Assembly (NCBI RefSeq): GCF_021223605.1
Contig: NZ_CP075175.1
Coordinates: forward strand, 5,101,501 to 5,165,500
Direction of reading: 5' to 3'
DNA length: 64,000 bases
Source of the DNA: Paenibacillus sp. 481
Lineage (GTDB): Bacteria > Bacillota > Bacilli > Paenibacillales > Paenibacillaceae
In this document: positions 1-64,000 of the stretch, in pieces
Layout: each line of letters begins with the position of its first letter
How positions within the stretch are numbered: the first letter of the stretch is position 1
The notes under the pieces: generated by a model
What the model saw: only the letters and a program-made list of their open reading frames with translations
What the model was told of the DNA's origin: nothing
Databases searched by the model: none
Translations under genes and position numbers: made by a program

Positions 1-1653
1 GAGGCTCATCCTACATTAGGTGCGTATATTGAAACGGGCAGCATCATTTGGTTTATTCAACAGGCGATTTGGGAATCGTTAGCATCATGGTCGGTCGTCA
101 TCTTGTTGTTTATGACGTCTGTCTTTTTGTTCATTTATACGCTCTTTACCCCTGAATTGAAGCAAGTTGCCTTAACAGTTCACATATTAGGGCCAACCGT
201 ATACCCGTATGCAAATGGGATCGTGTTTGGCGGTGCGTTGCTCATTCTGTTGCAATTAAAAGGGTTGTTTGAGCGGACGATTCGTGCCTATTCCGTAACG
301 TCTGCCGCCCTTATCCTGTGCGCGATTGCTACGTTTCTTATCGGAACGAGCGTGCGGCATACGTTATGGTTAGCTGGTATGTTGCTATTTCTATTTTTGC
401 TGCGTAGGCAGTATACACGTTATCGGTACCCCTTGATGAAGGGGACTTTCATCGTCAGCATGGTTGCAATAGGAGCCATTATTTTCGTCTATACATGGAT
501 CGGCTACACGTTTGCTGCGCTTCATCGTACGGAGGAATATATCTCTTACACGCTTAGTGGCGCGCAATTTACAATCACGATCATTACAGGATTTATGATG
601 GCGCTGCTATTGTTTGTAGTGGGGTATTTTCGATATGAGCGGCATAGTCTTGCTCGTTTTGGTATCGATTGGGAGCAAGGCAACCAAGGCAGCGATAGGC
701 TGCTGTACACGGTTAGTGGTTGGATATACGACCATTCACCCAATAAGCGTCTCATTACCGTTCATCACGGAGAGGTTCAATTTCCGTGCATGTTAAGCGG
801 ACGCAAGGTTATTGTGTTGGATGTACCTTCTTTGCTGCTAGCTTCACAAGCGTTAAAAAAAGCACATGCAGCGTTGCAAGAACTGTACAAACAAGCGGAT
901 CAGCATGGGCTAGATGTGCTCTTTTTCCCAGTCGGGAGTAAGGCAATGCCGCTGCTGCACGACTATGGCAACGACTTTATTAGGGTCGGGGAGATCGCAC
1001 GCATCGAGGTCGCTGCGGATAAATTGCGTCCACCGCTGTGTCGCTATGAGCTGCTGCCTTTTCCGCTGACCGCGGAATTCGTGCATGGACTAGAGCAGGT
1101 CGTTAGGCATTGGGCACATATTGCGCCTGCTTACAGCCAAACGTTGAAGCAATTGCTTTCTGTCCATAGCGATCAGTTGCAACTGATCGTCGTTCACAAT
1201 GCGCATGAACGGTACGTTGCCTATGCAGTCGTGCATAAGGTGCATGATACGCTGCGCGCACAAGCTAAGCTGACGATCGAAGATGTGCATTGCGCGTATG
1301 AAGCCGGAACTCCTGAATATGCGACTGCCATGAGTCATCTTCGCGACTGTCTCATTTGGCGGGCAAAAACCGAGCGCTGCACGGAATTGGTCACAGGCTT
1401 GTTGCCGTTATCGCATGTGGGGACGTATGTAGCGCCGCACTTATGGTCGGAGCGGACAGCCATCGCTATCTTCCGCCGCGTGCGCGATCTGTACCCTTTA
1501 GACGGCCAGCGCAACTGGTGGGAAACGATGTTCAACACCAGCTGGGAGCCCCAATATATGTCCTTTCCGAAGCAACGACAATTGAATTGGACCGTATGGA
1601 AAGTGACGAAAATGCTACGCAAACTACGCAAAATAAGACGAACGAGTCCTTAG
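1..1653 (+). CDS. MprF-like membrane protein with DUF2156-type C-terminal domain (5' truncated by window)
   Basis: The frame is open from base 1, so the gene starts outside the window; 550 residues are visible. The first ~220 residues hold about six hydrophobic segments. A soluble domain of ~330 residues follows, ending with aromatic-rich motifs (NWWETMFNTSWEPQY). The layout of a polytopic N-terminus and a GNAT-like C-terminal domain is that of lysylphosphatidylglycerol synthase/flippase MprF, which aminoacylates phosphatidylglycerol and confers resistance to cationic peptides. The segment FFPVGSKAMPLLHDYGNDFIRVGE resembles the MprF region preceding the catalytic domain. Substrate and activity are inferred. 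The next gene lies ~110 bp downstream on the same strand. Confidence 0.6.
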   Translation, partial: EAHPTLGAYIETGSIIWFIQQAIWESLASWSVVILLFMTSVFLFIYTLFTPELKQVALTVHILGPTVYPYANGIVFGGALLILLQLKGLFERTIRAYSVTSAALILCAIATFLIGTSVRHTLWLAGMLLFLFLLRRQYTRYRYPLMKGTFIVSMVAIGAIIFVYTWIGYTFAALHRTEEYISYTLSGAQFTITIITGFMMALLLFVVGYFRYERHSLARFGIDWEQGNQGSDRLLYTVSGWIYDHSPNKRLITVHHGEVQFPCMLSGRKVIVLDVPSLLLASQALKKAHAALQELYKQADQHGLDVLFFPVGSKAMPLLHDYGNDFIRVGEIARIEVAADKLRPPLCRYELLPFPLTAEFVHGLEQVVRHWAHIAPAYSQTLKQLLSVHSDQLQLIVVHNAHERYVAYAVVHKVHDTLRAQAKLTIEDVHCAYEAGTPEYATAMSHLRDCLIWRAKTERCTELVTGLLPLSHVGTYVAPHLWSERTAIAIFRRVRDLYPLDGQRNWWETMFNTSWEPQYMSFPKQRQLNWTVWKVTKMLRKLRKIRRTSP

Positions 1654-1761
1654 AAGCATCCGTTCCGGCATATACCACTTATAGGCGTATTTCAGCGTTA
1701 ATGTTACAATAAATAAGGTAGCATATACGTATGAAATCATGAACAAAAAGGTGGTCTACCG

Positions 1762-2145
1762 ATGATTGGCTTTGCCATCCTGCTGGGCTTTAACGTCTTA
1801 GGCGTTGGGCTGCACAACATGCTTCATATTCCACTTCCAGGCAACGTGATCGGTCTCATCTTATTTTTAATGGCACTCGGGCTTAAATGGATTAAATTAG
1901 AGTGGGTTGAACGGTCTGCTCAATTTTTAATGCAGCATATGCTGCTATTTTTTGTTCCGTATGTCGTTGGTGTGATCGCGTTTCTCCCGATATTGCAGAC
2001 CCATTGGGTCAGTATCGGAATCACGTTAATTGGTAGCACGTTGCTTGTGTTATGGGTGACGGGGGTTGTCGCAAGTAAGCTGCAAGTGAATGTAAACCAC
2101 ACGAATGATGCCGTTAACTCTGTTCGAAAAGAGGGAGGCCTATGA
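1762..2145 (+). CDS. CidA/LrgA family holin-like membrane protein
   Basis: A 127-residue protein with four predicted membrane segments and the family signature LPGNVIGLILFLMAL near residue 27. CidA/LrgA proteins are holin-like membrane proteins that, with LrgB/CidB, modulate murein hydrolase activity, programmed lysis or organic-acid export. The start follows an AAAGGTGG ribosome site. The stop overlaps the next start as ATGA at 2142-2145, so the two genes are translationally coupled, as in lrgAB operons elsewhere. Confidence 0.9.
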   Translation: MIGFAILLGFNVLGVGLHNMLHIPLPGNVIGLILFLMALGLKWIKLEWVERSAQFLMQHMLLFFVPYVVGVIAFLPILQTHWVSIGITLIGSTLLVLWVTGVVASKLQVNVNHTNDAVNSVRKEGGL

Positions 2146-2834
2146 ATATGCTGCTAGCGTGGACACAAGATCCGCTGTTTGGCCTATCAGCTACTATCAT
2201 CGTCTATGCACTTGCCCGCACTTTGCATGCGCGCTACAAATGGCTGCATCCGATTGTCTTTTGCGCGATTGTCCTGATTGGAATGCTTCAGATAGGGAAT
2301 ATTCCTCTTGAACATTACCAGAGCGGTGCGGACATCTTGTCACTCGTACTAGGTCCGGCGACTGTCGCACTGGGTGTCCCGATTTATAAGCATCGCCAGC
2401 TTATTCGCAGACAATTCAAAGCTATTATTGTGTCTATCACATGCGGTGCATTCGTCGCGATCATAAGCGTAGCCGCCCTGATGCTCAGTATGCATGGCTC
2501 TAAAGATGTCATTTTAAGCATGCTACCCAAGTCTGTAAGCTCGCCAATTGCCATCGAAATTGCAAAATCGCTCGGAACTTTGCCTGAGATGGCGGCCGTC
2601 TTCACGGTGCTTACAGGTGTGATGGGCGCGCTGTGTGGGTCTGCATTTTTGCGATGGACGGGCATTCGCGATGATATCTCGTTAGGGATTGCGATGGGCA
2701 CGGCCGCGCACGGTGTCGGTACGGCTAAAGTTCTAGCTGATTCGGAGGTTCAGGGCACATTTAGTGGCTTGGCGATGGGGTTAACGGGAATCATGACATC
2801 CATTCTATTTACGCCGTTCTATTTTTGGTTGTAA
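2142..2834 (+). CDS. LrgB/CidB family membrane protein
   Basis: A 230-residue polytopic protein. Typical LrgB motifs are LGPATVALGVPIY (near residue 66), the PKSVSSPIA segment near 130, and GTAAHGVGTAKVL near 187. It is the partner of the preceding CidA/LrgA-like protein and overlaps it by four bases. It is expected in the cytoplasmic membrane, in control of autolysis or pyruvate/acetate-related transport. Length and motif order are normal for the family. The TetR gene begins just downstream, so the three may be co-transcribed and ended by the terminator at 3461-3538. Confidence 0.92.
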   Translation: MNMLLAWTQDPLFGLSATIIVYALARTLHARYKWLHPIVFCAIVLIGMLQIGNIPLEHYQSGADILSLVLGPATVALGVPIYKHRQLIRRQFKAIIVSITCGAFVAIISVAALMLSMHGSKDVILSMLPKSVSSPIAIEIAKSLGTLPEMAAVFTVLTGVMGALCGSAFLRWTGIRDDISLGIAMGTAAHGVGTAKVLADSEVQGTFSGLAMGLTGIMTSILFTPFYFWL

Positions 2835-2857
2835 GGAGAGGAGATTGCAGACTTGTG

Positions 2858-3451
2858 ATGCGAAAAGGGGAGCAAACACGACAACATATCATTAAAAAGT
2901 CGGCTGAATTATTTAATCAAAAAGGATTTGCTGGCTGCTCTATGAATGACATTATGGATGCTACAGGCTTGAAAAAAGGCGGCATTTATCGTACATTTTC
3001 CAGTAAAGATGAACTTGCTATCGAAGCGTTGGATTACGCATTAGAACGGGTAGCTGAACGATTTACAGAAGCGCTTGGCGGCGCCAATACAGCCATCGAC
3101 AAAATGATTGCGCTGTTTGACGTCTACCAGGATGTCGTTCATAATCCACCATTAGTAGGTGGCTGCCCGCTGCTCAATACCGCGGTTGAAAGCGACGATA
3201 CACATCCCGAGCTGCGTAACAAAGCGCTACAATCCATGCATTTATTTTTAGCGGATATTCAAGACATTTTACAGCAAGGAATCGCGAATAAGGAATTAAA
3301 AGCTGAGATTGACGTCGTTTCTTTATCCTCGTTTATTGTATCTTTACTTGAGGGGAGCATTATGGCGAGCAAGCTTGCGATGAGCAATGAGCATATGGCG
3401 TACAGTAAGCAGCAATTAACTTATTTTCTACGTAGCTTACAACAAAACTAA
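2858..3451 (+). CDS. TetR/AcrR family transcriptional regulator
   Basis: A 197-residue protein from ATG 2858; an in-frame GTG at 2855 and TTG at 2825 are possible, but AAGGAGAGGAG at ~2833-2843 favours 2855/2858. The N-terminus has the TetR helix-turn-helix (GFAGCSMNDIMDATGLKKGGIYRTFSSKDEL, residues ~25-55), and the C-terminus a helical ligand domain with the TetR_C-type segment VGGCPLLNTAVE. The gene follows lrgB closely. The palindrome at 3545-3568, in front of the next gene, is a good candidate for its operator, so it probably represses the DUF2306 gene and perhaps itself. Confidence 0.9.
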   Translation: MRKGEQTRQHIIKKSAELFNQKGFAGCSMNDIMDATGLKKGGIYRTFSSKDELAIEALDYALERVAERFTEALGGANTAIDKMIALFDVYQDVVHNPPLVGGCPLLNTAVESDDTHPELRNKALQSMHLFLADIQDILQQGIANKELKAEIDVVSLSSFIVSLLEGSIMASKLAMSNEHMAYSKQQLTYFLRSLQQN

Positions 3452-3460
3452 GTAAGAAAG

Positions 3461-3538
3461 TGACTCTGTAGCGGCTAACAAGTTCAATCGGCGGAACAGC
3501 TGGATTGGTTGGATGAGCGCGCTACAGGGTCATTTTTT
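3461..3538 (+). terminator. Rho-independent terminator after the TetR gene
   Basis: TGACTCTGTAGCG at 3461-3473 pairs with CGCTACAGGGTCA at 3520-3532 with one mismatch. Six T residues follow directly. The loop is long (~46 nt) and could hold extra structure. Confidence 0.75.
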
Positions 3539-3544
3539 CACCAA

Positions 3545-3568
3545 AAAAGATACCGATCGGTCTCTTTT
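3545..3568. promoter_or_regulatory. Palindromic TetR-type operator upstream of the DUF2306 gene
   Basis: A 24-bp palindrome with core ACCGATCGGT flanked by AAAAGA and TCTTTT, broken only at one symmetric pair (T/C). TATGAT at 3573-3578 could be the -10 box of the promoter for the gene at 3682, which would put the palindrome over the -35 region. TetR-family operators often have a GACCGATCGGTC-like core, and a TetR gene ends ~95 bp upstream. The regulator-operator link is inferred. Confidence 0.7.
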
Positions 3569-3681
3569 GTAGTATGATAGAGAAGAAGCGGACTCCATCT
3601 TCATTTGTTGCAAGTACTCAACAGTCCATACAATCAACAAAATGAGGATGAAAAATGATTCGTTAGGGGAGAAAGCAATCG

Positions 3682-4314
3682 TTGAAAAAAACAAGTTGGT
3701 TTAGCTGTATGCTCGTGTTTGTAATCTCTTTGATGTGGGTACTCCATACATTTTCTAAAAATGTGATAGTTGACCCGAACTTAACCGCATTTCTATCCAC
3801 CAAAACGACGCCCATCGATGCGCAGCCGTGGCTACTCGCAGTTAAAATCCATATTGCCTTAGCCATGATTTCCATGCTGACGGGCCCGTTTGGCTTCGTA
3901 ACACGTATTCGAACACAGCGGCCCCATATTCACCGACTAATAGGTAAAATGTACGTGCTATCCATTCTATTAAATGGGATACCTTCCTTCTATTTAGCCG
4001 CGTACGCTACAGGAGGTTGGGTCAGTACGGCCGGGTTTATTTGTTTAAATGCAGTGTGGCTTTACGCGACCTTTAAGGCTTATTTCACGATCAAAAATAG
4101 GCAGGTAGAGGCGCATCGCAGATGGATGATACGCAGCTTTGCGATCACATTAGCGAATTTGGAACTGTATGTGTTGAAGACCATTTTCAAAAGCGGGCTG
4201 GATATGAACGCTGATCTCGCATACACGATTGCAGTGTGGGCGAGTATTGCGGTTAGTTTATTCATCGCAGAGCTAGTCATCCTAACATCAAGATCAACGT
4301 TAAAAAAGCGATAA
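3682..4314 (+). CDS. DUF2306 family membrane protein
   Basis: A 210-residue protein with about six membrane segments and the DUF2306 signature: a KIHIALAM segment, PHIHRLIGKMYVLSI (~residues 83-98) and EAHRRWMIRSFAITLANLELY (~residues 136-156). The function of this family is unknown. The start is TTG, set by TAGGGGAGAAAG ~10 bases upstream. It lies directly behind the palindromic operator, so expression is probably controlled by the neighbouring TetR protein. Confidence 0.85.
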   Translation: MKKTSWFSCMLVFVISLMWVLHTFSKNVIVDPNLTAFLSTKTTPIDAQPWLLAVKIHIALAMISMLTGPFGFVTRIRTQRPHIHRLIGKMYVLSILLNGIPSFYLAAYATGGWVSTAGFICLNAVWLYATFKAYFTIKNRQVEAHRRWMIRSFAITLANLELYVLKTIFKSGLDMNADLAYTIAVWASIAVSLFIAELVILTSRSTLKKR

Positions 4315-4323
4315 ACAGTTATT

Positions 4324-4351
4324 AGTTTACATAATAAATATTATGAATACA
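4324..4351 (-). other. dif-like XerCD recombination site (copy 1)
   Basis: Read on the minus strand, the site ends in TTATGTAAACT. This matches the XerD-side arm of the Bacillus subtilis dif site exactly over 11 bases, next to a 6-bp A/T spacer (TATTTA). The other arm is degenerate. A second copy in the same orientation lies at 9003-9030, and the two share AGTTTACATAATAAAT. They are probable paired dif-type sites bounding a 4.7-kb segment. Recombination activity is inferred. Confidence 0.5.
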
Positions 4352-4497
4352 AAAAAAGTGATTTCCCTTTTTTTACATATCATTCATGGCGTTACAACAA
4401 AGGTTAGGTATAATACAAAGTGGTAGATGAAATGTATGCCATTTTTCAAGAAGACCTTATGATCTGCTAGAAAATAGGATAAATGGGGGTAAAGAAT

Positions 4498-5391
4498 ATG
4501 ATTGAAGAAATGATTATGCTAGATGGTGTCGGCATTCATGTGAAATATTCATTAAATAAGAAACCAGTTGTGTTATTTCTTCATTTTAGTGGCGGAAATT
4601 CGCGGATGTGGGATGGAATTATACCGCAATTCGAAGCCGACTATTGTATCATTGCTCCTGATTTTCGTGGGCATGGCCAATCCAATAAGCCCGAAAGTGG
4701 CTACCACATTGATGATATGGCCAATGATATATATAAGTTGTTGCAGCGTTTAAACGTATCACACTGTCATGTCGTAGGCAGCTCAATGGGTGCAGAGGTC
4801 GGTCTAAGTTTAGCCGCGTCACATCCAGAGCTGGTTCTCTCCCTTATCTGTGAAGGGGCTTTATATAATGAGTTTGGCGAACACGGGTTATTTAATGGAA
4901 CAGAGGTACAGATTGAGCAGAGAAAGGAAACGTTGCGAGCTCAATTAGCCGAACGAGAAGAACGCATTTTCACAACAAAAGCAGCTTATATCGAAGAGGA
5001 GAAAGCAAAATTAGTAGAACAAGGTGTATGGAATGAATATTTCTTAGCCTTCTATGAAAATAACTTGCAACAAATGGAAGATGGTCGATTTACATACTGC
5101 TATTTAAACCGTGTTCGAACCGAATATATTCAAAAATATTGGGATGTGAAGTTTGAGCATTATTACAAAAAAGTACAGTGCCCGATATTATTTCTTCCGA
5201 GTGAGGATGAGTGGGAAAATGAGAGCATTAGAAATAGTCTAAAGATGTTCTCTAGTCTATTACGCGAATATGAAATTGAGCATATCAATCATGCGCTTCA
5301 CGCTTATGTCTGGATGCAGCTTCCGTTGGCAGTAGGTGAGGTAGCGAAGCGATTTATACGTAAACAGGCTGAAAAAGGGGTTAACCGTTAG
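4498..5391 (+). CDS. Alpha/beta-fold hydrolase
   Basis: A 297-residue protein from ATG 4498, which has GGGGGT seven bases upstream; ATG 4483 is an in-frame alternative. The oxyanion region HFSGGNSRMWD, the nucleophile elbow GSSMGAE (Ser ~ residue 94), and a late His in INHALHAYVW fit the alpha/beta-hydrolase fold; the acid may lie in LPSEDEWENE. It is a cytoplasmic esterase, lipase or haloperoxidase-like hydrolase of unknown substrate, with no signal peptide. It converges on the MocR gene and lies inside the segment bounded by dif-like sites. Confidence 0.88.
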   Translation: MIEEMIMLDGVGIHVKYSLNKKPVVLFLHFSGGNSRMWDGIIPQFEADYCIIAPDFRGHGQSNKPESGYHIDDMANDIYKLLQRLNVSHCHVVGSSMGAEVGLSLAASHPELVLSLICEGALYNEFGEHGLFNGTEVQIEQRKETLRAQLAEREERIFTTKAAYIEEEKAKLVEQGVWNEYFLAFYENNLQQMEDGRFTYCYLNRVRTEYIQKYWDVKFEHYYKKVQCPILFLPSEDEWENESIRNSLKMFSSLLREYEIEHINHALHAYVWMQLPLAVGEVAKRFIRKQAEKGVNR

Positions 5392-5410
5392 GGCTGCCAC
5401 AGGACAGCCC
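5391..5410. terminator. Short hairpin between convergent genes
   Basis: GGGCTG at 5391-5396 pairs with CAGCCC at 5405-5410 between the hydrolase stop and the MocR stop. There is no clear T-run on either side, so this is a weak bidirectional terminator candidate. Confidence 0.35.
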
Positions 5411-5414
5411 CCTA

Positions 5415-7085
5415 CTAATCGTACTCAGCATGATTAGATTGTAACGTTCGTTCTTGTGCGTTTACTCTCTTAGACGATTGTAGCACGTGGGCCAACTTTG
5501 CTACCCCGAGCGCAATGCGCTCTTCTGACACATTACCGTAGCCAAGAATAATACGATGGCTCTGATCCGTCTGAATGCTATGTACAGCAACCGGATACAC
5601 GATAACTCCTGCATCGTACAACTGTTGCAGCAGCGCAGGAGTACAAGGCTCATCAAGCTCTACGACGAGATGCAGTCCCGTGCTGTAACCCATAACCGTC
5701 AACTTCTCTCCAAAGTGGAGCCGTAATGCCGCAACCATCGTATCGCGCCGCTTGCGGTACACTTTGCGCATCTGATGGATATGCTTGTCCAGCTCACCGG
5801 TTTCGATGAAGCGGGCAAGGGCAAGCTGCTCTAATGTCGCCGTATGTAAATCGGTGTACCATTTCGTCTCTCGACAAGCGCTAACTAACGCAGGCGGTGC
5901 CACGATATACCCGATGCGCAGCGCGGGGGACAGTATTTTGCTGAAGGAGCCGACATAAATGACGCGCTCGGGATTAAGATGCTGCAAGGCGCTGATCGGG
6001 GATGAATCATAGCGGAATTCGCTGTCATAATCATCCTCAAGTACGTAGCATTGCTGCTGCTCTGCATAGGCGAGCAGCTCCAAGCGTCGCTGGATAGGTA
6101 ACGTCCCCCCGAGCGGGAACTGATGCGACGGGGTAACAATAATAAGGCTTGGTCGTGTGGAACGAGCCCGCTCATGTGTAGTAGTGACTTCGTTCAAGGT
6201 AGCTGCTGCTGACAAATGGGCCGTGATGAGGCCGTATTCATCAACAGGGACACCTACGATTTGTGCGCCGACATGCTGCATCATGCGTTGAATATCACGT
6301 GTAATGGGGTCTTCAACGATGACTCGCGCGCCTTCGGACAGCAATAGGCGGGCAAGCATCCCATAGGCTTGCGTAGCGCCGTTCGTCAAAATAATATGCT
6401 CTGGCTCACAGTAAACGCCCCGAACACGTCGCACGTAGTCGGCTATTGCTTGCCGCAAACGCTTCGTTCCTTCCGGTGTATGATAGCCGAACATCATTGT
6501 CGGAGCTTCCATGCAAGCTTGCTTATACGCTGCTTGCCACCGTTGGCGCGGAAACAAGTCCAACGCAGGCACGCCTGAACGAAAATCAATGTGTTCCGAT
6601 TGCTCGGTTAGCAAATGTGCAGGATGGACGGTAAAATGTTGCCCATATTCGGGGAAACGTTCAGTATCGTGTTCAGCATCGTACGGCACTTGAGGCATGG
6701 AGCCTGTATGACAGCTATTCCCCTCCATAGCCTCAGTACGTCCCGTACGCCCTATACCATGACCTATACCATGCTCTTCCTCCCGCCACGATTCACGACA
6801 TTTTTTCGCTTCGTTGAGTTGTACGTGCAGCTCGTAAATACGATCCGCCACATACGTCCCAGCACCTCGCTGGCTTTGCAAATATCCCTCTGCGATAAGG
6901 AGATCGTACGACTCAATGACAATATTGCGTGAGACACCCAACTGCGCTGCTATCACCCGTGTTGCCGGCAGCCTTGTTCCAGCAGGCCATTCGCCTGTCG
7001 TGATGAGAGCGCGAATTTGTTCGGTAATTTGCCGAATATAGGGGGTAGGACGGGATTTATCGATGTGAAGCCAGAACAAATGCAA
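5415..7085 (-). CDS. MocR-type regulator: GntR winged helix fused to PLP aminotransferase-like domain
   Basis: A 556-residue protein. Residues ~1-80 form a GntR winged helix (LPATRVIAAQLGVSRNIVIESY). A long poorly conserved linker (~90-165) follows, then a fold-type I aminotransferase domain with ILTNGATQAY, the aspartate segment YVLEDDYDSEFRY, and the PLP-lysine motif SFSK. MocR proteins such as PdxR and GabR bind PLP or aldimines and control vitamin B6 or amino-acid genes. The TTG start is set by GAGGAGG ~9 bases upstream. The target is unclear, because no divergent partner gene is adjacent. Confidence 0.92.
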   Translation of the reverse strand: MHLFWLHIDKSRPTPYIRQITEQIRALITTGEWPAGTRLPATRVIAAQLGVSRNIVIESYDLLIAEGYLQSQRGAGTYVADRIYELHVQLNEAKKCRESWREEEHGIGHGIGRTGRTEAMEGNSCHTGSMPQVPYDAEHDTERFPEYGQHFTVHPAHLLTEQSEHIDFRSGVPALDLFPRQRWQAAYKQACMEAPTMMFGYHTPEGTKRLRQAIADYVRRVRGVYCEPEHIILTNGATQAYGMLARLLLSEGARVIVEDPITRDIQRMMQHVGAQIVGVPVDEYGLITAHLSAAATLNEVTTTHERARSTRPSLIIVTPSHQFPLGGTLPIQRRLELLAYAEQQQCYVLEDDYDSEFRYDSSPISALQHLNPERVIYVGSFSKILSPALRIGYIVAPPALVSACRETKWYTDLHTATLEQLALARFIETGELDKHIHQMRKVYRKRRDTMVAALRLHFGEKLTVMGYSTGLHLVVELDEPCTPALLQQLYDAGVIVYPVAVHSIQTDQSHRIILGYGNVSEERIALGVAKLAHVLQSSKRVNAQERTLQSNHAEYD

Positions 7086-7243
7086 CGTAACATCCTCCTC
7101 TTCATAACGTCACCGCTGACGAAAAGTGTGAAATGCTCAACCTTGACAACAACAGCCTTGGCGATTAACTCTTTTAACTCTTCGCTACTATAAAAAACGA
7201 CCATACAAAGTAATATTCGGGATACGGCAAGGATGATGTGTTG

Positions 7244-8014
7244 TTAATTCCCTTGCATTTGATTAATATAATGGGTAATAGCGTCATATAAAAATGCGGC
7301 TAAGTCTTCATTGCTAAATTGATTAATATAATTGTTAAATCGATGATCATATTTATACGTATTCGCAATACATGTTAACATTTCAGCGTCACAACGAACA
7401 GATTGCTCGAGAACCCTTTTCCATTCTGTAATGAATTGCTGTACCTCATCGGAAGCAGGGGATTGGTTCATACAGGTTGCCACTTTTCTAAACACGTTTT
7501 CCATGTTCTGTTCAAATGTAGAAAAGTAGTTCGCCTTTTCACTAGGCGGGATTGCCCCCAGTTTCTCCTCGAATTGTTTGTATTGGCCCGTTTCTCCATA
7601 GATGAGTTTTGCTTCATGAGCATATTGTTCTTGTAAGGGTAAAATGGATGAATCACTAAAAATATGTAAGTTGTAAATATCCTTGCCTGATACATACTCA
7701 TCCAGCGCAGCAATGATCGATTCTAAGCGTTGCTTTTTTAACCATAACGTTTGGCTATGCTGTGTTAATAATTGCTGCTGCTCTGGTCTCGTAAGCTTTA
7801 ATATATCCTCAATTTCTTTGAGGGAAAAGTCCATTTCCTTTAAAAATAAGATCATTTGCAGTTGTGCTAACCGATCTCTATCATACAAACGATAGCCATT
7901 GTCTGTGATGTAAGTTGGCTTTAATAAATTGATTTTATCGTAATAATGCAAGGTTCTTTTTGTTATGCCTGTAATTTGAACGATATCTTTAACCGCTAAT
8001 AAATGTTTCTTCAT
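7244..8014 (-). CDS. MerR family regulator with TipAS drug-recognition domain
   Basis: A 256-residue protein. Residues ~5-75 are the MerR winged helix (VQITGITKRTLHYYDKINLL) followed by a coiled-coil helix. Residues ~130-256 match the TipAS effector domain (YGETGQYKQFEEKL, AEMLTCIANTYKYDHRFNNYIN). This is the architecture of TipAL and B. subtilis Mta, which recognise bulky or thiopeptide-like drugs and activate promoters with a 19-bp spacer. It overlaps the upstream DUF2268 gene by 26 bases and shares its promoter at 8949-8979. Confidence 0.92.
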   Translation of the reverse strand: MKKHLLAVKDIVQITGITKRTLHYYDKINLLKPTYITDNGYRLYDRDRLAQLQMILFLKEMDFSLKEIEDILKLTRPEQQQLLTQHSQTLWLKKQRLESIIAALDEYVSGKDIYNLHIFSDSSILPLQEQYAHEAKLIYGETGQYKQFEEKLGAIPPSEKANYFSTFEQNMENVFRKVATCMNQSPASDEVQQFITEWKRVLEQSVRCDAEMLTCIANTYKYDHRFNNYINQFSNEDLAAFLYDAITHYINQMQGN

Positions 8015-8918
8015 CCCAAAAATCTCTCAATTCATCTAGTATTAGGTTGGCTGGTGTAATAGTGGCTTCAAAGATCGTTTTCCCTGTCTGTTCTAAATAA
8101 GCTTTAATTAAATAATATCCGCAGGCGTAACCAGCGCAATATGGCATACTGACCGGTTTAAAGTGTTGGAGTTGAGCTAATTCATCACCGTACAAATACG
8201 GTGCAATGTTCGCAAAGCCTGTGAGTTGTAATTGATCCTTGAGCACAGGTTTAATACGCTTATTCAGCGTTTCCATATTTGTGTTCGATACCCAAGGGCC
8301 GATTAGTTCCTCCCCGAAAAGTGAAGTCGCATAGTTCTCTGCTAACCCTTCACTCACGATTAATTCACCTAATGTAACGGCGGAATGATCCCATTGAATA
8401 AATTGATAGCGAACATTATGGTTACATTCATGAGCTAGTGTCGCTTTCATTCGAGGTATTGTGTATGCGTTGGGCACGAGTGTACAAAAAATATAACCAG
8501 GAATACCCCCGTCACCCGTATAGCCTTCGTTTAACATTAAGGAGGGGCTACTTGGATTCCCTAATAAAATTGTGAATAAATAATCGGATACAGGAAGATT
8601 CACGCCGTGCTCTGTAAATAGGTTAAGGCTCTTCTTTACGGCTTCTTCACACTCCTTCCAAAAGGAATCGGACGAAATGGATGCTAATGGTATTGAGATT
8701 TCGTCGGTGATCTGAGTAGGTGAGATGGCCATCATATTATTCAGCGTAATTACATCAAAACCATCGGGCTCCTCAGCTTTAAAGGGAATATGTTGTATTT
8801 CCCATTTTCTCATAAATGGGGCCATCATTTCTTGTCTGAATAGTTCCACTTTTTCCTCATGTGGCGCTTGTAACACGTTTCGATATACTTGATCGGAGCG
8901 TAATGATTGAATATTCAT
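7989..8918 (-). CDS. DUF2268 putative zinc-dependent protease
   Basis: A 309-residue cytoplasmic protein with a metallopeptidase-like HExxH motif in TLAHECNHNVRYQ (~residues 163-175) and downstream ELIVSEGLAENYA, whose E may be the third zinc ligand. This is the DUF2268/YjaZ pattern. The AGAGGTG ribosome site fits the ATG. It is the first gene of a two-gene operon with the MerR-TipAS regulator, a pairing seen in Bacillota. The substrate is unknown. Confidence 0.85.
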   Translation of the reverse strand: MNIQSLRSDQVYRNVLQAPHEEKVELFRQEMMAPFMRKWEIQHIPFKAEEPDGFDVITLNNMMAISPTQITDEISIPLASISSDSFWKECEEAVKKSLNLFTEHGVNLPVSDYLFTILLGNPSSPSLMLNEGYTGDGGIPGYIFCTLVPNAYTIPRMKATLAHECNHNVRYQFIQWDHSAVTLGELIVSEGLAENYATSLFGEELIGPWVSNTNMETLNKRIKPVLKDQLQLTGFANIAPYLYGDELAQLQHFKPVSMPYCAGYACGYYLIKAYLEQTGKTIFEATITPANLILDELRDFWDEETFISG

Positions 8919-8948
8919 TTTTTCACCTCTTCATATCGTTTCGTTTAG

Positions 8949-8979
8949 ATTATGCACTATGACGTTACGTTACTGTCAA
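8949..8979 (-). promoter_or_regulatory. MerR-type promoter with 19-bp spacer for DUF2268-merR
   Basis: On the minus strand, -35 TTGACA (8974-8979) and -10 CATAAT (8949-8954) are separated by exactly 19 bases. An imperfect dyad (TGAC...GTCA) covers the spacer. MerR-family activators act at such over-long spacers, so autoregulation by the TipAS-type protein is likely. Confidence 0.7.
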
Positions 8980-9002
8980 TTCATTTTTACGCTCATATAT
9001 TA

Positions 9003-9030
9003 AGTTTACATAATAAATGTTATGTATCAA
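9003..9030 (-). other. dif-like XerCD recombination site (copy 2)
   Basis: This is the second copy of the site at 4324-4351, in the same orientation, again with the perfect TTATGTAAACT arm on the minus strand. It differs from copy 1 at one spacer base and a few bases of the degenerate arm. The two copies bracket the hydrolase, MocR, MerR and DUF2268 genes. Confidence 0.5.
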
Positions 9031-9189
9031 TGATGTTGACCATCGTTCGTACTATGAAAATGGTATCAACCCAAATCTTGACTTCTATTCATGTTGGCCG
9101 CTAATCTTAATGAGCAGTTTGTTGTTTGGCCGAAAAATAGTTTCCACTCCACATACATTTTCACTTACATTTTATAGCGGCGGTGTGAC

Positions 9190-9888
9190 ATGAATAAACA
9201 AATCTTACTTGTTGAAGATGATCCCTATATTGCAGAAATGGTTAAAGACCACCTGAAAAAAGACGGATTTACGATTAGACATGCTTCTGACGGCGAGCAG
9301 GCCGTTCACCTTTTTAAAGAAAAGGCATTTGACTTGATTGTATTAGATCTGATGCTTCCGGATATGGACGGATTAGAGTTTTTGCAGCGTATCCGAGCAA
9401 GCAGCTACATTCCGGTCCTCATTATGTCAGCGAAGGACAGCGATGTAGATAAAGCATTGGGTCTTGGATTTGGCGCGGATGATTATATCGCGAAGCCGTT
9501 CTCACTCATCGAGCTTACGGCCAGAGTTAAGGCTGTGCTGCGCCGTGCCACACATTATACGCAGACTGTCCAAGCGGAGGCGTCGAACATGCTCCACATA
9601 CATGAGCTGACCTTAGATTTAGACCATTTTTCTGCTCGTAAGAAGGGGGAAGAAATCAAGCTTACGCCGAAGGAATGGCACATCTTAAAGCTGCTTATGG
9701 AAAATCCGAGAAGAGCTTTTTCGAAGGAGCAAATTTACCGTGCGGTGTGGAATGACGAATACTATGCAGACGAAAACGCGATTCAGGTACATATAAGTCG
9801 ACTAAGGGAAAAAATCGAAACCGATCCCGCTTCGCCGCAGTACATCAAAACGGTATGGGGAATCGGCTACAAGGTGGGGGCATTTTGA
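9190..9888 (+). CDS. OmpR-family response regulator (YcbL-like)
   Basis: A 232-residue protein. The receiver domain (1-~120) has the acidic pocket EDD near residue 10, phospho-acceptor Asp in LIVLDLMLPDMDG (~53) and Lys in IAKPFS (~103). The C-terminal winged helix carries KLTPKEWHILKLL and IQVHISRLREKIE. It is one base from the kinase gene and heads a kinase-ABC transporter operon. Lengths and order (232, 311, 307, 228 residues) resemble B. subtilis ycbLMNO. It probably activates the downstream exporter in response to an antibiotic or cell-envelope cue. Confidence 0.93.
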   Translation: MNKQILLVEDDPYIAEMVKDHLKKDGFTIRHASDGEQAVHLFKEKAFDLIVLDLMLPDMDGLEFLQRIRASSYIPVLIMSAKDSDVDKALGLGFGADDYIAKPFSLIELTARVKAVLRRATHYTQTVQAEASNMLHIHELTLDLDHFSARKKGEEIKLTPKEWHILKLLMENPRRAFSKEQIYRAVWNDEYYADENAIQVHISRLREKIETDPASPQYIKTVWGIGYKVGAF

Positions 9889-9889
9889 C

Positions 9890-10825
9890 GTGGTTACGTT
9901 CTTATTATGCGTTATTACGGCTCTGCTCCTGATGAATGGCCTCCAATTTCGTGCGCGACGAATGAGAAGCTGGCAGTTGTCTTATGTACGGCAGAAGCTA
10001 CAAAGGATTATAACAGAGGACACTGCGGAGCAGATTCTCCTCGCGACAGACGATCGCGAGCTGCAGTCGCTCTTAATAACGTTAAATCGGCTGCTCGATC
10101 ATAATCGGAAGACGAAAGGCCACTACGCCAGTCTGGAGCTATCTATTAAGCGACTACTAGCTAACATGTCCCACGATTTAAAAACACCGTTAACGGTCAT
10201 TCTGGGGCTTACAGAGACGATCGTGTACGATCAACATGTAGATGATAGTTCGCGCAAACGCTTGCTAGGAAAGGTGCATGATAAAGCACAGGAAATGGTG
10301 AGCCTGATCAATGAATTTTTCGATTTAGCTAAGCTGGAAGCGGGTGACAAAGAACTGCCCCTTTCGACCATTCAAGTCAATGAAATAGGGGCTGCGAATA
10401 TGCTCTTTTTTTACGAAAGCATTACGTCGCAAGGTCTTGAGGTCACCATCGAGCTGCCAGAGACCCCCGTGTATATGTTAGGCCATGCGGACGCGTTAAA
10501 TCGAATCTTACAAAATTTAATAGCTAACGCAATTCAATATGGAAGCGACGGTCAAGTCGTGGGCCTTGCTGTACGTGTGGAACACGACTATGTAGATATC
10601 GAAGTATGGGATCGTGGCAAAGGGATAGACGAATGGCATCAAGCCCACATTTTTGAACGGTTATATACGCTGGAAGACTCTCGAAACCGTCGTTTTCAAG
10701 GAAGTGGTCTGGGGCTAGCGATTACGAAAACACTCGTGGAAAAACTAAACGGGACTCTCACTCTCCATAGCGTCCCGCATGAAAAAACGTCCTTTACCGC
10801 CCGCTTCAAAACGATTTCCCACTGA
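9890..10825 (+). CDS. Sensor histidine kinase with a single N-terminal membrane segment (YcbM-like)
   Basis: A 311-residue protein starting at GTG one base after the regulator stop. Residues ~3-18 form one membrane helix with no extracellular domain. The H-box is LLANMSHDLKTPLTVILG, the N-box NRILQNLIANAIQYG, and the G-boxes DRGKGI and GSGLGLAITKT. Such intramembrane-type kinases usually sense through the partner ABC transporter encoded alongside. Catalytic motifs are intact. Confidence 0.93.
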   Translation: MVTFLLCVITALLLMNGLQFRARRMRSWQLSYVRQKLQRIITEDTAEQILLATDDRELQSLLITLNRLLDHNRKTKGHYASLELSIKRLLANMSHDLKTPLTVILGLTETIVYDQHVDDSSRKRLLGKVHDKAQEMVSLINEFFDLAKLEAGDKELPLSTIQVNEIGAANMLFFYESITSQGLEVTIELPETPVYMLGHADALNRILQNLIANAIQYGSDGQVVGLAVRVEHDYVDIEVWDRGKGIDEWHQAHIFERLYTLEDSRNRRFQGSGLGLAITKTLVEKLNGTLTLHSVPHEKTSFTARFKTISH

Positions 10826-10978
10826 AAAATTGAAGATCTTCCCCCTAATTTCTTACCTCTCAATCGTATTGAAAGAATTTCTTAAGCTTTTCGCAAGGGG
10901 AATGATAATATTTTGAGCTAGAATCATTTTCGGAGGCTAATGAGCTAATCAACACCAATCGTTGAAGGAGAAAGGGTC

Positions 10979-11902
10979 ATGAGCGATGCGCTGCGAACAA
11001 GTCAGTTAACAAAAATATATAACGACAAAGAAGCCGTTTCCGCGGTCAGTATGAACATTAAAAAAGGAGAAATATACGGTTTACTAGGCCTAAACGGCGC
11101 TGGGAAGACCACGATTATGCGAATGATTACCGGTCTGGCAAGGCCAGATGGCGGTACAATCGAAATATTTGGCGAGTCCATAGCGACGGGGGTGTTGGAG
11201 CCTTTGAAGCGGCTGGGAAGCATGATCGAGCAGCCAATCTTCTACGATCATTTGACGGCCAAAGCCAATCTAGAGATTCATTGCGAATATATGGGGTTCT
11301 ACGACAAGGAAGCGATCGACGAAGCCTTGCTGCTGGTCGGATTAGAAGGTGTCGGTGAGCGATGCGTACAGGATTTCTCACTAGGGATGAAGCAGCGGCT
11401 CGGCATTGCCAGAGCGATTGTATGCAGACCGGAATTTCTCATACTGGATGAACCTTTAAACGGTTTGGACCCGCTAGGAATCCGCGAGCTGCGTGAGTTG
11501 CTTCGTAAGCTGAATAAAGAGTCCGGCATGACGATACTCATTTCGAGTCACATCTTGCAAGTGATTGAGCAGTTGGCAGATACGATTGGCGTTATGCAAC
11601 GTGGAAAGCTCATTAAAGAGATTCCAATGGCGTTCATTCGGAGCAAATTAAGTGAGTATATCGAAGTATGGACGACGGACAGCAAGAAAGCCACATTCGT
11701 GTTGGAAGAAAAGCTGCACATTTCCAACTATAAAGTGATGGACGATCACACGATTCGCATTTACGAAGCTCGTATTTCTGCGGTGGAACTGTCTAAGACG
11801 TTAATCGGTCATGAAGTGGGGATTGAAGCATTAAGTACGAAAAAAATGACGCTCGAAGCGTATGTGATGATGCTCCTGCAGGGGAGTGAACTAGATGCTT
11901 AA
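10979..11902 (+). CDS. ABC transporter ATP-binding protein, BcrA/YcbN type
   Basis: A 307-residue protein with Walker A GLNGAGKTT (~residues 38-46), Q-loop MIEQPIFY, signature DFSLGMKQRLGIARA and Walker B FLILDEPLNGLDP. The C-terminal ~80-residue extension is typical of BcrA-type ATPases that export peptide antibiotics such as bacitracin or lantibiotics. Its start follows AAGGAGAAAG. It overlaps the permease gene by eight bases. Control by the upstream two-component system is inferred. Confidence 0.93.
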   Translation: MSDALRTSQLTKIYNDKEAVSAVSMNIKKGEIYGLLGLNGAGKTTIMRMITGLARPDGGTIEIFGESIATGVLEPLKRLGSMIEQPIFYDHLTAKANLEIHCEYMGFYDKEAIDEALLLVGLEGVGERCVQDFSLGMKQRLGIARAIVCRPEFLILDEPLNGLDPLGIRELRELLRKLNKESGMTILISSHILQVIEQLADTIGVMQRGKLIKEIPMAFIRSKLSEYIEVWTTDSKKATFVLEEKLHISNYKVMDDHTIRIYEARISAVELSKTLIGHEVGIEALSTKKMTLEAYVMMLLQGSELDA

Positions 11903-12581
11903 GCTAATGTGGCTGGATTGGCGAAAAATGAGGCTCAAAGGCTTGCTACGGACCATCCTGAGTGCCAACGGGATCATCATCTTGTGGCTGATCGCTTTTA
12001 AAGCTGGACATCCTGACGGTTTCAATTCCTATGAAGACTTGTTCAAGGAGATTGCCTTTTATACTAGAACGGTCGTCGTTATTTTCGCATCACTTCTTAC
12101 GGCTAGAGTCGTGCTCGACGAATATCGTACGCGGACGATTACCATTTTGTTTGTGTATCCTGTCAGCAGAACCAATCTGCTTATTTCCAAGCTGGCACTC
12201 GTAAGCGTGATGACTTTTGTGACGATGGTTTGCTCCCATCTGCTTGTTGCCGTTGTAGTGGTCTCAACGTACCTATACAACTCATCGATATCGCAAGCGA
12301 TGGTCTTAGAAATGGTGACGCATGAGGCGTTGAACGTGATCATTTTCGCCTTTGCTGCCGTCGGGATGGGGTTCGTTTTATTTTTTATCGGAATGATTAG
12401 AAAATCAGCAGCCGCAATGCTCGTATCCTCCTGCTTGATGACGATGTCCAGCAGTGAAATGTTTAGCCAAAGCGTGCACGATAACGTGTGGAAGGCCGTT
12501 TTGTTATCAGGTGCATGGTTAGCTGCTGGCGGTGTGTTAGCCTTGTTAGCGATCAAAAACGCGGAGAGAGCTGAGGTATAA
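11895..12581 (+). CDS. ABC transporter permease (YcbO/ABC-2 type)
   Basis: A 228-residue protein with six hydrophobic segments and a cytoplasmic loop EYRTRTITILFVYPVSR after helix 2, as in ABC-2 type permeases. It is coupled to the ATPase gene by an overlap and is probably the membrane half of an antibiotic-peptide exporter. Eight bases separate it from the serine-hydrolase gene, which is likely in the same transcript. Confidence 0.88.
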   Translation: MLKLMWLDWRKMRLKGLLRTILSANGIIILWLIAFKAGHPDGFNSYEDLFKEIAFYTRTVVVIFASLLTARVVLDEYRTRTITILFVYPVSRTNLLISKLALVSVMTFVTMVCSHLLVAVVVVSTYLYNSSISQAMVLEMVTHEALNVIIFAFAAVGMGFVLFFIGMIRKSAAAMLVSSCLMTMSSSEMFSQSVHDNVWKAVLLSGAWLAAGGVLALLAIKNAERAEV

Positions 12582-12588
12582 CATCGCT

Positions 12589-14082
12589 ATGAATCATAAA
12601 CGAAGAACGGCATCACTTATAAGAGGTCTGATCGGGATCACTATCATTACCCTAATAAGTGGTTGGCTTGGCCTCCCTTCCAAGTATGCATACGCAGAAC
12701 CGAGCATCGAAACAGCCAAGATCGATCGCTTTATTCAGTCGCAGATGGATCATAATCAAATACCTGGACTGGCCGTTGCCGTGGTCCATAGGGATAGGAC
12801 GATTTATGCCAAAGGATTTGGAATCACGGGTGAAGGTCTACCGGTGACGACAAAAACACCGTTTGCCATCGCGTCATTAAGTAAGTCAATCACAGCTCTA
12901 GCCGTCATGCAATTGGTGGAAGCGGGCAAGATAAACCTTGATGCCCCCATAGCGACATATATCCCTTCCTTCAAGTTGGCTGATCCACGCGGGGGAAACA
13001 TAACGGTAAGGCAGTTGTTGAACCACACGAGCGGCTTAAAAGACACGCATTTTCCTGAGATGACGTTTGATACGCAGCCGAGTACACTGGAACAGTCGAT
13101 CACCCGCATGCAAGACGTCAAGCTTGCGAGTCATCCTGGCCAGCAGTTTCATTATCATAATCCGAACTATTTGATCTTAGCCCGTCTTGTGGAAGTGGTC
13201 GGTCAAGAGCGCTTTCCAGACTATTTGCAGAAGCATATTTTTCAGCCTCTTCAGATGAAGCACACGTTTGATATTGCAAATACGGAGCAATTTGTTGAGG
13301 GCGATAAGCCTTTCTCTAAGGGACATATTCTCGTATATGGCAAGCCTGTTGTCACAAAAGAGCCTGAATGGTTCGTAGATGGATCAGCGGGAACGGTGTC
13401 AACGGTAGAGGATATGGCGCATTGGCTTAAGATGCAGCTTAACGGAGGGAAACATAACGGTGTTCAGTTGTTTAGCAGCGAAGGGGTCAAATCGATGCAC
13501 TCGCCTGCGGGAGTGGATATCCCTTACGGGATGGGGTGGAGCATCGCTGGGGAGAAGGAGAAAATCTTTCACAACGGGCTCCTTTGGACGTACTATGCCG
13601 AGCAAGTACTGCTCCCTAAAAGCGGTTATGGCATTGTCGTACTGTACAATAGTGGCTTCAATCCACTTGTAAACTATTCGTCCTTTACACAAGGGATATC
13701 TGATATCCTGAGCGGGCAAGAGCCCGAACAACCTGCCCTTCATGTGCAAATAGTTGAAATCATTATCGCCTTGATCACAGTCGTGACCGTCGGCATAGGG
13801 ATTCGGCGGTTATTACGTTTGAATCAATGGGAACAGACCTATCACAAGCGTGCCAAATGGGTGACTTGGTTCTTCCATTTGGTTACGCTCATCCCGCTGC
13901 TCTTGTTGATGTTCTTTCCGCAAGTGCTAACATTCATTGCTGCGGGACGGGTATTAAGTTGGGAGCGAATTATTTTAGCCATGCCAAGCATTTTCATTTG
14001 GCTAGTGCTAGCTGCCGTATTTAGCGTGGTCGTCGTGATATGTCGATGTGCAAGGATGTACAAGATGGGGAAGGGTGCATAG
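12589..14082 (+). CDS. Serine hydrolase, beta-lactamase/PBP4* family, membrane anchored
   Basis: A 497-residue protein with a signal peptide or anchor at ~12-38 (LIGITIITLISGWLG...AYAEP). The catalytic domain follows, with ASLSKSITAL (S-x-x-K), the YxN motif in FHYHNPNYLIL and an HNG triad-like motif (KIFHNGLLWTYY). Three hydrophobic helices lie at the C-terminus (~385-490). It belongs to class C beta-lactamase-like proteins acting on D-amino-acid peptides at the cell surface. Its place behind a BcrA-type exporter suggests a role in the same antibiotic response. Confidence 0.88.
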   Translation: MNHKRRTASLIRGLIGITIITLISGWLGLPSKYAYAEPSIETAKIDRFIQSQMDHNQIPGLAVAVVHRDRTIYAKGFGITGEGLPVTTKTPFAIASLSKSITALAVMQLVEAGKINLDAPIATYIPSFKLADPRGGNITVRQLLNHTSGLKDTHFPEMTFDTQPSTLEQSITRMQDVKLASHPGQQFHYHNPNYLILARLVEVVGQERFPDYLQKHIFQPLQMKHTFDIANTEQFVEGDKPFSKGHILVYGKPVVTKEPEWFVDGSAGTVSTVEDMAHWLKMQLNGGKHNGVQLFSSEGVKSMHSPAGVDIPYGMGWSIAGEKEKIFHNGLLWTYYAEQVLLPKSGYGIVVLYNSGFNPLVNYSSFTQGISDILSGQEPEQPALHVQIVEIIIALITVVTVGIGIRRLLRLNQWEQTYHKRAKWVTWFFHLVTLIPLLLLMFFPQVLTFIAAGRVLSWERIILAMPSIFIWLVLAAVFSVVVVICRCARMYKMGKGA

Positions 14083-14234
14083 CGCTGATCTGAGTTGTAT
14101 CATTTTGATTTGTACCCTTCGTCCTTTTTACATAAGGATGTTTCGGACTCTCTAATAGGCATCGTATCCTGTATGATGTAATATAAGTATAACATTATAT
14201 AGTCATCGTGCGTTTAGAGTTGGAGGGGTATGAG

Positions 14235-14654
14235 ATGAGTGGCCTTGACCAAAATAGTAATAAAATTGAAGTATGGTATGACGGTTGGTGCCCGTTATGC
14301 CAAGGTATTCGCCAACGTTTGGAACGTTGGGATTGGATGAAGCGGCTAACGTTCCATTCGATCCGTGAAGTGAATGAAAAAAGTCCAGCGCCCGCACCAG
14401 TAGCGGAGCTTGAGGCACGTATGCATGTGCGACGTTTAGCCGATGGACGTGTGTATAGTGGTATCGACGCGGTAACGGCCATTTGCGGCGTTGTTCCGCT
14501 GCTCATGCCGTGGTGGCTGCCTCTAAAGCTAGCTACTTGGTTAGGTATCGGAGACAAAGTATACGACTGGATTGCCGCACGCCGCAAAATTGTCCCCGCA
14601 GGCGCCTGTCAGGACGATGCTTGCCCGCTCAATAGCCACCGACCGAAGGGTTAG
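14235..14654 (+). CDS. DUF393 thiol-disulfide oxidoreductase-like protein
   Basis: A 139-residue protein. The DCC/DUF393 signature YDGWCPLCQGIRQRLERWD lies near the N-terminus, carrying a CxxC pair, followed by the RLADGRVYSGIDAV segment typical of the family. It is predicted to be a redox-active thioredoxin-like protein; no substrate is known. ATG 14235 is chosen because TTGGAGGGG lies just upstream; a GTG 27 bases earlier is less likely. The C-terminal CQDDACPL adds two more cysteines. A terminator at 14687-14722 ends this monocistronic unit. Confidence 0.87.
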   Translation: MSGLDQNSNKIEVWYDGWCPLCQGIRQRLERWDWMKRLTFHSIREVNEKSPAPAPVAELEARMHVRRLADGRVYSGIDAVTAICGVVPLLMPWWLPLKLATWLGIGDKVYDWIAARRKIVPAGACQDDACPLNSHRPKG

Positions 14655-14686
14655 GTGAGCATTGCAGACGAAATGGCTAGACATAT

Positions 14687-14722
14687 AACGCTGATTGCTC
14701 GCTAGGGGCAATCAGCGTTTTT
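14687..14722 (+). terminator. Rho-independent terminator
   Basis: AACGCTGATTGC (14687-14698) pairs perfectly with GCAATCAGCGTT (14708-14719), followed by a T-run. Confidence 0.9.
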
Positions 14723-14831
14723 GGTATGGCGTTAGGTTTGACGTTTGGTATGACGTGAAATTTAATGACACTTAACATTTACGATGTAAACGAATTAAAG
14801 AGGCCGTACATCATTTTTTTAACCCATCTCA

Positions 14832-15350
14832 TTAGCGAGCTTTAAATGTCTTAAGTAATTTTACTTGTTCCAGCGAAATACGCCCTGTCACCACTTGTAA
14901 ATCATATTCCGCATCGCACCAATATTCATGCTTGTAAAGCGTGGAATAATCAAATATACGCTCCCAGCTTTGTTCTTTGGTAATCGACAACTTGCCATTG
15001 TTGAATAACGCTTCTTCTTCCTCATCAAACGCCAGAAACGAATCATTGAGTACCATATGCCAAGCTTGAAAATCAGATATTAGAACATCTTCGCTCCGTA
15101 ATTCAACTTCCAGCAACACACCGTCCAACCCTCGTTCAAGGTGGCCACTGCACCTTAAATCCGGTCTTATTGTCCAGAGCCAGATCGGGTACTCACCAGT
15201 GTAGTTGGCTATCCGGAGTTTCATTTGCTCCATCATCCAATGGTACGGATGAATAAAGGATTCCCATACATATTTGGAATGGCCCGCAAGCTCACCTTGT
15301 TCGAGAGCCTTTTCCCATGCTTGTAGCGATTGAATTGTCCATAATTTCAT
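14832..15350 (-). CDS. DUF3841 domain protein
   Basis: A 172-residue cytoplasmic protein opening with KLWTIQSLQAWEKALEQGEL and including YHWMMEQMKLRI and YPIWLW, the pattern of DUF3841. Function is unknown. GAGGGATT precedes the ATG. The gene stands alone, 52 bp before the start of the TlpA-like gene's 3' end on the same strand, so it may be read through from that gene. Confidence 0.82.
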   Translation of the reverse strand: MKLWTIQSLQAWEKALEQGELAGHSKYVWESFIHPYHWMMEQMKLRIANYTGEYPIWLWTIRPDLRCSGHLERGLDGVLLEVELRSEDVLISDFQAWHMVLNDSFLAFDEEEEALFNNGKLSITKEQSWERIFDYSTLYKHEYWCDAEYDLQVVTGRISLEQVKLLKTFKAR

Positions 15351-15402
15351 ACTAATCCCTCATTACTGTAAAATAAAACGGTTCGTACAGTTGATCACAT
15401 GC

Positions 15403-15930
15403 TTATTCATAATTGGTAATAAATTGACTGAATGATTGTTCAATATACTCCATTTCAGAGGAGCCTATAATTTGGTCCACGATTTCTCCCTGGGAATTGA
15501 AGAAGAATAGGGCAGGGAATCCTGTTCCGCCTAGTAACTTATGTACTTTTCCCTCTTCATCAAGCAAGACTGGATATTTTATTTTATAATTCCTGATAAA
15601 ATCTTTAACGGCGTCCATTTCATCGCGCTGGATCAGATTAATCCCGTAAATGTTTACTTTATCTTTGTATTGTTCATGCAGAGAGACGATCTTCGGCGCA
15701 TCATCGTTGCAATAAGGGCACCATGAAGTGAAAACTTGCAGTACTGTAGGCTTCTCCGAAAATTGGATCGTATGATTGACAGCTGCAACATCTTTTAAGG
15801 TGATAGCCGTATTGATAGGCTGTTTATCCGATTCTGATGGGATAAGCATTTGATTTCCAATAATAAAAAGAATGGTACATACCGCAAGTATGAGAATGAA
15901 ATACGTACTCGCGCTCACAATTTTTTTCAT
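15403..15930 (-). CDS. TlpA/ResA-like membrane-anchored thioredoxin
   Basis: A 175-residue protein with an N-terminal membrane anchor (~7-28) and an extracytoplasmic thioredoxin fold carrying the active site TSWCPYCNDDAP (CxxC). The AhpC/TSA-like segment KYPVLLDEEGKVHKLLGGTGFPALFFFN includes the cis-proline. It is expected to reduce or exchange disulfides outside the membrane, for example in cytochrome c maturation or as a general redox protein. Length and layout are normal for ResA-type proteins. Confidence 0.9.
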   Translation of the reverse strand: MKKIVSASTYFILILAVCTILFIIGNQMLIPSESDKQPINTAITLKDVAAVNHTIQFSEKPTVLQVFTSWCPYCNDDAPKIVSLHEQYKDKVNIYGINLIQRDEMDAVKDFIRNYKIKYPVLLDEEGKVHKLLGGTGFPALFFFNSQGEIVDQIIGSSEMEYIEQSFSQFITNYE

Positions 15931-16131
15931 CTAACATTTCCTTTCATTCGTTGAGTTGATTACATTATAAGGTTAATTTCGTAAAAATGTTAGCTGTATG
16001 CGAAGGAAGTGTATCCTTTGATTTAGGGCCGATACGATACTCGATCACGTGATCTTTTTTTGTTAACCACGTGAATCTATGTCTTAACTTCATGGATTAG
16101 GGGTGAAATAAAACATTAAAGATGCGTGACA

Positions 16132-16174
16132 ATGTTTTGGTTATAAACCCCGCAAAATTTAGTAAAACCTTAGC
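16132..16174. repeat. Intergenic repeat element, copy A
   Basis: The stretch shares the pattern TTTTG-(T)GATTA/TTATAAA-CCCGC-...-AAAACCTTA with copies at 21464-21518 and 22719-22756. It lies ~55 bp before the UvrA-like gene. Its role is unknown; it could be a regulatory element or a small dispersed repeat. Confidence 0.4.
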
Positions 16175-16228
16175 ATTTGCATAAGTGTTGTACGATAAGG
16201 TTACCGATAAAAATTGGAGGTAGATTAT

Positions 16229-18733
16229 TTGAGCGATAATATTGTTATTAAAGGTGCGCGTGAAAATAATTTGAAAAATGTTTCGCTGGAAATTCCGAAA
16301 CATAAACTGGTTGTGCTTACAGGCCCCTCTGGTTCTGGAAAATCGACATTGGCGATGGATACGCTGCAAAGAGAGTGTCAGCGTCAGTACATGGAGTCAA
16401 TGGGGATGGTATCAGACTCCATTAGTAAGCCGCGAGTCGACTCTATGATCGGGCTTTCCCCATCTATTAGTGTAGGTCAACATGTCACCAACCGCAATCC
16501 AAGATCGACAGTTGGCACGGTGACAGATATGTACACGTATTTGCGCGTCATATACGCGAAATGTGGCGAGCGTTCTTGCCCATCCTGCGGCACAAAAGTA
16601 GTTCCACCAGTCGAAGGCATGACTAGTAGCGCAACACTAAACGAACTAGACGAAGATGATAGCTTCTCCGCACACTTCCTATCATGCCCGCAATGTAATC
16701 ATATGCTGCCCGCATTAAGTATGTCTCACTTTTCATTCAACAAGCCTGAAGGGGCATGTCAGACGTGCAGTGGACTCGGAAATGTGGCCACCTTAAAGAT
16801 GGAGGCCGTGTTTGATGAAGAAAAGAGTATCCGCGGTGGAGGCGTCACGATTTGGTACGACAGCATGATCGAGTACTTTTCAAGTTTAATTGAGGTTGCC
16901 GCTAAGCATTATGGCATGAACTTCGACCTTGATCAGCCCCTGAAAGCATACAATCAACAGCAGCGTGACTTGTTGTTCTATGGCGTGGAAAGCGAAGCGT
17001 TTATGGAGCACTTTCCTCATATTGTCCCACCCAAGACGGTTGGACGCGGTAAATTCGAAGGCATCGTTACCGGACTGTGGAGAAGATACAAGGAAAAAGA
17101 AGGCGATAGTTATCAAGACTTATTTCGACAACAGACGTGTAGCGATTGTCGTGGTGCAAGGCTCAATCAGGAAAGTCGCGCGGTTAAGGTCAATGAAGCG
17201 ACGATTTCCGAAGTTGCTTCATGGCCGCTTGATGACGTGCTGGCTTGGATACAAGCGATTTCGGACAGCCTAGCGCCCGAGGGCATGCCTATTTTGGAGG
17301 CCGTATTAAATGACTTGCCCGTCAGGTTGAAGCGGGTCATCGATGTCGGTCTCGGCTACTTGTCGCTGAATCGACAGGCGGTGTCGCTCTCTGGAGGGGA
17401 AGCCCAGCGTCTTCGTCTCGCTTCCTTATTAGGTTCGGGTCTAACCGGCGTGTTGTATATCTTGGATGAGCCAACCGCCGGACTACACCCACGCGACACG
17501 AAAGGTTTAATTCACGTGCTGAAGCAGTTACGTGATCTGGGAAATACGGTGCTCGTCATTGAGCACGATGTGGAAGTTATGCGTGCAGCGGATCATATCA
17601 TTGATATGGGACCAGGCGCGGGCTACCTTGGAGGAACCGTTGTCGGTACGGGAACCTTAGAGCAATTAATGGAAAGTCCAGACTCCGTAACGGGCGCGTA
17701 TTTGAAAGCGGAAAGCCTTCCCGCTCCAGCGCGTCGCAGAAGACGAGGTAACGGCAATGTGGTGACGATTCACAACGCATTTGCACGTAATTTGAAGCAT
17801 ATTACGGCTTCATTACCACTAGGCTGCTTGATCTCGGTTACCGGTGTATCCGGTTCAGGGAAATCGACGCTACTGTTTGATATCCTCGCAGAAGGCGGCA
17901 CCGATGAGCAGCAGCGAGAAGGCTGCGATCGCATAACGGGGTTAAACGACATCGGAAATATGATTACCGTGGACCAATCCCCGATCGGGCGCATGCAACG
18001 TTCCAATATCGCCACGTATACGGATGTATTTACGTTGATCCGCAATCTTTTTGCCAGCTTACCAGAAGCCAAACATAACAAGCTCACATCGAAACATTTC
18101 TCCTTTAATACACCTGGTGGACGCTGTGAATCGTGCCAAGGGCTAGGGGTCATTTCGCTCGATATGCATTTCATTCCCGATCTCGAAGTGCGCTGCTCGG
18201 CTTGCAAAGGCCGACGTTTCCAAGAGGAAATTCTTCGTATTACGTACAACGGTTATTCCATTTCCGACATATTGGACATGACCGTGCAAGAGAGCTTACC
18301 TGTACTCGCAGATCAACGGAAGCTCGCGGGTGTGATTGAACTGCTATGTGAAGTAGGGCTCGGCTATTTGCAATGGGGTCAATCCGTACGAACGTTGTCC
18401 GGTGGCGAAGGCCAGCGTATGAAGCTCGCGAAAGAATTAAGCAAGAAAACGAAGACGCAAACACTATATTTGCTAGACGAGCCGTCTACGGGATTACATC
18501 CTAACGATACGAAGCAACTATTAATCCTATTAAATAAATTGGTCGATGCAGGTAATACTGTTATCCTTGTCGAGCATAATATGGATCTCATTCGTGAATC
18601 CGATTGGATCGTCGATATCGGCCCAGAAGGGGGAGAAGCGGGTGGCACGATTATGGCTCAAGGAACACCCGAACAAGTTGCCGCTGTAGAAGACTCGTAT
18701 ACGGGCATGTTTTTGCAAGAAGCGCTCAAATAG
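16229..18733 (+). CDS. UvrA-like ABC ATPase (short, UvrA2-type)
   Basis: An 834-residue protein with two UvrA-type ATPase halves: Walker [10 protein letters not shown] and GVSGSGKST, signatures SLSGGEAQR and TLSGGEGQR, and Walker [13 protein letters not shown] and [12 protein letters not shown]. Zinc modules CPSC...CPQC, CQTC and CESC...CSAC are present. It is ~100 residues shorter than canonical UvrA, as in UvrA2/DrrC-type paralogs linked to DNA-intercalating drug resistance or repair. Start TTG 16229 is set by ATTGGAGGTAG. No uvrB/uvrC is nearby, which supports a paralog rather than housekeeping uvrA. Confidence 0.9.
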
Positions 18734-18758
18734 CGCTTACCGGATGTCTAATGTTCAT

Positions 18759-18802
18759 AAACAGCCTAGAATGCTCGGATCTAGGCTGTTTCCTTTTATT
18801 TT
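18759..18802 (+). terminator. Rho-independent terminator after UvrA-like gene
   Basis: AAACAGCCTAGA (18759-18770) pairs perfectly with TCTAGGCTGTTT (18780-18791). The downstream CCTTTTATTTT is T-rich. Confidence 0.9.
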
Positions 18803-18940
18803 CGCTACACATTTCGAGTGGACATCGCACACCTCTTCATTTATATTAATAAAAATCCAATATACTCCAACATGAATCTATATTCAGATGCTATTTGTCA
18901 GGATGATTTTTCACCTAACACGATAAAGCAGGGGGGGACG

Positions 18941-18970
18941 ATGGGCATCTTGCCTATCACAAAATCATGA
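18941..18970 (+). CDS. Nine-codon leader peptide coupled to the threonine-synthase-like gene
   Basis: A strong GGGGGGG ribosome site directly precedes ATG 18941, which opens MGILPITKS and stops with TGA at 18968-18970. That stop overlaps the ATG of the next gene (ATGA, 18967-18970). The downstream ATG has no ribosome site of its own at normal spacing, so its translation probably depends on ribosomes terminating at this leader. The peptide has Thr and two Ile codons, too few for a classical attenuator. Confidence 0.6.
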   Translation: MGILPITKS

Positions 18971-20223
18971 AATATGTATGTGTAGATTGTCAGCAACAAT
19001 ATGTATCATTTCGCTATGAATGCACGTGTCATGGAATGCTTGACATTCGACACGATTTCTCCGAGATTGACGGTGATTTTCTGAAAGATCGTTTTAATAG
19101 CAGACTGTCTGAACGTATGGGGCCTTATGCAAGCGGCGTTTGGCGTTATAAGGAATTGATCTTCCCAGAAGTAGATGAATCGCATATCGTTTCAAAATAT
19201 GAAGGTAACACAGGGTTGTATCAACATGAATCCATTGCACGTTATGCTGGCGTACGAAACGTATGGTTGAAGGCGCAAAGCGAGAATCCGAGTGGTTCCT
19301 TTAAAGACAATGGAATGACCGTTGCCCTTACACATGGTAAATCACTTGGTTATACGCGATTCACTTGCTCTTCCACTGGAAATACCTCATCTTCACTTGC
19401 CATGTATGCGGCACTAGCTCAAGCTCACTCTTATGTATTTGTCCCAAATAAGAACATCTCACTCAACAAGGTGCTGCAAACGCTCGCCTTTGGCGCGCAT
19501 ATTTTCTCCTTTGACGGCACTTATGACGATGGTATAACGTTTCTTGAACAACATAGTGAAGAGCTTGGTCTGTACATTTGCAATTCGATTAATCCATTTC
19601 GGATTGAGGGACAGAAGAGTATTGTGTACGAAATCGCTCACATGCTGAATTGGAACTTGCCAGAGTGGATCGTCGTCCCTGGTGGGGCACTGAGCAATGT
19701 ATCTGCACTTGGCAAGGGATTATCTGACTTGTATACACTAGGCTTCATCGACAAGTTGCCACGGGTTGTCGTCGTGCAAGCGGAAGGGACTAGCCCTTTT
19801 TACAACATGATCGTCAATAACAGTCCTCAGCTTGAAGCGGAGCTAGAACCATATACAGTCGCTTCGGCTTTGAATATCGGGAATCCGCCAAGCTGGCGCA
19901 AGGCGAAACGTACACTGGAAGAGACGAATGGTATCGCTATCGCGGTGACGGATGAAGAAATTTTGAACGCAAAGGCAATTATTGATGCGTCTGGTATCGG
20001 TTGTGAGCCAGCATCGGCTGCGACGATCGCAGGGGTGAAGAAGCTTGTGGCGCAGTACGTGATAGACAAGGACGAATCCATTGCGTGTATTTTGACAGGG
20101 AACATGCTGAAGGACACGGATGTACTGCGTAACTATCATTTGGAGCGACAGATGCCGTATTCGAATTCATTGATTCATGCGGAGTTGAGTGTTGCTACTG
20201 TGTTCGAGGCGATGCGTAAATGA
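18967..20223 (+). CDS. Threonine-synthase-like PLP enzyme with N-terminal zinc-ribbon cysteines
   Basis: A 418-residue fold-type II PLP enzyme. Cys at ~5, 8, 19 and 21 form a zinc-ribbon-like start. The PLP lysine lies in NPSGSFKDNGM (Lys ~113), the phosphate-binding loop is probably PGGALSN, and STGNTSSSLAM follows the lysine as in threonine synthases. The expected reaction is O-phosphohomoserine to threonine. No hom or thrB is adjacent, so a related beta/gamma-replacement reaction (for example cysteate-synthase-like) is possible. Translation appears coupled to the leader at 18941. Confidence 0.78.
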   Translation: MKYVCVDCQQQYVSFRYECTCHGMLDIRHDFSEIDGDFLKDRFNSRLSERMGPYASGVWRYKELIFPEVDESHIVSKYEGNTGLYQHESIARYAGVRNVWLKAQSENPSGSFKDNGMTVALTHGKSLGYTRFTCSSTGNTSSSLAMYAALAQAHSYVFVPNKNISLNKVLQTLAFGAHIFSFDGTYDDGITFLEQHSEELGLYICNSINPFRIEGQKSIVYEIAHMLNWNLPEWIVVPGGALSNVSALGKGLSDLYTLGFIDKLPRVVVVQAEGTSPFYNMIVNNSPQLEAELEPYTVASALNIGNPPSWRKAKRTLEETNGIAIAVTDEEILNAKAIIDASGIGCEPASAATIAGVKKLVAQYVIDKDESIACILTGNMLKDTDVLRNYHLERQMPYSNSLIHAELSVATVFEAMRK

Positions 20224-20281
20224 TGAAATTAAATGAAGGGTATTAAATGATATAAAAAGTGATGCATACAAAATAGTTCCT

Positions 20282-20338
20282 GCCCAATATCAGCAAGGGT
20301 ACTCCGCTTTTTTGCGGCGTTCCTTACTGATATTGGGC
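20282..20338 (+). terminator. Long hairpin terminator after the PLP enzyme gene
   Basis: GCCCAATATCAG (20282-20293) pairs perfectly with CTGATATTGGGC (20327-20338), with further partial pairing of CTCCGC and GCGG inside. TTATTTG follows, a modest T-rich tail. Confidence 0.75.
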
Positions 20339-20441
20339 TTATTTGCGACAGTCCTCGCTTTAAAACAAATAATCGAATAGTGAATCATTCTTTTCAATTA
20401 ATAAAGGTATTGATTTATTAGAGGGAGTATTCGTAAAACAC

Positions 20442-20472
20442 AAAAAAGGCTTTCGTCACTACGAACGAAACC
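20442..20472 (-). terminator. Terminator for the leftward gene at 20514
   Basis: On the minus strand GGTTTCGT pairs with ACGAAAGCC (one bulge), followed by six T residues. It lies ~40 bp past that gene's stop. Confidence 0.75.
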
Positions 20473-20513
20473 CTCTTGTTGTGTACATAAACGGAGTACG
20501 AAACCTGTTTTTA

Positions 20514-21242
20514 TTAAAACTTTGACGGAAACTGCTGAATGATTGCATTCGTAATGATATCTGCCATTTCTAAAGCTTCTTTTTCGATCTGATCGTAAAG
20601 ATTAATGCTCGCTTGAAAATGTTTCGTTAAAATGGCTACTGCTTCTGCTTTCGTTAAGGCTAGATGTTCATAGAACATGTTTCTAAATGATTCGTAGCTA
20701 ATATAAGGATTAATTTTACTTAAAAAATGAGCGATTTCGTCTCCGTTCGCGTACCATTTTCTCTCCGCAGCATCCGCAGCTTGCTGATCGCCTGCCTTGG
20801 CTGCTTTGACCAGATCCGCAGCTATCACTAAATGATCCCTTATTAAATTACCGTAAGTTGTAGCTATTTGTTCGCCATAATAGGGCTTAAGTGCATTTCC
20901 CATATCGGGGGCGTTTTGTAGAAGACGTGCAGTAGTGAAGTTCAAGTCAGGCAAATTGAAAGCGATACTTAAAATCGTCATTCGCGTCCATGCGACGTGC
21001 TGCTCCCAAAGCGAGCGCATCTGATTGTTTAACGCTAATACTTCCTTACTAATGCAAGGTCCACCTTGTGTGTTGGGACAGGCAGGTGTAGAAGCTACCG
21101 GATTTACAACCATATAAGGTACACAAGGCATATATGCCATTGGGCCAGCTTGAGGATAGTACGAATTCCATCTGGGCAAATCATTTTCCTCCCGACAAAT
21201 AAAAGAAGGCGTTCCATAATAGGAGTATGGATACATTGTCAT
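20514..21242 (-). CDS. Uncharacterised protein with Tyr/Pro-rich N-terminus and helical C-terminus
   Basis: A 242-residue protein. The first ~60 residues are rich in Tyr, Pro and Cys (MYPYSYYG, PCVPYMVVNP). The rest is helical and regular (LWEQHVAWTRMTILSIAFNLPD, IRDHLVIAADLVKAAKAGD). There is no signal peptide. The composition of the start resembles small spore-coat-associated proteins; this is only an impression. AAAGGAG supports the ATG. It is monocistronic, with its own terminator at 20442-20472. The family was not recognised. Confidence 0.7.
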   Translation of the reverse strand: MTMYPYSYYGTPSFICREENDLPRWNSYYPQAGPMAYMPCVPYMVVNPVASTPACPNTQGGPCISKEVLALNNQMRSLWEQHVAWTRMTILSIAFNLPDLNFTTARLLQNAPDMGNALKPYYGEQIATTYGNLIRDHLVIAADLVKAAKAGDQQAADAAERKWYANGDEIAHFLSKINPYISYESFRNMFYEHLALTKAEAVAILTKHFQASINLYDQIEKEALEMADIITNAIIQQFPSKF

Positions 21243-21463
21243 TACGCTCCTTTATACGACTCTCGATTGTTAGCTCATCATATGAGGCAAATGCCTAACG
21301 TGTTCCTGTAAAAATACAGACAATACAGACTTCCTCCGCGCTTATAACGCGTCATGCATTTTAAGATACATCAATCGTGATTGATAAGGCTGTGGTTGGA
21401 GCGGGTGTATGTGGATTTTGTAGGGAGTCATTCGTTATTCATACATTCAACAAATGATTGAAC

Positions 21464-21518
21464 ATATGATAAGGTTTTGTGATTAAAACCCGCATTTTAT
21501 ATCAAAACCTTATCATAT
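21464..21518. repeat. 16-bp perfect inverted repeat, copy B of an intergenic element
   Basis: ATATGATAAGGTTTTG (21464-21479) and its exact reverse complement (21503-21518) flank a 23-nt loop containing GATTAAAACCCGC. The loop and right arm match copies A (16132) and C (22719). There is no T-run, so it is not a simple terminator. It lies ~215 bp upstream of the secreted-protein gene. Confidence 0.5.
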
Positions 21519-21732
21519 ATCATTAGAAATAATAAGGTTTGCAAGGAGTTATTCCTTTCATATTTATGAATTTTTACGTTATTAACTATAAAACTTTTTA
21601 ATAGGCTACTTAAAAGTTATATTTTTCTTATATAAAGAATATTATGGAATCTAAGGGGTTTATTTGATATAATTCATGATAGATTCGACACAATGAACCT
21701 AACATCAAATATGTATAAAAAGGAGCGTTTTA

Positions 21733-22149
21733 ATGATGAAAAAATATGTTATCGGTTTCTCGACACTTCTGTTTTTAGCTTCTGCTGTTCCAGCGTTGGC
21801 GCAAGATGTTCAACAAGCACCTGCTGCCAAAACGATTAATACGAGTATTCAAATTGGCCAAAATGAGTCAACTTTTTCATCCTACATTAGATGTTTCGTG
21901 GCATGGAACGCTTTCCCAGGAGCACGCTATTATGAAATCTCGGTATTCGATATGACTACTAACCAATTGTCTGAATCATCTCGTTTTGATCGTTCATCTA
22001 TTAATCATACGGCTACGCTAGAGCCGGGACATAACTATCATATTTCTGTTCGAGCTCTTGATCAAAACCTAAACACAATAGGTTCTAGTCACGCCACCAT
22101 TATGGGTGCAAATCCATCAAATACTTATTTGCTTATGAATCTAATTTAG
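21733..22149 (+). CDS. Small secreted protein with a fibronectin-III-like fold pattern
   Basis: A 138-residue protein with a clear signal peptide (KKYVIGFSTLLFLASAVPALAQ, cleavage after ALA). The mature part has FN3-like strands: VAWNAFPGARYYEISVFD and LEPGHNYHISVRALDQN. This suggests an extracellular binding or matrix protein. AAAAAGGAG precedes the start, and a strong terminator follows ten bases after the stop, so it is monocistronic. The specific role is unknown. Confidence 0.8.
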   Translation: MMKKYVIGFSTLLFLASAVPALAQDVQQAPAAKTINTSIQIGQNESTFSSYIRCFVAWNAFPGARYYEISVFDMTTNQLSESSRFDRSSINHTATLEPGHNYHISVRALDQNLNTIGSSHATIMGANPSNTYLLMNLI

Positions 22150-22158
22150 TATAACGAT

Positions 22159-22191
22159 AAAGCTGTTGAGTGTTTCTCAACAGCTTTTTTA
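22159..22191 (+). terminator. Rho-independent terminator
   Basis: AAAGCTGTTGAG (22159-22170) and CTCAACAGCTTT form a perfect stem with a 5-nt loop and a T-run. Confidence 0.95.
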
Positions 22192-22301
22192 TATAGAGTA
22201 GATGCGATGATGTGGCGTCGGTCTTTAATGGAAGGCTGGAATGTGGAATGCGTTAGAGAATGGGAACCAGCCAACAGTATTTAAAAGTAGGAGGGAAGCT
22301 G

Positions 22302-22565
22302 ATGATGAACACGAAAATCGAGTATATGACCGCTGGATCAGATATAGGTCCTTATGGAATAACCACCGGAAAAGATGGAGCACTGTGCTACATAGTACAG
22401 TGAGGGAATCGAATAGGACGAATCGTAGGGAACGGGGAAATGAGCTTAGTTATTATTCCGACTCCGGATACAGCTCCAATGGCTATCATTTCCGATCAAT
22501 CTGGTGACGTGTGGTTCGCTGATTAGAGTGGTCAGATTGGGCGTTTAACGATCATTTCGGAGTAG
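22302..22565 (+). pseudogene. vgb: Streptogramin lyase (Vgb) remnant with two internal stops
   Basis: A perfect ribosome site (AGGAGGGAAGCTG) precedes ATG 22302. The frame reads MNTKIEYMTAGSDIGPYGI, matching the start of virginiamycin B lyase (beta-propeller opening the streptogramin B ring), and continues past TGA 22401 with GNRIGRIVG, then GDVWFAD, TAG 22524 and SGQIGRLT. Only ~88 codons remain of a ~295-codon gene. It is an inactivated 5' fragment. Confidence 0.75.
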
Positions 22566-22718
22566 ATTGATGTTTTATGCCGTTGCATCCTAAATTGTTG
22601 TCTAGGGCCTTTAAAATTGATTGTAATCACCAATCGTAGGAAGGCTGAGCATTCTAGATTAGAACGTTACATATTAAGTTGCTAAGTATAGTTGGAAGTG
22701 GAATTAGGCATTATTGTA

Positions 22719-22756
22719 AATTTTGTGATTAAAGCAAACAATTGATTAAACCTTAA
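22719..22756. repeat. Intergenic repeat element, copy C
   Basis: TTTTGTGATTAAAGC...GATTAAACCTTAA aligns with the loop and right arm of copy B at 21464-21518. The rest of the 22566-23414 gap holds the terminator-like hairpin at 22830 and the transposon end at 23087; I see no gene in it. Confidence 0.35.
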
Positions 22757-22829
22757 TGAGGATGCAATCAATAATCAATGAGCGGCATTAGAAATATTCA
22801 AATGTTAATGGATAAACGAATGATTAAAG

Positions 22830-22865
22830 CAAGTTGTTCAAAAAAATTGAGCAGCTTGTTTTTTT
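22830..22865 (+). terminator. Terminator-like hairpin
   Basis: CAAGTTGTTC (22830-22839) pairs with GAGCAGCTTG (22849-22858) using two G-U pairs, followed by seven T residues. It may have served the lost 3' part of the vgb gene. Confidence 0.6.
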
Positions 22866-23086
22866 GTTACAAAGAAACATTAACGAATAAAGTTGAACAG
22901 TAAAAGCGGAACTTAAGTACAGAGTTAGTCACGGTAAGCTGGAACGTAAAATGACAAGACTCAGCAAGAATCAGTTGGAATCCAGCTTAGTTCCATACAT
23001 ATGTGCATTACTTTTTCACAAAACCCGTATTTTGTACATATGTATATAATAAAAGATTATGCCTTATACAGCATGCCCTCTTGTCG

Positions 23087-23140
23087 TGTCGGATGACAAG
23101 AAGTTGATGACATTAGTGACAAGAAGTTGACGACATTCCT
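23087..23140 (+). repeat. Left transposon end with tandem TnsB-type sites
   Basis: After TGTCGGAT come two 23-bp units, 23095-23117 and 23118-23140, each GACAAGAAGTTG(A/C)... GACATT, identical at 19 or more positions. Spacing and orientation relative to the terminal TGT mimic Tn7L, whose sites read GACAATAAAGT inward. Confidence 0.6.
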
Positions 23141-23414
23141 GTGTAGGAATCTTAGTTAAAATTAAACTTCATTGTTCAGTCAACCACATTATGCTTAATC
23201 AAATTTCCCCCAAAAATAGTTAATACAATCATAAGACATTTCTCAATGAACAATATTTTCTTCAATGTACATGGTGACTGCATAACAAATAACCTACTTT
23301 CGGAATTTATCCAACGAAATAAGTAGGTTTAAGAGGATTAATATATATTAGGTTCACTTCTACTCTATTTAATGTAAAAGCAGGATTGCTTTTTATCACT
23401 CTCCTACTTTTAGT

Positions 23415-24241
23415 TTACGATATCATGCTATTTTGTTCTTTTTTTCGTTTCCCCTTTGGTTTTATTGACTTAGAGCTGCTCTTATCTAAAGCATCTAGAC
23501 TAGCCTGAAGTGCAGACATTAAATCGAGAACATTGCTTTTTGGATGAGCAACCTCATTTTGTAGTATTTCTTCCCCCTGAATCTTTTTCGTAATCACTTG
23601 TTGTAGCCGTTTCCTATAGTCATCCTGGTACTTGGTAGGCTCAAAAGAAACTGAAAGATGCTGAACAATAGATTGCGCCATTTTTAACTCGCTAGGATCA
23701 ACAACGGGATTTGTCTGTACATTAGGAACTTCTTCAATTGATCTAACTTCGTCAAAGTAATACAGTGTTTCTAAGACAAGACAGTTATTTAGAACTCTGA
23801 CTGCACCTAGACTCGTTTTCGTACGAATTGATACTTGACATATCCCAATTTTCCCAGTAGTTTTTAATGCCTCCATCAAAAGCGTATAACCTCTATCAGC
23901 TCGGCCATCAGGAGATAGATAATATGTTTTTTGAAAGTATATGGGGTCAATTTCTTCGATACTCACAAAATCCATAATTCTTATTTCTTTATTTACTTCT
24001 GGCAGAAGCTCATCTAATTCTTCTTTTTCAAAATATACATATTGATTTTTTTGAAATTCAAATCCCTTTACAAGGTCTGTTCTCTATTACACTGATTGCA
24101 CGTTTTAAGCATTGAAATAGGTGCACCACAAGCTCTATGAATTTGTTTCATCGATATGTCCTTATCCTCAGTTGCTGCGTGCATTTTTACGGGGAGATGA
24201 ACGAGACCGAAACTTAGCGCACCTTTCCACAATGTATGCAT
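23415..24241 (-). pseudogene. ku: Ku (NHEJ end-binding protein), frameshifted
   Basis: From ATG 24241 the frame reads MHTLWKGALSFGLVHLPVKMHAA, the typical Ku N-terminus, and includes CGAPISMLKTCNQCNRE. It hits a stop near 24070; the rest continues in another frame (DLVKGFEFQKNQYVYFEKEEL ... MDFVSIEEIDPIYF) to 23415, ending with a Lys-rich tail. Joined, it is a normal-length bacterial Ku that bridges DNA ends and recruits LigD. A single indel at ~24070-24085 breaks it, unless the break is a sequencing error. The divergent ligase gene at 24395 is its natural partner. Confidence 0.85.
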
Positions 24242-24394
24242 AACCTATCTACCCTTCCCTTTTTATATACATTATTATTCCCACTTTGGCTAAGATTTAA
24301 ACTATAAAATCTCTTTAAATACATCACTTTTGTCCGGGATTTCATGTATATTGCTGGTCGAGGACGTTAAGAATTTTAATAGTCAATATAAGGA

Positions 24395-25264
24395 GTGAGT
24401 AAGATTACTTTTCGTTTTCCACCAATGCTACTTGAAATGTACGAACACCCATTCGATGATGACAAGTACATATTTGAGCCTAAAATCGACGGTCATCGAG
24501 CGATATTAACGTATTTTGATCAGAAAACTAACATATATACTCGTTACGGTAATAATGTTACCCGTCAATATCCTGAACTACATAGACTGACTTGGAAGCA
24601 TAATATTGTGTTAGATGGGGAAATAGCTTGCGTTAACTCTGGTAAAATCGAATATGAATCGGTAATGCAGCGTCTTAAAACCGAAAACAGTATGAGGATA
24701 AAAATATTATCTTCAAATCTACCCGCTACCTTCATTGCTTTTGATATATTGTGGTATAAGAATCAGGATCTTCGGCGTTTACCCTTGATTCAGCGGAAAT
24801 ATATACTCTCACAAATATGTATGAAAGGCCTAGATGGTATCACTACTATTCCAGTGCTTGAAAATACAGGAGTTGCTCTCTTTGAATATATTCAAAAACA
24901 AAGTATGGAGGGAATGGTTGCTAAATTAAAAGATAGCTGCTATATAGGAAAACGATCGAGTTCTTGGTTAAAAATCATTAATTGGACGATTACTACCGTT
25001 TATTTAGTTGGATATCATAAACTAGGTTTAGGGTGGCTAACTTCCGTATGTTTAGATAGTGGTCAATATAAACAAACAGGTATAGTTCAATGCGGTATGA
25101 CTAATGTCCATAGAAAATTCTACGAGGAATATTGTAAATCCAACCTATTGAAGGAAGACAACGAATATGTATATATTGAACCGAGAATTCAAGCTAAAGT
25201 GAAGATAAGAAATTGGACAAGTCACGGGATGTTGAGAGTACCGATTTTTATTGATTTTGTATAA
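24395..25264 (+). CDS. ATP-dependent DNA ligase (LigD-type catalytic core)
   Basis: A 289-residue ligase. The adenylation motif is FEPKIDGHRA (Lys ~30), followed by YTRYGNNVT (motif Ia-like), LDGEIAC (motif III), FIAFDILWY (IIIa), MEGMVAKLKD (IV) and SSSWLKI (V), then an OB-like C-terminus. It lacks the polymerase and phosphoesterase domains of full LigD. It seals ends bridged by Ku. The GTG start overlaps its own AAGGAG; ATT 24404, nine bases later, sits at better spacing and could be the true or mutated start. Ku, encoded divergently, is broken. Confidence 0.85.
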   Translation: MSKITFRFPPMLLEMYEHPFDDDKYIFEPKIDGHRAILTYFDQKTNIYTRYGNNVTRQYPELHRLTWKHNIVLDGEIACVNSGKIEYESVMQRLKTENSMRIKILSSNLPATFIAFDILWYKNQDLRRLPLIQRKYILSQICMKGLDGITTIPVLENTGVALFEYIQKQSMEGMVAKLKDSCYIGKRSSSWLKIINWTITTVYLVGYHKLGLGWLTSVCLDSGQYKQTGIVQCGMTNVHRKFYEEYCKSNLLKEDNEYVYIEPRIQAKVKIRNWTSHGMLRVPIFIDFV

Positions 25265-25621
25265 GCTAGCTCCATTTTTATACTTTGTTGTGCATAGAAA
25301 ATAAAGTCTTAGACTGCCGCTGTTATTAATACACTAACGTTTCCCGTTAGCGTAAATACATCAATCGGTTGCTTTCGAAATAGACCTTTTTTTATTTTTT
25401 CTTTATTTCCTGACTCACCAATTAGTCGTAAATAGTTCTGATTTTCTAAAATTGTCTAGTGTATTCTTGGGTCCGATAAAATGTTGAATTAGGAGTTTAT
25501 TAAACTCAGGTACCGGACATTACATTTCATTCAGATTTCGAATGACATTTTAAAGTTCCTTACCAACCTGAACAAGCCCATGCAAAAGGATCGTTCGAAT
25601 CCGGAAGAACGCTACTTCGCG

Positions 25622-26749
25622 TTAACTTGCCAGAGCGAAACTTTCCCATTTATTCGGTCCTGTCCAAAATACCCAGCGCTCACGTCCGTTCACGAATACA
25701 TCAAGCTGTGTATTTGTTTGAAAGATCCAAGCCAGGGGTGCTCCCGGCGGCGCAATATCCGGTGGACTAATACCAACAGGACCTTGCCACATACCGCCGC
25801 CGACCACCCAAGAAACATGAAGAGCGCCGTTATTACCTATAAAGAACGCGTCCAACTGATTGCTGGTCTGGGGTGCCGAGATAACGTTCCCGCCTGGCGG
25901 TGCAATATTCGGCAGACTAATACCGACGGGACCTTGCCATGTACCGCCGCCGGCCACCCATGCAACATTGAGTGCGCCATTCTTCCCTATAAAAAAGACA
26001 TTCAATTGATTTCTTGTCTGTATTGCGGTGCTGACGCCAGCCCCTGGCGGCGCAATATCCGGTGGACTAATACCGACAGGATCTTGCCACGTACCGCGGC
26101 CGACCACCCAAGAAATATGAAGTGCGCCATTATTTCCAAAATACACTACAACTAACTGATTGGATCCCTGACCGCCAGTAGCGAATCTTGCTCCCGGTGG
26201 CGCAGTATTCCGTGGACTAATACCGACGGGACCATTCCAATCTTGGGCGCTTATGCCAGACGTGCTTGCCCATGCAACATTGAGTACGCCATTGTTATCA
26301 AAAAAGAAGACGTCTAACTGTCTGGAAGTCTGATAACCTATTGCCACGCTTCCACCCGGCGGTGCGATATTCGGAGGGCTTATACGGACGGGTTCGTTCC
26401 ATGTACCGAGACCGATCACCGAGGCGACGTAGAGAGCACCATCCGTTCCGATGAAAAAGACATTAACTTGAGACGTATAGTACACAGCATCCGTTCCGGC
26501 CTCCGCACCTGGATATACCGCCAATGGGATGCCGCCTCGCCATCCAACCGCAACCCTCGCGCCTGGCAGTGCAATATTCGGCCTGCTAATGCCTACTGGT
26601 CGATTCCAAGTACCCGTGCCTAACACCCAAGCAACATATAGAGCGCCATCATCCCCAATAAAAAACGTGTCGACCTGAAGACCACCAGACTGAACACCCT
26701 GATAAGAGGCTGCGATGCCCGCGCCTGAAGGTGCCACCACTCTTGCCAT
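25622..26749 (-). CDS. Repeat-built beta-propeller lectin-like protein (PLL type)
   Basis: A 375-residue protein from ATG 26749, set by GGAGGTATAGGG; there is no signal peptide. About seven imperfect ~49-residue repeats follow the plan QLDVFFIGNNGALHVSWVVG-GTWQGPVGIS-PDIAPPGA. This matches the Photorhabdus lectin-like (fucose/glycan-binding) seven-bladed propeller family. It probably binds carbohydrate; such proteins are often toxins' partners or host-interaction factors. Neighbouring repeats are nearly identical in places, suggesting recent duplication of blades. Confidence 0.75.
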   Translation of the reverse strand: MARVVAPSGAGIAASYQGVQSGGLQVDTFFIGDDGALYVAWVLGTGTWNRPVGISRPNIALPGARVAVGWRGGIPLAVYPGAEAGTDAVYYTSQVNVFFIGTDGALYVASVIGLGTWNEPVRISPPNIAPPGGSVAIGYQTSRQLDVFFFDNNGVLNVAWASTSGISAQDWNGPVGISPRNTAPPGARFATGGQGSNQLVVVYFGNNGALHISWVVGRGTWQDPVGISPPDIAPPGAGVSTAIQTRNQLNVFFIGKNGALNVAWVAGGGTWQGPVGISLPNIAPPGGNVISAPQTSNQLDAFFIGNNGALHVSWVVGGGMWQGPVGISPPDIAPPGAPLAWIFQTNTQLDVFVNGRERWVFWTGPNKWESFALAS

Positions 26750-27029
26750 CCCTATACCTCCTAATAAATTTTCTAACTTATAATTATTAAACAAATGTTC
26801 TGTATATGTGAACAATAAATAACACTAACATTTCAGTAGTCTTTAGTCTCCTTTTACAACTAAACTGCCCGTTAGCTTAAGGAAGCGCCCGCCAGTCTAC
26901 AATGTAGTGTAGCGCTTAAGATGAAATTTAGAATACTAAAATGTCATTCTGTGTTAATAAAACTCAACCGATACTCCTGAAATATTGTCTATGTAAGGAC
27001 CTGTAACACTCCTATATGTAACGTTAAAG

Positions 27030-27047
27030 AGGCTGCAAATGCAGCCT
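27030..27047 (-). terminator. Hairpin downstream of the small leftward ORF
   Basis: AGGCTGCA and TGCAGCCT pair around a 2-nt loop. On the minus strand it lies 14 bases after the stop at 27061, with a weak TCTTT tail. Confidence 0.45.
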
Positions 27048-27060
27048 TTATTACCTTTTG

Positions 27061-27309
27061 TTACTCCCTGTTAACACTTATTCGAATTTCAGGTGGGGGA
27101 ACCTTTTTTTTATATTCATCATCCGGTAGTAATCTGTTTGCATGTATCGCTACAACTTTGTTATTACTTACAGATTGCCTTCTGAGATATATTTGGTCAT
27201 TAGAATTCATTGCATCAAGTAAAGATAATAATTGTTCCTGATTAAACTTAGCTAGGTAAGGAACAATACAACGATCATAAAGCGAAGAGGTAATAATTTG
27301 AAGTAACAA
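27061..27309 (-). CDS. Small uncharacterised protein, possibly a gene fragment
   Basis: An 82-residue ORF from TTG with no recognisable ribosome site. The sequence (LYDRCIVPYLAKFNQEQLLSLLDAM...) is compositionally protein-like, with a helical middle and a basic C-terminus. The weak start suggests a truncated 3' part of a larger gene. A hairpin follows the stop. Not recognised. Confidence 0.35.
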   Translation of the reverse strand: MLLQIITSSLYDRCIVPYLAKFNQEQLLSLLDAMNSNDQIYLRRQSVSNNKVVAIHANRLLPDDEYKKKVPPPEIRISVNRE

Positions 27310-27382
27310 TAAACTGACTTGTGATCTATAATGGTATTCGTCCGGACAACAAAATATAATTCAATGCAAAGAAGGGTTAGTA

Positions 27383-27967
27383 ATGAAGAAGAAGAAAATA
27401 TTACTATTAAGTTCTACTGCCATCCTTGTTGTGGTCATGCTTATCTCTGTAGGCTTCAAATCTACTGCAGACCAATCTTACAAGTTTAATAATATTAAGT
27501 CGAATGATCAACTGTTAGAACAATTTAAAAATAATAATCTTACGGTTGAAAACGATAAAAAGTTTAAAGGTGGTAAAGTAGCCAAACTTAAATTGGATAT
27601 TGATCTTAAAAAGAATGTAGAAATGTCCACCACTGAAAAAGAAGTGTTTGATGGTACTATTTCTGGAAATTTAAAGCTAAAGGATGAGAAAATCAGCTAT
27701 AACTTTACTGGTTCTGATCTCTTCGAAGCATACAATATTAATAATAAAACAGTTTATATTGGAAGCGTATCGGTTCTTATGAAAAATAAGAAAGCAACGA
27801 ATGGCGAGGAAGCGATTTTGGGTATCAGATTTGAACCTGAAACAAAAAAAATTGACGTCGCACTAACATCTGGTGAGATTGGAGAAACTGCATTCATTCC
27901 TTTTGGTGAAGCATTTTTATCTTCAGAAGATTGGGAAAAAATTGATGCGATTAAGTACAAGGAGTAA
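27383..27967 (+). CDS. Secreted or membrane-anchored protein of unknown family
   Basis: A 194-residue protein with an N-terminal hydrophobic segment (LLLSSTAILVVVMLISVGF, ~5-24) and a Lys-rich beta-type mature domain (KVAKLKLDIDLKKNVEMS). AAGAAGGGTTAG precedes the start. It is first of three genes (27383, 27972, 28883) spaced 4-8 bases apart, clearly one operon, all with N-terminal export signals. Function is unknown. A surface toxin/immunity or envelope role is a guess from context. Confidence 0.7.
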   Translation: MKKKKILLLSSTAILVVVMLISVGFKSTADQSYKFNNIKSNDQLLEQFKNNNLTVENDKKFKGGKVAKLKLDIDLKKNVEMSTTEKEVFDGTISGNLKLKDEKISYNFTGSDLFEAYNINNKTVYIGSVSVLMKNKKATNGEEAILGIRFEPETKKIDVALTSGEIGETAFIPFGEAFLSSEDWEKIDAIKYKE

Positions 27968-27971
27968 AACA

Positions 27972-28874
27972 ATGATTAAACGGAAACTATTCAAAATAAT
28001 ATCCTCTGTTGCCATTTTGAGTTCCCTAGTAATGACTTTTAATAACAATTTTTCTTATGCGGTTTCTATGGATTCAGAAAAATACTATTATAAAGGTATT
28101 GAATATGCAACCGGTATCAGTGAACTATGCTGTGGAAATCCTGCTATTCAAGAGAATGGGGCTGCGACTATCGCAGTATCGAGTTCTGTTAATTATGGGG
28201 GGAGTTCCGGAAAGGCAAGAATTAAAACATATACTCGAAATGGAATAGTTCAACAGTGGTATAGTCGGAATTACAAAGGACCTGGGAAAGGAGACCTTTA
28301 TACTCATTACGCAACAATAGTTCGCAATGAAAAAATCGCAACAACATTTACATCGCAGTCTCCTGTCACCAATTTTATTACTCCTAGTGCTGTATTGCCT
28401 AAAGTATCTTCTACTACCGCTATTCCAGCGTTAGGGTGGTTAGTTGAAGGGCTGAAAGTGCCTTATTTGGGGGCATTTGTTGATCTTACGTTATCCATCA
28501 TTCAATCTGGACCAGGTTCCGTTGAGCATGTCATTGATGCTAGTAATTCGTCAGCGACAATTTATCTCAGAAATGTCGCTTCCAACAAGACAGAGATTCC
28601 ACCAAGTGTTGGAGTTGCAAATGCTGATAAGTATACTGCAGGTGTATATGATAAAACTACTGGTTCATACAAGCCGGGGTATGAGCCTAAATCTATTGGA
28701 GCTGTATCACATTTTCTATACAATTATTACATTCCAGCTGGACAAATCAGAAATTTGAAAGCAGAAGCAAAAGCGTACTACGACATCGTTATGAACAATG
28801 AACTTAGTTCTGCGTATCGGGTCTCCGTTTATACAAGACCAGCCACTCACTACTTTACAATTACAGGTAAATAA
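27972..28874 (+). CDS. Secreted protein of unknown family
   Basis: A 300-residue protein from ATG 27972, set by AAGGAGTAAAACA and four bases after the previous stop. The signal peptide is KLFKIISSVAILSSLVMTF...SYA (~3-30). The mature part contains a Cys pair (ELCCGNPA), a Gly/Ser-rich strand region and a hydrophobic stretch ~170-190. It is the middle gene of a three-gene operon. Not recognised. Confidence 0.7.
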   Translation: MIKRKLFKIISSVAILSSLVMTFNNNFSYAVSMDSEKYYYKGIEYATGISELCCGNPAIQENGAATIAVSSSVNYGGSSGKARIKTYTRNGIVQQWYSRNYKGPGKGDLYTHYATIVRNEKIATTFTSQSPVTNFITPSAVLPKVSSTTAIPALGWLVEGLKVPYLGAFVDLTLSIIQSGPGSVEHVIDASNSSATIYLRNVASNKTEIPPSVGVANADKYTAGVYDKTTGSYKPGYEPKSIGAVSHFLYNYYIPAGQIRNLKAEAKAYYDIVMNNELSSAYRVSVYTRPATHYFTITGK

Positions 28875-28882
28875 GAGGTGCT

Positions 28883-29338
28883 ATGAAGAAGATAATATAT
28901 ATAATTTCAATTGTTGGTCTGACATTCGTGATCTGGCTTTATATGATTGTTTCAGCTAGTAAACACAAAGAATTGATTGAAGATATAGCAAATCTTCAAA
29001 AATCAAACTTAACTTTAATTAGCAAACAAGCTGCCAGCATGAAGTATCGCTTCTCTGTGGTTATCTCTGATAAGCAAATAAATGAAAACGAGGCAATAGA
29101 TTTAGCTTACCTTCTTGAAGAATTTCGCAATATTATCAAACCATTGGAATTACTCTGTCTTCTAAACAAAGATGAGTCCCTTTTCGTGGAGGTACGATCA
29201 ACTTTTGATACGGCTGATCAAAGTATTACATTAAATCCTTACAAGCCCACCGTGCCTGAGGTTAAAAAAACAATAGAAGCGTTGGATGTCTTTGCGAAAG
29301 GTATTCAAGTAGCTAAAGAAAGATATTTTTATCAGTAA
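28883..29338 (+). CDS. Membrane-anchored protein of unknown family
   Basis: A 151-residue protein with one N-terminal membrane helix (IIYIISIVGLTFVIWLYMIV, ~4-23) and an external helical domain. AGAGGTG precedes ATG, eight bases after the preceding stop. It is the last gene of the three-gene secreted cassette. Confidence 0.65.
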   Translation: MKKIIYIISIVGLTFVIWLYMIVSASKHKELIEDIANLQKSNLTLISKQAASMKYRFSVVISDKQINENEAIDLAYLLEEFRNIIKPLELLCLLNKDESLFVEVRSTFDTADQSITLNPYKPTVPEVKKTIEALDVFAKGIQVAKERYFYQ

Positions 29339-29639
29339 CGTTATTAACTATAAATTACGATAATCAATTTAATAATTAGTGAATTAGAAAATGTCGTCTG
29401 AGTAGTTGAGTTATTTTTCTCAGCTCGGTTGGAACTGACCCCGTAACGTGAGACAAATCAAAACACCTTCAAGTGAAATCTACTATGTCGTAAGATATAG
29501 AGACAATCTTGGAGGTGTTTCTGCATGGGCAACTAGAGTGAGTTATCCAAAAGAATCAAAAGTGAAAGCAATCGAAATGAAATTGGTTGGTATTCCAGTG
29601 AAAATGGTTCACCTTTTAGAGACCATACATTCATTTGGT

Positions 29640-29839
29640 ATTTCGTATAAGATTTAAATGCAAGATCCACCTCAGAACCAAAGGAAGCATTGCATTCATC
29701 GCAGATTAAAGCACCAGTCTTATGTTTTCCTGTCCAGCACGAATTAAAGATATGCTCTTTCTTTTGGGCCGGAAGGTGGCCACCAAAAACAGGCGTCCCA
29801 TCTCAGTTGAGTTGGCGTTGAGAACTCGTAGTTCTTCAT
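29640..29839 (-). pseudogene. HNH-type endonuclease fragment
   Basis: Starting with ATG at 29839 but shifting frame, the minus strand encodes PVFGGHLPAQKKEHIFNSC and then LICDECNASFGSEVD, the pattern of an HNH nuclease (EHI... and CxxCNxxFGS). No intact frame exists. It lies in the otherwise gene-free stretch 29339-30212, downstream of the tniQ operon. The remaining bases there show no other coding signal. Confidence 0.45.
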
Positions 29840-30123
29840 CGAGCAGCTCTCCTTCTATCTAATTTAATGCAAAGAACATGTGCGTGTACGGTTTTAACGA
29901 CCAGTATAAACAGATTTATTCTGAATGCTCCTTTAGGAAGATAACTAATCTCCCTTGTCGACTTCAAACAGGAACATTATACCGAAAAATAATGACGTAT
30001 TTCTCAAAATTCATCCCGTTTACACTAACCTACCCGTTCGCTTAATGGGGCGTTATCAGTCTAACACTTTAATTTTCTTTGGACACTTATATTAACCAGA
30101 TGGAACTAAAAAGTCTTTGTAAC

Positions 30124-30157
30124 GAAAAAATAACTGAGCTTCTTGTACTCAGTTATT
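30124..30157 (-). terminator. Terminator of the tns operon
   Basis: On the minus strand AATAACTGAG pairs perfectly with CTCAGTTATT (9-nt loop), followed by TTTTTTCG. It lies ~55 bp beyond the tniQ stop. Confidence 0.85.
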
Positions 30158-30212
30158 TGGCATGCTGTTCTTAGAAACCCCATTTGCTGCTTTACATTAT
30201 GCTCACTCACGT

Positions 30213-31691
30213 TTATTGAATCAAACTTAAACGTTTAATATAATCATTCACGTATTTAAGTTGTTCGGTTTCATTTGTGCGATTTAACATTGTTAAAGCT
30301 AACGGGGGATGTTCGCATGCGGAAGGACTGACCTTCCTTTTGCTTTTAGTATTGAAAGGACATACTAAATCCTTGTCTAGCTTATGTTCAGAGATTTTTA
30401 TCTTTCGGAAATGAACTTTTTTGTTTTTTGTAGTGAATCCAAATGCAACAAAGTGGTTTTGAGGAGTATTTTGTAAATAGACTCCCTTAGCTCCTTTTTC
30501 GGCTGAAGCATACCAAATATAAAATAAATCTAAGTACATCATCCCAATAGATTTGGCGAGCATCCACTTAAATACTTCAAAGCTATAGTTTTTAAAGTAA
30601 TTACTGTGTATAATCGTCTTATCGTAAAACCCTCTAATTACCTCTTCATACAGTGGTGTAGATACTGTGAAGTCATTTACAGTATTCAATCTACGAGCAC
30701 CACAAAATTTCTCGTAAAATGGCTGATATTTCAGTAAAGATTGTTTCCAAAAGACATAAGCATATGCGTACGGACAAATCTCTGGAAATGATTCACCAGG
30801 TTCTTTTAATAAACAATTTAATCTTTTAATGCATGACCTATGTTTATGTAAATAGGTACGACGTAAATGTTTATCGATTGACTTAAATATGTCTCTAGTG
30901 ATGTCATAGATTTGCTTGTATATCCAGTTGGTATTAAAGTCGAAAGATTGAAACGATTCTTCCCCCATGTAATATTCATATCGAATCTGCTTTTCTACAT
31001 CACTTGGTAGTAATAATTGTTCAAAGTCGAAATTTAGTCTTCTTTTACTGAGATCGTTAATAATCAGCCAATTCAAACCATGTGTCTGAACAGCATCTTC
31101 TGTGTTGTTTAATATCCACTTAGTAAGTGATTTGTTTTGAATCGTAAATTCTTGGCTCCAGTGGCTCCATTTCATACTAAGATCTAACAAAGGATGACCA
31201 CATATACAAATAAAGGCACCTGACATACCTTCACCTAACAAATACGGAATCGGCTGCTTGCAGCTATGACATACATTAATTAACTGCTTGTTGTGATACG
31301 GGCAGTGGTCAATAAGTAAAAACTGATGAAAAAGGCTATGGTGACCGACCTCCATGCATTCTACGCACCAATGTAGGTTATCTTTTAACCAATATTGTTC
31401 GTTATTGATGTCCGTCCTTACACATTTAATAAGTAAATCTAGATATGCGCTATTATGAGCATGGAGGTTATAGTTCAAAAATCTAGAGAGAGTATCGCAA
31501 TCTAGACCATGCAAAGAAATTAAATTACGCATAGATTTAGCAAATGAAGGAGCCACATTTGAACCTGCTCTTCTACCGATTACACTTACGAGTTCTTTAT
31601 GACTTAGAACATTGGCAAAAGCGAATTTTTCTAGAATGGACCATGCAGATTCAAATGGATGAATCCACTCTCTCCTCCAAACAACATTCAT
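30213..31691 (-). CDS. tniQ: TniQ/TnsD-family transposon target-selection protein
   Basis: A 492-residue protein from ATG 31691 (a TTG at 31700 is too close to AAAGGA). The TniQ zinc-finger segment reads HWCVECMEVGHHSLFHQFLLIDHCPYH then CHSCKQPI (~residues 113-160), with a second CxC region (FICICGHPL). TniQ/TnsD proteins bind the attachment site and recruit TnsC. Length is near that of Tn7 TnsD (508). It is the last gene of a tnsABC-tniQ operon. No CRISPR-Cas genes are near, so protein-guided targeting is expected. Confidence 0.88.
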   Translation of the reverse strand: MNVVWRREWIHPFESAWSILEKFAFANVLSHKELVSVIGRRAGSNVAPSFAKSMRNLISLHGLDCDTLSRFLNYNLHAHNSAYLDLLIKCVRTDINNEQYWLKDNLHWCVECMEVGHHSLFHQFLLIDHCPYHNKQLINVCHSCKQPIPYLLGEGMSGAFICICGHPLLDLSMKWSHWSQEFTIQNKSLTKWILNNTEDAVQTHGLNWLIINDLSKRRLNFDFEQLLLPSDVEKQIRYEYYMGEESFQSFDFNTNWIYKQIYDITRDIFKSIDKHLRRTYLHKHRSCIKRLNCLLKEPGESFPEICPYAYAYVFWKQSLLKYQPFYEKFCGARRLNTVNDFTVSTPLYEEVIRGFYDKTIIHSNYFKNYSFEVFKWMLAKSIGMMYLDLFYIWYASAEKGAKGVYLQNTPQNHFVAFGFTTKNKKVHFRKIKISEHKLDKDLVCPFNTKSKRKVSPSACEHPPLALTMLNRTNETEQLKYVNDYIKRLSLIQ

Positions 31692-31716
31692 CAGTATCAA
31701 TCATCCTTTATTTAAA

Positions 31717-32673
31717 CTAAGCCAAAGCCATATATATTTCAGATTCAATATACCCGGAGTCTTTAATAGCATTTCTCCAATCATCTTGTGTCGGCCAGTA
31801 TATATCATTTGCATAACCTTGTTTCATTGCATTCTCAACCGTATATGCAAAGTACTCCATGGGAATTTCTAAACTTTTTGATAAACCATATTCTCGCCGA
31901 ATGTCTTTAAAATGACTGTGTAAATCGGCTGCGCATTTTTCTAATCTATGTCCTTCTTCGAAAGCTTTTGGGAAATAATATCGCGTGAAACTCCACCCGC
32001 TCCCTTCAGGATATTCGGAAACCTGATCATAGCACTTTAAGCAAAACTTAATATCTTCAAGTGTACGAATACCATAGAATTGATGCTCTTTTGTCATAAA
32101 TCGACCAATGATTTGAGATTTTTTCTGTTCTAAGAAAAATGTCCTGCGCGACAATAACTCTTCTTGTCCAACTGAAATGACAGTTAGACTAATCTTTGCA
32201 CGATCGAGCTCATTATAGATATCAATCAGCCAATTGTAATGTAACTCTGTTAAACGATGTGCCTCATCAATAATGAGGACGACTCTACGTAATTTCGATT
32301 TCTCTCCTTGTTCAATAAGCAAGTTGACAATCTGACTTCTCATGTTGGAGGGTTTTCTTTTCGATGGAAAAGGAAATTTGAAATCACTTAATATATCGAG
32401 AAAAAACTTTTCTTCACTAGGCACTCGATACAAGTTACAACTTGTTGAGAATATGGGTATAGGTGCCCCTAGTTTCTCAGGAATATACCTCATAGCAAAT
32501 TGAATAGAGCTGCTTTTTCCTATTCTCGGTCGTCCATATACGATTATGCCAGGACTTCGATTTGATACTGTTTTCATTAACGTTTCCATCAATTTCAAAA
32601 CTTCTCTTGTTGGTAATACATAGTGACCTTGTTCAACAGGATGGACACCACTTGGAATATTAGGTCTTTTCAT
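31717..32673 (-). CDS. tnsC: TnsC-like AAA+ ATPase
   Basis: A 318-residue AAA+ protein with Walker A YGRPRIGKSSS (~46-56) and Walker B VVLIIDEAH (~residues 131-139), followed by sensor-1-like LTVISVGQ. In Tn7-like elements TnsC forms ATP-dependent filaments that link the target-bound TniQ to the TnsAB transposase and give target immunity. TTAGGAGT precedes the ATG, 17 bases after tnsB's stop. It is shorter than Tn7 TnsC (555), similar to TniB. Confidence 0.9.
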   Translation of the reverse strand: MKRPNIPSGVHPVEQGHYVLPTREVLKLMETLMKTVSNRSPGIIVYGRPRIGKSSSIQFAMRYIPEKLGAPIPIFSTSCNLYRVPSEEKFFLDILSDFKFPFPSKRKPSNMRSQIVNLLIEQGEKSKLRRVVLIIDEAHRLTELHYNWLIDIYNELDRAKISLTVISVGQEELLSRRTFFLEQKKSQIIGRFMTKEHQFYGIRTLEDIKFCLKCYDQVSEYPEGSGWSFTRYYFPKAFEEGHRLEKCAADLHSHFKDIRREYGLSKSLEIPMEYFAYTVENAMKQGYANDIYWPTQDDWRNAIKDSGYIESEIYMALA

Positions 32674-32690
32674 TACTATTTACTCCTAAC

Positions 32691-34652
32691 TTAATATGTA
32701 ATGGTCTTGTATTGCGTTAGAATTTCCTCGAGATCTTGGAAATTGGTAGTATCTATTTGACTATTGAGCTGACGAGCATTTTCTAGAGGATTAATAGTGT
32801 CAATTTCTTGTTGTTGTGAAGTGTCTTTTGTCTTCTCTCGAATGTATTTTTTCACCTTAGTAATCTTGTTAGCATCACGTTTTGGTCCTGCTTTAGCTTG
32901 TCGTGTCAAATAATCCGTATACACAAACACAGGATCGTCCCAACTTGTATAGTGAATTAGCTTATTAATTACAAGTTTGTTGATCTCTTTTCTCATCTGT
33001 AAATTATGCGGGCTTAAAGACCACTTACCCACGGCAACTAAAATACCAAGCTCACTACCATCTGGCAAAAAAGCTCGAATTGTTCGTAAATCATCGATAT
33101 TTACCTGCAAGCTTAGTTCAGTACCAATTAAATGAGCTGAATTAGCTAGCTTATCATTCCTATATTCGACCCCTTCATATTGAATGTAAGGTCTTTTTCC
33201 GGTCCCTATACTCCCTCTAACCGTTCGTTTCATTGTTGTTTGCATAAATAACATCTCCGATCTTTTATTTTCATCAAGAATACGAGGAGATATTCCACTT
33301 GATACACGTTTTTCTAACAATTCGAGTGGTGATTGGTGAAAGATACTCTTATGAGGTGTCCCGTTATAGTTCGATATTAGTATTTCAACAAGCTCCTCTA
33401 AATGACTGTATGTTATCGAAAACTTGATAGCTTTTTCATCTGGCTCCTGCCTTCGTGGATCTTTGGGATGGCTACCAGTAGTGTTCGGGAGACGATGAAT
33501 TTGTTCAGCAAGTGATTCAAAGAATCGTTCGATAGTTCCTCGACGCATTGGAAGTGAAACCGGGCCTAAAGAAGTTGTGCAACCAAGTAGATGGTACAGT
33601 CGATCTTGCACCAGATTTGCAAGGTGAGATTTCGCGTTATCAAATGATATAATATCCCAGACAGCCCACTCCATTTCTGGTGATACTTCTGAAGGAAATC
33701 CACCTGTCTCTTGGTATGATAAATTGTCTATCGATAATGTTTTTCTTTCATGTGGTATGACAGCATTTCTGATACAGGTCATAACATCGCTAGCGCTATA
33801 TTCTTTGTTTAGAGATATGGAGTAGCCAATTATATTGTGTGTTGCGACATCGATTATACACAGAATCCAGAACCGTTCGAGCACACGTACAACTTCATCT
33901 CCATCTGGAGTCATCAGTCGAATAGCAAATATAGCATCAATACGATGACCATCAAATTGAACGATTTGGTATGGCGTCATGGTACTCGGATGATTTGCTT
34001 CTCCGATTCCAGAATGACGTATTTTTTGACTTGCATCTTGTCCAAAACGTTTTGCTACACTGTGGATATGAGCGTGCTGTAGATTCTTTAGATATCTGTA
34101 TATAGATCGATAAGCCATATGTTCCGTATTAAATGGGTAAGCGTGTAACGGTATATTCTTATCTCTACAGGCCTCCACAAATTTCTTATGTATGTATTTT
34201 GGTCGCATTACGGGCTCCATACCTCTTCTATTTCGATTAAAATAGAGATCTACAATTAACTCTTCTATATCAGGGTGTTTCTCCAAAAGTAATTTAAACT
34301 CGCCAGTTTTTTTTTCAAGGTTTCTCTTCCTGCTTGTAGGATTTAACTCATATTGCTTAACTCTTTTATTAGGAATTAAGGCTCTATATCCCAATACCTC
34401 TCCATTTACGTCAAATGATAAGCATCTAGTAATTAACCGGTGAAGATTCTTTCTTTGAATCTGAGTCTGAGCATATATTTCCTTCATACTGACTCTTTCT
34501 GTGACATACATATCGACAGCTTTCTTTCTCGATAGAAATATTTCTCGTTCTGGAGGATGTAACTGCATTGGGTCAACTAGTGGCCATAATTCTAAATTTA
34601 CTTGTTCAGGTAGTAGTGTTTCTTTATAGATGAACTTGCTCCTAGTCATCAA
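32691..34652 (-). CDS. tnsB: TnsB-like DDE transposase
   Basis: A 653-residue retroviral-integrase-fold transposase. N-terminal helix-turn-helix domains span ~40-200. The catalytic triad is Asp234 (VQFDGHRID), Asp338 (ISFDNAKSH) and Glu375 (RRGTIERFFESL), then a beta-barrel and a charged C-terminal tail that contacts TnsC. It cuts and joins the 3' ends and binds the end repeats, here presumably the GACAAGAAGTTG sites near 23.1 kb. It overlaps tnsA by 11 bases. All key residues are present. Confidence 0.93.
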   Translation of the reverse strand: MMTRSKFIYKETLLPEQVNLELWPLVDPMQLHPPEREIFLSRKKAVDMYVTERVSMKEIYAQTQIQRKNLHRLITRCLSFDVNGEVLGYRALIPNKRVKQYELNPTSRKRNLEKKTGEFKLLLEKHPDIEELIVDLYFNRNRRGMEPVMRPKYIHKKFVEACRDKNIPLHAYPFNTEHMAYRSIYRYLKNLQHAHIHSVAKRFGQDASQKIRHSGIGEANHPSTMTPYQIVQFDGHRIDAIFAIRLMTPDGDEVVRVLERFWILCIIDVATHNIIGYSISLNKEYSASDVMTCIRNAVIPHERKTLSIDNLSYQETGGFPSEVSPEMEWAVWDIISFDNAKSHLANLVQDRLYHLLGCTTSLGPVSLPMRRGTIERFFESLAEQIHRLPNTTGSHPKDPRRQEPDEKAIKFSITYSHLEELVEILISNYNGTPHKSIFHQSPLELLEKRVSSGISPRILDENKRSEMLFMQTTMKRTVRGSIGTGKRPYIQYEGVEYRNDKLANSAHLIGTELSLQVNIDDLRTIRAFLPDGSELGILVAVGKWSLSPHNLQMRKEINKLVINKLIHYTSWDDPVFVYTDYLTRQAKAGPKRDANKITKVKKYIREKTKDTSQQQEIDTINPLENARQLNSQIDTTNFQDLEEILTQYKTITY

Positions 34653-35298
34653 TCCAAACCTCCGTACTGTTTCCCCATAAGATTTCTGTTATGTTAGTGC
34701 ATACAACACCTGTATACATGAGCCATGCGCAAATATTAATAATTTTATTGATTGTAAACTCACTTTCTAATTTTCGAAGCAGCTCTTGAACAGTGCATCG
34801 TCCCTGCTTTATAACACATAAAATCTCCTCCAGATTCTCGGGCTTCTGTATATTGGAAACAATGGACAACATTTTAATTCGATTCTCCCTCTCGATCCTA
34901 CTCTCGCGTATTGATGCTTCAGTCATTACAATATGTTTATATCCGTTTTCTTCACACCATTTCTGTTGGGCGCTAATCTGTCTCATCGTGCGTGAGAATC
35001 TATGATGATCAGGGTTTAGTTCAATTAAATATTTAATTTCTACGAATACTTCTTCACCGTTGCGATACTTAATCCACATATCAAATATGCTCGTATGAAT
35101 CTTCTCGCCACAAACATAACTAATTTCTAATGGCTGTTCACAATAGGCTATTACATTAGGATCAGTATCAACTCGAACAAAATGATCAAATTCCAAATCA
35201 TTGTATAGCACCACTTTACGACCCACTTTAGGGCCATTTGCAGTCCAGTAGTTATTCCCGTATTTTTTACTACGAGACATGACGATAGGATTAAACAT
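34642..35298 (-). CDS. tnsA: TnsA-like endonuclease
   Basis: A 218-residue protein with the TnsA PD-(D/E)xK nuclease: Glu in YCEQPLEISY (~54), Asp in IFDMWIKY (~73) and VEIKY (Glu87, Lys89), then a winged-helix-like C-terminus for TnsC contact. TnsA cuts the 5' ends, allowing cut-and-paste movement. GAGGAAG precedes ATG. It is first in the operon and its promoter lies in 35299-35458. The active-site residues are intact. Confidence 0.9.
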   Translation of the reverse strand: MFNPIVMSRSKKYGNNYWTANGPKVGRKVVLYNDLEFDHFVRVDTDPNVIAYCEQPLEISYVCGEKIHTSIFDMWIKYRNGEEVFVEIKYLIELNPDHHRFSRTMRQISAQQKWCEENGYKHIVMTEASIRESRIERENRIKMLSIVSNIQKPENLEEILCVIKQGRCTVQELLRKLESEFTINKIINICAWLMYTGVVCTNITEILWGNSTEVWIDD

Positions 35299-35458
35299 TG
35301 CTATCTTCCTCTTTGAATGTGTTTACTAATGACGTATTTCCAAAACGTTTATATCTTAAACATATTCCCTTCATTTTTTTGAAAAATATGATTATAGTTT
35401 ATTGATTAATAGGAAACACTAGAATTATAGCTTGCTAGAAATGGAGAGGTGTGTCTGA

Positions 35459-35674
35459 ATGAACGAACAGGAGATATATGTATTTGTTGGTTATAAAATA
35501 CGTGAATGGCGTTCAATAAAGAATCTGACTCAAGAGCAGTTAGGAGAAAAGTTAAACATGTCTCGTCCATCAATCTCGAATATAGAGGCTGGAAGACATC
35601 ATATTAGCTTGCATTTATTGTTTCGACTGGCATATATCTTAGAAATACCTCCTCAAGAATTGATAACAAAATAG
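35459..35674 (+). CDS. Xre-family HTH regulator
   Basis: A 71-residue single-domain Cro/C1-type protein: LTQEQLGEKLNMSRPSISNIEAGRHHIS is the helix-turn-helix. GGAGAGGTG precedes ATG. It is divergent from tnsA across a 160-bp intergenic region, so it may control transposition genes. A 14-bp stretch in that region, TAATGACGTATTTC, recurs beyond the operon's other end. Confidence 0.85.
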   Translation: MNEQEIYVFVGYKIREWRSIKNLTQEQLGEKLNMSRPSISNIEAGRHHISLHLLFRLAYILEIPPQELITK

Positions 35675-35676
35675 CT

Positions 35677-35970
35677 TTATGTCTTCTTATGTATTTTGCT
35701 TAGAATTTCTTGAATAGCTTGATGGTAACTATCAATAGTTGCTTGAGAAATTAAAGAATCCTTGTGAATGGCACGAGCAGTGATTTGGTGTTTTAAAATT
35801 AGTATTTCACCAGGCTTTGATGGATTATACATGATCGGTAAGTACCATCCTCCTTCTGTCCTTACTTTGTCGTACCACCTACCTTTTGTCATCACATTAC
35901 TTACATAATAATGATTACGATACTTTAATCCCTTTATAGTCATTCTGGCTATATCCTTGTAAGCTGCCAT
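35677..35970 (-). CDS. Small basic protein of unknown family
   Basis: A 97-residue protein with predicted pI above neutrality and strand-rich centre (GGWYLPIMYNPSKPGEILILK), then a helical tail. AAAGGGGG gives a good ribosome site. It converges on the Xre gene at 35459 with a 2-bp gap. The family was not recognised. Confidence 0.6.
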   Translation of the reverse strand: MAAYKDIARMTIKGLKYRNHYYVSNVMTKGRWYDKVRTEGGWYLPIMYNPSKPGEILILKHQITARAIHKDSLISQATIDSYHQAIQEILSKIHKKT

Positions 35971-36106
35971 AATTAGCCCCCTTTTTAATTAAAGTTGACA
36001 AAAAGACTCGATTTAATACATATATGTATCATTTATTAATAATGATATTCAAGTGCATATGTATCCATGACTATATGTTGCTTACACTAGTTTCTGAGGT
36101 GTAGTC

Positions 36107-36451
36107 ATGGATAATTCCATTTTAGCAAGTGTAGGTTTTCGAGTCAGAGAAATAAGAAAAGAGCGTAAACTCTCTCAAGAGCAATTAGGAGAAATCGCAG
36201 GATTTCATTTTTCATATATAGGTGGAATCGAGCGTGGAGAGAAGAACGTGTCATTATTAAACCTTCAAAAAATCGCTGAGGCGCTTAGTGTACCTGTGTA
36301 CGAACTGCTTAAATATGAAGTAAATACGAAACCACCACGTTCAGAGAAAGAACATTTATTGGTGAAGGTTCAACAACTAACAGTAAAAATGAATTCTAAA
36401 GACCTTAAAAAAATGTTGTTATTTATAACTGAAATAATGGACAACAAATAG
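36107..36451 (+). CDS. Xre-family HTH regulator
   Basis: A 114-residue protein. The helix-turn-helix is LSQEQLGEIAGFHFSYIGGIERGEKNVSLLNL (~20-52), followed by a helical dimerisation tail. This is the SinR/phage-repressor size class. A possible -35 TTGACA lies at ~35996. Its last codons form one arm of the terminator at 36437-36489. The target is unknown; it could repress the neighbouring exonuclease or itself. Confidence 0.87.
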   Translation: MDNSILASVGFRVREIRKERKLSQEQLGEIAGFHFSYIGGIERGEKNVSLLNLQKIAEALSVPVYELLKYEVNTKPPRSEKEHLLVKVQQLTVKMNSKDLKKMLLFITEIMDNK

Positions 36452-36489
36452 GCCCGTTCATGTAATGGGCCTATTTGTTGTCCATTTTC
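36437..36489 (+). terminator. Very strong 19-bp perfect-stem terminator overlapping the Xre stop
   Basis: ATGGACAACAAATAGGCCC (36437-36455) and its exact complement (36467-36485) flank an 11-nt loop, followed by TTTT. The left arm contains the last Xre codons and TAG. It may also act on leftward transcription. The remaining gap to 36709 shows no gene. Confidence 0.85.
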
Positions 36490-36709
36490 TCTTATATCGT
36501 TCTTTCAACTTATTGATTATTTGCTGTTCACATTTTTAAGTGGCAGAAAGACCGTAATAGTTGGCTTCCTGCCGGCCCTTTTTTATAAACAAATGAGAGT
36601 CTTTTTCATGGATTAATCATACGTTGCTGAACTTTATCATCAGTGCCATACATCGTAACGGAGTATAGGGTTAAATATTTTAAAAAAGTACCATTTAGAA
36701 TTGATGTAA

Positions 36710-37717
36710 TTATGTAACTTTGCCACCTAATAATGTGTGGTTATAAAGCGCAATAAGTAACTCAAAGGTTGCTTCGCAATCACTTAAAGCTCTATGTGCT
36801 GATTTGTTTTTAATATCAAACAATTCACAAAGAGTTTCTAACTTATAATCTTTTGAAATAATCTGAATTTTTTTAGATAGCTTTCGAGTGCAGAGTAATG
36901 TACCTAAAAATGGCGGAAAATGAAACTTATCCATAAATTTTCGGAGTAATTCAAAATCAAATGTATGTAGGTTATGACCAACTAAAACTGGCGTGTTACC
37001 AATAAACTTAACAAGTTGCTTCATAACAACATAATTTTTTGGTGCTGAATCAATGTCTGATTGCTTAATGCCCGTTAATTCGCTTATTGATGGAGGTATT
37101 TTAATACCTGGATTCGTAAAGCTTTGAAATCGATCAACTATCACTCCGTTCTCAAACTTTACTGCACCTACTTCAAAAATTCGTGCAAATTTTACATAAG
37201 GTGAGTTAGTTTCGAAGTCAATTATTACACCGTGAGTTGGTAAGAATAGTTCATTGTAATCTAACAGTCTAGATTGTTTTTTTAAAACTTTAGTTTTTTG
37301 TGTCAAGCAGTCCGTCTTATTTTTGACTTGTTCAAATGTATATCCATGCAAATGCCCTTCTCTTATTGTATCTATTTGCCCCATTTGGTTTACTATATTA
37401 AGTGTCTCAGTATATCGCTCTTTAACAAATGTGAAAGTCCTAAATTGTCCTAAAATCCAGAAAATTTCTGTACGTATTGAAGGATATGTTATGCTGAGGT
37501 ATCCTTCTGAGAATGCAAGTAATATAGAATAATCATGATATACTGCCTTCAGCTTTTGTAAAATTAAAATTAGCCCCTCTCCGAAAGCTTTTTCAGGCTT
37601 AGATGCCCCATGATTTATGTAAATGTAACCTTGTTTAATCCCCTTTATTTTGCAAAAAATGGCGGTCGAGAAGCGTCGCTCCATTTGGAATAATTCTAAA
37701 GCCAGAGTAATTTCCAT
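36710..37717 (-). CDS. DEDDh 3'-5' exonuclease with an unknown N-terminal domain
   Basis: A 335-residue protein from ATG 37717, set by AGAAGGAAAAC. The N-terminal ~160 residues are unrecognised. The C-terminal ~170 residues are a DnaQ-type exonuclease: VIIDFETNSP (ExoI, D/E), PVLVGHNLHTFDFELL (ExoII, D) and HRALSDCEATFELL (ExoIII, H...D). It degrades single-stranded DNA or RNA ends. The N-terminal part could hold a binding or sensor domain. It stands alone between a regulator and a defence gene pair, so a defence role is plausible but unproved. Confidence 0.8.
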   Translation of the reverse strand: MEITLALELFQMERRFSTAIFCKIKGIKQGYIYINHGASKPEKAFGEGLILILQKLKAVYHDYSILLAFSEGYLSITYPSIRTEIFWILGQFRTFTFVKERYTETLNIVNQMGQIDTIREGHLHGYTFEQVKNKTDCLTQKTKVLKKQSRLLDYNELFLPTHGVIIDFETNSPYVKFARIFEVGAVKFENGVIVDRFQSFTNPGIKIPPSISELTGIKQSDIDSAPKNYVVMKQLVKFIGNTPVLVGHNLHTFDFELLRKFMDKFHFPPFLGTLLCTRKLSKKIQIISKDYKLETLCELFDIKNKSAHRALSDCEATFELLIALYNHTLLGGKVT

Positions 37718-37967
37718 ATACAGTTTTCCTTCTTTCATAGTAATATAAACTATTTATATTATTAGAAAAATTAGTCCTATAAATTAATGTTCTATTACCC
37801 TTCACATTTACATTTTGACCTCAGAGTTCTTAAAAAGATTTGAAGGACCTTTTCAAGCACATGTTTATTACCTTCTTTAATCTTAAGTAATTCAAGACAA
37901 GCGATCCATCAAACGAGAGGTTTGCATCATCTTCTCAAGAATCGCATGTCTTGTAGTCGTTTAAAAA

Positions 37968-39626
37968 CTAATATCGCACATTTCCAATATTTACATACAA
38001 CTCTTGTGATATAGTGATATCCAACTCAGACTTTATTTTTTCAAACGTCTCCTTTGAGCACACCCATCTTTGTAAAAAGGGTTGTCGATGCAATTGATCC
38101 TGAGTGATATCCCGAACTGGACCATGAAGATGCTCAAATCTGATTATACGCTTTCCATCCTCAAGCCAAACAAACGGATTGTTATCCGATGGATACCATC
38201 TGAATACGTCAGTCCATATCAGAGATGGATAGCATAAGACACTCTGATTATTAAATTCACCGATACCACCGACGGTATACGTCATTCTTAAAACTGGCTC
38301 ACTTGCATCTTGCGGATCAAAGCGTTCATCGCTGTACAAAGCAAATGTACGACCATTCATGGTCGTCACTTCATTTGTCTCCATCAACTCAAAACCTCTG
38401 TTCCGAAGAAGCGTATTGAAGACCACTTCAACATCTGTCGACCTTGAATATGTGTGTAGCACTGCACCAAGCACAACTTCATCATCTGACACCCCAGCTT
38501 GAATATGCGGCAGAATACGATCCTTGAGAGATCTCTTATCGCCCGATATCTGGTCCAAATCATGATCTATGACCCACTCTTCAGAATCTACAGCAGGAGA
38601 GGGACTTTGAAGGAAAACGAACGGCTCATCTGATTTTAAGAGAGCTTGGGAAAGTGCAACTAGAGGCGTATCTTTCCACCTACCTATGCATAACTCATGG
38701 TAAATAACTTTCAATAAATGAGTCCTATGGGGCAAATTACGAACCTCCATTTGACCTTGATTAATCGCAAGTCGCTCAACGTGTTCCGTTTCATGTGGGT
38801 TGGCATCGGAATATGCCACATATTTGCGTTCAATGTCTTCCACTCCTTCAATAGTAGCTCCTTTCAGTCTACGTAGAAGAGTTTGAACAATGTCATTGCC
38901 GTGTAACTCAAATGAAAGACCACGAGGAATACTTGGAATATCTAAAACTCCTCTTTTGGCTGGGAATATCGACAGATAAGTTTCCTGTTCCAGAGGCATA
39001 GGGACTTGCCACTCAGGGCAAACTTCTCCTGTTCTGCGCTCGAGCGCCTTTAAAATCACCCAAGCCTGCAATTTCAGGCCCAAGTCTACTCCCTCGTAAC
39101 ATGTCCGAACGATTTCTGAGAATGGTTCATATGCTAATGGAGCACTTGCCGCGGCACTCTCGACGAGCAATAAAACCTTTTCTTTAGCACTGGAACTCAG
39201 ACACGGCCAATTTTCCGCAATATATCTGAGATCTCCTGGCACAATTTGAGCAAGACTCCAAAGTCCACGTAGCGCGAGCTCAATCCTCGTAAGGTTATTT
39301 GATTTTAAGATTCTAAAGAAATACCTCACAGCAAATTCTGACCATGATCGAGGAACTGAATCAAGTTGGTGTACATCAGGAAGTTCGATACGCTGCATGT
39401 CTGAAAGATATCCATTACCTTGAATCCACATTTCATGTAGTTTAAGATGCCGACATAGGCCTGCTTTTAGATCCTCGCTACCTGTGGAAAGAGCGCGAAA
39501 TCTACAAAATTCATCCAGTTTTCCCGCCGCACTGTGGAGCCAAAATCGTTCTTCAGTGTCAAAATCTAAATTAGCAATTACTTTTTTCAGTAGTTCGAAC
39601 CGCACGTTATCGCGTACGAGAGGCAC
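37968..39626 (-). CDS. Second ORF of an Avs-like module, or its frameshifted C-terminal part
   Basis: A 552-residue protein from GTG 39626, overlapping the STAND gene by 40 bases in the -1 frame, without a clear ribosome site. The first half is helical (ALRGLWSLAQIVPG, VLLLVESAAASAP), like the repeat region of the upstream protein; the second half is beta-rich. It may be translated by coupling or frameshifting, or it may be the natural C-terminus of one ~2000-residue protein split by an indel. No slippery heptamer was seen in the overlap. Family not recognised. Confidence 0.65.
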   Translation of the reverse strand: MPLVRDNVRFELLKKVIANLDFDTEERFWLHSAAGKLDEFCRFRALSTGSEDLKAGLCRHLKLHEMWIQGNGYLSDMQRIELPDVHQLDSVPRSWSEFAVRYFFRILKSNNLTRIELALRGLWSLAQIVPGDLRYIAENWPCLSSSAKEKVLLLVESAAASAPLAYEPFSEIVRTCYEGVDLGLKLQAWVILKALERRTGEVCPEWQVPMPLEQETYLSIFPAKRGVLDIPSIPRGLSFELHGNDIVQTLLRRLKGATIEGVEDIERKYVAYSDANPHETEHVERLAINQGQMEVRNLPHRTHLLKVIYHELCIGRWKDTPLVALSQALLKSDEPFVFLQSPSPAVDSEEWVIDHDLDQISGDKRSLKDRILPHIQAGVSDDEVVLGAVLHTYSRSTDVEVVFNTLLRNRGFELMETNEVTTMNGRTFALYSDERFDPQDASEPVLRMTYTVGGIGEFNNQSVLCYPSLIWTDVFRWYPSDNNPFVWLEDGKRIIRFEHLHGPVRDITQDQLHRQPFLQRWVCSKETFEKIKSELDITISQELYVNIGNVRY

Positions 39627-42600
39627 AAGTGCTTGGTGCGCCGAGCGAATGCTGTAATCGCTCCATAATTTCGCTCCAATAATAGCCCAATTAGACGCTG
39701 AAGATGTTTTGGATACCCAGTTGGTTTTTCAGCTTCTAGCCTGTTGGCAATAACATAAATTCCTGAACACAAAACCTCCAAGTTAACATCAAATTTGGTT
39801 GGTTCTGTTAACTGCTCAATTGCCTCTTCAACAGAAAGGTTTTTCAATGTTTGATAAAATTCATTTTTCTCCTCATCACTGCTTAACACACCGCTCTCCG
39901 TGTCTTCGTACCACCTATTTGGAATACGATAACGATCTCGATTTCCCTGCACGTTATATTCTGCAGGGCCTAGCCCCTCTAGCTTATCACTTATAGAATT
40001 GATGCCATTCCGTTGAGCAGCAAGGCACAGTGCTTTTTTCAAATCCTGAAGATAGCAACGTTCATAACCGTCGTGCCAGTTTAGAGCACCTATTCCAAAG
40101 GACCAGATCGTAAGAAGATCGGTCTCGGAAGTCTCTATAGTTTCAAGTACAGAGATCAAGCCATCGAATATCATGTTGATGTTTTCCAAAAACGATTCTC
40201 TTACGTTTTGGGCATTCAGTAAACGCCACATAGCCGTAGGTCCTTCATAAACTACAGAACCAGCCACAACAGCTTCTACAAATATTGCAAGTCGATTGTC
40301 TCCTAGCTCTGATGCAACCTGGCAAATTTCGAGTAGTTGCTTCCCTTCATTTTCCCAGATTTCTGGTTCCAGTTTAGCAAGTTCCTTATACCAATCTTGC
40401 GGGCTCTCCAGTACGTACTCTTTGTGACCTGTGTAGCCGATCATGCCCCATTTTAGTAGCTGTCGTGCTCGCTTGGCTTCTTGTTGAAATCCAATTTCAG
40501 CAGCAAGATCAGAAATTCGATTCACGATGTCTACACGCTCTGCTACATCGTGATGCCAAGCCCTTCCTTCATCAGCACACCAGTGAAGGAACCAATGCTC
40601 CAATAATTCTTCTTCTCCCCGATCCCATAGATAGCGCCATGCAATTTCCATCATATAATTGACAGGGTAGGACTGGCTATATTCCTTCATGAACTGATAA
40701 ACTGTACGATCAGCTTCACCACCAATTAGTGAGGCACATTCGATAATAACCTCAACAATCCATTTTGTCGCTGGTTGATCTTTGTAAGCAGTTTCATTGA
40801 AGTTTCTTTTTTTGATTACTAATGCTTTAAGGACTAGCTTGACCTCATGCGATGAAACGATTCGTCCGGCTGCTTCTTCTCCTCTCCTCCTATAGGTACC
40901 TAGCCATTTCCCTGCAAGAGCACTACCGCGAAGCAGTGCCGATAAATGTCCTTTTGTGCGGCTATCTCTCCTTTTCACATAGTAAGCGGCGACACCTTCC
41001 TCTCCAATTCCACTATTTTCACGAGAAGGCTGCGTCCAACCCAAAACAAAACTTACCATACAGTAAAGAAGCACGTGATCCTCCAAGTGACGACTCGAAT
41101 CGATATTTTCGAGACACTTAAATCCCTCGTCTACTATTGGCTGAACCCAGAAATCGAATAGGTCTTTCCGTTCCGTGAAAAGGCTAAGTGCAGCGGCTTT
41201 AATTTGAAATGTATCTGGGAGCCTGTCACGTTTTCCTCCCCATTCTTTTAGGGTATATGCAATTTCAGGCCATCTTCTTTTTGATGCTAGCTGCAACAGG
41301 TTCTCTTCCATGTCACTAAAAAAAGTATAAACCGAAACTTGCCTAGACCAAATCCAATCTCTCAGATCACCATATTCTAATGATTCACTCATTACTCCAT
41401 TGGAGAAATGAGCCCATGCTTGACGATTCAATACATCTTCTGTCATATAAGATTCTTTCGATTCAGTCCAGAGCAAACCGACATGATAACTTACTTGCCC
41501 CCACACACGTAAAGTTGCCTGGAAGGTCTCATTCAAATGTTCGTAGTCAGTTATTTGATCAAACACATTGTCCTTCAGTATGCTTACAAGATCAATCGGT
41601 GTCATATCGAAGAACCAACGACGTATTAAACTATATGCTCGTTCCCTTTCATGTACCTGGATTAGACGATAAGCGTCAACCATCGTGAGATGTACTCCAT
41701 CTAGCGTCCATGCTTCCTTGTTAGGAACCCTACCTTCGGAAAAAAGAAGCGGTGGTACATCCGGTACATACTCGAAGCTACTACCCGTCCAGTCAACTGA
41801 CTTATGTAATTGCACGAGTGTTGCCGCAGCGCACGATACGGCATGGACACAATCCCAATCTCTTGTTTCAGCAACGTGTAGCAAAGCTTGTTGGCATTGT
41901 TCGTGCAATTCCCTTATCGGTCGTTCTAAAGCAATGCCTTCCATGACGTATTCTGGCATAAATACTCGTGCTTGATCCGAATGACGATCACTCTTTCTTA
42001 ATAAATCAAACAAGCTGGCATGTCTTGCAATCCCCTTGTCTGGAACCTTCCAATAGTAATTCGCAATTAGGCTTGCTACCTCACGAAGCCTTTCTGGTTG
42101 AGCATGTACTTGTTTTGTAAGGTGAACCCTAACATCGTTGTGAGTCACTCGAAAGCCATCATTCTCTTCAATTACCAATGGCCGAAGAGCACGCAGAGCC
42201 TCTGTCCAGTCAATGGGTGATATATTCATCACTTCCGCGAATATTATTGCCAAATCCTTACCTGTCACTCTCTCGTTTGCCAGAGAAAGACAGCTGGCCA
42301 AACGTTGCCCGACAAAGGGAAATCTGTCATCAAGACGAGCAACTGCTGCCAACCAAATGTTTTCATAGTACTCAGAGATACTATTCGTCAACCTTCGGTT
42401 TGTTAATTTAATTTGTAACTCATCTACATCGAGAAGCGACTTGGCCTCTTCAATAGCAAAAATGGCAGCCAGCGTATTTTCCTTTGAAACGTAATTAATT
42501 AATCTAACCGTTGCCTGAAATTGATCCACGGGCAACTCAGGGATCTCGGTAGCAAGAAGCTGTGAAATATCCTCTTCTTGAATACCTTCAACGATCCAGC

Positions 42601-43984
42601 GGGAAACTCCATACGAGCTTCCCTTTAGCCAAAATGGGTATTTGTCGTAGGAATTAGCAGGTTGTCCCACAATTAAGAAATGTACATGCTTCGGAACTGC
42701 ATCAGGTGGTATCAATGTTTCTAGGAAGGAGTGTTGATCGACACCAGCACGAGCTGCATGATCAATACCATCTATTGCGATGATCGTTGGTCGACCCCGC
42801 TCTTCTCCTAAAATGTTTGCTAGTCTCAAAACCTCAGAAATTAGCTGAACTAGGGTCAAAAAATCGTTTCTAATGGGAACATTATATCTTGCTAGGCGTC
42901 CTTTGAAGAAGAAGCTACGAAGTTCAATCAGCAAGTCTCCCCACAATACCTCGGCCTTCGTCGTTACGCCTGAATCGGCAGGCAACCTCTCCGTCTGAGG
43001 TGTTATTGGTTTAAATGCATGATACCGTAGATCAATAATTGGATCACGTCGGTTTGCCAATGCACTTACGACACTTGTTTTACCTTGACCAGGCATGCCA
43101 GTCAAGAATGTAATTGGATGAGAGCCTGACAACAAATGATTAGACAAATCCTCCAGAAACTTTAACCTGCTTGGAAAGAATGGTGCGGGAGGCAATAGCA
43201 TGTGTTCCCCTACAAGTTCTTGTGAACGCATGCTTAGTACTTCATATACTTCCTCGCGATGTATTGATTCTTTTTGGCCGCGAGACGTTGTCACCCATTT
43301 ACGCAGAGCATGATCGAGTTGGCTGAATATAGACCTTGCTTTCTCAGTTGATATCCCAAATGTGGTAGAGATCTTCTGCGTTACTTGGCTTGTTAGTTCT
43401 TCCAAATCGGGCTGTTCAGCCTTTATAACTAGCAGTTTGAGGAATTCTAATTTCTCATCGTCACTTGAGAGCCCACTTAGTTGGTCATTCCATTCGTTCC
43501 ATGCAACCAGCCATTGGACTGGCATCCGAACATCAGTAAGTTTAAAAGCTGTAGTGAGTTCTGACTGGAGATGTAAAAGGAACTGATCGAGTGCGGGTCT
43601 ATGGTACTCTACAGTATTGGAATCCTTCATTGTAGTTGATTTAGTACTAATTTTCCTATTGGAGAAAAGTACTGGTGAGCATTTCATCCATTTGCTTTTT
43701 AGTGTTGCCCATGCTTTGGACATACTTTTCAAAAGAGACAACATATTTCCGAAAGTTATTGTGTCCTCTGCACGAGTATGTTTGACTTGCACATACTCCG
43801 AGGTTCCGTCGGCATACACAATTACGACATCATCTAACCCTTGCGCTTCAGTCGCTTGCAAAATAACGTATTCGATTCTATTATCCGTATTAAGCATGTC
43901 GACCACATATTTTTGCCCAATAGTCCACTCGTACCAGTAGGGATCACCAATACCAGCTGTAGGATTTTTGTCATGTGTTGTCAT
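39587..43984 (-). CDS. Avs-like STAND NTPase with N-terminal Cap4/DUF4297-type nuclease
   Basis: A 1465-residue protein from ATG 43984, set by AAGGAGGGG. Residues ~1-230 resemble the Cap4/DUF4297 dsDNA endonuclease: QGLDDVVIVYADG (Asp51-52) and EYVQVKH (Gln-Val-Lys 66-68). A STAND NTPase follows with Walker A GMPGQGKTS (296-304) and Walker B TIIAIDGID (400-408), then a long helical repeat sensor. Avs proteins detect phage proteins through the C-terminal repeats, oligomerise and switch on the nuclease. The stop falls inside the next ORF. Confidence 0.82.
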   Translation of the reverse strand: MTTHDKNPTAGIGDPYWYEWTIGQKYVVDMLNTDNRIEYVILQATEAQGLDDVVIVYADGTSEYVQVKHTRAEDTITFGNMLSLLKSMSKAWATLKSKWMKCSPVLFSNRKISTKSTTMKDSNTVEYHRPALDQFLLHLQSELTTAFKLTDVRMPVQWLVAWNEWNDQLSGLSSDDEKLEFLKLLVIKAEQPDLEELTSQVTQKISTTFGISTEKARSIFSQLDHALRKWVTTSRGQKESIHREEVYEVLSMRSQELVGEHMLLPPAPFFPSRLKFLEDLSNHLLSGSHPITFLTGMPGQGKTSVVSALANRRDPIIDLRYHAFKPITPQTERLPADSGVTTKAEVLWGDLLIELRSFFFKGRLARYNVPIRNDFLTLVQLISEVLRLANILGEERGRPTIIAIDGIDHAARAGVDQHSFLETLIPPDAVPKHVHFLIVGQPANSYDKYPFWLKGSSYGVSRWIVEGIQEEDISQLLATEIPELPVDQFQATVRLINYVSKENTLAAIFAIEEAKSLLDVDELQIKLTNRRLTNSISEYYENIWLAAVARLDDRFPFVGQRLASCLSLANERVTGKDLAIIFAEVMNISPIDWTEALRALRPLVIEENDGFRVTHNDVRVHLTKQVHAQPERLREVASLIANYYWKVPDKGIARHASLFDLLRKSDRHSDQARVFMPEYVMEGIALERPIRELHEQCQQALLHVAETRDWDCVHAVSCAAATLVQLHKSVDWTGSSFEYVPDVPPLLFSEGRVPNKEAWTLDGVHLTMVDAYRLIQVHERERAYSLIRRWFFDMTPIDLVSILKDNVFDQITDYEHLNETFQATLRVWGQVSYHVGLLWTESKESYMTEDVLNRQAWAHFSNGVMSESLEYGDLRDWIWSRQVSVYTFFSDMEENLLQLASKRRWPEIAYTLKEWGGKRDRLPDTFQIKAAALSLFTERKDLFDFWVQPIVDEGFKCLENIDSSRHLEDHVLLYCMVSFVLGWTQPSRENSGIGEEGVAAYYVKRRDSRTKGHLSALLRGSALAGKWLGTYRRRGEEAAGRIVSSHEVKLVLKALVIKKRNFNETAYKDQPATKWIVEVIIECASLIGGEADRTVYQFMKEYSQSYPVNYMMEIAWRYLWDRGEEELLEHWFLHWCADEGRAWHHDVAERVDIVNRISDLAAEIGFQQEAKRARQLLKWGMIGYTGHKEYVLESPQDWYKELAKLEPEIWENEGKQLLEICQVASELGDNRLAIFVEAVVAGSVVYEGPTAMWRLLNAQNVRESFLENINMIFDGLISVLETIETSETDLLTIWSFGIGALNWHDGYERCYLQDLKKALCLAAQRNGINSISDKLEGLGPAEYNVQGNRDRYRIPNRWYEDTESGVLSSDEEKNEFYQTLKNLSVEEAIEQLTEPTKFDVNLEVLCSGIYVIANRLEAEKPTGYPKHLQRLIGLLLERNYGAITAFARRTKHLCLSYAITCGSNY

Positions 43985-44855
43985 AAGACCCCTCCTTGCA
44001 TTTTTTTCAAAGTTGTAAATACATGGAATATAAGGATATCGAGACAATAAGGTGTTTAGTTCTTACTCGCATCGCTACATTGTAAACAACCTCAACAACA
44101 AAATATAATCAATTCATATTTTTGCCCCATTTTCTGCGAGCAAGAAGATGTAGACTTACACGTTATAAGGAGAAAAGACAAAAAAGAAGAACTATCAGAA
44201 ATAATCCTCTACCGATTTCCATGTTTCTTCATTTTACTTAATCAATGCTAGTATTAAAATCCCGGAATAAATAGACATCTCTTAGTAACTTATATCTATA
44301 AACATCCCACAACTACTGCCTACTGCTCGTTACGTTTAATAGGAACAGGATCGTACATAAAAACACCTTCAATCGACAGTATTCTTCTAAAATTTTATCA
44401 TCATCAGAAATTTATGTAAATGACTCACGTCTTATGAGACATGTTTGTGTCATTAGAATTGTAAGATGGGTTTGTGTGACCAACCTCCTACTACAAACCT
44501 TAAACTAAATAATAAAATTAATTTTATTTTTGGCGTGTTGTACATGTAATCGTTCATTATTTTTGTCTAAAATCGTGTAGCGCATAGCCGAAACCGGCCC
44601 CATCGTCCAGCTCGGATCCGAGAACTTTGACTTACCTAACTTATTCTGTAGGTATTTCCCTATGCAATCCGTCGGAAGCTGTTTGCAACTGTCTCAGTCA
44701 CCGACCCCATTCATACCTTCCATTTCTTTTGACTCATAATATTATTCATTTAAATTCCCGAAAAAATGTTGTATATTTCCTATGTTCTAACAACTCAAAA
44801 ATTTTCGATTAATATCGTGCTACCATCGATCAAAACACTGGAAAGGATTATCCTA

Positions 44856-45535
44856 ATGAAACCACTATAGACAGATTTAAAGCTTAAAAAGAAAGACCCA
44901 ATAGAACCAATACCAAAAGACATGATCAGGCAAGTCCAGATTCTGAATTGCATTGAGGAATTGACTGTTGAAGATCGGACCGACCTCCTAGATAACAAAA
45001 AAATCCGTTCCTCATTGAAGGGTCGGAGATAGTAGTGAATTTGTTTACTACGTTTCTGGCGATGATGAAGCATCCATCAAAGAGGGCATACATCGGTTTC
45101 TTAGCTTAAGAATGCTTTAAGCAAGCGGATACAGAGAAACTGCTGTATCACCTATTCTCCGAATCTCTCCTCGACCGAAGAGATTCAATGCTTCAAATTC
45201 TTGGAATACGCTATGAAAACCTTAGAGAGGCCATACAAAAGCGAAATGACCATTTAGATTTAGATAAGCTATATGCGAAACTCAAGTAGATCTTTTGGGA
45301 GAATGATTCCTTAGATCTAAATACACATATATCTATCAAAAATCAAAACGGGCTTCTTCGAAGCAATAAGATGTACCTCTAAGGTTTAATGAAGCGAGTT
45401 GATAAAATGGCCGAGGAAAAGGAGATTTGGACCCGCAATGTCATTAAGTTAAGGCGCAAGGCCAAAAATCAAGATCAAGAGCAGGTTATCGAAAAGATAG
45501 CCCGCTCTTTTTTTACACGAAAAGAGAAGATATGA
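44856..45535 (+). pseudogene. Decayed gene of unknown family
   Basis: Within the gene-poor stretch 43985-45618, the plus strand holds protein-like pieces in more than one frame: KLKKKDPIEPIPKDMIRQVQ after TAG, then VYYVSGDDEASIKEGIHRFL, then SESLLDRRDSMLQILGIRYE and a Lys-rich tail ending at TGA 45533, interrupted by TAG and TAA. It looks like one ~220-codon gene ruined by stops and frameshifts. The part 43985-44855 shows no coding signal. Family not recognised. Confidence 0.5.
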
Positions 45536-45618
45536 CTTGACAAGCAGATAGAAATGTGTGCGAAGCCCCTTGGAAAAACGAAGTCTAGTTCAAGCTGATT
45601 TTAACATTGATATAATAT

Positions 45619-46734
45619 TTATGTCTCATGAAGATCTACAAGTCTCGACAAAAGCAGGAGCTGCAAGTCGAGCTTGTCCATCTGCCGATTAACATAGGGA
45701 GGTAGAACCCCTTCACTGATGAGACGTCTTAGGTGATAGTCGACCCGTTCAGCTCTGAAATACGGATTATTCAGATACTCGAAGACTTTCTCCAAATCGT
45801 AGTGTAGCCCTTCGAACTTAGAGGATCTCGAATGCAGAAGGTGTCCATGAGCCATACCATTTTCATCAAACGTCATGCTCTGGAATGCTTCGTATAGCTC
45901 ATCGACCAATACATGCAGTGAATTCAGGTATTTCGCTACTTTTTGCCGTTCCTGCTCGGGGAAGTCCTGCGGAGCAGTGAACAGCTCGATCAGTGTCTGG
46001 ATGTCATGATGATACCCATCATGCTCACGAATTCGAATACTGTTCTCCTTTAAGAGGATATGGAGCATCTCAACAACATCGGAACTGCGCCCGATCTCCC
46101 GCCGCCGCTGCTCCTCGACAAAGAAACCATTCTTTTTCTCAATTACGTTTATTACGTTCGATAAAAGGGAGTATCGTTTAACCGTATACTCATGAATTTT
46201 GATGAAGCTCATTGAGAAGCGAATAGGTTGAGCCACATCGGGATTGTTGCTGTAGAGATAAACCGAATAATCTCCGTTACCCCCGACATCGCTAGACCAA
46301 GAAGCGAAGTACTTATCCGTACTCTTCGTGCCGTCAGCACTTCTTAAATCAACTGGATGCGCCCCGAAGCATGCCCGGATTTGCGAAAAATACGCATCGT
46401 CGGGAACTGCCGCATTAAATACCGAATCGTCCTTCTTTAGCGAGTGTTCCATCTCGAAAACACGATGGAGCTGCTCGATGGATTGAAGGACAATATCGTA
46501 TGTCGTGATCAGCTGCAGAACATTCAATGAGCGAACATCGTCATGAGAGTGATTCAAGTCGATGTATGGTAAACCGTTCACGCTGACGGAGAGCCAATCC
46601 TTCGCAGAGCAAATTAGGCTCCAAAGGTTCTTTCCATTGTAGTTGTTGTATGTGTTAATCAGGAAATCGTCATGATCACTTACGGCTTGTTTGAACTCCT
46701 CAAGCAAGGAGCTATCGAGTATGTATAAGTTCAT
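45619..46734 (-). CDS. Uncharacterised protein in the defence island
   Basis: A 371-residue mostly helical cytoplasmic protein. AAAGAGGTT precedes the ATG. No catalytic motif was recognised; a strand-rich middle (GNGDYSVYLYSNNPDVAQPIRFSMSFIKIHEYTVKRY) separates helical N- and C-terminal parts. It lies 22 bases after a 98-residue ORF on the same strand, likely an operon. Its position between defence genes suggests a defence or accessory function, but nothing in the sequence shows it. Confidence 0.65.
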   Translation of the reverse strand: MNLYILDSSLLEEFKQAVSDHDDFLINTYNNYNGKNLWSLICSAKDWLSVSVNGLPYIDLNHSHDDVRSLNVLQLITTYDIVLQSIEQLHRVFEMEHSLKKDDSVFNAAVPDDAYFSQIRACFGAHPVDLRSADGTKSTDKYFASWSSDVGGNGDYSVYLYSNNPDVAQPIRFSMSFIKIHEYTVKRYSLLSNVINVIEKKNGFFVEEQRRREIGRSSDVVEMLHILLKENSIRIREHDGYHHDIQTLIELFTAPQDFPEQERQKVAKYLNSLHVLVDELYEAFQSMTFDENGMAHGHLLHSRSSKFEGLHYDLEKVFEYLNNPYFRAERVDYHLRRLISEGVLPPYVNRQMDKLDLQLLLLSRLVDLHET

Positions 46735-46755
46735 AACATTGAACCTCTTTCCTAC

Positions 46756-47052
46756 TTATTCAGGTGACCTCTGTGTCTTTACAATGTGTATAAGATGATC
46801 AACAACGTGATTGTTGAGAAACATTCGCGAGGATACCGAACCTGATGCTGATTTAATTGAAATAGTTACCCCGTCATCACGAACTTCAATATGATAATCG
46901 TCATTTTGAAAAGTTGGCGATACCTCGTATTTCATTTTAACTAACTCAGGGTATCTTCGATAATGTTCATTAAGTGCGTCCCTATGGTCAAATTCTATAC
47001 ATTCATCATCAAGAATTAGAGCAACTCTACCTGGAATAAAATCGCCACGCAT
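46756..47052 (-). CDS. Small uncharacterised protein, start uncertain
   Basis: A 98-residue ORF with strands and no membrane segment. The frame stays open ~27 codons upstream (SYRDISFHKAILDSW) without a start codon or ribosome site, so the true 5' end may be lost or mutated. It precedes the 371-residue gene by 22 bases. Not recognised. Confidence 0.45.
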   Translation of the reverse strand: MRGDFIPGRVALILDDECIEFDHRDALNEHYRRYPELVKMKYEVSPTFQNDDYHIEVRDDGVTISIKSASGSVSSRMFLNNHVVDHLIHIVKTQRSPE

Positions 47053-47432
47053 CCATGAATCAAGGATCGCTTTATGAAAAGAAATGTCCCTGTAACTCTT
47101 AGTGCAAGAAGTTTTGTTTTATTTTACCATTTTTAGAATTAAGTATTTAGAGAGTCCTAGATACTCAGCAGCTTTCTTTTCCCCCTGATAACATAGCCAA
47201 TCATTTGAGTTCCCGCCGTTGAGCTCTGTCAAATTCACGATCAATTTCATCAAGAGCAAGAATTAAAGCATGGTATCTACGCTGAGCATACATTCTTCGC
47301 TTTTCTAGATCCTCTGGTCTATCTTTATAATAAACGCTTGTAGTAACTGTTAGCATCGATAAGAAGCACCCTACCTCACCTTCGCTGCAGCGTAGTATTA
47401 CAGACTAGACGGAAAACAACGTTTCTATTTCA

Positions 47433-48670
47433 ATGACCTCGGGCATTGATAAAGAGAGTAGCGTTAGTGGCACCCAGTATAAAGACGGAGCGGGAGGCAT
47501 ATGGACCGACTATACAATCCCGATTGTCATTACTGCTGAAGGAGAGACATGGGTATATGCCCGTACCGTTGATCGTGCTGGCAATATTAGCACGGAGTCG
47601 TCCACTTCAGCTCGAATCGATCGGACGGCGCCTGGTGAGCCTACGTCGTTAACGGGTGTCGGCAAGTGGAGTCATAAGAACGTAGCACTAACTATCAATC
47701 CTGGCGACGATATAGGCAGTGGAATACTGAAATCACAATATAAACTTGGCGTTAACGGAAGTTGGACTGATTATACAGTACCACTGACATTTACCGTAGA
47801 GGGAGAAACCCAAATATACGCAAGAAGTGTAGAACGCATAGGACATGTCGGAGGTATAGGTACGACTATGGTCAAAATTGATAAGACCGCTCCCACAAAA
47901 CCGACAATACAAGTTAGCCATAAACAATGGACGACTTCTAATGTTCTGTTCACTGTTATATCAGGCAAAGATTTATTAAGTGGTGTGTCCAGAACTGAGT
48001 ATAAGCTAGATGCGGGAGATTGGATCCCTTATTTGAACTCGGTAACCATAAGTAAAGACGGGGTGACGAATATCATTGTCCGTACCGTAGACCGTGCGGG
48101 AAACCCTAGTACTGAAATATCGGAAGTTACACAAATTGACCGTACCGCACCTTATCCGCCTAGCATTGTACCTAGTGCGAGAGAATGGTATAACGGAAAA
48201 GTAACATTTTATATTACTGCTGGAACCGAAACTGGTAGCGATGTGGCAAAAAATCAGTACAAAATTGGAGCTCAGGGGGCTTGGTACGACTATACACTAA
48301 CTGTACCTATCATTAATGAAGGTCAGACCCCGATTTTCGCGCGAACACTAGATAAGTTAGGTAATGTCAGTAGAGAAAGCACGGAAATTATCAAAATTGA
48401 CAAAACTGCTCCAACCCCTCCAATTCGGATGAGCATAGCTGACAAAGCTGCTAACCGTGTAACGATATCTTGGGGAGCAGCCACTGACAGAGTGTCTTTC
48501 GTAAAAGGATACGATATTTATAGAGGAACATTTTGATTGGATATACAGCTGATTCAAACTACGTTGTAACAGGATTATCAAGCAAAACGACTTACACGTT
48601 TACTGTGGAAGCCCGAGACGGTGCGGGCAACCTAACTGCTGGCAATCCGGTAACGACCACGACAGATTAA
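47433..48670 (+). pseudogene. Surface protein fragment with OmpL47/Ig-like and FN3 repeats
   Basis: The plus strand encodes ~4 copies of a ~85-residue repeat: SGTQYKDGAGGIWTDYTIP, VYARTVDRAGNIS, ARIDRTAP. This is the OmpL47-type beta-sandwich of large adhesins. A FN3 domain follows (NRVTISWGAATD...YDIYRG), but the frame shifts at ~48530 and the tail VVTGLSSKTTYTFTVEARDG continues in another frame to TAA 48670. There is no start or signal peptide; a TAG lies just upstream. It is a broken internal/C-terminal piece of a larger exported protein. Confidence 0.75.
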
Positions 48671-48693
48671 TTGACTCTAAAGTAGTAGAGTGA

Positions 48694-48915
48694 TCATTCG
48701 GTCCGCCGTTGCAATGCATAGATGCAGCGTCGGACCAGATAGATAGAAACAGGATCACGTGCTACTACTAGCCCAGTATGTTTTCTGAGTTGTTTGCCAT
48801 TATTCATAAGAAATCGGCTTACCTCCTTTAGGTGCTCCAGCTTTGGATACAACCTAAAGCGACTGGAAAATAGGCGCTTTAATAACATAATCGGCTCATT
48901 GACGACTATCGGCAC
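48694..48915 (-). CDS. Small basic ORF following the RES-domain gene
   Basis: A 73-residue, strongly basic, helical protein starting at GTG four bases after the RES gene stop, with GGGGTAAAG as ribosome site inside that gene's end. It could be a small antitoxin or accessory subunit by position, though no HTH was recognised. It may also be a chance ORF. Confidence 0.45.
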   Translation of the reverse strand: MPIVVNEPIMLLKRLFSSRFRLYPKLEHLKEVSRFLMNNGKQLRKHTGLVVARDPVSIYLVRRCIYALQRRTE

Positions 48916-48919
48916 TTCT

Positions 48920-50299
48920 TTACCCCTTTCGCATCTCAGCTTCCATTACACTCAACAGAAATGTCTCGAGCCTGCCAAAATCCGATAAATTATATCTAAA
49001 CGATATTCCAGGCATGAATTCCAACTCTGTCCCCTGCTCACTCATTGCTGTTTCTCCGCGACCTTTATGCAACTGAAACACTTGCCACGGAGCAGCGTTG
49101 GTAATATGAATAAATTTTGCATACAACTTGTCACAATGCCCCTTGTTTTTTCTCTCTTTCACAGGAAAAGCAAAATTTCTATACATTTGGAAGTTCAAGT
49201 GTGTATAGTTGTCGATTTTGGTTGAAAAGTAGCGTACACCATCATATTTGCCCGACTGTTGTACCCATTGAAGCAGAAGCTGGGATACAATATATTCCGG
49301 CTTGAATGTATCGTTTGGATTCATTACTTGGATGGAACAACAAGCGATCAATGGCCAAAGAATCAAGTACGTTCGCACCATATCATACACTTCGGTCAAA
49401 TCCTTTACTCCGTAAGATCGCTCAACATGATATGTAAGGTGATCCGCCATCGCTGTTGGAGGTATAGAAATATCGAAGAAACTAAGTGTTTCCATAGGCA
49501 AGAATAAAGATGTATGCGTTGTGTTGAGATCAGGCTTCCCCATTTCCTCCCAACAGGTCAACGGTGTAGAACCTAAATAAACACAAGGAAGACCAGGGAT
49601 GCTATAGCGATTGGTTTTTACTAACCCCCTTTCCTCAAATGGAATATGAAACATATCTTTTGAAGAATACGTACGATTGGAACTACCCAACCTCATTTTA
49701 AACAGCTTCAGACCTGGCTCGTTCGATCTATTGGTCAACGGATTGAGGTTTAATCCTTCGATGCGTTCCGTGCAACATTTCAGCTTATTAAATGCTGCCT
49801 CGGGAAAACCTTCAAGATATCTACCTATCGCAGCTAATAAGTCGTTACAATTATCTCCAGTTGTTTTTATATCATCTTCTGAAAGAAACATACCCGTCTT
49901 CAGAGAGCTTAATACATCCATATAGGATTTTAGCTTATTGGTGACATAGGTTTCATAATCGGCTTCTTTTTCAACCCTTGAGTTTCGGAATAACGGCAGC
50001 TTTCCAACGCCTCTTAACAACTGGAGAATAGGTAAAACTTGAGTGACCCAGAGTAATAAAAATTCAATTCTTTTTTTCTCTTTATAATACTCTGGTAGTA
50101 GCTCACAATCAGATTTAATTGCTCCATGCTCATCCAATATACCGATTACCGAATTCTTTGATTTTATTGGAGGACTATTCTTTTTCCTGTGAAGTTGCTT
50201 ATGCAACTCGTATGCTGCTTTACATAGTTCATTAATAGTCGTTTGCCCATCCTGTAATCTTTTCTGAAGATATTGGATCAATTCATCCTGACTATTCAT
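48920..50299 (-). CDS. RES-domain protein (putative NAD-attacking toxin/effector)
   Basis: A 459-residue protein. The C-terminal half carries a RES domain: MFHIPFEERGLVKTN, then RYSIPGLPCVYLG with Arg231 and Tyr241 and TCWEE with Glu251/252, the R-x10-Y-x10/11-E spacing of known RES active sites, and YDGVRYFST near 365. RES proteins cleave or phosphorylyse NAD+ as toxins. The N-terminal ~200 residues are a helical domain with no match I know, perhaps a sensor. GGGGG precedes ATG. No Xre antitoxin of the usual RES-Xre type is adjacent, pointing to a defence effector rather than a classical toxin-antitoxin pair. Confidence 0.75.
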   Translation of the reverse strand: MNSQDELIQYLQKRLQDGQTTINELCKAAYELHKQLHRKKNSPPIKSKNSVIGILDEHGAIKSDCELLPEYYKEKKRIEFLLLWVTQVLPILQLLRGVGKLPLFRNSRVEKEADYETYVTNKLKSYMDVLSSLKTGMFLSEDDIKTTGDNCNDLLAAIGRYLEGFPEAAFNKLKCCTERIEGLNLNPLTNRSNEPGLKLFKMRLGSSNRTYSSKDMFHIPFEERGLVKTNRYSIPGLPCVYLGSTPLTCWEEMGKPDLNTTHTSLFLPMETLSFFDISIPPTAMADHLTYHVERSYGVKDLTEVYDMVRTYLILWPLIACCSIQVMNPNDTFKPEYIVSQLLLQWVQQSGKYDGVRYFSTKIDNYTHLNFQMYRNFAFPVKERKNKGHCDKLYAKFIHITNAAPWQVFQLHKGRGETAMSEQGTELEFMPGISFRYNLSDFGRLETFLLSVMEAEMRKG

Positions 50300-50758
50300 A
50301 CATAGTAACCCCCGTTGCTAGGATAAGATACAACTATATAATAGCATAAGACAATAACGGGAATAGTGCGCAGACTTCTTGATCAATGCTGACGATATAT
50401 ATCGAAAGTATTTGTTATTCTAACGAGGTATGATAGTTTAATTAAATAGCGGCAGTCTATGACTTTTTTTTCTCGTTCATGGCTACCGCTGTTTCCATTA
50501 TTGGGGTCAGTCCCGCGTGCCCTCGATGAGTACTGTGTCGTCAGCGAATGCGTCCACTTGTTTCATATTACTAGTGATGTCTGGACAGTACGTTTGAAAG
50601 CCGCCGGTAAAGCGCGAGGAAGCGTTGTGTCACCGCAAATCTCAATACATCAGGTAGAACATTGGATTAAGCTGAATTTAATTAAGAGATTCCATTATCG
50701 TAAACTGTCGTTAGCTTAATAACTCCAAATGATCCAATTCTCATTTCTTCCCTTAAAT

Positions 50759-51792
50759 TTATTTTCCGTCCCATCCAGATTCAGCTATGATCCCTCGTAA
50801 GTCCTCTTGGGTCTCTAACCAATGTGTAATTCGTACCATCCGTACACAAATTCGCTTCCTTGAGTTGGCTGCCAAGGTCCAATTCCGGCCGGAAGCCGCT
50901 CCATCCATTGCAGGGTACAGTAAAACGGCTCTTCTAGCATCTGGGCATCCCGTCACGTAGGCGTACATCTGATAGATATCACCCTGCTGATACTTGGTAA
51001 TATCCTTCCATTTCGTATCCATTATTAAAGTCCAGACAAATTCCCCATTCACTTGCCGCTCTCCCAAGACAATATCGGGGATCAGCTGAATATTATCCAG
51101 ACCAGAGTCCTTATTTCTGAGTAGCTTAACCTCTTTATGCTGAATCCGAATTACCGCTTCTCTTCCTAATGTCATCTGCTGTAGGACACGGCCGACATAC
51201 ATCTCATAGAGCGAATGCACTTCGAACAAGAAGGAAAAACATTCCTCTTTCGCTCCCCTGTGTAGTACCAACATGTGGGATAGAATCAATTTTGCTAACC
51301 GGAAGGCTGGTTCAAATCTGGAGGTTTGTCGGTCAAAATGCACCTGATTGAGCAACTCTTTCACATCCCCTGGACCGTCCAATTCCTCAAAACACCCGCA
51401 TAGGTGCAGCAACTTTTTCCGGATTGAAGGATCCAACACCTTCCGCTTAAGGATTACCAAGGTTTTAAAAAAACAAAATTTAAAGGGATCGCAGGAGTCC
51501 TTTCATTGAAACTGCAATAAGCCCGTGACTTATCAGTTGCATTATACTGCAGGTGCTTCGTCACCATAAGCCGTCCCTTCAGGTGTTGGGAGTTTTCCTC
51601 CAGATCGACATAACCGGCCGCTAATCCCCGCTTTAACTGCCTCTGTAGCTCCATGCAGAAGGCGGCCGCGATCCAGCTCAACAAATCCGCGGCTACCACT
51701 TGAACAGCCGCCACGGCTGGCCCCATCTTGTATGGGATATAGCCGCATACACCAAGCATATTAAGAAGGGCCAACTTGTGCAGGGACAACAA
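50759..51792 (-). pseudogene. mcrC: McrC-like nuclease subunit, truncated and frameshifted
   Basis: The upstream frame (51792-51454) carries GLAAGYVDLEENSQHLKGRL and the downstream frame (51460-50759) the PD-(D/E)xK core LIPDIVLGE...WTLIMDTKWK and GDIYQMYAYVTG, both typical of McrC, the nuclease subunit of the methylation-dependent McrBC system. The frames join at a seven-T tract near 51467. The normal N-terminal ~100 residues are missing, and no mcrB is present. The module is therefore a relic, unless the T-tract is a sequencing error or phase-variable. The gap 50300-50758 shows no supported gene. Confidence 0.8.
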
Positions 51793-51797
51793 TTACT

Positions 51798-53825
51798 TTA
51801 TAGACTTTTGTCGATTTTTTGGAATGCTTTATTTGGTACCATAATCAAATTGTACTTTCCTTCTGGGAGTTCATTAACTACTTTTCGAGTATCGCTATCC
51901 TTAACTGTGATCCCTATAATTACTTGACTGTTACTTAAATTATTTACGATACTATTGAAGAACTCTTTCATGTCACTTACGATGATACTGTGTTGTGCTG
52001 GTTCATCAAAAATTAATGTACCTGGATGATTTCCTGAATCCATCAATGATGTCTGCAATAGAGACAGAGTAAAAGCCCAAATCGCTCGAATGTTATCACT
52101 TGCCGATGAATCAAATTTCATATCAAATCCTTCTATTGCCGGCAAATAATTTTCTTTTGAAATCTCTACCTGATTTAAATTCTTAATACTTCTATATCCG
52201 AACTTTTTTAAGTTATCTACTAAGCATTCTTGTAAATGCTTTAATTTAACTTTATCTTTTTCAGAATATTTATTCTCGGGTAATGCGGCTTTCTTCTCTA
52301 GATAATCCTTCCATCTCTCTGATAATTTTTCAAAGGTAACTTTATGATTTGAATAGAAATCAATTAATCTTTTTAGATTATTTATCTCGGATTCGATACT
52401 TAAACGTTTGTAGACAATCGCCTCTGAGAGACTATCATTAGTCTGGTATAGATCACTCCTTAATGATTTAGCCAAACTCCGCAGTTTATATAAACTCTCT
52501 TCCATATGATTAATGCTGTTTTGAATTTTATCTAAATTACTTCCATGACTTAACTTTGCAAACTTAAGCATGTCCCTCTGAGCATTTAGATGCCTTATGT
52601 TATCGTCTATATTCATAATGGGCATGTCATTCGGAAGCGGAAGTAATGTATCTGCGATTTCTTGATGGCAAGTTGGGCATAAATCTTTCGATGTATAGAG
52701 GTCTATCTCTGATCCAAGATCCCGGAGACGAGCAGCATCCTTATTATTACTAATGTCTGTCTCAATTATCTCGAGATTATTTTCTAATCGTCTGATACTA
52801 ATGTGTTCTTTATCTAAAAGATCACTAAGTTTAACTATATCCCATTCATATTCACGTATTGTCTTCTCAGTCTCGCTAAGTTCAATTTGAAGCTCGTCAA
52901 AGTTATCAATAATTTTAGGTTTTAAAGCATTTAAATCCTCGTAATCTTTGGTTAAGTCATTGATGTATTCACCAATGTGGTCGTTATTCTTTTGAATTAT
53001 TATTTTTGAATAATCTACATCAGTTAATATTTTTGGGGAAGGTGGTAGCCCAGTGATTGTACAGGACTCCCTTTCAACTAAAAGGATTATTTCTCTTACT
53101 ACTGTGGTCCAACTTTTTTTAATATGATCTTCTTCAGCTCGTAGTTGATCTTTTTTTCTATCATTATCTAGAGTATCCAAGTCTAAAATGAATTCTATTA
53201 CGCGTTTCTTAGACTCTTTTATTCCAAGTATCGGCATCCCAGAAAGAATATTCGCCCAACCATGCTTTTGTTCAATAAACATCCCTGAGAATATTAGCTG
53301 GAGGTACAATTTTCTAATGGCTTCATCTGAAGCAGGTACCATAGGTAATTCAATATGTAAGAATGTTTCTAAAAAGTTATGGAAACCCTTTTTATTGGTA
53401 GCAGCGTTAGGCATATGAACATACATATCATCCAACAGTGTATCCTGGCGGTGAATATTCTCCATGTCTGAGTAGTATACACTAATCAATCTGTTATCCC
53501 TATTTTCTATTTTAGCTGCTCTGAAAATAGTAATAACTTCTATACCATTAAAGATCTCCAAATATGCCCCCGATTCAAGTACTGGCCAGACATTCTCATC
53601 TTCTTCTATAACTGATTTAAAAGCTGCAGTTAGTACTTTTTCACCACGCCCACCAATAATCTCCTCAAATCCTAAGCAATAATAAATCATTGCAATGATC
53701 GAACTTTTACCACGAGTATTATCATCGCTAGCAATAAGATTTAGTCCAGAATAGAACCTTTCGTCAAAACCAAAAATCTTTTCTTTTGTCTTTATTTCAA
53801 TTCTTAATCTATTTATCTTCAACAT
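51798..53825 (-). CDS. ABC-3C system SMC/Rad50-like ATPase with zinc hook
   Basis: A 675-residue ATPase. An N-terminal P-loop variant (SDDNTRGKSSII, ~33-44) is followed by coiled coil with a CPTC zinc-hook motif (~385), second coil, and C-terminal Walker B TLIFDEPAQH. Rad50/SMC-like ATPases with CxxC hooks are the core of ABC three-component conflict systems, which sense invader nucleic acid and activate a linked effector. It overlaps the middle-component gene by 17 bases. No ribosome-site anomaly was seen. Confidence 0.85.
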   Translation of the reverse strand: MLKINRLRIEIKTKEKIFGFDERFYSGLNLIASDDNTRGKSSIIAMIYYCLGFEEIIGGRGEKVLTAAFKSVIEEDENVWPVLESGAYLEIFNGIEVITIFRAAKIENRDNRLISVYYSDMENIHRQDTLLDDMYVHMPNAATNKKGFHNFLETFLHIELPMVPASDEAIRKLYLQLIFSGMFIEQKHGWANILSGMPILGIKESKKRVIEFILDLDTLDNDRKKDQLRAEEDHIKKSWTTVVREIILLVERESCTITGLPPSPKILTDVDYSKIIIQKNNDHIGEYINDLTKDYEDLNALKPKIIDNFDELQIELSETEKTIREYEWDIVKLSDLLDKEHISIRRLENNLEIIETDISNNKDAARLRDLGSEIDLYTSKDLCPTCHQEIADTLLPLPNDMPIMNIDDNIRHLNAQRDMLKFAKLSHGSNLDKIQNSINHMEESLYKLRSLAKSLRSDLYQTNDSLSEAIVYKRLSIESEINNLKRLIDFYSNHKVTFEKLSERWKDYLEKKAALPENKYSEKDKVKLKHLQECLVDNLKKFGYRSIKNLNQVEISKENYLPAIEGFDMKFDSSASDNIRAIWAFTLSLLQTSLMDSGNHPGTLIFDEPAQHSIIVSDMKEFFNSIVNNLSNSQVIIGITVKDSDTRKVVNELPEGKYNLIMVPNKAFQKIDKSL

Positions 53826-54294
53826 TGGTGTACCTCCAGAATGTTGTGAGCTCTTTTATTCTTTCTTCTGTTAGTTTATTGGACAGCAAAAATAAATATT
53901 TCTTTTCAGAACTCAAAAGGCTTGAATCCTTCATAATTACTTTAGTGAATTCCTTTCCCTTCTTTGTAAGGCGAAACAAACCATTCTTCTGTTGATTGAA
54001 CAACCCTTCAGCAATTGCGTATTTTATTGCACGGTTTACCGCAGGATCAAACCTTACTACGGAATAGTTATTTGAGCTATTATTTACAAAGTCCCACAGC
54101 TTTCCCCTATCGCTCGTCGTACTCAAAGCAGTTGATACCATTTGCAATTTCATTAATGAACATCCACCGCGTGCGTTTAATTCCAAAATAAGACTAAGCT
54201 TAGCTAGCTTATAGCTAATACGGTAATTAAATGGAACAGCATCAGGCTTAGCATCAAAAATAATCTCTTCAGAGAGTACATAACTTTTGTCCAC
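53809..54294 (-). CDS. ABC-3C middle component, winged-helix protein
   Basis: A 161-residue protein with a winged-helix-like C-terminal half (NRAIKYAIAEGLFNQQKNGLFRLTKKGKEF, ~95-125). A small middle component between ATPase and effector genes is the mark of ABC-3C systems; it is thought to bridge ATPase and effector. Four bases separate it from the effector gene, and it overlaps the ATPase gene. Assignment is by context plus fold. Confidence 0.72.
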   Translation of the reverse strand: MDKSYVLSEEIIFDAKPDAVPFNYRISYKLAKLSLILELNARGGCSLMKLQMVSTALSTTSDRGKLWDFVNNSSNNYSVVRFDPAVNRAIKYAIAEGLFNQQKNGLFRLTKKGKEFTKVIMKDSSLLSSEKKYLFLLSNKLTEERIKELTTFWRYTNVEDK

Positions 54295-54298
54295 ATTC

Positions 54299-55252
54299 TC
54301 ACCTACCTTTGAATTGCATGGAGCAGTCAGCTAACCAGCCGCTTATTAGGTCCAACTTTAATTCCATGATTGAAGCTGCATTGAGATATTTAAATTGCTG
54401 CTCAAGCGTTTTCTGAAAATCATTAAGAATGTCGTTGAACACATTTGAATTCATTGAACTGTCTAAATTCAGTCTAGTTGTCATTTTTACTTGTTTCTTA
54501 TAAGACTGCTCTAGCATATGTATATCTTCGAAAACTTCCGGATATCCTTCACGAAGAACTCTAAGAATCTCTAGTCCTTTAATGTACGCTTCAATATACA
54601 TACTCACGAGGTCATTAAAATCTTCATCCGATTCATCAACTTCTCCCATTACAGCCTTTACTTTTCTTTTAATGTTTGCTGCCTTTTCCGAATCACATTT
54701 GGACCAATCAGGTTTGTTCACATGATATATCGCAAAATTCAGCTTAACATCTGTGATTGTAGTTCTAATAATCCGAGTAATTTCAACCTTGAAGTCTTCA
54801 GCTGTCTTAATTAAGATAGCAAAACCGTCATCAATATAATCATAATCTTTTGGGTTGTTTTTCTTCATAGCAAGTACTTCTTTCCTTTTCGTCTCCGCAT
54901 GTGCCACTATCCGTGAATCTTTATATTTCGGAATAACAAAGTGCCACTCCTTAATATTCAGTACTCCTAGATCTTTTAAGCGCTTTGCATATTGCAAAGA
55001 GACTAATTTATTAATATCCTTTGTCATTTTGTCTCTTAGATGATTATATAATTCATCATCTGAATACTCCCGTTCTGGACAATAGCATTGATAAACCCTT
55101 CCAGTTCGAGTAAACCCCTCAATCCCACCATCTCCACCATGAACTGCTGGGATATCAGTAAAATGTTCCTCATGATACTTCATTCTGAAACATGATTTGC
55201 ACAGTTCTTCCCATGCGTCACCAGTTAAGTAGCTATCAATAAAATCTAACAT
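54299..55252 (-). CDS. ABC-3C effector with PD-(D/E)xK-type nuclease domain
   Basis: A 317-residue protein. The N-terminal motif GGDGGIEGFTRTGRVYQCY with the preceding ELCKSCFRMKYHEEHF is typical of restriction-endonuclease-fold effectors (Asp...Glu...Gln-x-Tyr). The rest is helical and coiled-coil. In ABC-3C modules such a domain is the toxic effector, released or activated by the ATPase. Its ATG overlaps the TAA of the 70-residue upstream gene by one base. The usual Lys is not obvious (QCY). Confidence 0.75.
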   Translation of the reverse strand: MLDFIDSYLTGDAWEELCKSCFRMKYHEEHFTDIPAVHGGDGGIEGFTRTGRVYQCYCPEREYSDDELYNHLRDKMTKDINKLVSLQYAKRLKDLGVLNIKEWHFVIPKYKDSRIVAHAETKRKEVLAMKKNNPKDYDYIDDGFAILIKTAEDFKVEITRIIRTTITDVKLNFAIYHVNKPDWSKCDSEKAANIKRKVKAVMGEVDESDEDFNDLVSMYIEAYIKGLEILRVLREGYPEVFEDIHMLEQSYKKQVKMTTRLNLDSSMNSNVFNDILNDFQKTLEQQFKYLNAASIMELKLDLISGWLADCSMQFKGR

Positions 55253-55464
55253 TAAGGCACCTCGCCCAATATTGAAATGGAAATCGAACTGCTTGAATCA
55301 GGTTGGTATTGTAAGGCTGAAATGTCCACCATAAATATCGAGGAAGACGAGTTATATTTAACTTTCGCCAATTGAAATAGATCATAAGTTTTTAGAATTA
55401 CGACTTCCTCATTACCGAAGAAAATTCGATCGTTACCCCGAGGGGATGCAGCATTAATATTCAT
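55252..55464 (-). CDS. Small leading subunit of the ABC-3C operon
   Basis: A 70-residue protein from ATG 55464, set by AGAGGAGGATTAATT. The sequence is strand-rich (FGNEEVVILKTYDLFQLAKVKY) and ends in a Ser-rich tail. One-base overlap with the nuclease gene indicates coupling. Similar tiny ORFs head some ABC-3C loci, but its function is unknown. Confidence 0.65.
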   Translation of the reverse strand: MNINAASPRGNDRIFFGNEEVVILKTYDLFQLAKVKYNSSSSIFMVDISALQYQPDSSSSISISILGEVP

Positions 55465-55906
55465 AATTAATCCTCCTCTGAAATACATTTTGGGTAAACG
55501 AAATTTGTCGAGTTCAATTTTCCATATGGGGAATTTTTACTCAGGCTTACTACCTATTTTAATTGCAGACGGTAATTAACGAAACCTAAAAATGACAAAA
55601 AATTTGTGGACTTTTTGACTTGACGGATTTCAATATGATGTGCTGTAGCTAAAAACAAAGATGCCCATGAATGGATTCGTGTAGAATGGAAGTTTTCACA
55701 ACATACCATTTCTATACGAGAACCCAGCATGAGCTACTCCGATCTTAGTATAATTGAAACAATGACAACTAGAGACCTTACACCGGTGGGGTTGGTCAAA
55801 GAGTGCCATCGTGCATCGCCTTGAACGTCATTAATCGACTGTTGGGTGAAAATAAAGTTTTTGAATGTACTGGAGAATGCAAAAAAACACTAACATGAGG
55901 TTAATG

Positions 55907-56544
55907 TTAATCATTGCGCTTATACATAGTTATTTGGTCAGATACGATGCTATAGATGAATTTTTGACTATGTGCTGTGTTTAAGATATTATAATAGCTA
56001 ACTCTTAAATTAATTACAATCGCGTTCTGTGCTGTATTTGCTTTCTCCGCTTCTTCGATTATATATAATAAAATATCTCTCCAATTACCTTCGAAACGAA
56101 ACATGCTTTTATCGTAAATAGATAAATTAAATTCTTTTGTTTCACCAGCTCTTAGACTAACTATAGTATCAGTTGTGAAGAAGCAATCACTTAACATAAA
56201 GGCATCAAATCCACATATAATGCAGTTCCATTACCAACATTCGTGGCTCTAAATATAAAATGCTTTTCCTCATCTTTATAAACTTCTAGTGCTATTAATG
56301 GTCGAATACTTAACTCATGATCCTGCCTCTGTAATTCTAATGTTTTTGCTTGAAGCATGAACGTGTATATAACACCTGATAAAGCAAGTCCTGAAAATAG
56401 CGTATTTATTATTGCGAAAGAATTTCCATAGGTTCCCGTCTTATCCCATTCATCAAACCCCAAATATAGGAACAAGATACAAACAATATAAACACCAATA
56501 ATTCCAAATTAAATAAGTGCGGCTATCTTCATTGAATTTTTCAT
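55907..56544 (-). pseudogene. Small membrane protein (phage-abortive-infection-like), inactivated twice
   Basis: A ribosome site GGTGGAGAG precedes ATG 56544 and MKNSMKIAALI, then in-frame TAA at codon 12. The frame continues with a membrane helix, GFDEWDKTGTYGNSFAIINTLFSGLALSGVIYTFML and LELQRQDHEL, a common two-helix layout in small phage-response proteins. A one-base loss near 56190 (GATTTGATGCC) shifts the frame into MLSDCFFTTDTIVSLR to 55907. Restoring both sites gives one ~210-residue protein. The gap 55465-55906 contains only a short plus-strand protein-like relic (KNKDAHEWIRVEW...). Confidence 0.75.
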
Positions 56545-56721
56545 GTCTCTCCACCTTAAAAGAAATTTTACAAAAAAAATTGTGTAACCTTTCTATCCTT
56601 ACAGCTCAAGGGGATAAAAACACTAACCATAGGATAGTGTTTTTATAATTTTGGTCACAATCCCCCTTCCTACCTATTTCAAATGGTATTTACCTTTTCG
56701 ATGTAATATTTATTTAATTTA

Positions 56722-57525
56722 TTAATATGTTCGTTCTCCTATAAGAGATTTAGCCGTGTCATAGAGGTTATCATAATGAAGCAGCTCAATCTTTTGTTCA
56801 CTCATCATTCGTCGCTTAATACGATATGTTTGTTCATTAAAATCTTCCCGACGCCCTGCGACAACAGCATAATGCAATCGTGTCCTGTCAGGCTTCATAA
56901 ACTCTATCGGAAGTTGTTGTTCTGGGTTTTTGTACTTTAGTAACGTTTCATGGAAGGCTGTAAAGTATGTTTCGAGCCAATCATCCCAATCCCTTACTTG
57001 TTTAATCCCCTTCCTAAATGCATCGCCTAGTTGCCCATCAGCCATTGTTATTTTACCGTATCGTGCCTCAAGCTCAACAAATAAAAATTCGTAACCACTT
57101 GAATTTTTACCAATGATTAAGAAGTCAATTTGGAGTGTTGTTCCTAACTTGAGCTCTGGAAAGATGTATGCATCATGATGTCCGAAGTTGTAATTCCTCA
57201 ATATAGAGGCGATTATAAAATATGCTTTATTTTTACGTATCCAGTTTAATACAGTACGCTCCGGAGTTCCCGGACTATCTAGCATTTCATGGTACCTATT
57301 AGATAGTTCGTTAAGTTCTACTTCATTTTTCAAGTCTACTATATCCATGTAATGATTAGGGAACAGACTAATATGATGCCGAACTGCTTTCGGGTATTCT
57401 CTAAATAAGCTCTTGCGCACTTTAAATTCTCCCAGCCCATGTACAATTTCCTGATCCTTTAATTCCCCCCAAATTTTCAATTCATTTTTAGTTAGTTTCA
57501 TATAGTCTCGTTCACCAATGCTCAT
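56722..57525 (-). CDS. sduA: Shedu-type antiphage nuclease (DUF4263)
   Basis: A 267-residue protein. The C-terminal DUF4263 domain spans ~88-190: ERTVLNWIRKNKAYF, PELKLGTTLQIDFLII (Asp134) and YEFLFVELEARYGKI (Glu151/153), then KQVRDWDDWLETYF. Shedu is a single-gene defence protein whose PD-(D/E)xK domain cuts phage DNA. Here the third catalytic position reads E-L-E rather than E-L-K, so activity may differ. GAGAGGAAA lies ~11 bases before ATG. It stands alone between two decayed genes. Confidence 0.85.
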   Translation of the reverse strand: MSIGERDYMKLTKNELKIWGELKDQEIVHGLGEFKVRKSLFREYPKAVRHHISLFPNHYMDIVDLKNEVELNELSNRYHEMLDSPGTPERTVLNWIRKNKAYFIIASILRNYNFGHHDAYIFPELKLGTTLQIDFLIIGKNSSGYEFLFVELEARYGKITMADGQLGDAFRKGIKQVRDWDDWLETYFTAFHETLLKYKNPEQQLPIEFMKPDRTRLHYAVVAGRREDFNEQTYRIKRRMMSEQKIELLHYDNLYDTAKSLIGERTY

Positions 57526-57732
57526 GAATGCTATTTCCTCTCTTTCTATAAAATCCAGAACTGTAATTTCTTCTGCAGATACAATGACCGTTTTATTTTG
57601 ATAGCCTGGTCATTTTAAATAGTGCATTGTTGCGCTAAGATTCTTGTAGACCAGTAGGATGTTGATTTTTTATATTGTGCAGTTTCCATATTGGTACTTC
57701 AATCGAATTGTAGCGTCCCCGTCTGAAGCTTC

Positions 57733-59628
57733 TTAATCCCAAAGTCTCTTTTTAATACTCGCTCTAGAATCTTCCCGCTGAGCATCTCTATCATAGTAAC
57801 TAGAAGTTTCTTCAAGAACAGAACCCGTATAAGGATACTCAAAGTGTAATACCTTGGCCCAAGCGCGATATTTTTTTGCAAGTTCACGCTCTTGTTCTCC
57901 GCCTTCTCCTCGCGAATGAGTACCACGGGAGTTATACCCCTTTTTTTGTAAATCCTTTTGCAATTTCTGGGGATGCTATTCTATCCATTACTTCACAAAC
58001 TTCTCTGCAAGGCCACAAACCATTTTTATCGAGAGGAGCCCTAGCCAAAGTTGACCTAAACATTGATCCCCTATTACACTGCGCCCGTATTTTTGGCATA
58101 AATGTCTTGTTTCAATGAGCCAATCGGTGAGTGTTACTATATCAATTTTTCCGTTATTATTTGTCCCAGGGATAATTGAAATGTGATCTAAAAGACGATA
58201 TGCTGCAGACTTTAATGAAGTTTGTTGTACTTGATTTAGAAACTTTAATTCTGTAGGATCCTCTCCGTCATCATTTCGTTTATATACAGTGGCAACCATT
58301 TGAGCAAATAAAGTTGGTGACTTAGCTACTAGAGATTCAAGATTCCGGATCCCGTGCTCGTTATCATCGAGATCGATTACATGAATAAAGAAAAATTTAA
58401 GTCGAGCCATTTCCTCTAAACTAACATCAGTGCGACCATCAAGCGAATTCAGTGCTTTTGAAATATAGTAGCTTTCAAGTCCCCAATAAGATGTTGATTC
58501 TGAATCTACTGTTGCAACTTCGTATAGTAACTGTTTAAGACGGGATGTTTCAAGTTCATGAAAACTCCTTCGCACAGCATGGAAAGCTGCACGAGGACGT
58601 CGAACTTTTAAGAGATTATCAACTATTTCGGCTAGTTCATCAGGATTACGAAGCTCCCATGTAGGTACTACGTTCTTCCAGTATTCTGATCTATGATTCT
58701 CGCTATATTCACTCAAAAGCCGCCAAGTGGGAACTTGGAATGGTGCACATAGAAAAAGCCGTATTTGCTCGTCGGTAGACAACATATTGGCCGTCGCGCG
58801 CAGTACTTCAGTGCGAGACTCATCTTTAATAGTTAAAACAAAACCTTGTAAACATCGATTAGTCTCACCCAGAAGGTGCTCATCAACAGTAAGACATTGA
58901 TAAATGAAATTAATTTTATCTATTACTTCAGGTAGACAAGATGAAACATAATTACCAACAATCTCTGCTTCATTACTACTGGTGATTAACTTTTTCACTC
59001 CTTCGAAGCCAAGCTCAGTCCATATCTCATGCATGGCTTCTATACGCTTATCATTTATTCTATTCATAAGTAATTGATAATCGATATCTTCTTCGATCTC
59101 ATATAGCGAATCTTCCACCCATTGATTAGCAAATTGCCAAGCGTGACGAATAACTGGATTCTGAGGACGAAGCTTTTCATAAGCTTCACCAGCACAGTCA
59201 CGAGATAATTCATTGATTTTTCGGTGTTCTCTACGGCAGGTAAGGCAAAACTGGCGAATACGTTCACGCAACTTTGCTTTAGAGAGTTCATCTGCATATG
59301 CAAACTATTGATCGACTAAATTCCAAACGTTAATTCGATCTTCTTCCGGTATGTTTTGTATATATTTAACAAGATCACCAAGCGTATTCTCATTGTGATC
59401 ACTCCAAGCAATTAGAAGGTCTAAAGCTTTCCGATTGAATGCATACATCTCTTGAAAAGTAACGACATGACCAGCGCCTGATGCATCATCGCGCCAATTA
59501 GGTTTGTAACTATACATCCCCATTCGGGAGCCCGTTTTGATTTGACCGAACCTTGGCAGTGCACATTCCCCGGAGTTAAATGATTTGGATTTTTGCAGAG
59601 ATAACATAACGTACGACCCTTCTAACAC
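57733..59628 (-). pseudogene. Decayed C-terminal part of a large defence-like protein
   Basis: Three pieces form one decayed coding region: 59628-59305 (GSRMGMYSYKPNWRDDASGAG), in-frame TAG at 59305, a 427-codon piece to 57988, then two frameshifts (~58030 and in an A/G tract at ~57950) into HSRGEGGEQERELAKKYRAWA...EYPYTGSVLEETSSYYDRDA. The tail resembles C-termini of very large (>1000-residue) STAND- or NTPase-type defence proteins; that resemblance is from memory and uncertain. No NTPase motif remains. The N-terminal part is gone. Confidence 0.65.
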
Positions 59629-59713
59629 AAAGCTGATCCTTGCTTAATACGAAGTCCTTACTCTTGCCACTGGCATAGCAATTCTGAAATTGCCGTTCCA
59701 ATTAGTGTGTGTG

Positions 59714-60532
59714 CTAAATTAGCATATCAGATTCAACATTCCATAAGGGAATATCTATATTATTTGTTTCACTAGTTTTATTACTTTTTATTCCGTTGCA
59801 CGTCCAGCACAGTAATTGTAAATTTGTGGGGTCATTATTTCCATAATTTGAAATTGGTACAATGTGATCTATTGCGTACTTATTTTCTAGATTAATTGTC
59901 CCTGAAACGTCTTTTCTACAAATGGAGCACACGCCCTTATCACGATAAATTATAGCTCTCTCAAGCCATTTGGGCCAAGAGACTCTACGAATTTTCCCAT
60001 TAACAAAATGTTCAGGATTTTCTATCAATAAATCAATGTCTGATTCGATACATCCTGATATGTATTCATTGAAATCCCTTAGAAACTTTTTATTACTCAT
60101 AAACAGATGAAAGACTGTGTGTACAAGAGCGAGCACAGAATCATCCCAAGCATATCTAATCTCTTCATTAATTTCTAGATATTTAGAGCACTCTGCACAT
60201 TCACCACAGAAATTACATTCATTCAACAATTCAAAGTCTGGATGTTCTGATAATAGAAACCCCGCATCCTCCACGATCGTCGACTCTATACTAAAAACAT
60301 CTCTTTGATCAAAGTGTCTATCCGCATACCAGTGATGAAAGTTGAATACATAAAATATCCATTCATGCATAATAGTCCATTTATGTGGTCTAAATATCCT
60401 AGGTAGTATTTGATGTCTTGAATCTCTCCAAAATTCGGGTAGAAGCAAATTACTATTTTCATAGAATTCCGCGATTGTGGCTCCGGCCAACCAATATGAC
60501 TCCAGATACGCGAACGAAAAATGCTTAGACAT
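59714..60532 (-). CDS. HNH endonuclease coupled to the zinc-ribbon protein
   Basis: A 272-residue protein from ATG 60532, set by AAAGGTGAGG. The stop of the preceding gene overlaps it (TATGTCTAA). A zinc-finger cluster (CNFCGECAECSKY) lies mid-protein. The C-terminal HNH domain is CSICRKDVSG...AIDHIVPISNYGNNDPTNLQLLCWTCNGIKSNK. HNH nucleases nick or cut DNA with one metal ion. The N-terminal ~180 helical residues are unrecognised. Overlap with the 823-residue partner suggests a stable two-subunit machine. Confidence 0.85.
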   Translation of the reverse strand: MSKHFSFAYLESYWLAGATIAEFYENSNLLLPEFWRDSRHQILPRIFRPHKWTIMHEWIFYVFNFHHWYADRHFDQRDVFSIESTIVEDAGFLLSEHPDFELLNECNFCGECAECSKYLEINEEIRYAWDDSVLALVHTVFHLFMSNKKFLRDFNEYISGCIESDIDLLIENPEHFVNGKIRRVSWPKWLERAIIYRDKGVCSICRKDVSGTINLENKYAIDHIVPISNYGNNDPTNLQLLCWTCNGIKSNKTSETNNIDIPLWNVESDMLI

Positions 60533-62996
60533 ATTCCTCACCTTTAATATTGAGATAGTCATCTTCACAAGATAACGGATATAAATTAACACACCTAGGA
60601 CACCATTTGCCTTGTTGTATATTATTTGGCTTAGCTTCCCACTCGTGCCCATGAACACATTTCCACATTAGCTTGGTGTGTGCATTAATATATTCCGTAG
60701 ATAAACACTCTCCATTTCTTTTTCTGGCTAGTTCAATCATATCCTCAATGGATTTTCTCTGCTTAATTGAACTTTCATTTCTTCTACATATCGGGCACCA
60801 AGATCCTTGCTGAATGTTATTAGGATTGGCGAACCATTCATGACCTTCTTTACATTTCCAACGTAATTTTGTTTGACTGTTTACGTAGGTATCGGATATA
60901 CATATTCCATCATTTTTCTCCGCTAGCCTCTTCATATCTTTAATATTATTTCTTCTATACATACCAGAATTTTTAGAAGCACATGTAGGGCACCAAGTTC
61001 CGTTTTTCACACTATAGGGTGTAGACTCCCATTGGTGGCCCTCCCTGCATTCCCACCTAAGTTTAGTGTCAACATTATAATAAATTCGGGATAGGCATCT
61101 ACCTTCTCTTTGTTGAGCTAATTCTTTTAATACTTCTAGTTTGTCAATAGTTTTACGTTTTTTTTGATCTTCCTTACACTGGGGACACCATCTTCCTCTT
61201 TGGACATAATTAGGAGACGACTCCCATTGATGTCCAAGATCACATTTCCAAACTAATTTACTATCATTCCCACTATATATTACAGAAAGACACTCCCCAT
61301 CATATTTTGCTGCAATTTGTTTCATGTCATTTATTGTTTTTGAATTACATGATGGACACCACGAACCTTGCTGAATACTTCTAGTAGCTGCTTCCCACTG
61401 GTGTCCCATATGACATTCCCACAATAATGGTGTTTTATTATTACTATATTGGGTGGACAGGCACTTACCATTCTTACTTTTGGCCAATAAATGCATATCT
61501 TTAATGGTAATCGATCTACCAGAACACCTAGGACACCATGCTCCATTTGTAATACTTGAAGGTGTTGCATCCCAAACATGACCACTTTCACACTTCCATG
61601 TTAACTTTGTACTGTTATTTGTATATGAGTTTGATAAGCATTCCCCCCTTTTTTCTTGTGCGAGCATTTTCATATCTTCGATAGTTCTCCCTCGACCTAA
61701 GCACTGGGGACACCATGAGCCTTTTCTTATGTAGTATGGAGAGGCCTCCCACACATGTCCTTCTGAACATTCCCATTTTAATTTCTCATCACTCCCGTTG
61801 TACTCATTTGAAAAACAAATCCCATTTTTCAAACCAGCTAGAGCATGTAACTCATTTAATGGATTAAACCCTTTATAAAAACTTCTCCAATCTACGTCAG
61901 TATCCAAACTATCATATCCTAATTCCCATAATTTCTTCTGAAGAAATTCTACTTTATCCGTATCACTTACAACATTATATGGAATCACTATTAGATGTAT
62001 AGCGTTCTCCTTACAAAGCTTTTCCTTTTTTAGATCCCTTAACTGTTGTTCAAAAAAAAGTTCCTCACTTTGATTGTGAAAATAGGGAATATATGAATAG
62101 TGTTGTCTTCCATGGTATTCAAAAGCTAATCTAAGCTCCTCATTATATCCATCAAGTTCATAACCGTTTCTAAATTCTTTCCTTGTTTTAAGAAACTTTT
62201 TCTGTGTAAGAGATTCCAAAACAAATCTGCACTTCTCTTCATTGAAGAACACTGAGTTATTATTGCATTTTGGACAGCAACTACCTTTTTCAATTGAATA
62301 AGCTGTGGATATAAAATCGTGGCCATTAGTACATTTCCATAAAAGTGGATAATCAACATTAATGTACTTTTTAGAAAGACATTTCCCTCCTCTCCTACCT
62401 GCTAATTGTTTCATATCTTTAATTGATTTTTTATTGTTTCCAGCACAAACGGGACACCAAGATTTTTTGTTTAAAACACTATTTGGGGTTGCATCCCATA
62501 CATGACCTTCTTTACATTGCCATTTAAGCTTTCTAGTCATTGTAAAAAATTGAGTGGATAGACATTTACCGTTATGCTCCTTTGCAAAAGCCTGCATATC
62601 CATTAAACTCTTATTTCTACCCGCACATGTGGGGCACCATTTCCCCGAGTATATATTACTGGGGTATGCTTCCCACTGGTGCCCCTTAGAACATTCCCAT
62701 ACTAGCTTTGAATTCATATTTGAGTATTTGCTGAATATACATCTACCATGATTTCGTTCTGCTATAACTTGCATGTCTTGAATTGTTTTCCTTTTAGAGT
62801 TGGCATTTTTGGTATGAGCACACGACGGGCACCATTTTCCTCTTTTAATATTATTCGGGGTCGCTTCCCATTCATAACCACAATTACATCTCCACTTAAG
62901 TTTCGTATTACTATTCTTATATTCAATGGATAAGCATAATCCTTCTCTCTTTATAGCCAAATCTTTCATTTCATGTATCGATCCTTTAGCCGCCAT
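60525..62996 (-). CDS. Eleven-zinc-ribbon protein with an internal Vsr-like nuclease domain
   Basis: An 823-residue protein from ATG 62996, set by AAAGGTGATAAG. It has eleven ~65-residue repeats of the plan I-DM--LA--R-G-CLS--Y-N--TKL-WKC--GH-WEA-P--I--G-WCP-C (zinc-ribbon, DUF723/DUF4379-like). Four precede and seven follow a ~110-residue restriction-fold domain: ELDGYNEELRLAFEYHGRQHY ... KEKLCKENAIHLIVIPY, with Asp, Glu and a Gln-His typical of Vsr-like nucleases. Multiple zinc ribbons probably read DNA or RNA. The coupled HNH gene follows. I know no characterised system with this pair. Confidence 0.85.
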   Translation of the reverse strand: MAAKGSIHEMKDLAIKREGLCLSIEYKNSNTKLKWRCNCGYEWEATPNNIKRGKWCPSCAHTKNANSKRKTIQDMQVIAERNHGRCIFSKYSNMNSKLVWECSKGHQWEAYPSNIYSGKWCPTCAGRNKSLMDMQAFAKEHNGKCLSTQFFTMTRKLKWQCKEGHVWDATPNSVLNKKSWCPVCAGNNKKSIKDMKQLAGRRGGKCLSKKYINVDYPLLWKCTNGHDFISTAYSIEKGSCCPKCNNNSVFFNEEKCRFVLESLTQKKFLKTRKEFRNGYELDGYNEELRLAFEYHGRQHYSYIPYFHNQSEELFFEQQLRDLKKEKLCKENAIHLIVIPYNVVSDTDKVEFLQKKLWELGYDSLDTDVDWRSFYKGFNPLNELHALAGLKNGICFSNEYNGSDEKLKWECSEGHVWEASPYYIRKGSWCPQCLGRGRTIEDMKMLAQEKRGECLSNSYTNNSTKLTWKCESGHVWDATPSSITNGAWCPRCSGRSITIKDMHLLAKSKNGKCLSTQYSNNKTPLLWECHMGHQWEAATRSIQQGSWCPSCNSKTINDMKQIAAKYDGECLSVIYSGNDSKLVWKCDLGHQWESSPNYVQRGRWCPQCKEDQKKRKTIDKLEVLKELAQQREGRCLSRIYYNVDTKLRWECREGHQWESTPYSVKNGTWCPTCASKNSGMYRRNNIKDMKRLAEKNDGICISDTYVNSQTKLRWKCKEGHEWFANPNNIQQGSWCPICRRNESSIKQRKSIEDMIELARKRNGECLSTEYINAHTKLMWKCVHGHEWEAKPNNIQQGKWCPRCVNLYPLSCEDDYLNIKGEEYV

Positions 62997-63141
62997 CTTA
63001 TCACCTTTCTCTTCATCATCTTTATTCCGAAAAATAAACTGAAATAACCCGAATTTAATTGATATGAAAGGTTCAAACTTGATGATCATTATTGGTAAAC
63101 TATGAAAACTCATAATTACTCGTCACCAGTCGTAACAATAA

Positions 63142-63297
63142 CTTATTTTAGCAAGTGATTATGCTGCAGCAGTCTTGACTTCCAAACTTAGAGAAGATTC
63201 CAAATACTCTTCTGATGATAATGTTTATATTTACAACACGGAAACTGGCCAAATTGTCTGGAGTAAATGTATGAAGAAGTGGATAAAGAAAAATTAG
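63142..63297 (+). pseudogene. Short coding relic
   Basis: Between stops, the plus strand reads SKLREDSKYSSDDNVYIYNT...TGQIVWSKCMKKWIKKN to TAG 63295. There is no start. It looks like the 3' end of a small protein. The remaining bases to 63567 hold no gene signal. Confidence 0.35.
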
Positions 63298-63567
63298 TGC
63301 AAAAAATCAAACAAATATTAAAATTGATACTAATGATAATGAGATAAAGAATATGATAAAAATAATAATTAACTATGAATTACAAAACCTTCATTTAAAG
63401 TAAAGTTATTATTGTGGCTTAACTCAAATGGTTTCTACTTGTTATATGAGATTTATTTTATAATTTAAGTATATTATATAGACTAAAATTGTGATGATTG
63501 TTATGTATAAATTTTTTGACTTTGCTGAACCTATGGGAACAGGCACACATCTAAACGGCAATAGGAC

Positions 63568-63587
63568 TATGTTCTTGTCCCTCGACA
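63568..63587 (-). repeat. Candidate right transposon end
   Basis: On the minus strand the stretch reads TGTCGAGGGACAAGAAC, matching the left terminus TGTCGGATGACAAGAAG at 14 of 17 positions in inverted orientation. Only one such site is clear; a second is not convincing. Confidence 0.4.
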
Positions 63588-63660
63588 TGTAAGGCTAAGT
63601 CTACTTCAATAACTAAAACGGGCCTAAATCGGCTCTCTTCTTGACGTATGAGAGCAAAAG

Positions 63661-63690
63661 AAAAAGCACCACAAATGGGTGCTTTTATTT
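63661..63690. terminator. Rho-independent terminator
   Basis: AAAAGCACC and GGTGCTTTT pair with a 7-nt loop (63662-63686), followed by ATTT; AAAA on the left gives bidirectional potential. It would end the leftward gene at 63859. Confidence 0.8.
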
Positions 63691-63858
63691 GTTAGTAACA
63701 AGTAAACTATCATGCGCACATTACTAAATAATGGTTTATAGCATTGACTTCATGAGTAGCTACTACCTCGCTGCTGAACTGCATAGATCGATCTTTTTCA
63801 CGAGATTTATGTAGTTCGTAAAATGCAGGCTTATCTCCCTTACTATTGTCTTAACGAA

Positions 63859-64000
63859 TTACTGCACCCAATTCTCCAACTCGTAATGATCGTCAAACGA
63901 TTGCGCTTGCTTGGAGCCCGACTCGATAAGCTGCTGTCGATTAGCTTCAAGCAGCCGATCAATTACGTCATCGGCAATACGCAATTTGCGCAGCGTGTTA
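63859..64000 (-). CDS. 3' end of a leftward gene (truncated by window)
   Basis: The minus strand is open from the right edge and ends with LRKLRIADDVIDRLLEANRQ ... FDDHYELENWVQ and TAA at 63859-63861. The 46 visible residues are helical, and codon use looks like the left flank, not the island. It is probably chromosomal, and the terminator at 63661-63690 could serve it. The family cannot be named from this piece. Confidence 0.55.
   Translation of the reverse strand, partial: NTLRKLRIADDVIDRLLEANRQQLIESGSKQAQSFDDHYELENWVQ

Follow-up and report, generated by a model that had tools for sequence, protein, structure and literature searches.

Zinc repeats of the CapR, DUF4379 and DUF723 families have been described together with an EDxHD/Vsr nuclease in an outgroup of homing endonucleases from phage group II introns where, in the available part of that work (PMC12350094), three to five repeats precede a C-terminal nuclease and are proposed to read DNA. 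CapR/DUF723 zinc arrays are also proposed, in the accessible text of PMC10448857, to set the targets of T5orf172 (GIY-YIG) homing endonucleases jointly and to be exchanged by recombination, and the same text discusses the satellite repressor CapR and the domestication of homing nucleases against satellites.

The window analysed here, a 64,000-nt stretch of DNA from Paenibacillus sp. 481, carries a gene whose product likewise joins these repeat families to a nuclease domain of that kind (Table 1). Judged by its sequence and by the available part of PMC12350094, this protein belongs to the CapR/DUF4379 and EDxHD/Vsr homing-endonuclease outgroup, and its domain combination has already been described. 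It is unlike the outgroup members presented there in having four repeats, a central nuclease and seven further repeats, in being free-standing and in lying in a chromosomal defence island. With the T5orf172/CapR systems it has in common multiple zinc repeats that would act together in target choice, as proposed in the accessible text of PMC10448857, which gives no per-repeat specificity positions and concerns a nuclease fold other than that of the window core. The repeats also match two free-standing phage families, phrog_559 (‘HNH endonuclease’, 7.8e-124) and phrog_681 (‘endonuclease’, 2.1e-104); some records of these phage relatives name them Hef-like or homing endonucleases. The Hef of phage U5 is a characterised enzyme (PMC2988022, available part). 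In phage relatives L076-L080 the core profile found a core with no repeats after the nuclease, unlike the window protein, and in L074 and L075 it found no nuclease.

We infer that the gene encodes a site-specific endonuclease of homing lineage whose repeats would read DNA and which may now serve as an accessory nuclease of the island, the overlapping HNH gene being separate; we give this reading a probability of about two in three. The endonuclease has possibly been domesticated against mobile DNA; should its repeats indeed set specificity, it would be a case of homing endonucleases having become island-borne, sequence-specific nucleases.

Table 1 Features of the zinc-repeat locus and its surroundings (positions in the window)
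Feature	Position	Strand	Basis or remark
Lamassu LmuB, LmuC, LmuA (island context)	51798..55252	-	PADLOC
Shedu SduA (island context)	56722..57525	-	Pfam, PADLOC
HNH nuclease gene (272 aa), taken to be a separate neighbour outside the unit	59714..60532	-	Pfam, homologue searches
HNH domain (PF01844, 5.3e-10)	59777..59929	-	Pfam
C-x2-C-x2-C-x2-C cluster of HNH protein	60188..60217	-	kept in only some homologues
8-nt overlap ATGTCTAA of zinc-repeat and HNH genes	60525..60532	-	
Zinc-repeat / Vsr-like nuclease gene	60525..62996	-	823 aa
C-terminal array, DUF4379 repeats 5-11 (residues 380-802)	60591..61859	-	PF14311 + regex
Vsr/EDxHD-like nuclease core (residues about 247-366; E253, D282, E293, H299, D321, K324)	61899..62258	-	motif + PHROG
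N-terminal array, DUF4379 repeats 1-4 (residues 7-244)	62265..62978	-	PF14311 + regex
3' end of upstream neighbour, 1323-aa nSTAND3 protein with LmuA-like N-terminus	63859..64000	-	continues beyond window

Repeat arrays and nuclease core

The ATG of the zinc-repeat gene is preceded by GAGAAAGGTGATAAG. Its product matches PF14311 (DUF4379) in 11 stretches (whole-protein E 3.4e-62; 206.9 bits against a curated cut-off of 24.5) and PF21817 (CapR) at E 7.8e-34 (116.1 bits against 24.2), and so passes the curated cut-offs for the CapR/DUF4379 zinc-repeat family. A regular expression recovered the same 11 units, four on the N-terminal and seven on the C-terminal side of the core, and the 11 PF14311 matches found across the 5.69-Mb genome all lie within this gene. 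The eleven zinc ribbons around a nuclease-like domain that the first-pass annotation had described are thus borne out, and DUF723, which it also named, was not reported by Pfam in the protein at E<=0.01. A PDB sequence search with the protein gave chance matches only, and PADLOC models gave 0 families at E<=0.01.

EDxHD/Vsr-type homing endonucleases carry a catalytic signature of E, D, H and D. The window core matches this signature at motif level only, through E253, D282, H299 and D321. All 17 aligned cores have E253, D282, E293 and K324, and 16 of them have D321; H299 is found in the window core and the 11 most similar ones, and five Clostridia-type cores have instead a W/Y-H at a different placement. 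Among PHROG families the core matched phrog_9084, named homing endonuclease (1.7e-9), and phrog_7140, named intron encoded nuclease (1e-5). Since the core alone matched no Pfam family at E<=1 and its profile hit only chance chains in the PDB, the term ‘Vsr-like’ rests on the motif, these homing and intron families and the published description. The gene probably encodes a DNA-cutting enzyme.

The overlapping HNH gene

The downstream gene, with an HNH domain and zinc cluster of its own as first noted, starts at an ATG at 60532 behind GGTGAGG, overlapping the upstream stop by 8 nt; a GTG at 60658 is the start of the mechanical ORF only. The two are separate genes, and not ‘translationally fused’ as had been stated; translational coupling is plausible. 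Against PADLOC, the protein matched the HNH regions of several models (best PtuB, 2.9e-7), and its HNH part weakly matched 5-methylcytosine-specific restriction enzyme A in the PDB (6ghc, 0.0025).

The first-pass annotation had further proposed a single defence system, in which the zinc-repeat protein would guide both its own core and the HNH protein, and had itself stated that rarity of the pair elsewhere would speak against this. The 8-nt overlap and the common island in this genome favour such a system. Searches across genomes found the adjacency to be rare elsewhere. Of the 392 genomes of the order, 16, this one included, carry an HNH homologue (E<=1e-6; three of the matches are short and cover the HNH domain), and in the flanks of the 15 other HNH loci (about 1.5 kb to either side, with less at one short contig) no ORF carried the zinc motif. 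Conversely, the HNH protein was found at E<=0.001 in none of 16 genomes or records picked for having zinc-repeat relatives, several of which are drafts or MAGs; an almost identical query had picked up homologues in the order-wide search. Orthologue G1217 is among these 16, and no HNH homologue lies within about 8 kb of its locus. The conserved adjacency expected of a two-gene defence system was thus not found, and, with the HNH protein found in none of the 16 and an array in the flanks of none of the 15, we consider the pair very improbable as a system. The HNH gene appears, on this distribution, to be a separate accessory nuclease acquired as a neighbour in this genome, a bystander and not a partner. 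Among the neighbours compared in 11 loci, none emerged as a conserved partner for the HNH protein. Some HNH neighbourhoods hold defence genes of their own (Avs3a twice, HamA and HamB once each, among the best 25 of 74 families matched by 99 neighbours of 10 loci).

Repeat-by-repeat conservation at seven columns

The orthologue G1217 has 5+7 repeats and is 50% identical to the window protein in one alignment of 803 columns. Comparing 11 repeat pairs along a 53-column repeat, with shuffles for the expectation, revealed that seven columns (23, 24, 40, 42, 43, 46 and 48), picked post hoc after these data were in hand, match repeat by repeat in 43 of 77 cases, where about 17 were expected. Columns 40/42/43/46/48 contribute 30 matches out of 55 (12.7 expected; 0 of 20,000 shuffles as high) and columns 23/24 a further 13 out of 22 (3.9 expected, p about 1e-4), whereas 16 other variable columns match in 22 of 176 cases against 22.3 expected (p 0.56). 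When each column is tested alone, the signal is weak at column 40 (p 0.06) and marginal at column 43 (p 0.04); column 4 also gives a signal (p 0.018), and column 45 (p 0.06) was put in the background set. This conservation at named columns is what is new here: the open-access PMC literature searched, to the extent of its available text, describes no specificity positions in these repeats.

The ‘multi-zinc-finger reader’ of the first-pass annotation fits this pattern at the level of sequence, and we regard the seven columns, chosen post hoc, as candidates for the residues that set the specificity of a modular DNA reader. Each repeat would read a short DNA subsite through them, the string of repeats would set a long target, and the core would cut within or beside it; in this genome, we suggest more cautiously, the protein may act as an accessory defence-island nuclease against a particular invading plasmid or phage sequence. 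TALE arrays consist of repeats with few hypervariable positions on a conserved scaffold, a design that the window repeats resemble. They are unlike TALEs in their unrelated fold, in having no established code and in offering seven candidate positions in a 53-column repeat. If these positions set specificity, a widespread, uncharacterised zinc-repeat family would rank with TALEs and C2H2 fingers among the modular DNA readers, and the targets of many phage homing genes could become predictable; the hypothesis names the exact residues. A bolder reading, to which we give clearly less than even odds, is that DUF4379/CapR repeats form a decipherable, modular means of DNA recognition, in which the seven columns of each repeat define a short subsite and gain, loss or exchange of repeats retargets the nuclease, and that the bacterial island forms with a central nuclease are protein-guided, sequence-specific interference nucleases directed at mobile DNA.

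The conservation might instead be structural or ancestral, the columns contacting a neighbouring repeat or a linker and not setting specificity. The post hoc choice, the closeness in sequence of several of the seven columns and the signal at column 4 speak for this; the lack of any signal at the 16 remaining variable columns speaks against it, as does the variability of the five positions in phage paralogues. Among 50 Campylobacter-phage repeats, the equivalents of columns 40/42/43/46/48, set by eye, exceed other columns in variability (Mann-Whitney p 6e-4 to 7e-4; 0.0018 with those of 23/24 added), column 51 and several others being as variable as the five. With the discovery pair removed, the seven columns covary at p 0.017 (83 repeats). 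A Priestia plasmid relative (L067) also weighs against a structural explanation: against the window, its 16 background columns are conserved (26/112, 17.0 expected, p 1e-4), as are columns 23/24 (6/14, 2.2 expected, p 0.008), yet the five columns drift, matching in only 13/35 cases (8.3 expected, p 0.046), as would be expected of a partly different target. We therefore judge this explanation rather unlikely. Between L067 and G1217 the five columns match in 8/35 cases (6.0 expected, p 0.24), and no repeat-wise conservation of them was found in L057/L114, L180/L183 or L180/L186; the pairs L119/L121 and L068/L069 do not discriminate, because background and candidate columns are all conserved there. 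Window/G1217 is the only moderately diverged long-array pair found, and viral contig scans for more orthologous arrays, returning 2, 46, 0 and 30 loci, added no other.

Zinc ribbons of several families bind RNA, and the array could read RNA, or modified or structured DNA, instead of DNA sequence, modified or structured phage DNA having been the first-pass suggestion. We think this improbable, as the homing relatives act on DNA and CapR, the nearest studied domain, is reported in the available text of PMC10448857 to be a DNA-binding zinc finger.

Genomic sites, homing and defence neighbours

Relatives of the zinc-repeat protein, with up to 13 repeats, occur in phages (496 of 50,697 records, a number of which bear the annotation homing endonuclease), plasmids (74 matching records), bacteria and archaea. 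A still-selfish homing endonuclease would cut alleles lacking it at its own insertion site and spread by repair, with islands serving as insertion hot spots. Several observations favour this. Five of seven phage loci inspected, typical homing sites, adjoin or sit between topoisomerase, gp32, ribonucleotide-reductase or terminase genes (of the other two, one lies by an RNA polymerase subunit gene and one is unannotated); L119 (5 repeats) and L121 (9 repeats), both from Campylobacter phages, occupy one common locus; L054, L057 and L058, which are closely related and lack a clear central nuclease, share flanks; some copies look broken (L068 in two frames, L070 over several ORFs, a stop within one G554 array match); and the distribution is patchy (3/392, 4/398 and 1/398 genomes, own included).

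Against selfish homing, window/G1217 and L068/L069 keep their putative specificity residues in unrelated contexts, each pair having a common gene without clear flanking homology. A search of the flanks for the target gave none: the longest words common to the flanks of the window, G1217 and L067 are no longer than the longest in shuffles, and those of the outer L068/L069 flanks do not exceed shuffles either. This argument is not general, because L054, L057 and L058 share flanks. No target duplication was seen by eye at the L068/L069 block ends; slight similarity may exist just upstream of that block. A search for an empty site in 18 other genomes of the genus found none, yielding only one match of 150 bp and one of 37 bp to 56500-64000.

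Defence-gene neighbours also weigh against it. The place in a defence island claimed at first pass is confirmed by Lamassu LmuA/B/C, Shedu and the upstream nSTAND3 gene, and of the 9 loci scanned at least 5 have defence genes beside the zinc-repeat gene, compared with 0 of 9 random regions (one-sided Fisher p 0.015; 4/8 and p 0.029 without the window). The zero and the choice of counted genes are our judgement, and the comparison is with random stretches of chromosome and not with other accessory DNA. Taking both sides together, we regard selfish homing as unlikely, though a serious contender, and prefer the accessory-nuclease reading. Positive-set matches were the best 25 of 130 PADLOC families, and within these no defence gene was counted at the remaining 4 of the 9 loci. 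The control regions were the first of two drawn in each of nine genomes (18 drawn); one unused region, in G554, overlapped a positive locus. Five families matched in the control (mad2 in 3 members; LeoBC, LeoA, QatD and DpdF 1 each; best 8.9e-29) were set aside as generic by their names, and the PD-T4-6/mad6 matches that two members of the positive set gave, among them the kinase-like protein of L094, likewise went uncounted.

By eye, the surroundings of a number of relatives placed outside the PADLOC scan are mostly housekeeping or mobile: L068, L093, the plasmid loci L070-L073, and L034, L035, L038, L039, L044, L061 and L064, these last being archaeal, Clostridia-type or other loci. At L034 two genes lie side by side, and both have a core.

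Zinc repeats around a nuclease core

As proposed in the first-pass annotation, the protein encoded by the zinc-repeat gene carries eleven zinc repeats around a nuclease core: four DUF4379/CapR repeats at residues 7–244 and seven at 380–802, flanking a core at about residues 247–366. Judged by eye, the repeats follow the consensus IxDMxxLAxxxxGxCLSxxYxNxxTKLxWxCxxGHxWxAxPxxIxxGxWCPxC, each with a C-H-C-C zinc set. Across 17 aligned cores, four of the residues E253, D282, E293, D321 and K324 were invariant, and D321 was present in 16/17. The core alone had no Pfam match (E≤1) and nothing above chance matches among PDB sequences; PHROG matches of the whole protein include a homing endonuclease family.

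Coordinates of the zinc-repeat gene, its neighbours and related loci (window positions unless a fetched locus, L, is named)
Feature	Location	Strand	Description
Zinc-repeat/nuclease gene	62996..60525	-	ORF, 823 aa
HNH gene	60532..59714	-	272 aa
Two genes between HNH gene and Shedu	57988-59271; 59305-59628		no Pfam match (E≤0.01)
McrBC-component protein	50759-51460		PF10117, 6.1e-31; beside Lamassu genes
Large protein, N-terminus LmuA-like	39587-44047		1486 aa
G1217 orthologue	L113:8156-10759	-	867 aa, 5+7 repeats, collinear
Micrarchaeota MAG genes	L034 4813-7752		two adjacent, own core each (4+2, 2+1 repeats)
Lactococcus phage AM8 genes	L080 2863-4730		two array ORFs
Campylobacter-phage gene	L119 2486-4126		5 repeats
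Campylobacter-phage gene, same locus	L121 2495-4735		9 repeats
Plasmid zinc-repeat block	L068 11473-13100		split across two frames
Plasmid zinc-repeat block	L069 11877-13509		

Passages of PMC12350094 place the same combination of repeats and nuclease in an outgroup of EDxHD/Vsr homing endonucleases that is large and had gone unrecognised, and passages of PMC10448857 describe GIY-YIG homing endonucleases with CapR/DUF723 arrays, whose modules are argued to set the target jointly; the domain combination is therefore already known. A core-profile scan of the fetched loci found the central-nuclease layout again in both bacteria and archaea, with repeats arranged 4+3 (L026, L028 and the Priestia plasmid relative L067), 4+2 (L034), 3+5 (L038), 4+9 (L039) and 4+4 (L044). 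Phage loci L076–L080 had no repeats after the nuclease, and in L074, L075 and many other loci no nuclease was detected by the core profile. The latter was also true of five-repeat proteins at L043, L047 and L071–L073, three of them on plasmids, which are possible CapR-like DNA-binding regulators.

At E≤1e-5 the protein matched 496/50,697 phage records and 74/72,556 plasmid records. Among the seven phage loci fetched for their gene neighbours (L074–L080), relatives adjoin gp32 (L074), an anaerobic ribonucleotide reductase (L075), a topoisomerase (L077), an RNA polymerase subunit (L078), pieces of a terminase gene (L079) and pieces of ribonucleotide-reductase genes (L080); the L076 record is without annotation. 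In phage AM8 (L080), the array ORFs adjoin the interrupted reductase genes, and the four repeats of the two ORFs agree in every model column compared.

The HNH neighbour and the defence island

The zinc-repeat and HNH genes had been described as a translational fusion; instead, the HNH gene has its own reading frame, overlapping the zinc-repeat gene by 8 nt. Nor is it supported that the two make up one system, as had also been proposed. HNH homologues occur in 16/392 genomes of the order, its own included (E≤1e-6; three of the 16 by short HNH-domain matches only), and the zinc motif was absent from the fetched flanks of the 15 other loci, 11 of which, mostly covering several kb per side, showed no zinc-repeat homologue and no common partner. 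Zinc-repeat relatives were found, own genome included, in 3/392 genomes of the order and 4/398 of the class (E≤1e-20) and in 1/398 of the phylum (E≤1e-25); within three families the counts were 2/131, 1/39 and 1/17, each with the genome on which it was centred. Searches of zinc-repeat loci yielded no HNH homologue, and none turned up in any of 16 genomes or records picked for carrying zinc-repeat relatives (E≤0.001). We read the two genes as independent of each other.

The placement of the zinc-repeat gene in a defence island was confirmed, with Lamassu LmuA/B/C and Shedu downstream and a 1323-aa nSTAND3 protein with an LmuA-like N-terminus upstream. PADLOC was run on the window, Bacillaceae plasmids L067 and L069, and same-order or same-class loci L092, L094, L108, L109, L110 and L113. 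Specific defence neighbours were Shedu and Lamassu in the window, a Type III restriction enzyme in L067, a Type I restriction system and HEC-06/Orf5 in L092, Ppl and DndF/G/H in L108, and Drt2 in L113; L069, L094, L109 and L110 had none that was counted, a kinase-like L094 neighbour matching PD-T4-6 models being taken as generic. This gives at least 5/9 zinc-repeat loci against, in our judgement, 0/9 regions of random chromosome, a lenient control (one-sided p 0.015), or 4/8 without the window (p 0.029). Omitted before counting were L068 (a near copy of L069), L093 (a 5.2-kb contig), plasmid loci L070–L073, and L034, L035, L038, L039, L044, L061 and L064, by eye mostly in housekeeping or mobile surroundings. 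At E≤1e-20, 66 neighbours of the zinc-repeat set matched 130 PADLOC families (25 of the 130 listed), against five families, judged generic by name, for the 117 proteins of the nine random regions.

Elsewhere in the window, a 427-aa protein between the HNH gene and Shedu matches phrog_18693 (1.1e-40, function unknown). The N-terminus of the 1486-aa protein is both LmuA-like (2.6e-10) and SAVED/PD-D/ExK-effector-like (1.4e-7); the protein may be a further large effector of the kind encoded upstream of the zinc-repeat gene.

Repeat-by-repeat conservation

The orthologue in genome G1217 is 50% identical to the window protein in a single alignment of 803 columns. When orthologous repeat pairs were compared against 20,000 shuffled pairings, columns 40/42/43/46/48 of the 53-column repeat matched at 30/55 positions (12.7 expected), a value reached by 0/20,000 shuffles, and columns 23/24 at 13/22 (3.9 expected, p about 1e-4), against 22/176 for 16 other variable columns (22.3 expected, p 0.56). 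Singly, column 40 was weak (p 0.06) and 43 marginal (p 0.04); column 4 (p 0.018) was excluded from the candidates and column 45 (p 0.06) placed in the background. We regard the seven columns (40/42/43/46/48 and 23/24) as candidate specificity residues.

Since the seven were picked from these same data, other sequence sets were examined. In 83 repeats, leaving out the window and G1217, they covary more than random sevens drawn from 23 variable columns (p 0.017; non-adjacent pairs, p 0.022). Campylobacter phages carry genes of this family at six or seven loci in one phage record, in arrays of up to 9 detected repeats with a nearly constant scaffold. Among 50 regex-caught repeats in 13 groups, with column equivalence set by eye, the equivalents of 40/42/43/46/48 had entropies of 2.57–3.54, where the median of the other core columns was 1.8 (p 7e-4; p 0.0018 with the 23/24 equivalents added, against non-scaffold columns), and column 51 and several others equalled the five in variability. 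Between L067 and the window, matches exceeded expectation in the background (26/112, 17.0 expected, p 1e-4), in columns 23/24 (6/14, 2.2 expected, p 0.008) and in the five columns (13/35, 8.3 expected, p 0.046); between L067 and G1217 the respective values were 21/112 (p 0.08), 4/14 (p 0.03) and 8/35 (p 0.24). The five columns lacked repeat-wise conservation in L057/L114, L180/L183 and L180/L186, and all columns were conserved in L119/L121 and L068/L069. Repeats 1–3 of the two Campylobacter-phage genes (L119/L121) are nearly alike, and repeat 4 looks chimeric.

Predicted function and homing

The sequence shows intact repeats, conserved core residues, repeat-wise conservation and an island context; we infer that the repeats would read DNA, that the core would cut it, and that the nuclease may act against mobile DNA. 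We put at roughly two in three the probability that the protein is a site-specific endonuclease of homing lineage. The main functional rival, that the gene is a currently selfish homing gene, draws on the common flanks of loci L054/L057/L058 and on broken copies, that of L068 and others that look broken, as expected of homing genes. We consider it the less likely of the two. Flanks are not clearly common to the window and G1217, or to L068 and L069, though the gene is, which weighs against simple homing bound to one site and favours a target elsewhere.

The block common to the L068 and L069 plasmids spans about 1.6 kb at 87% identity, between flanks that are otherwise unrelated.
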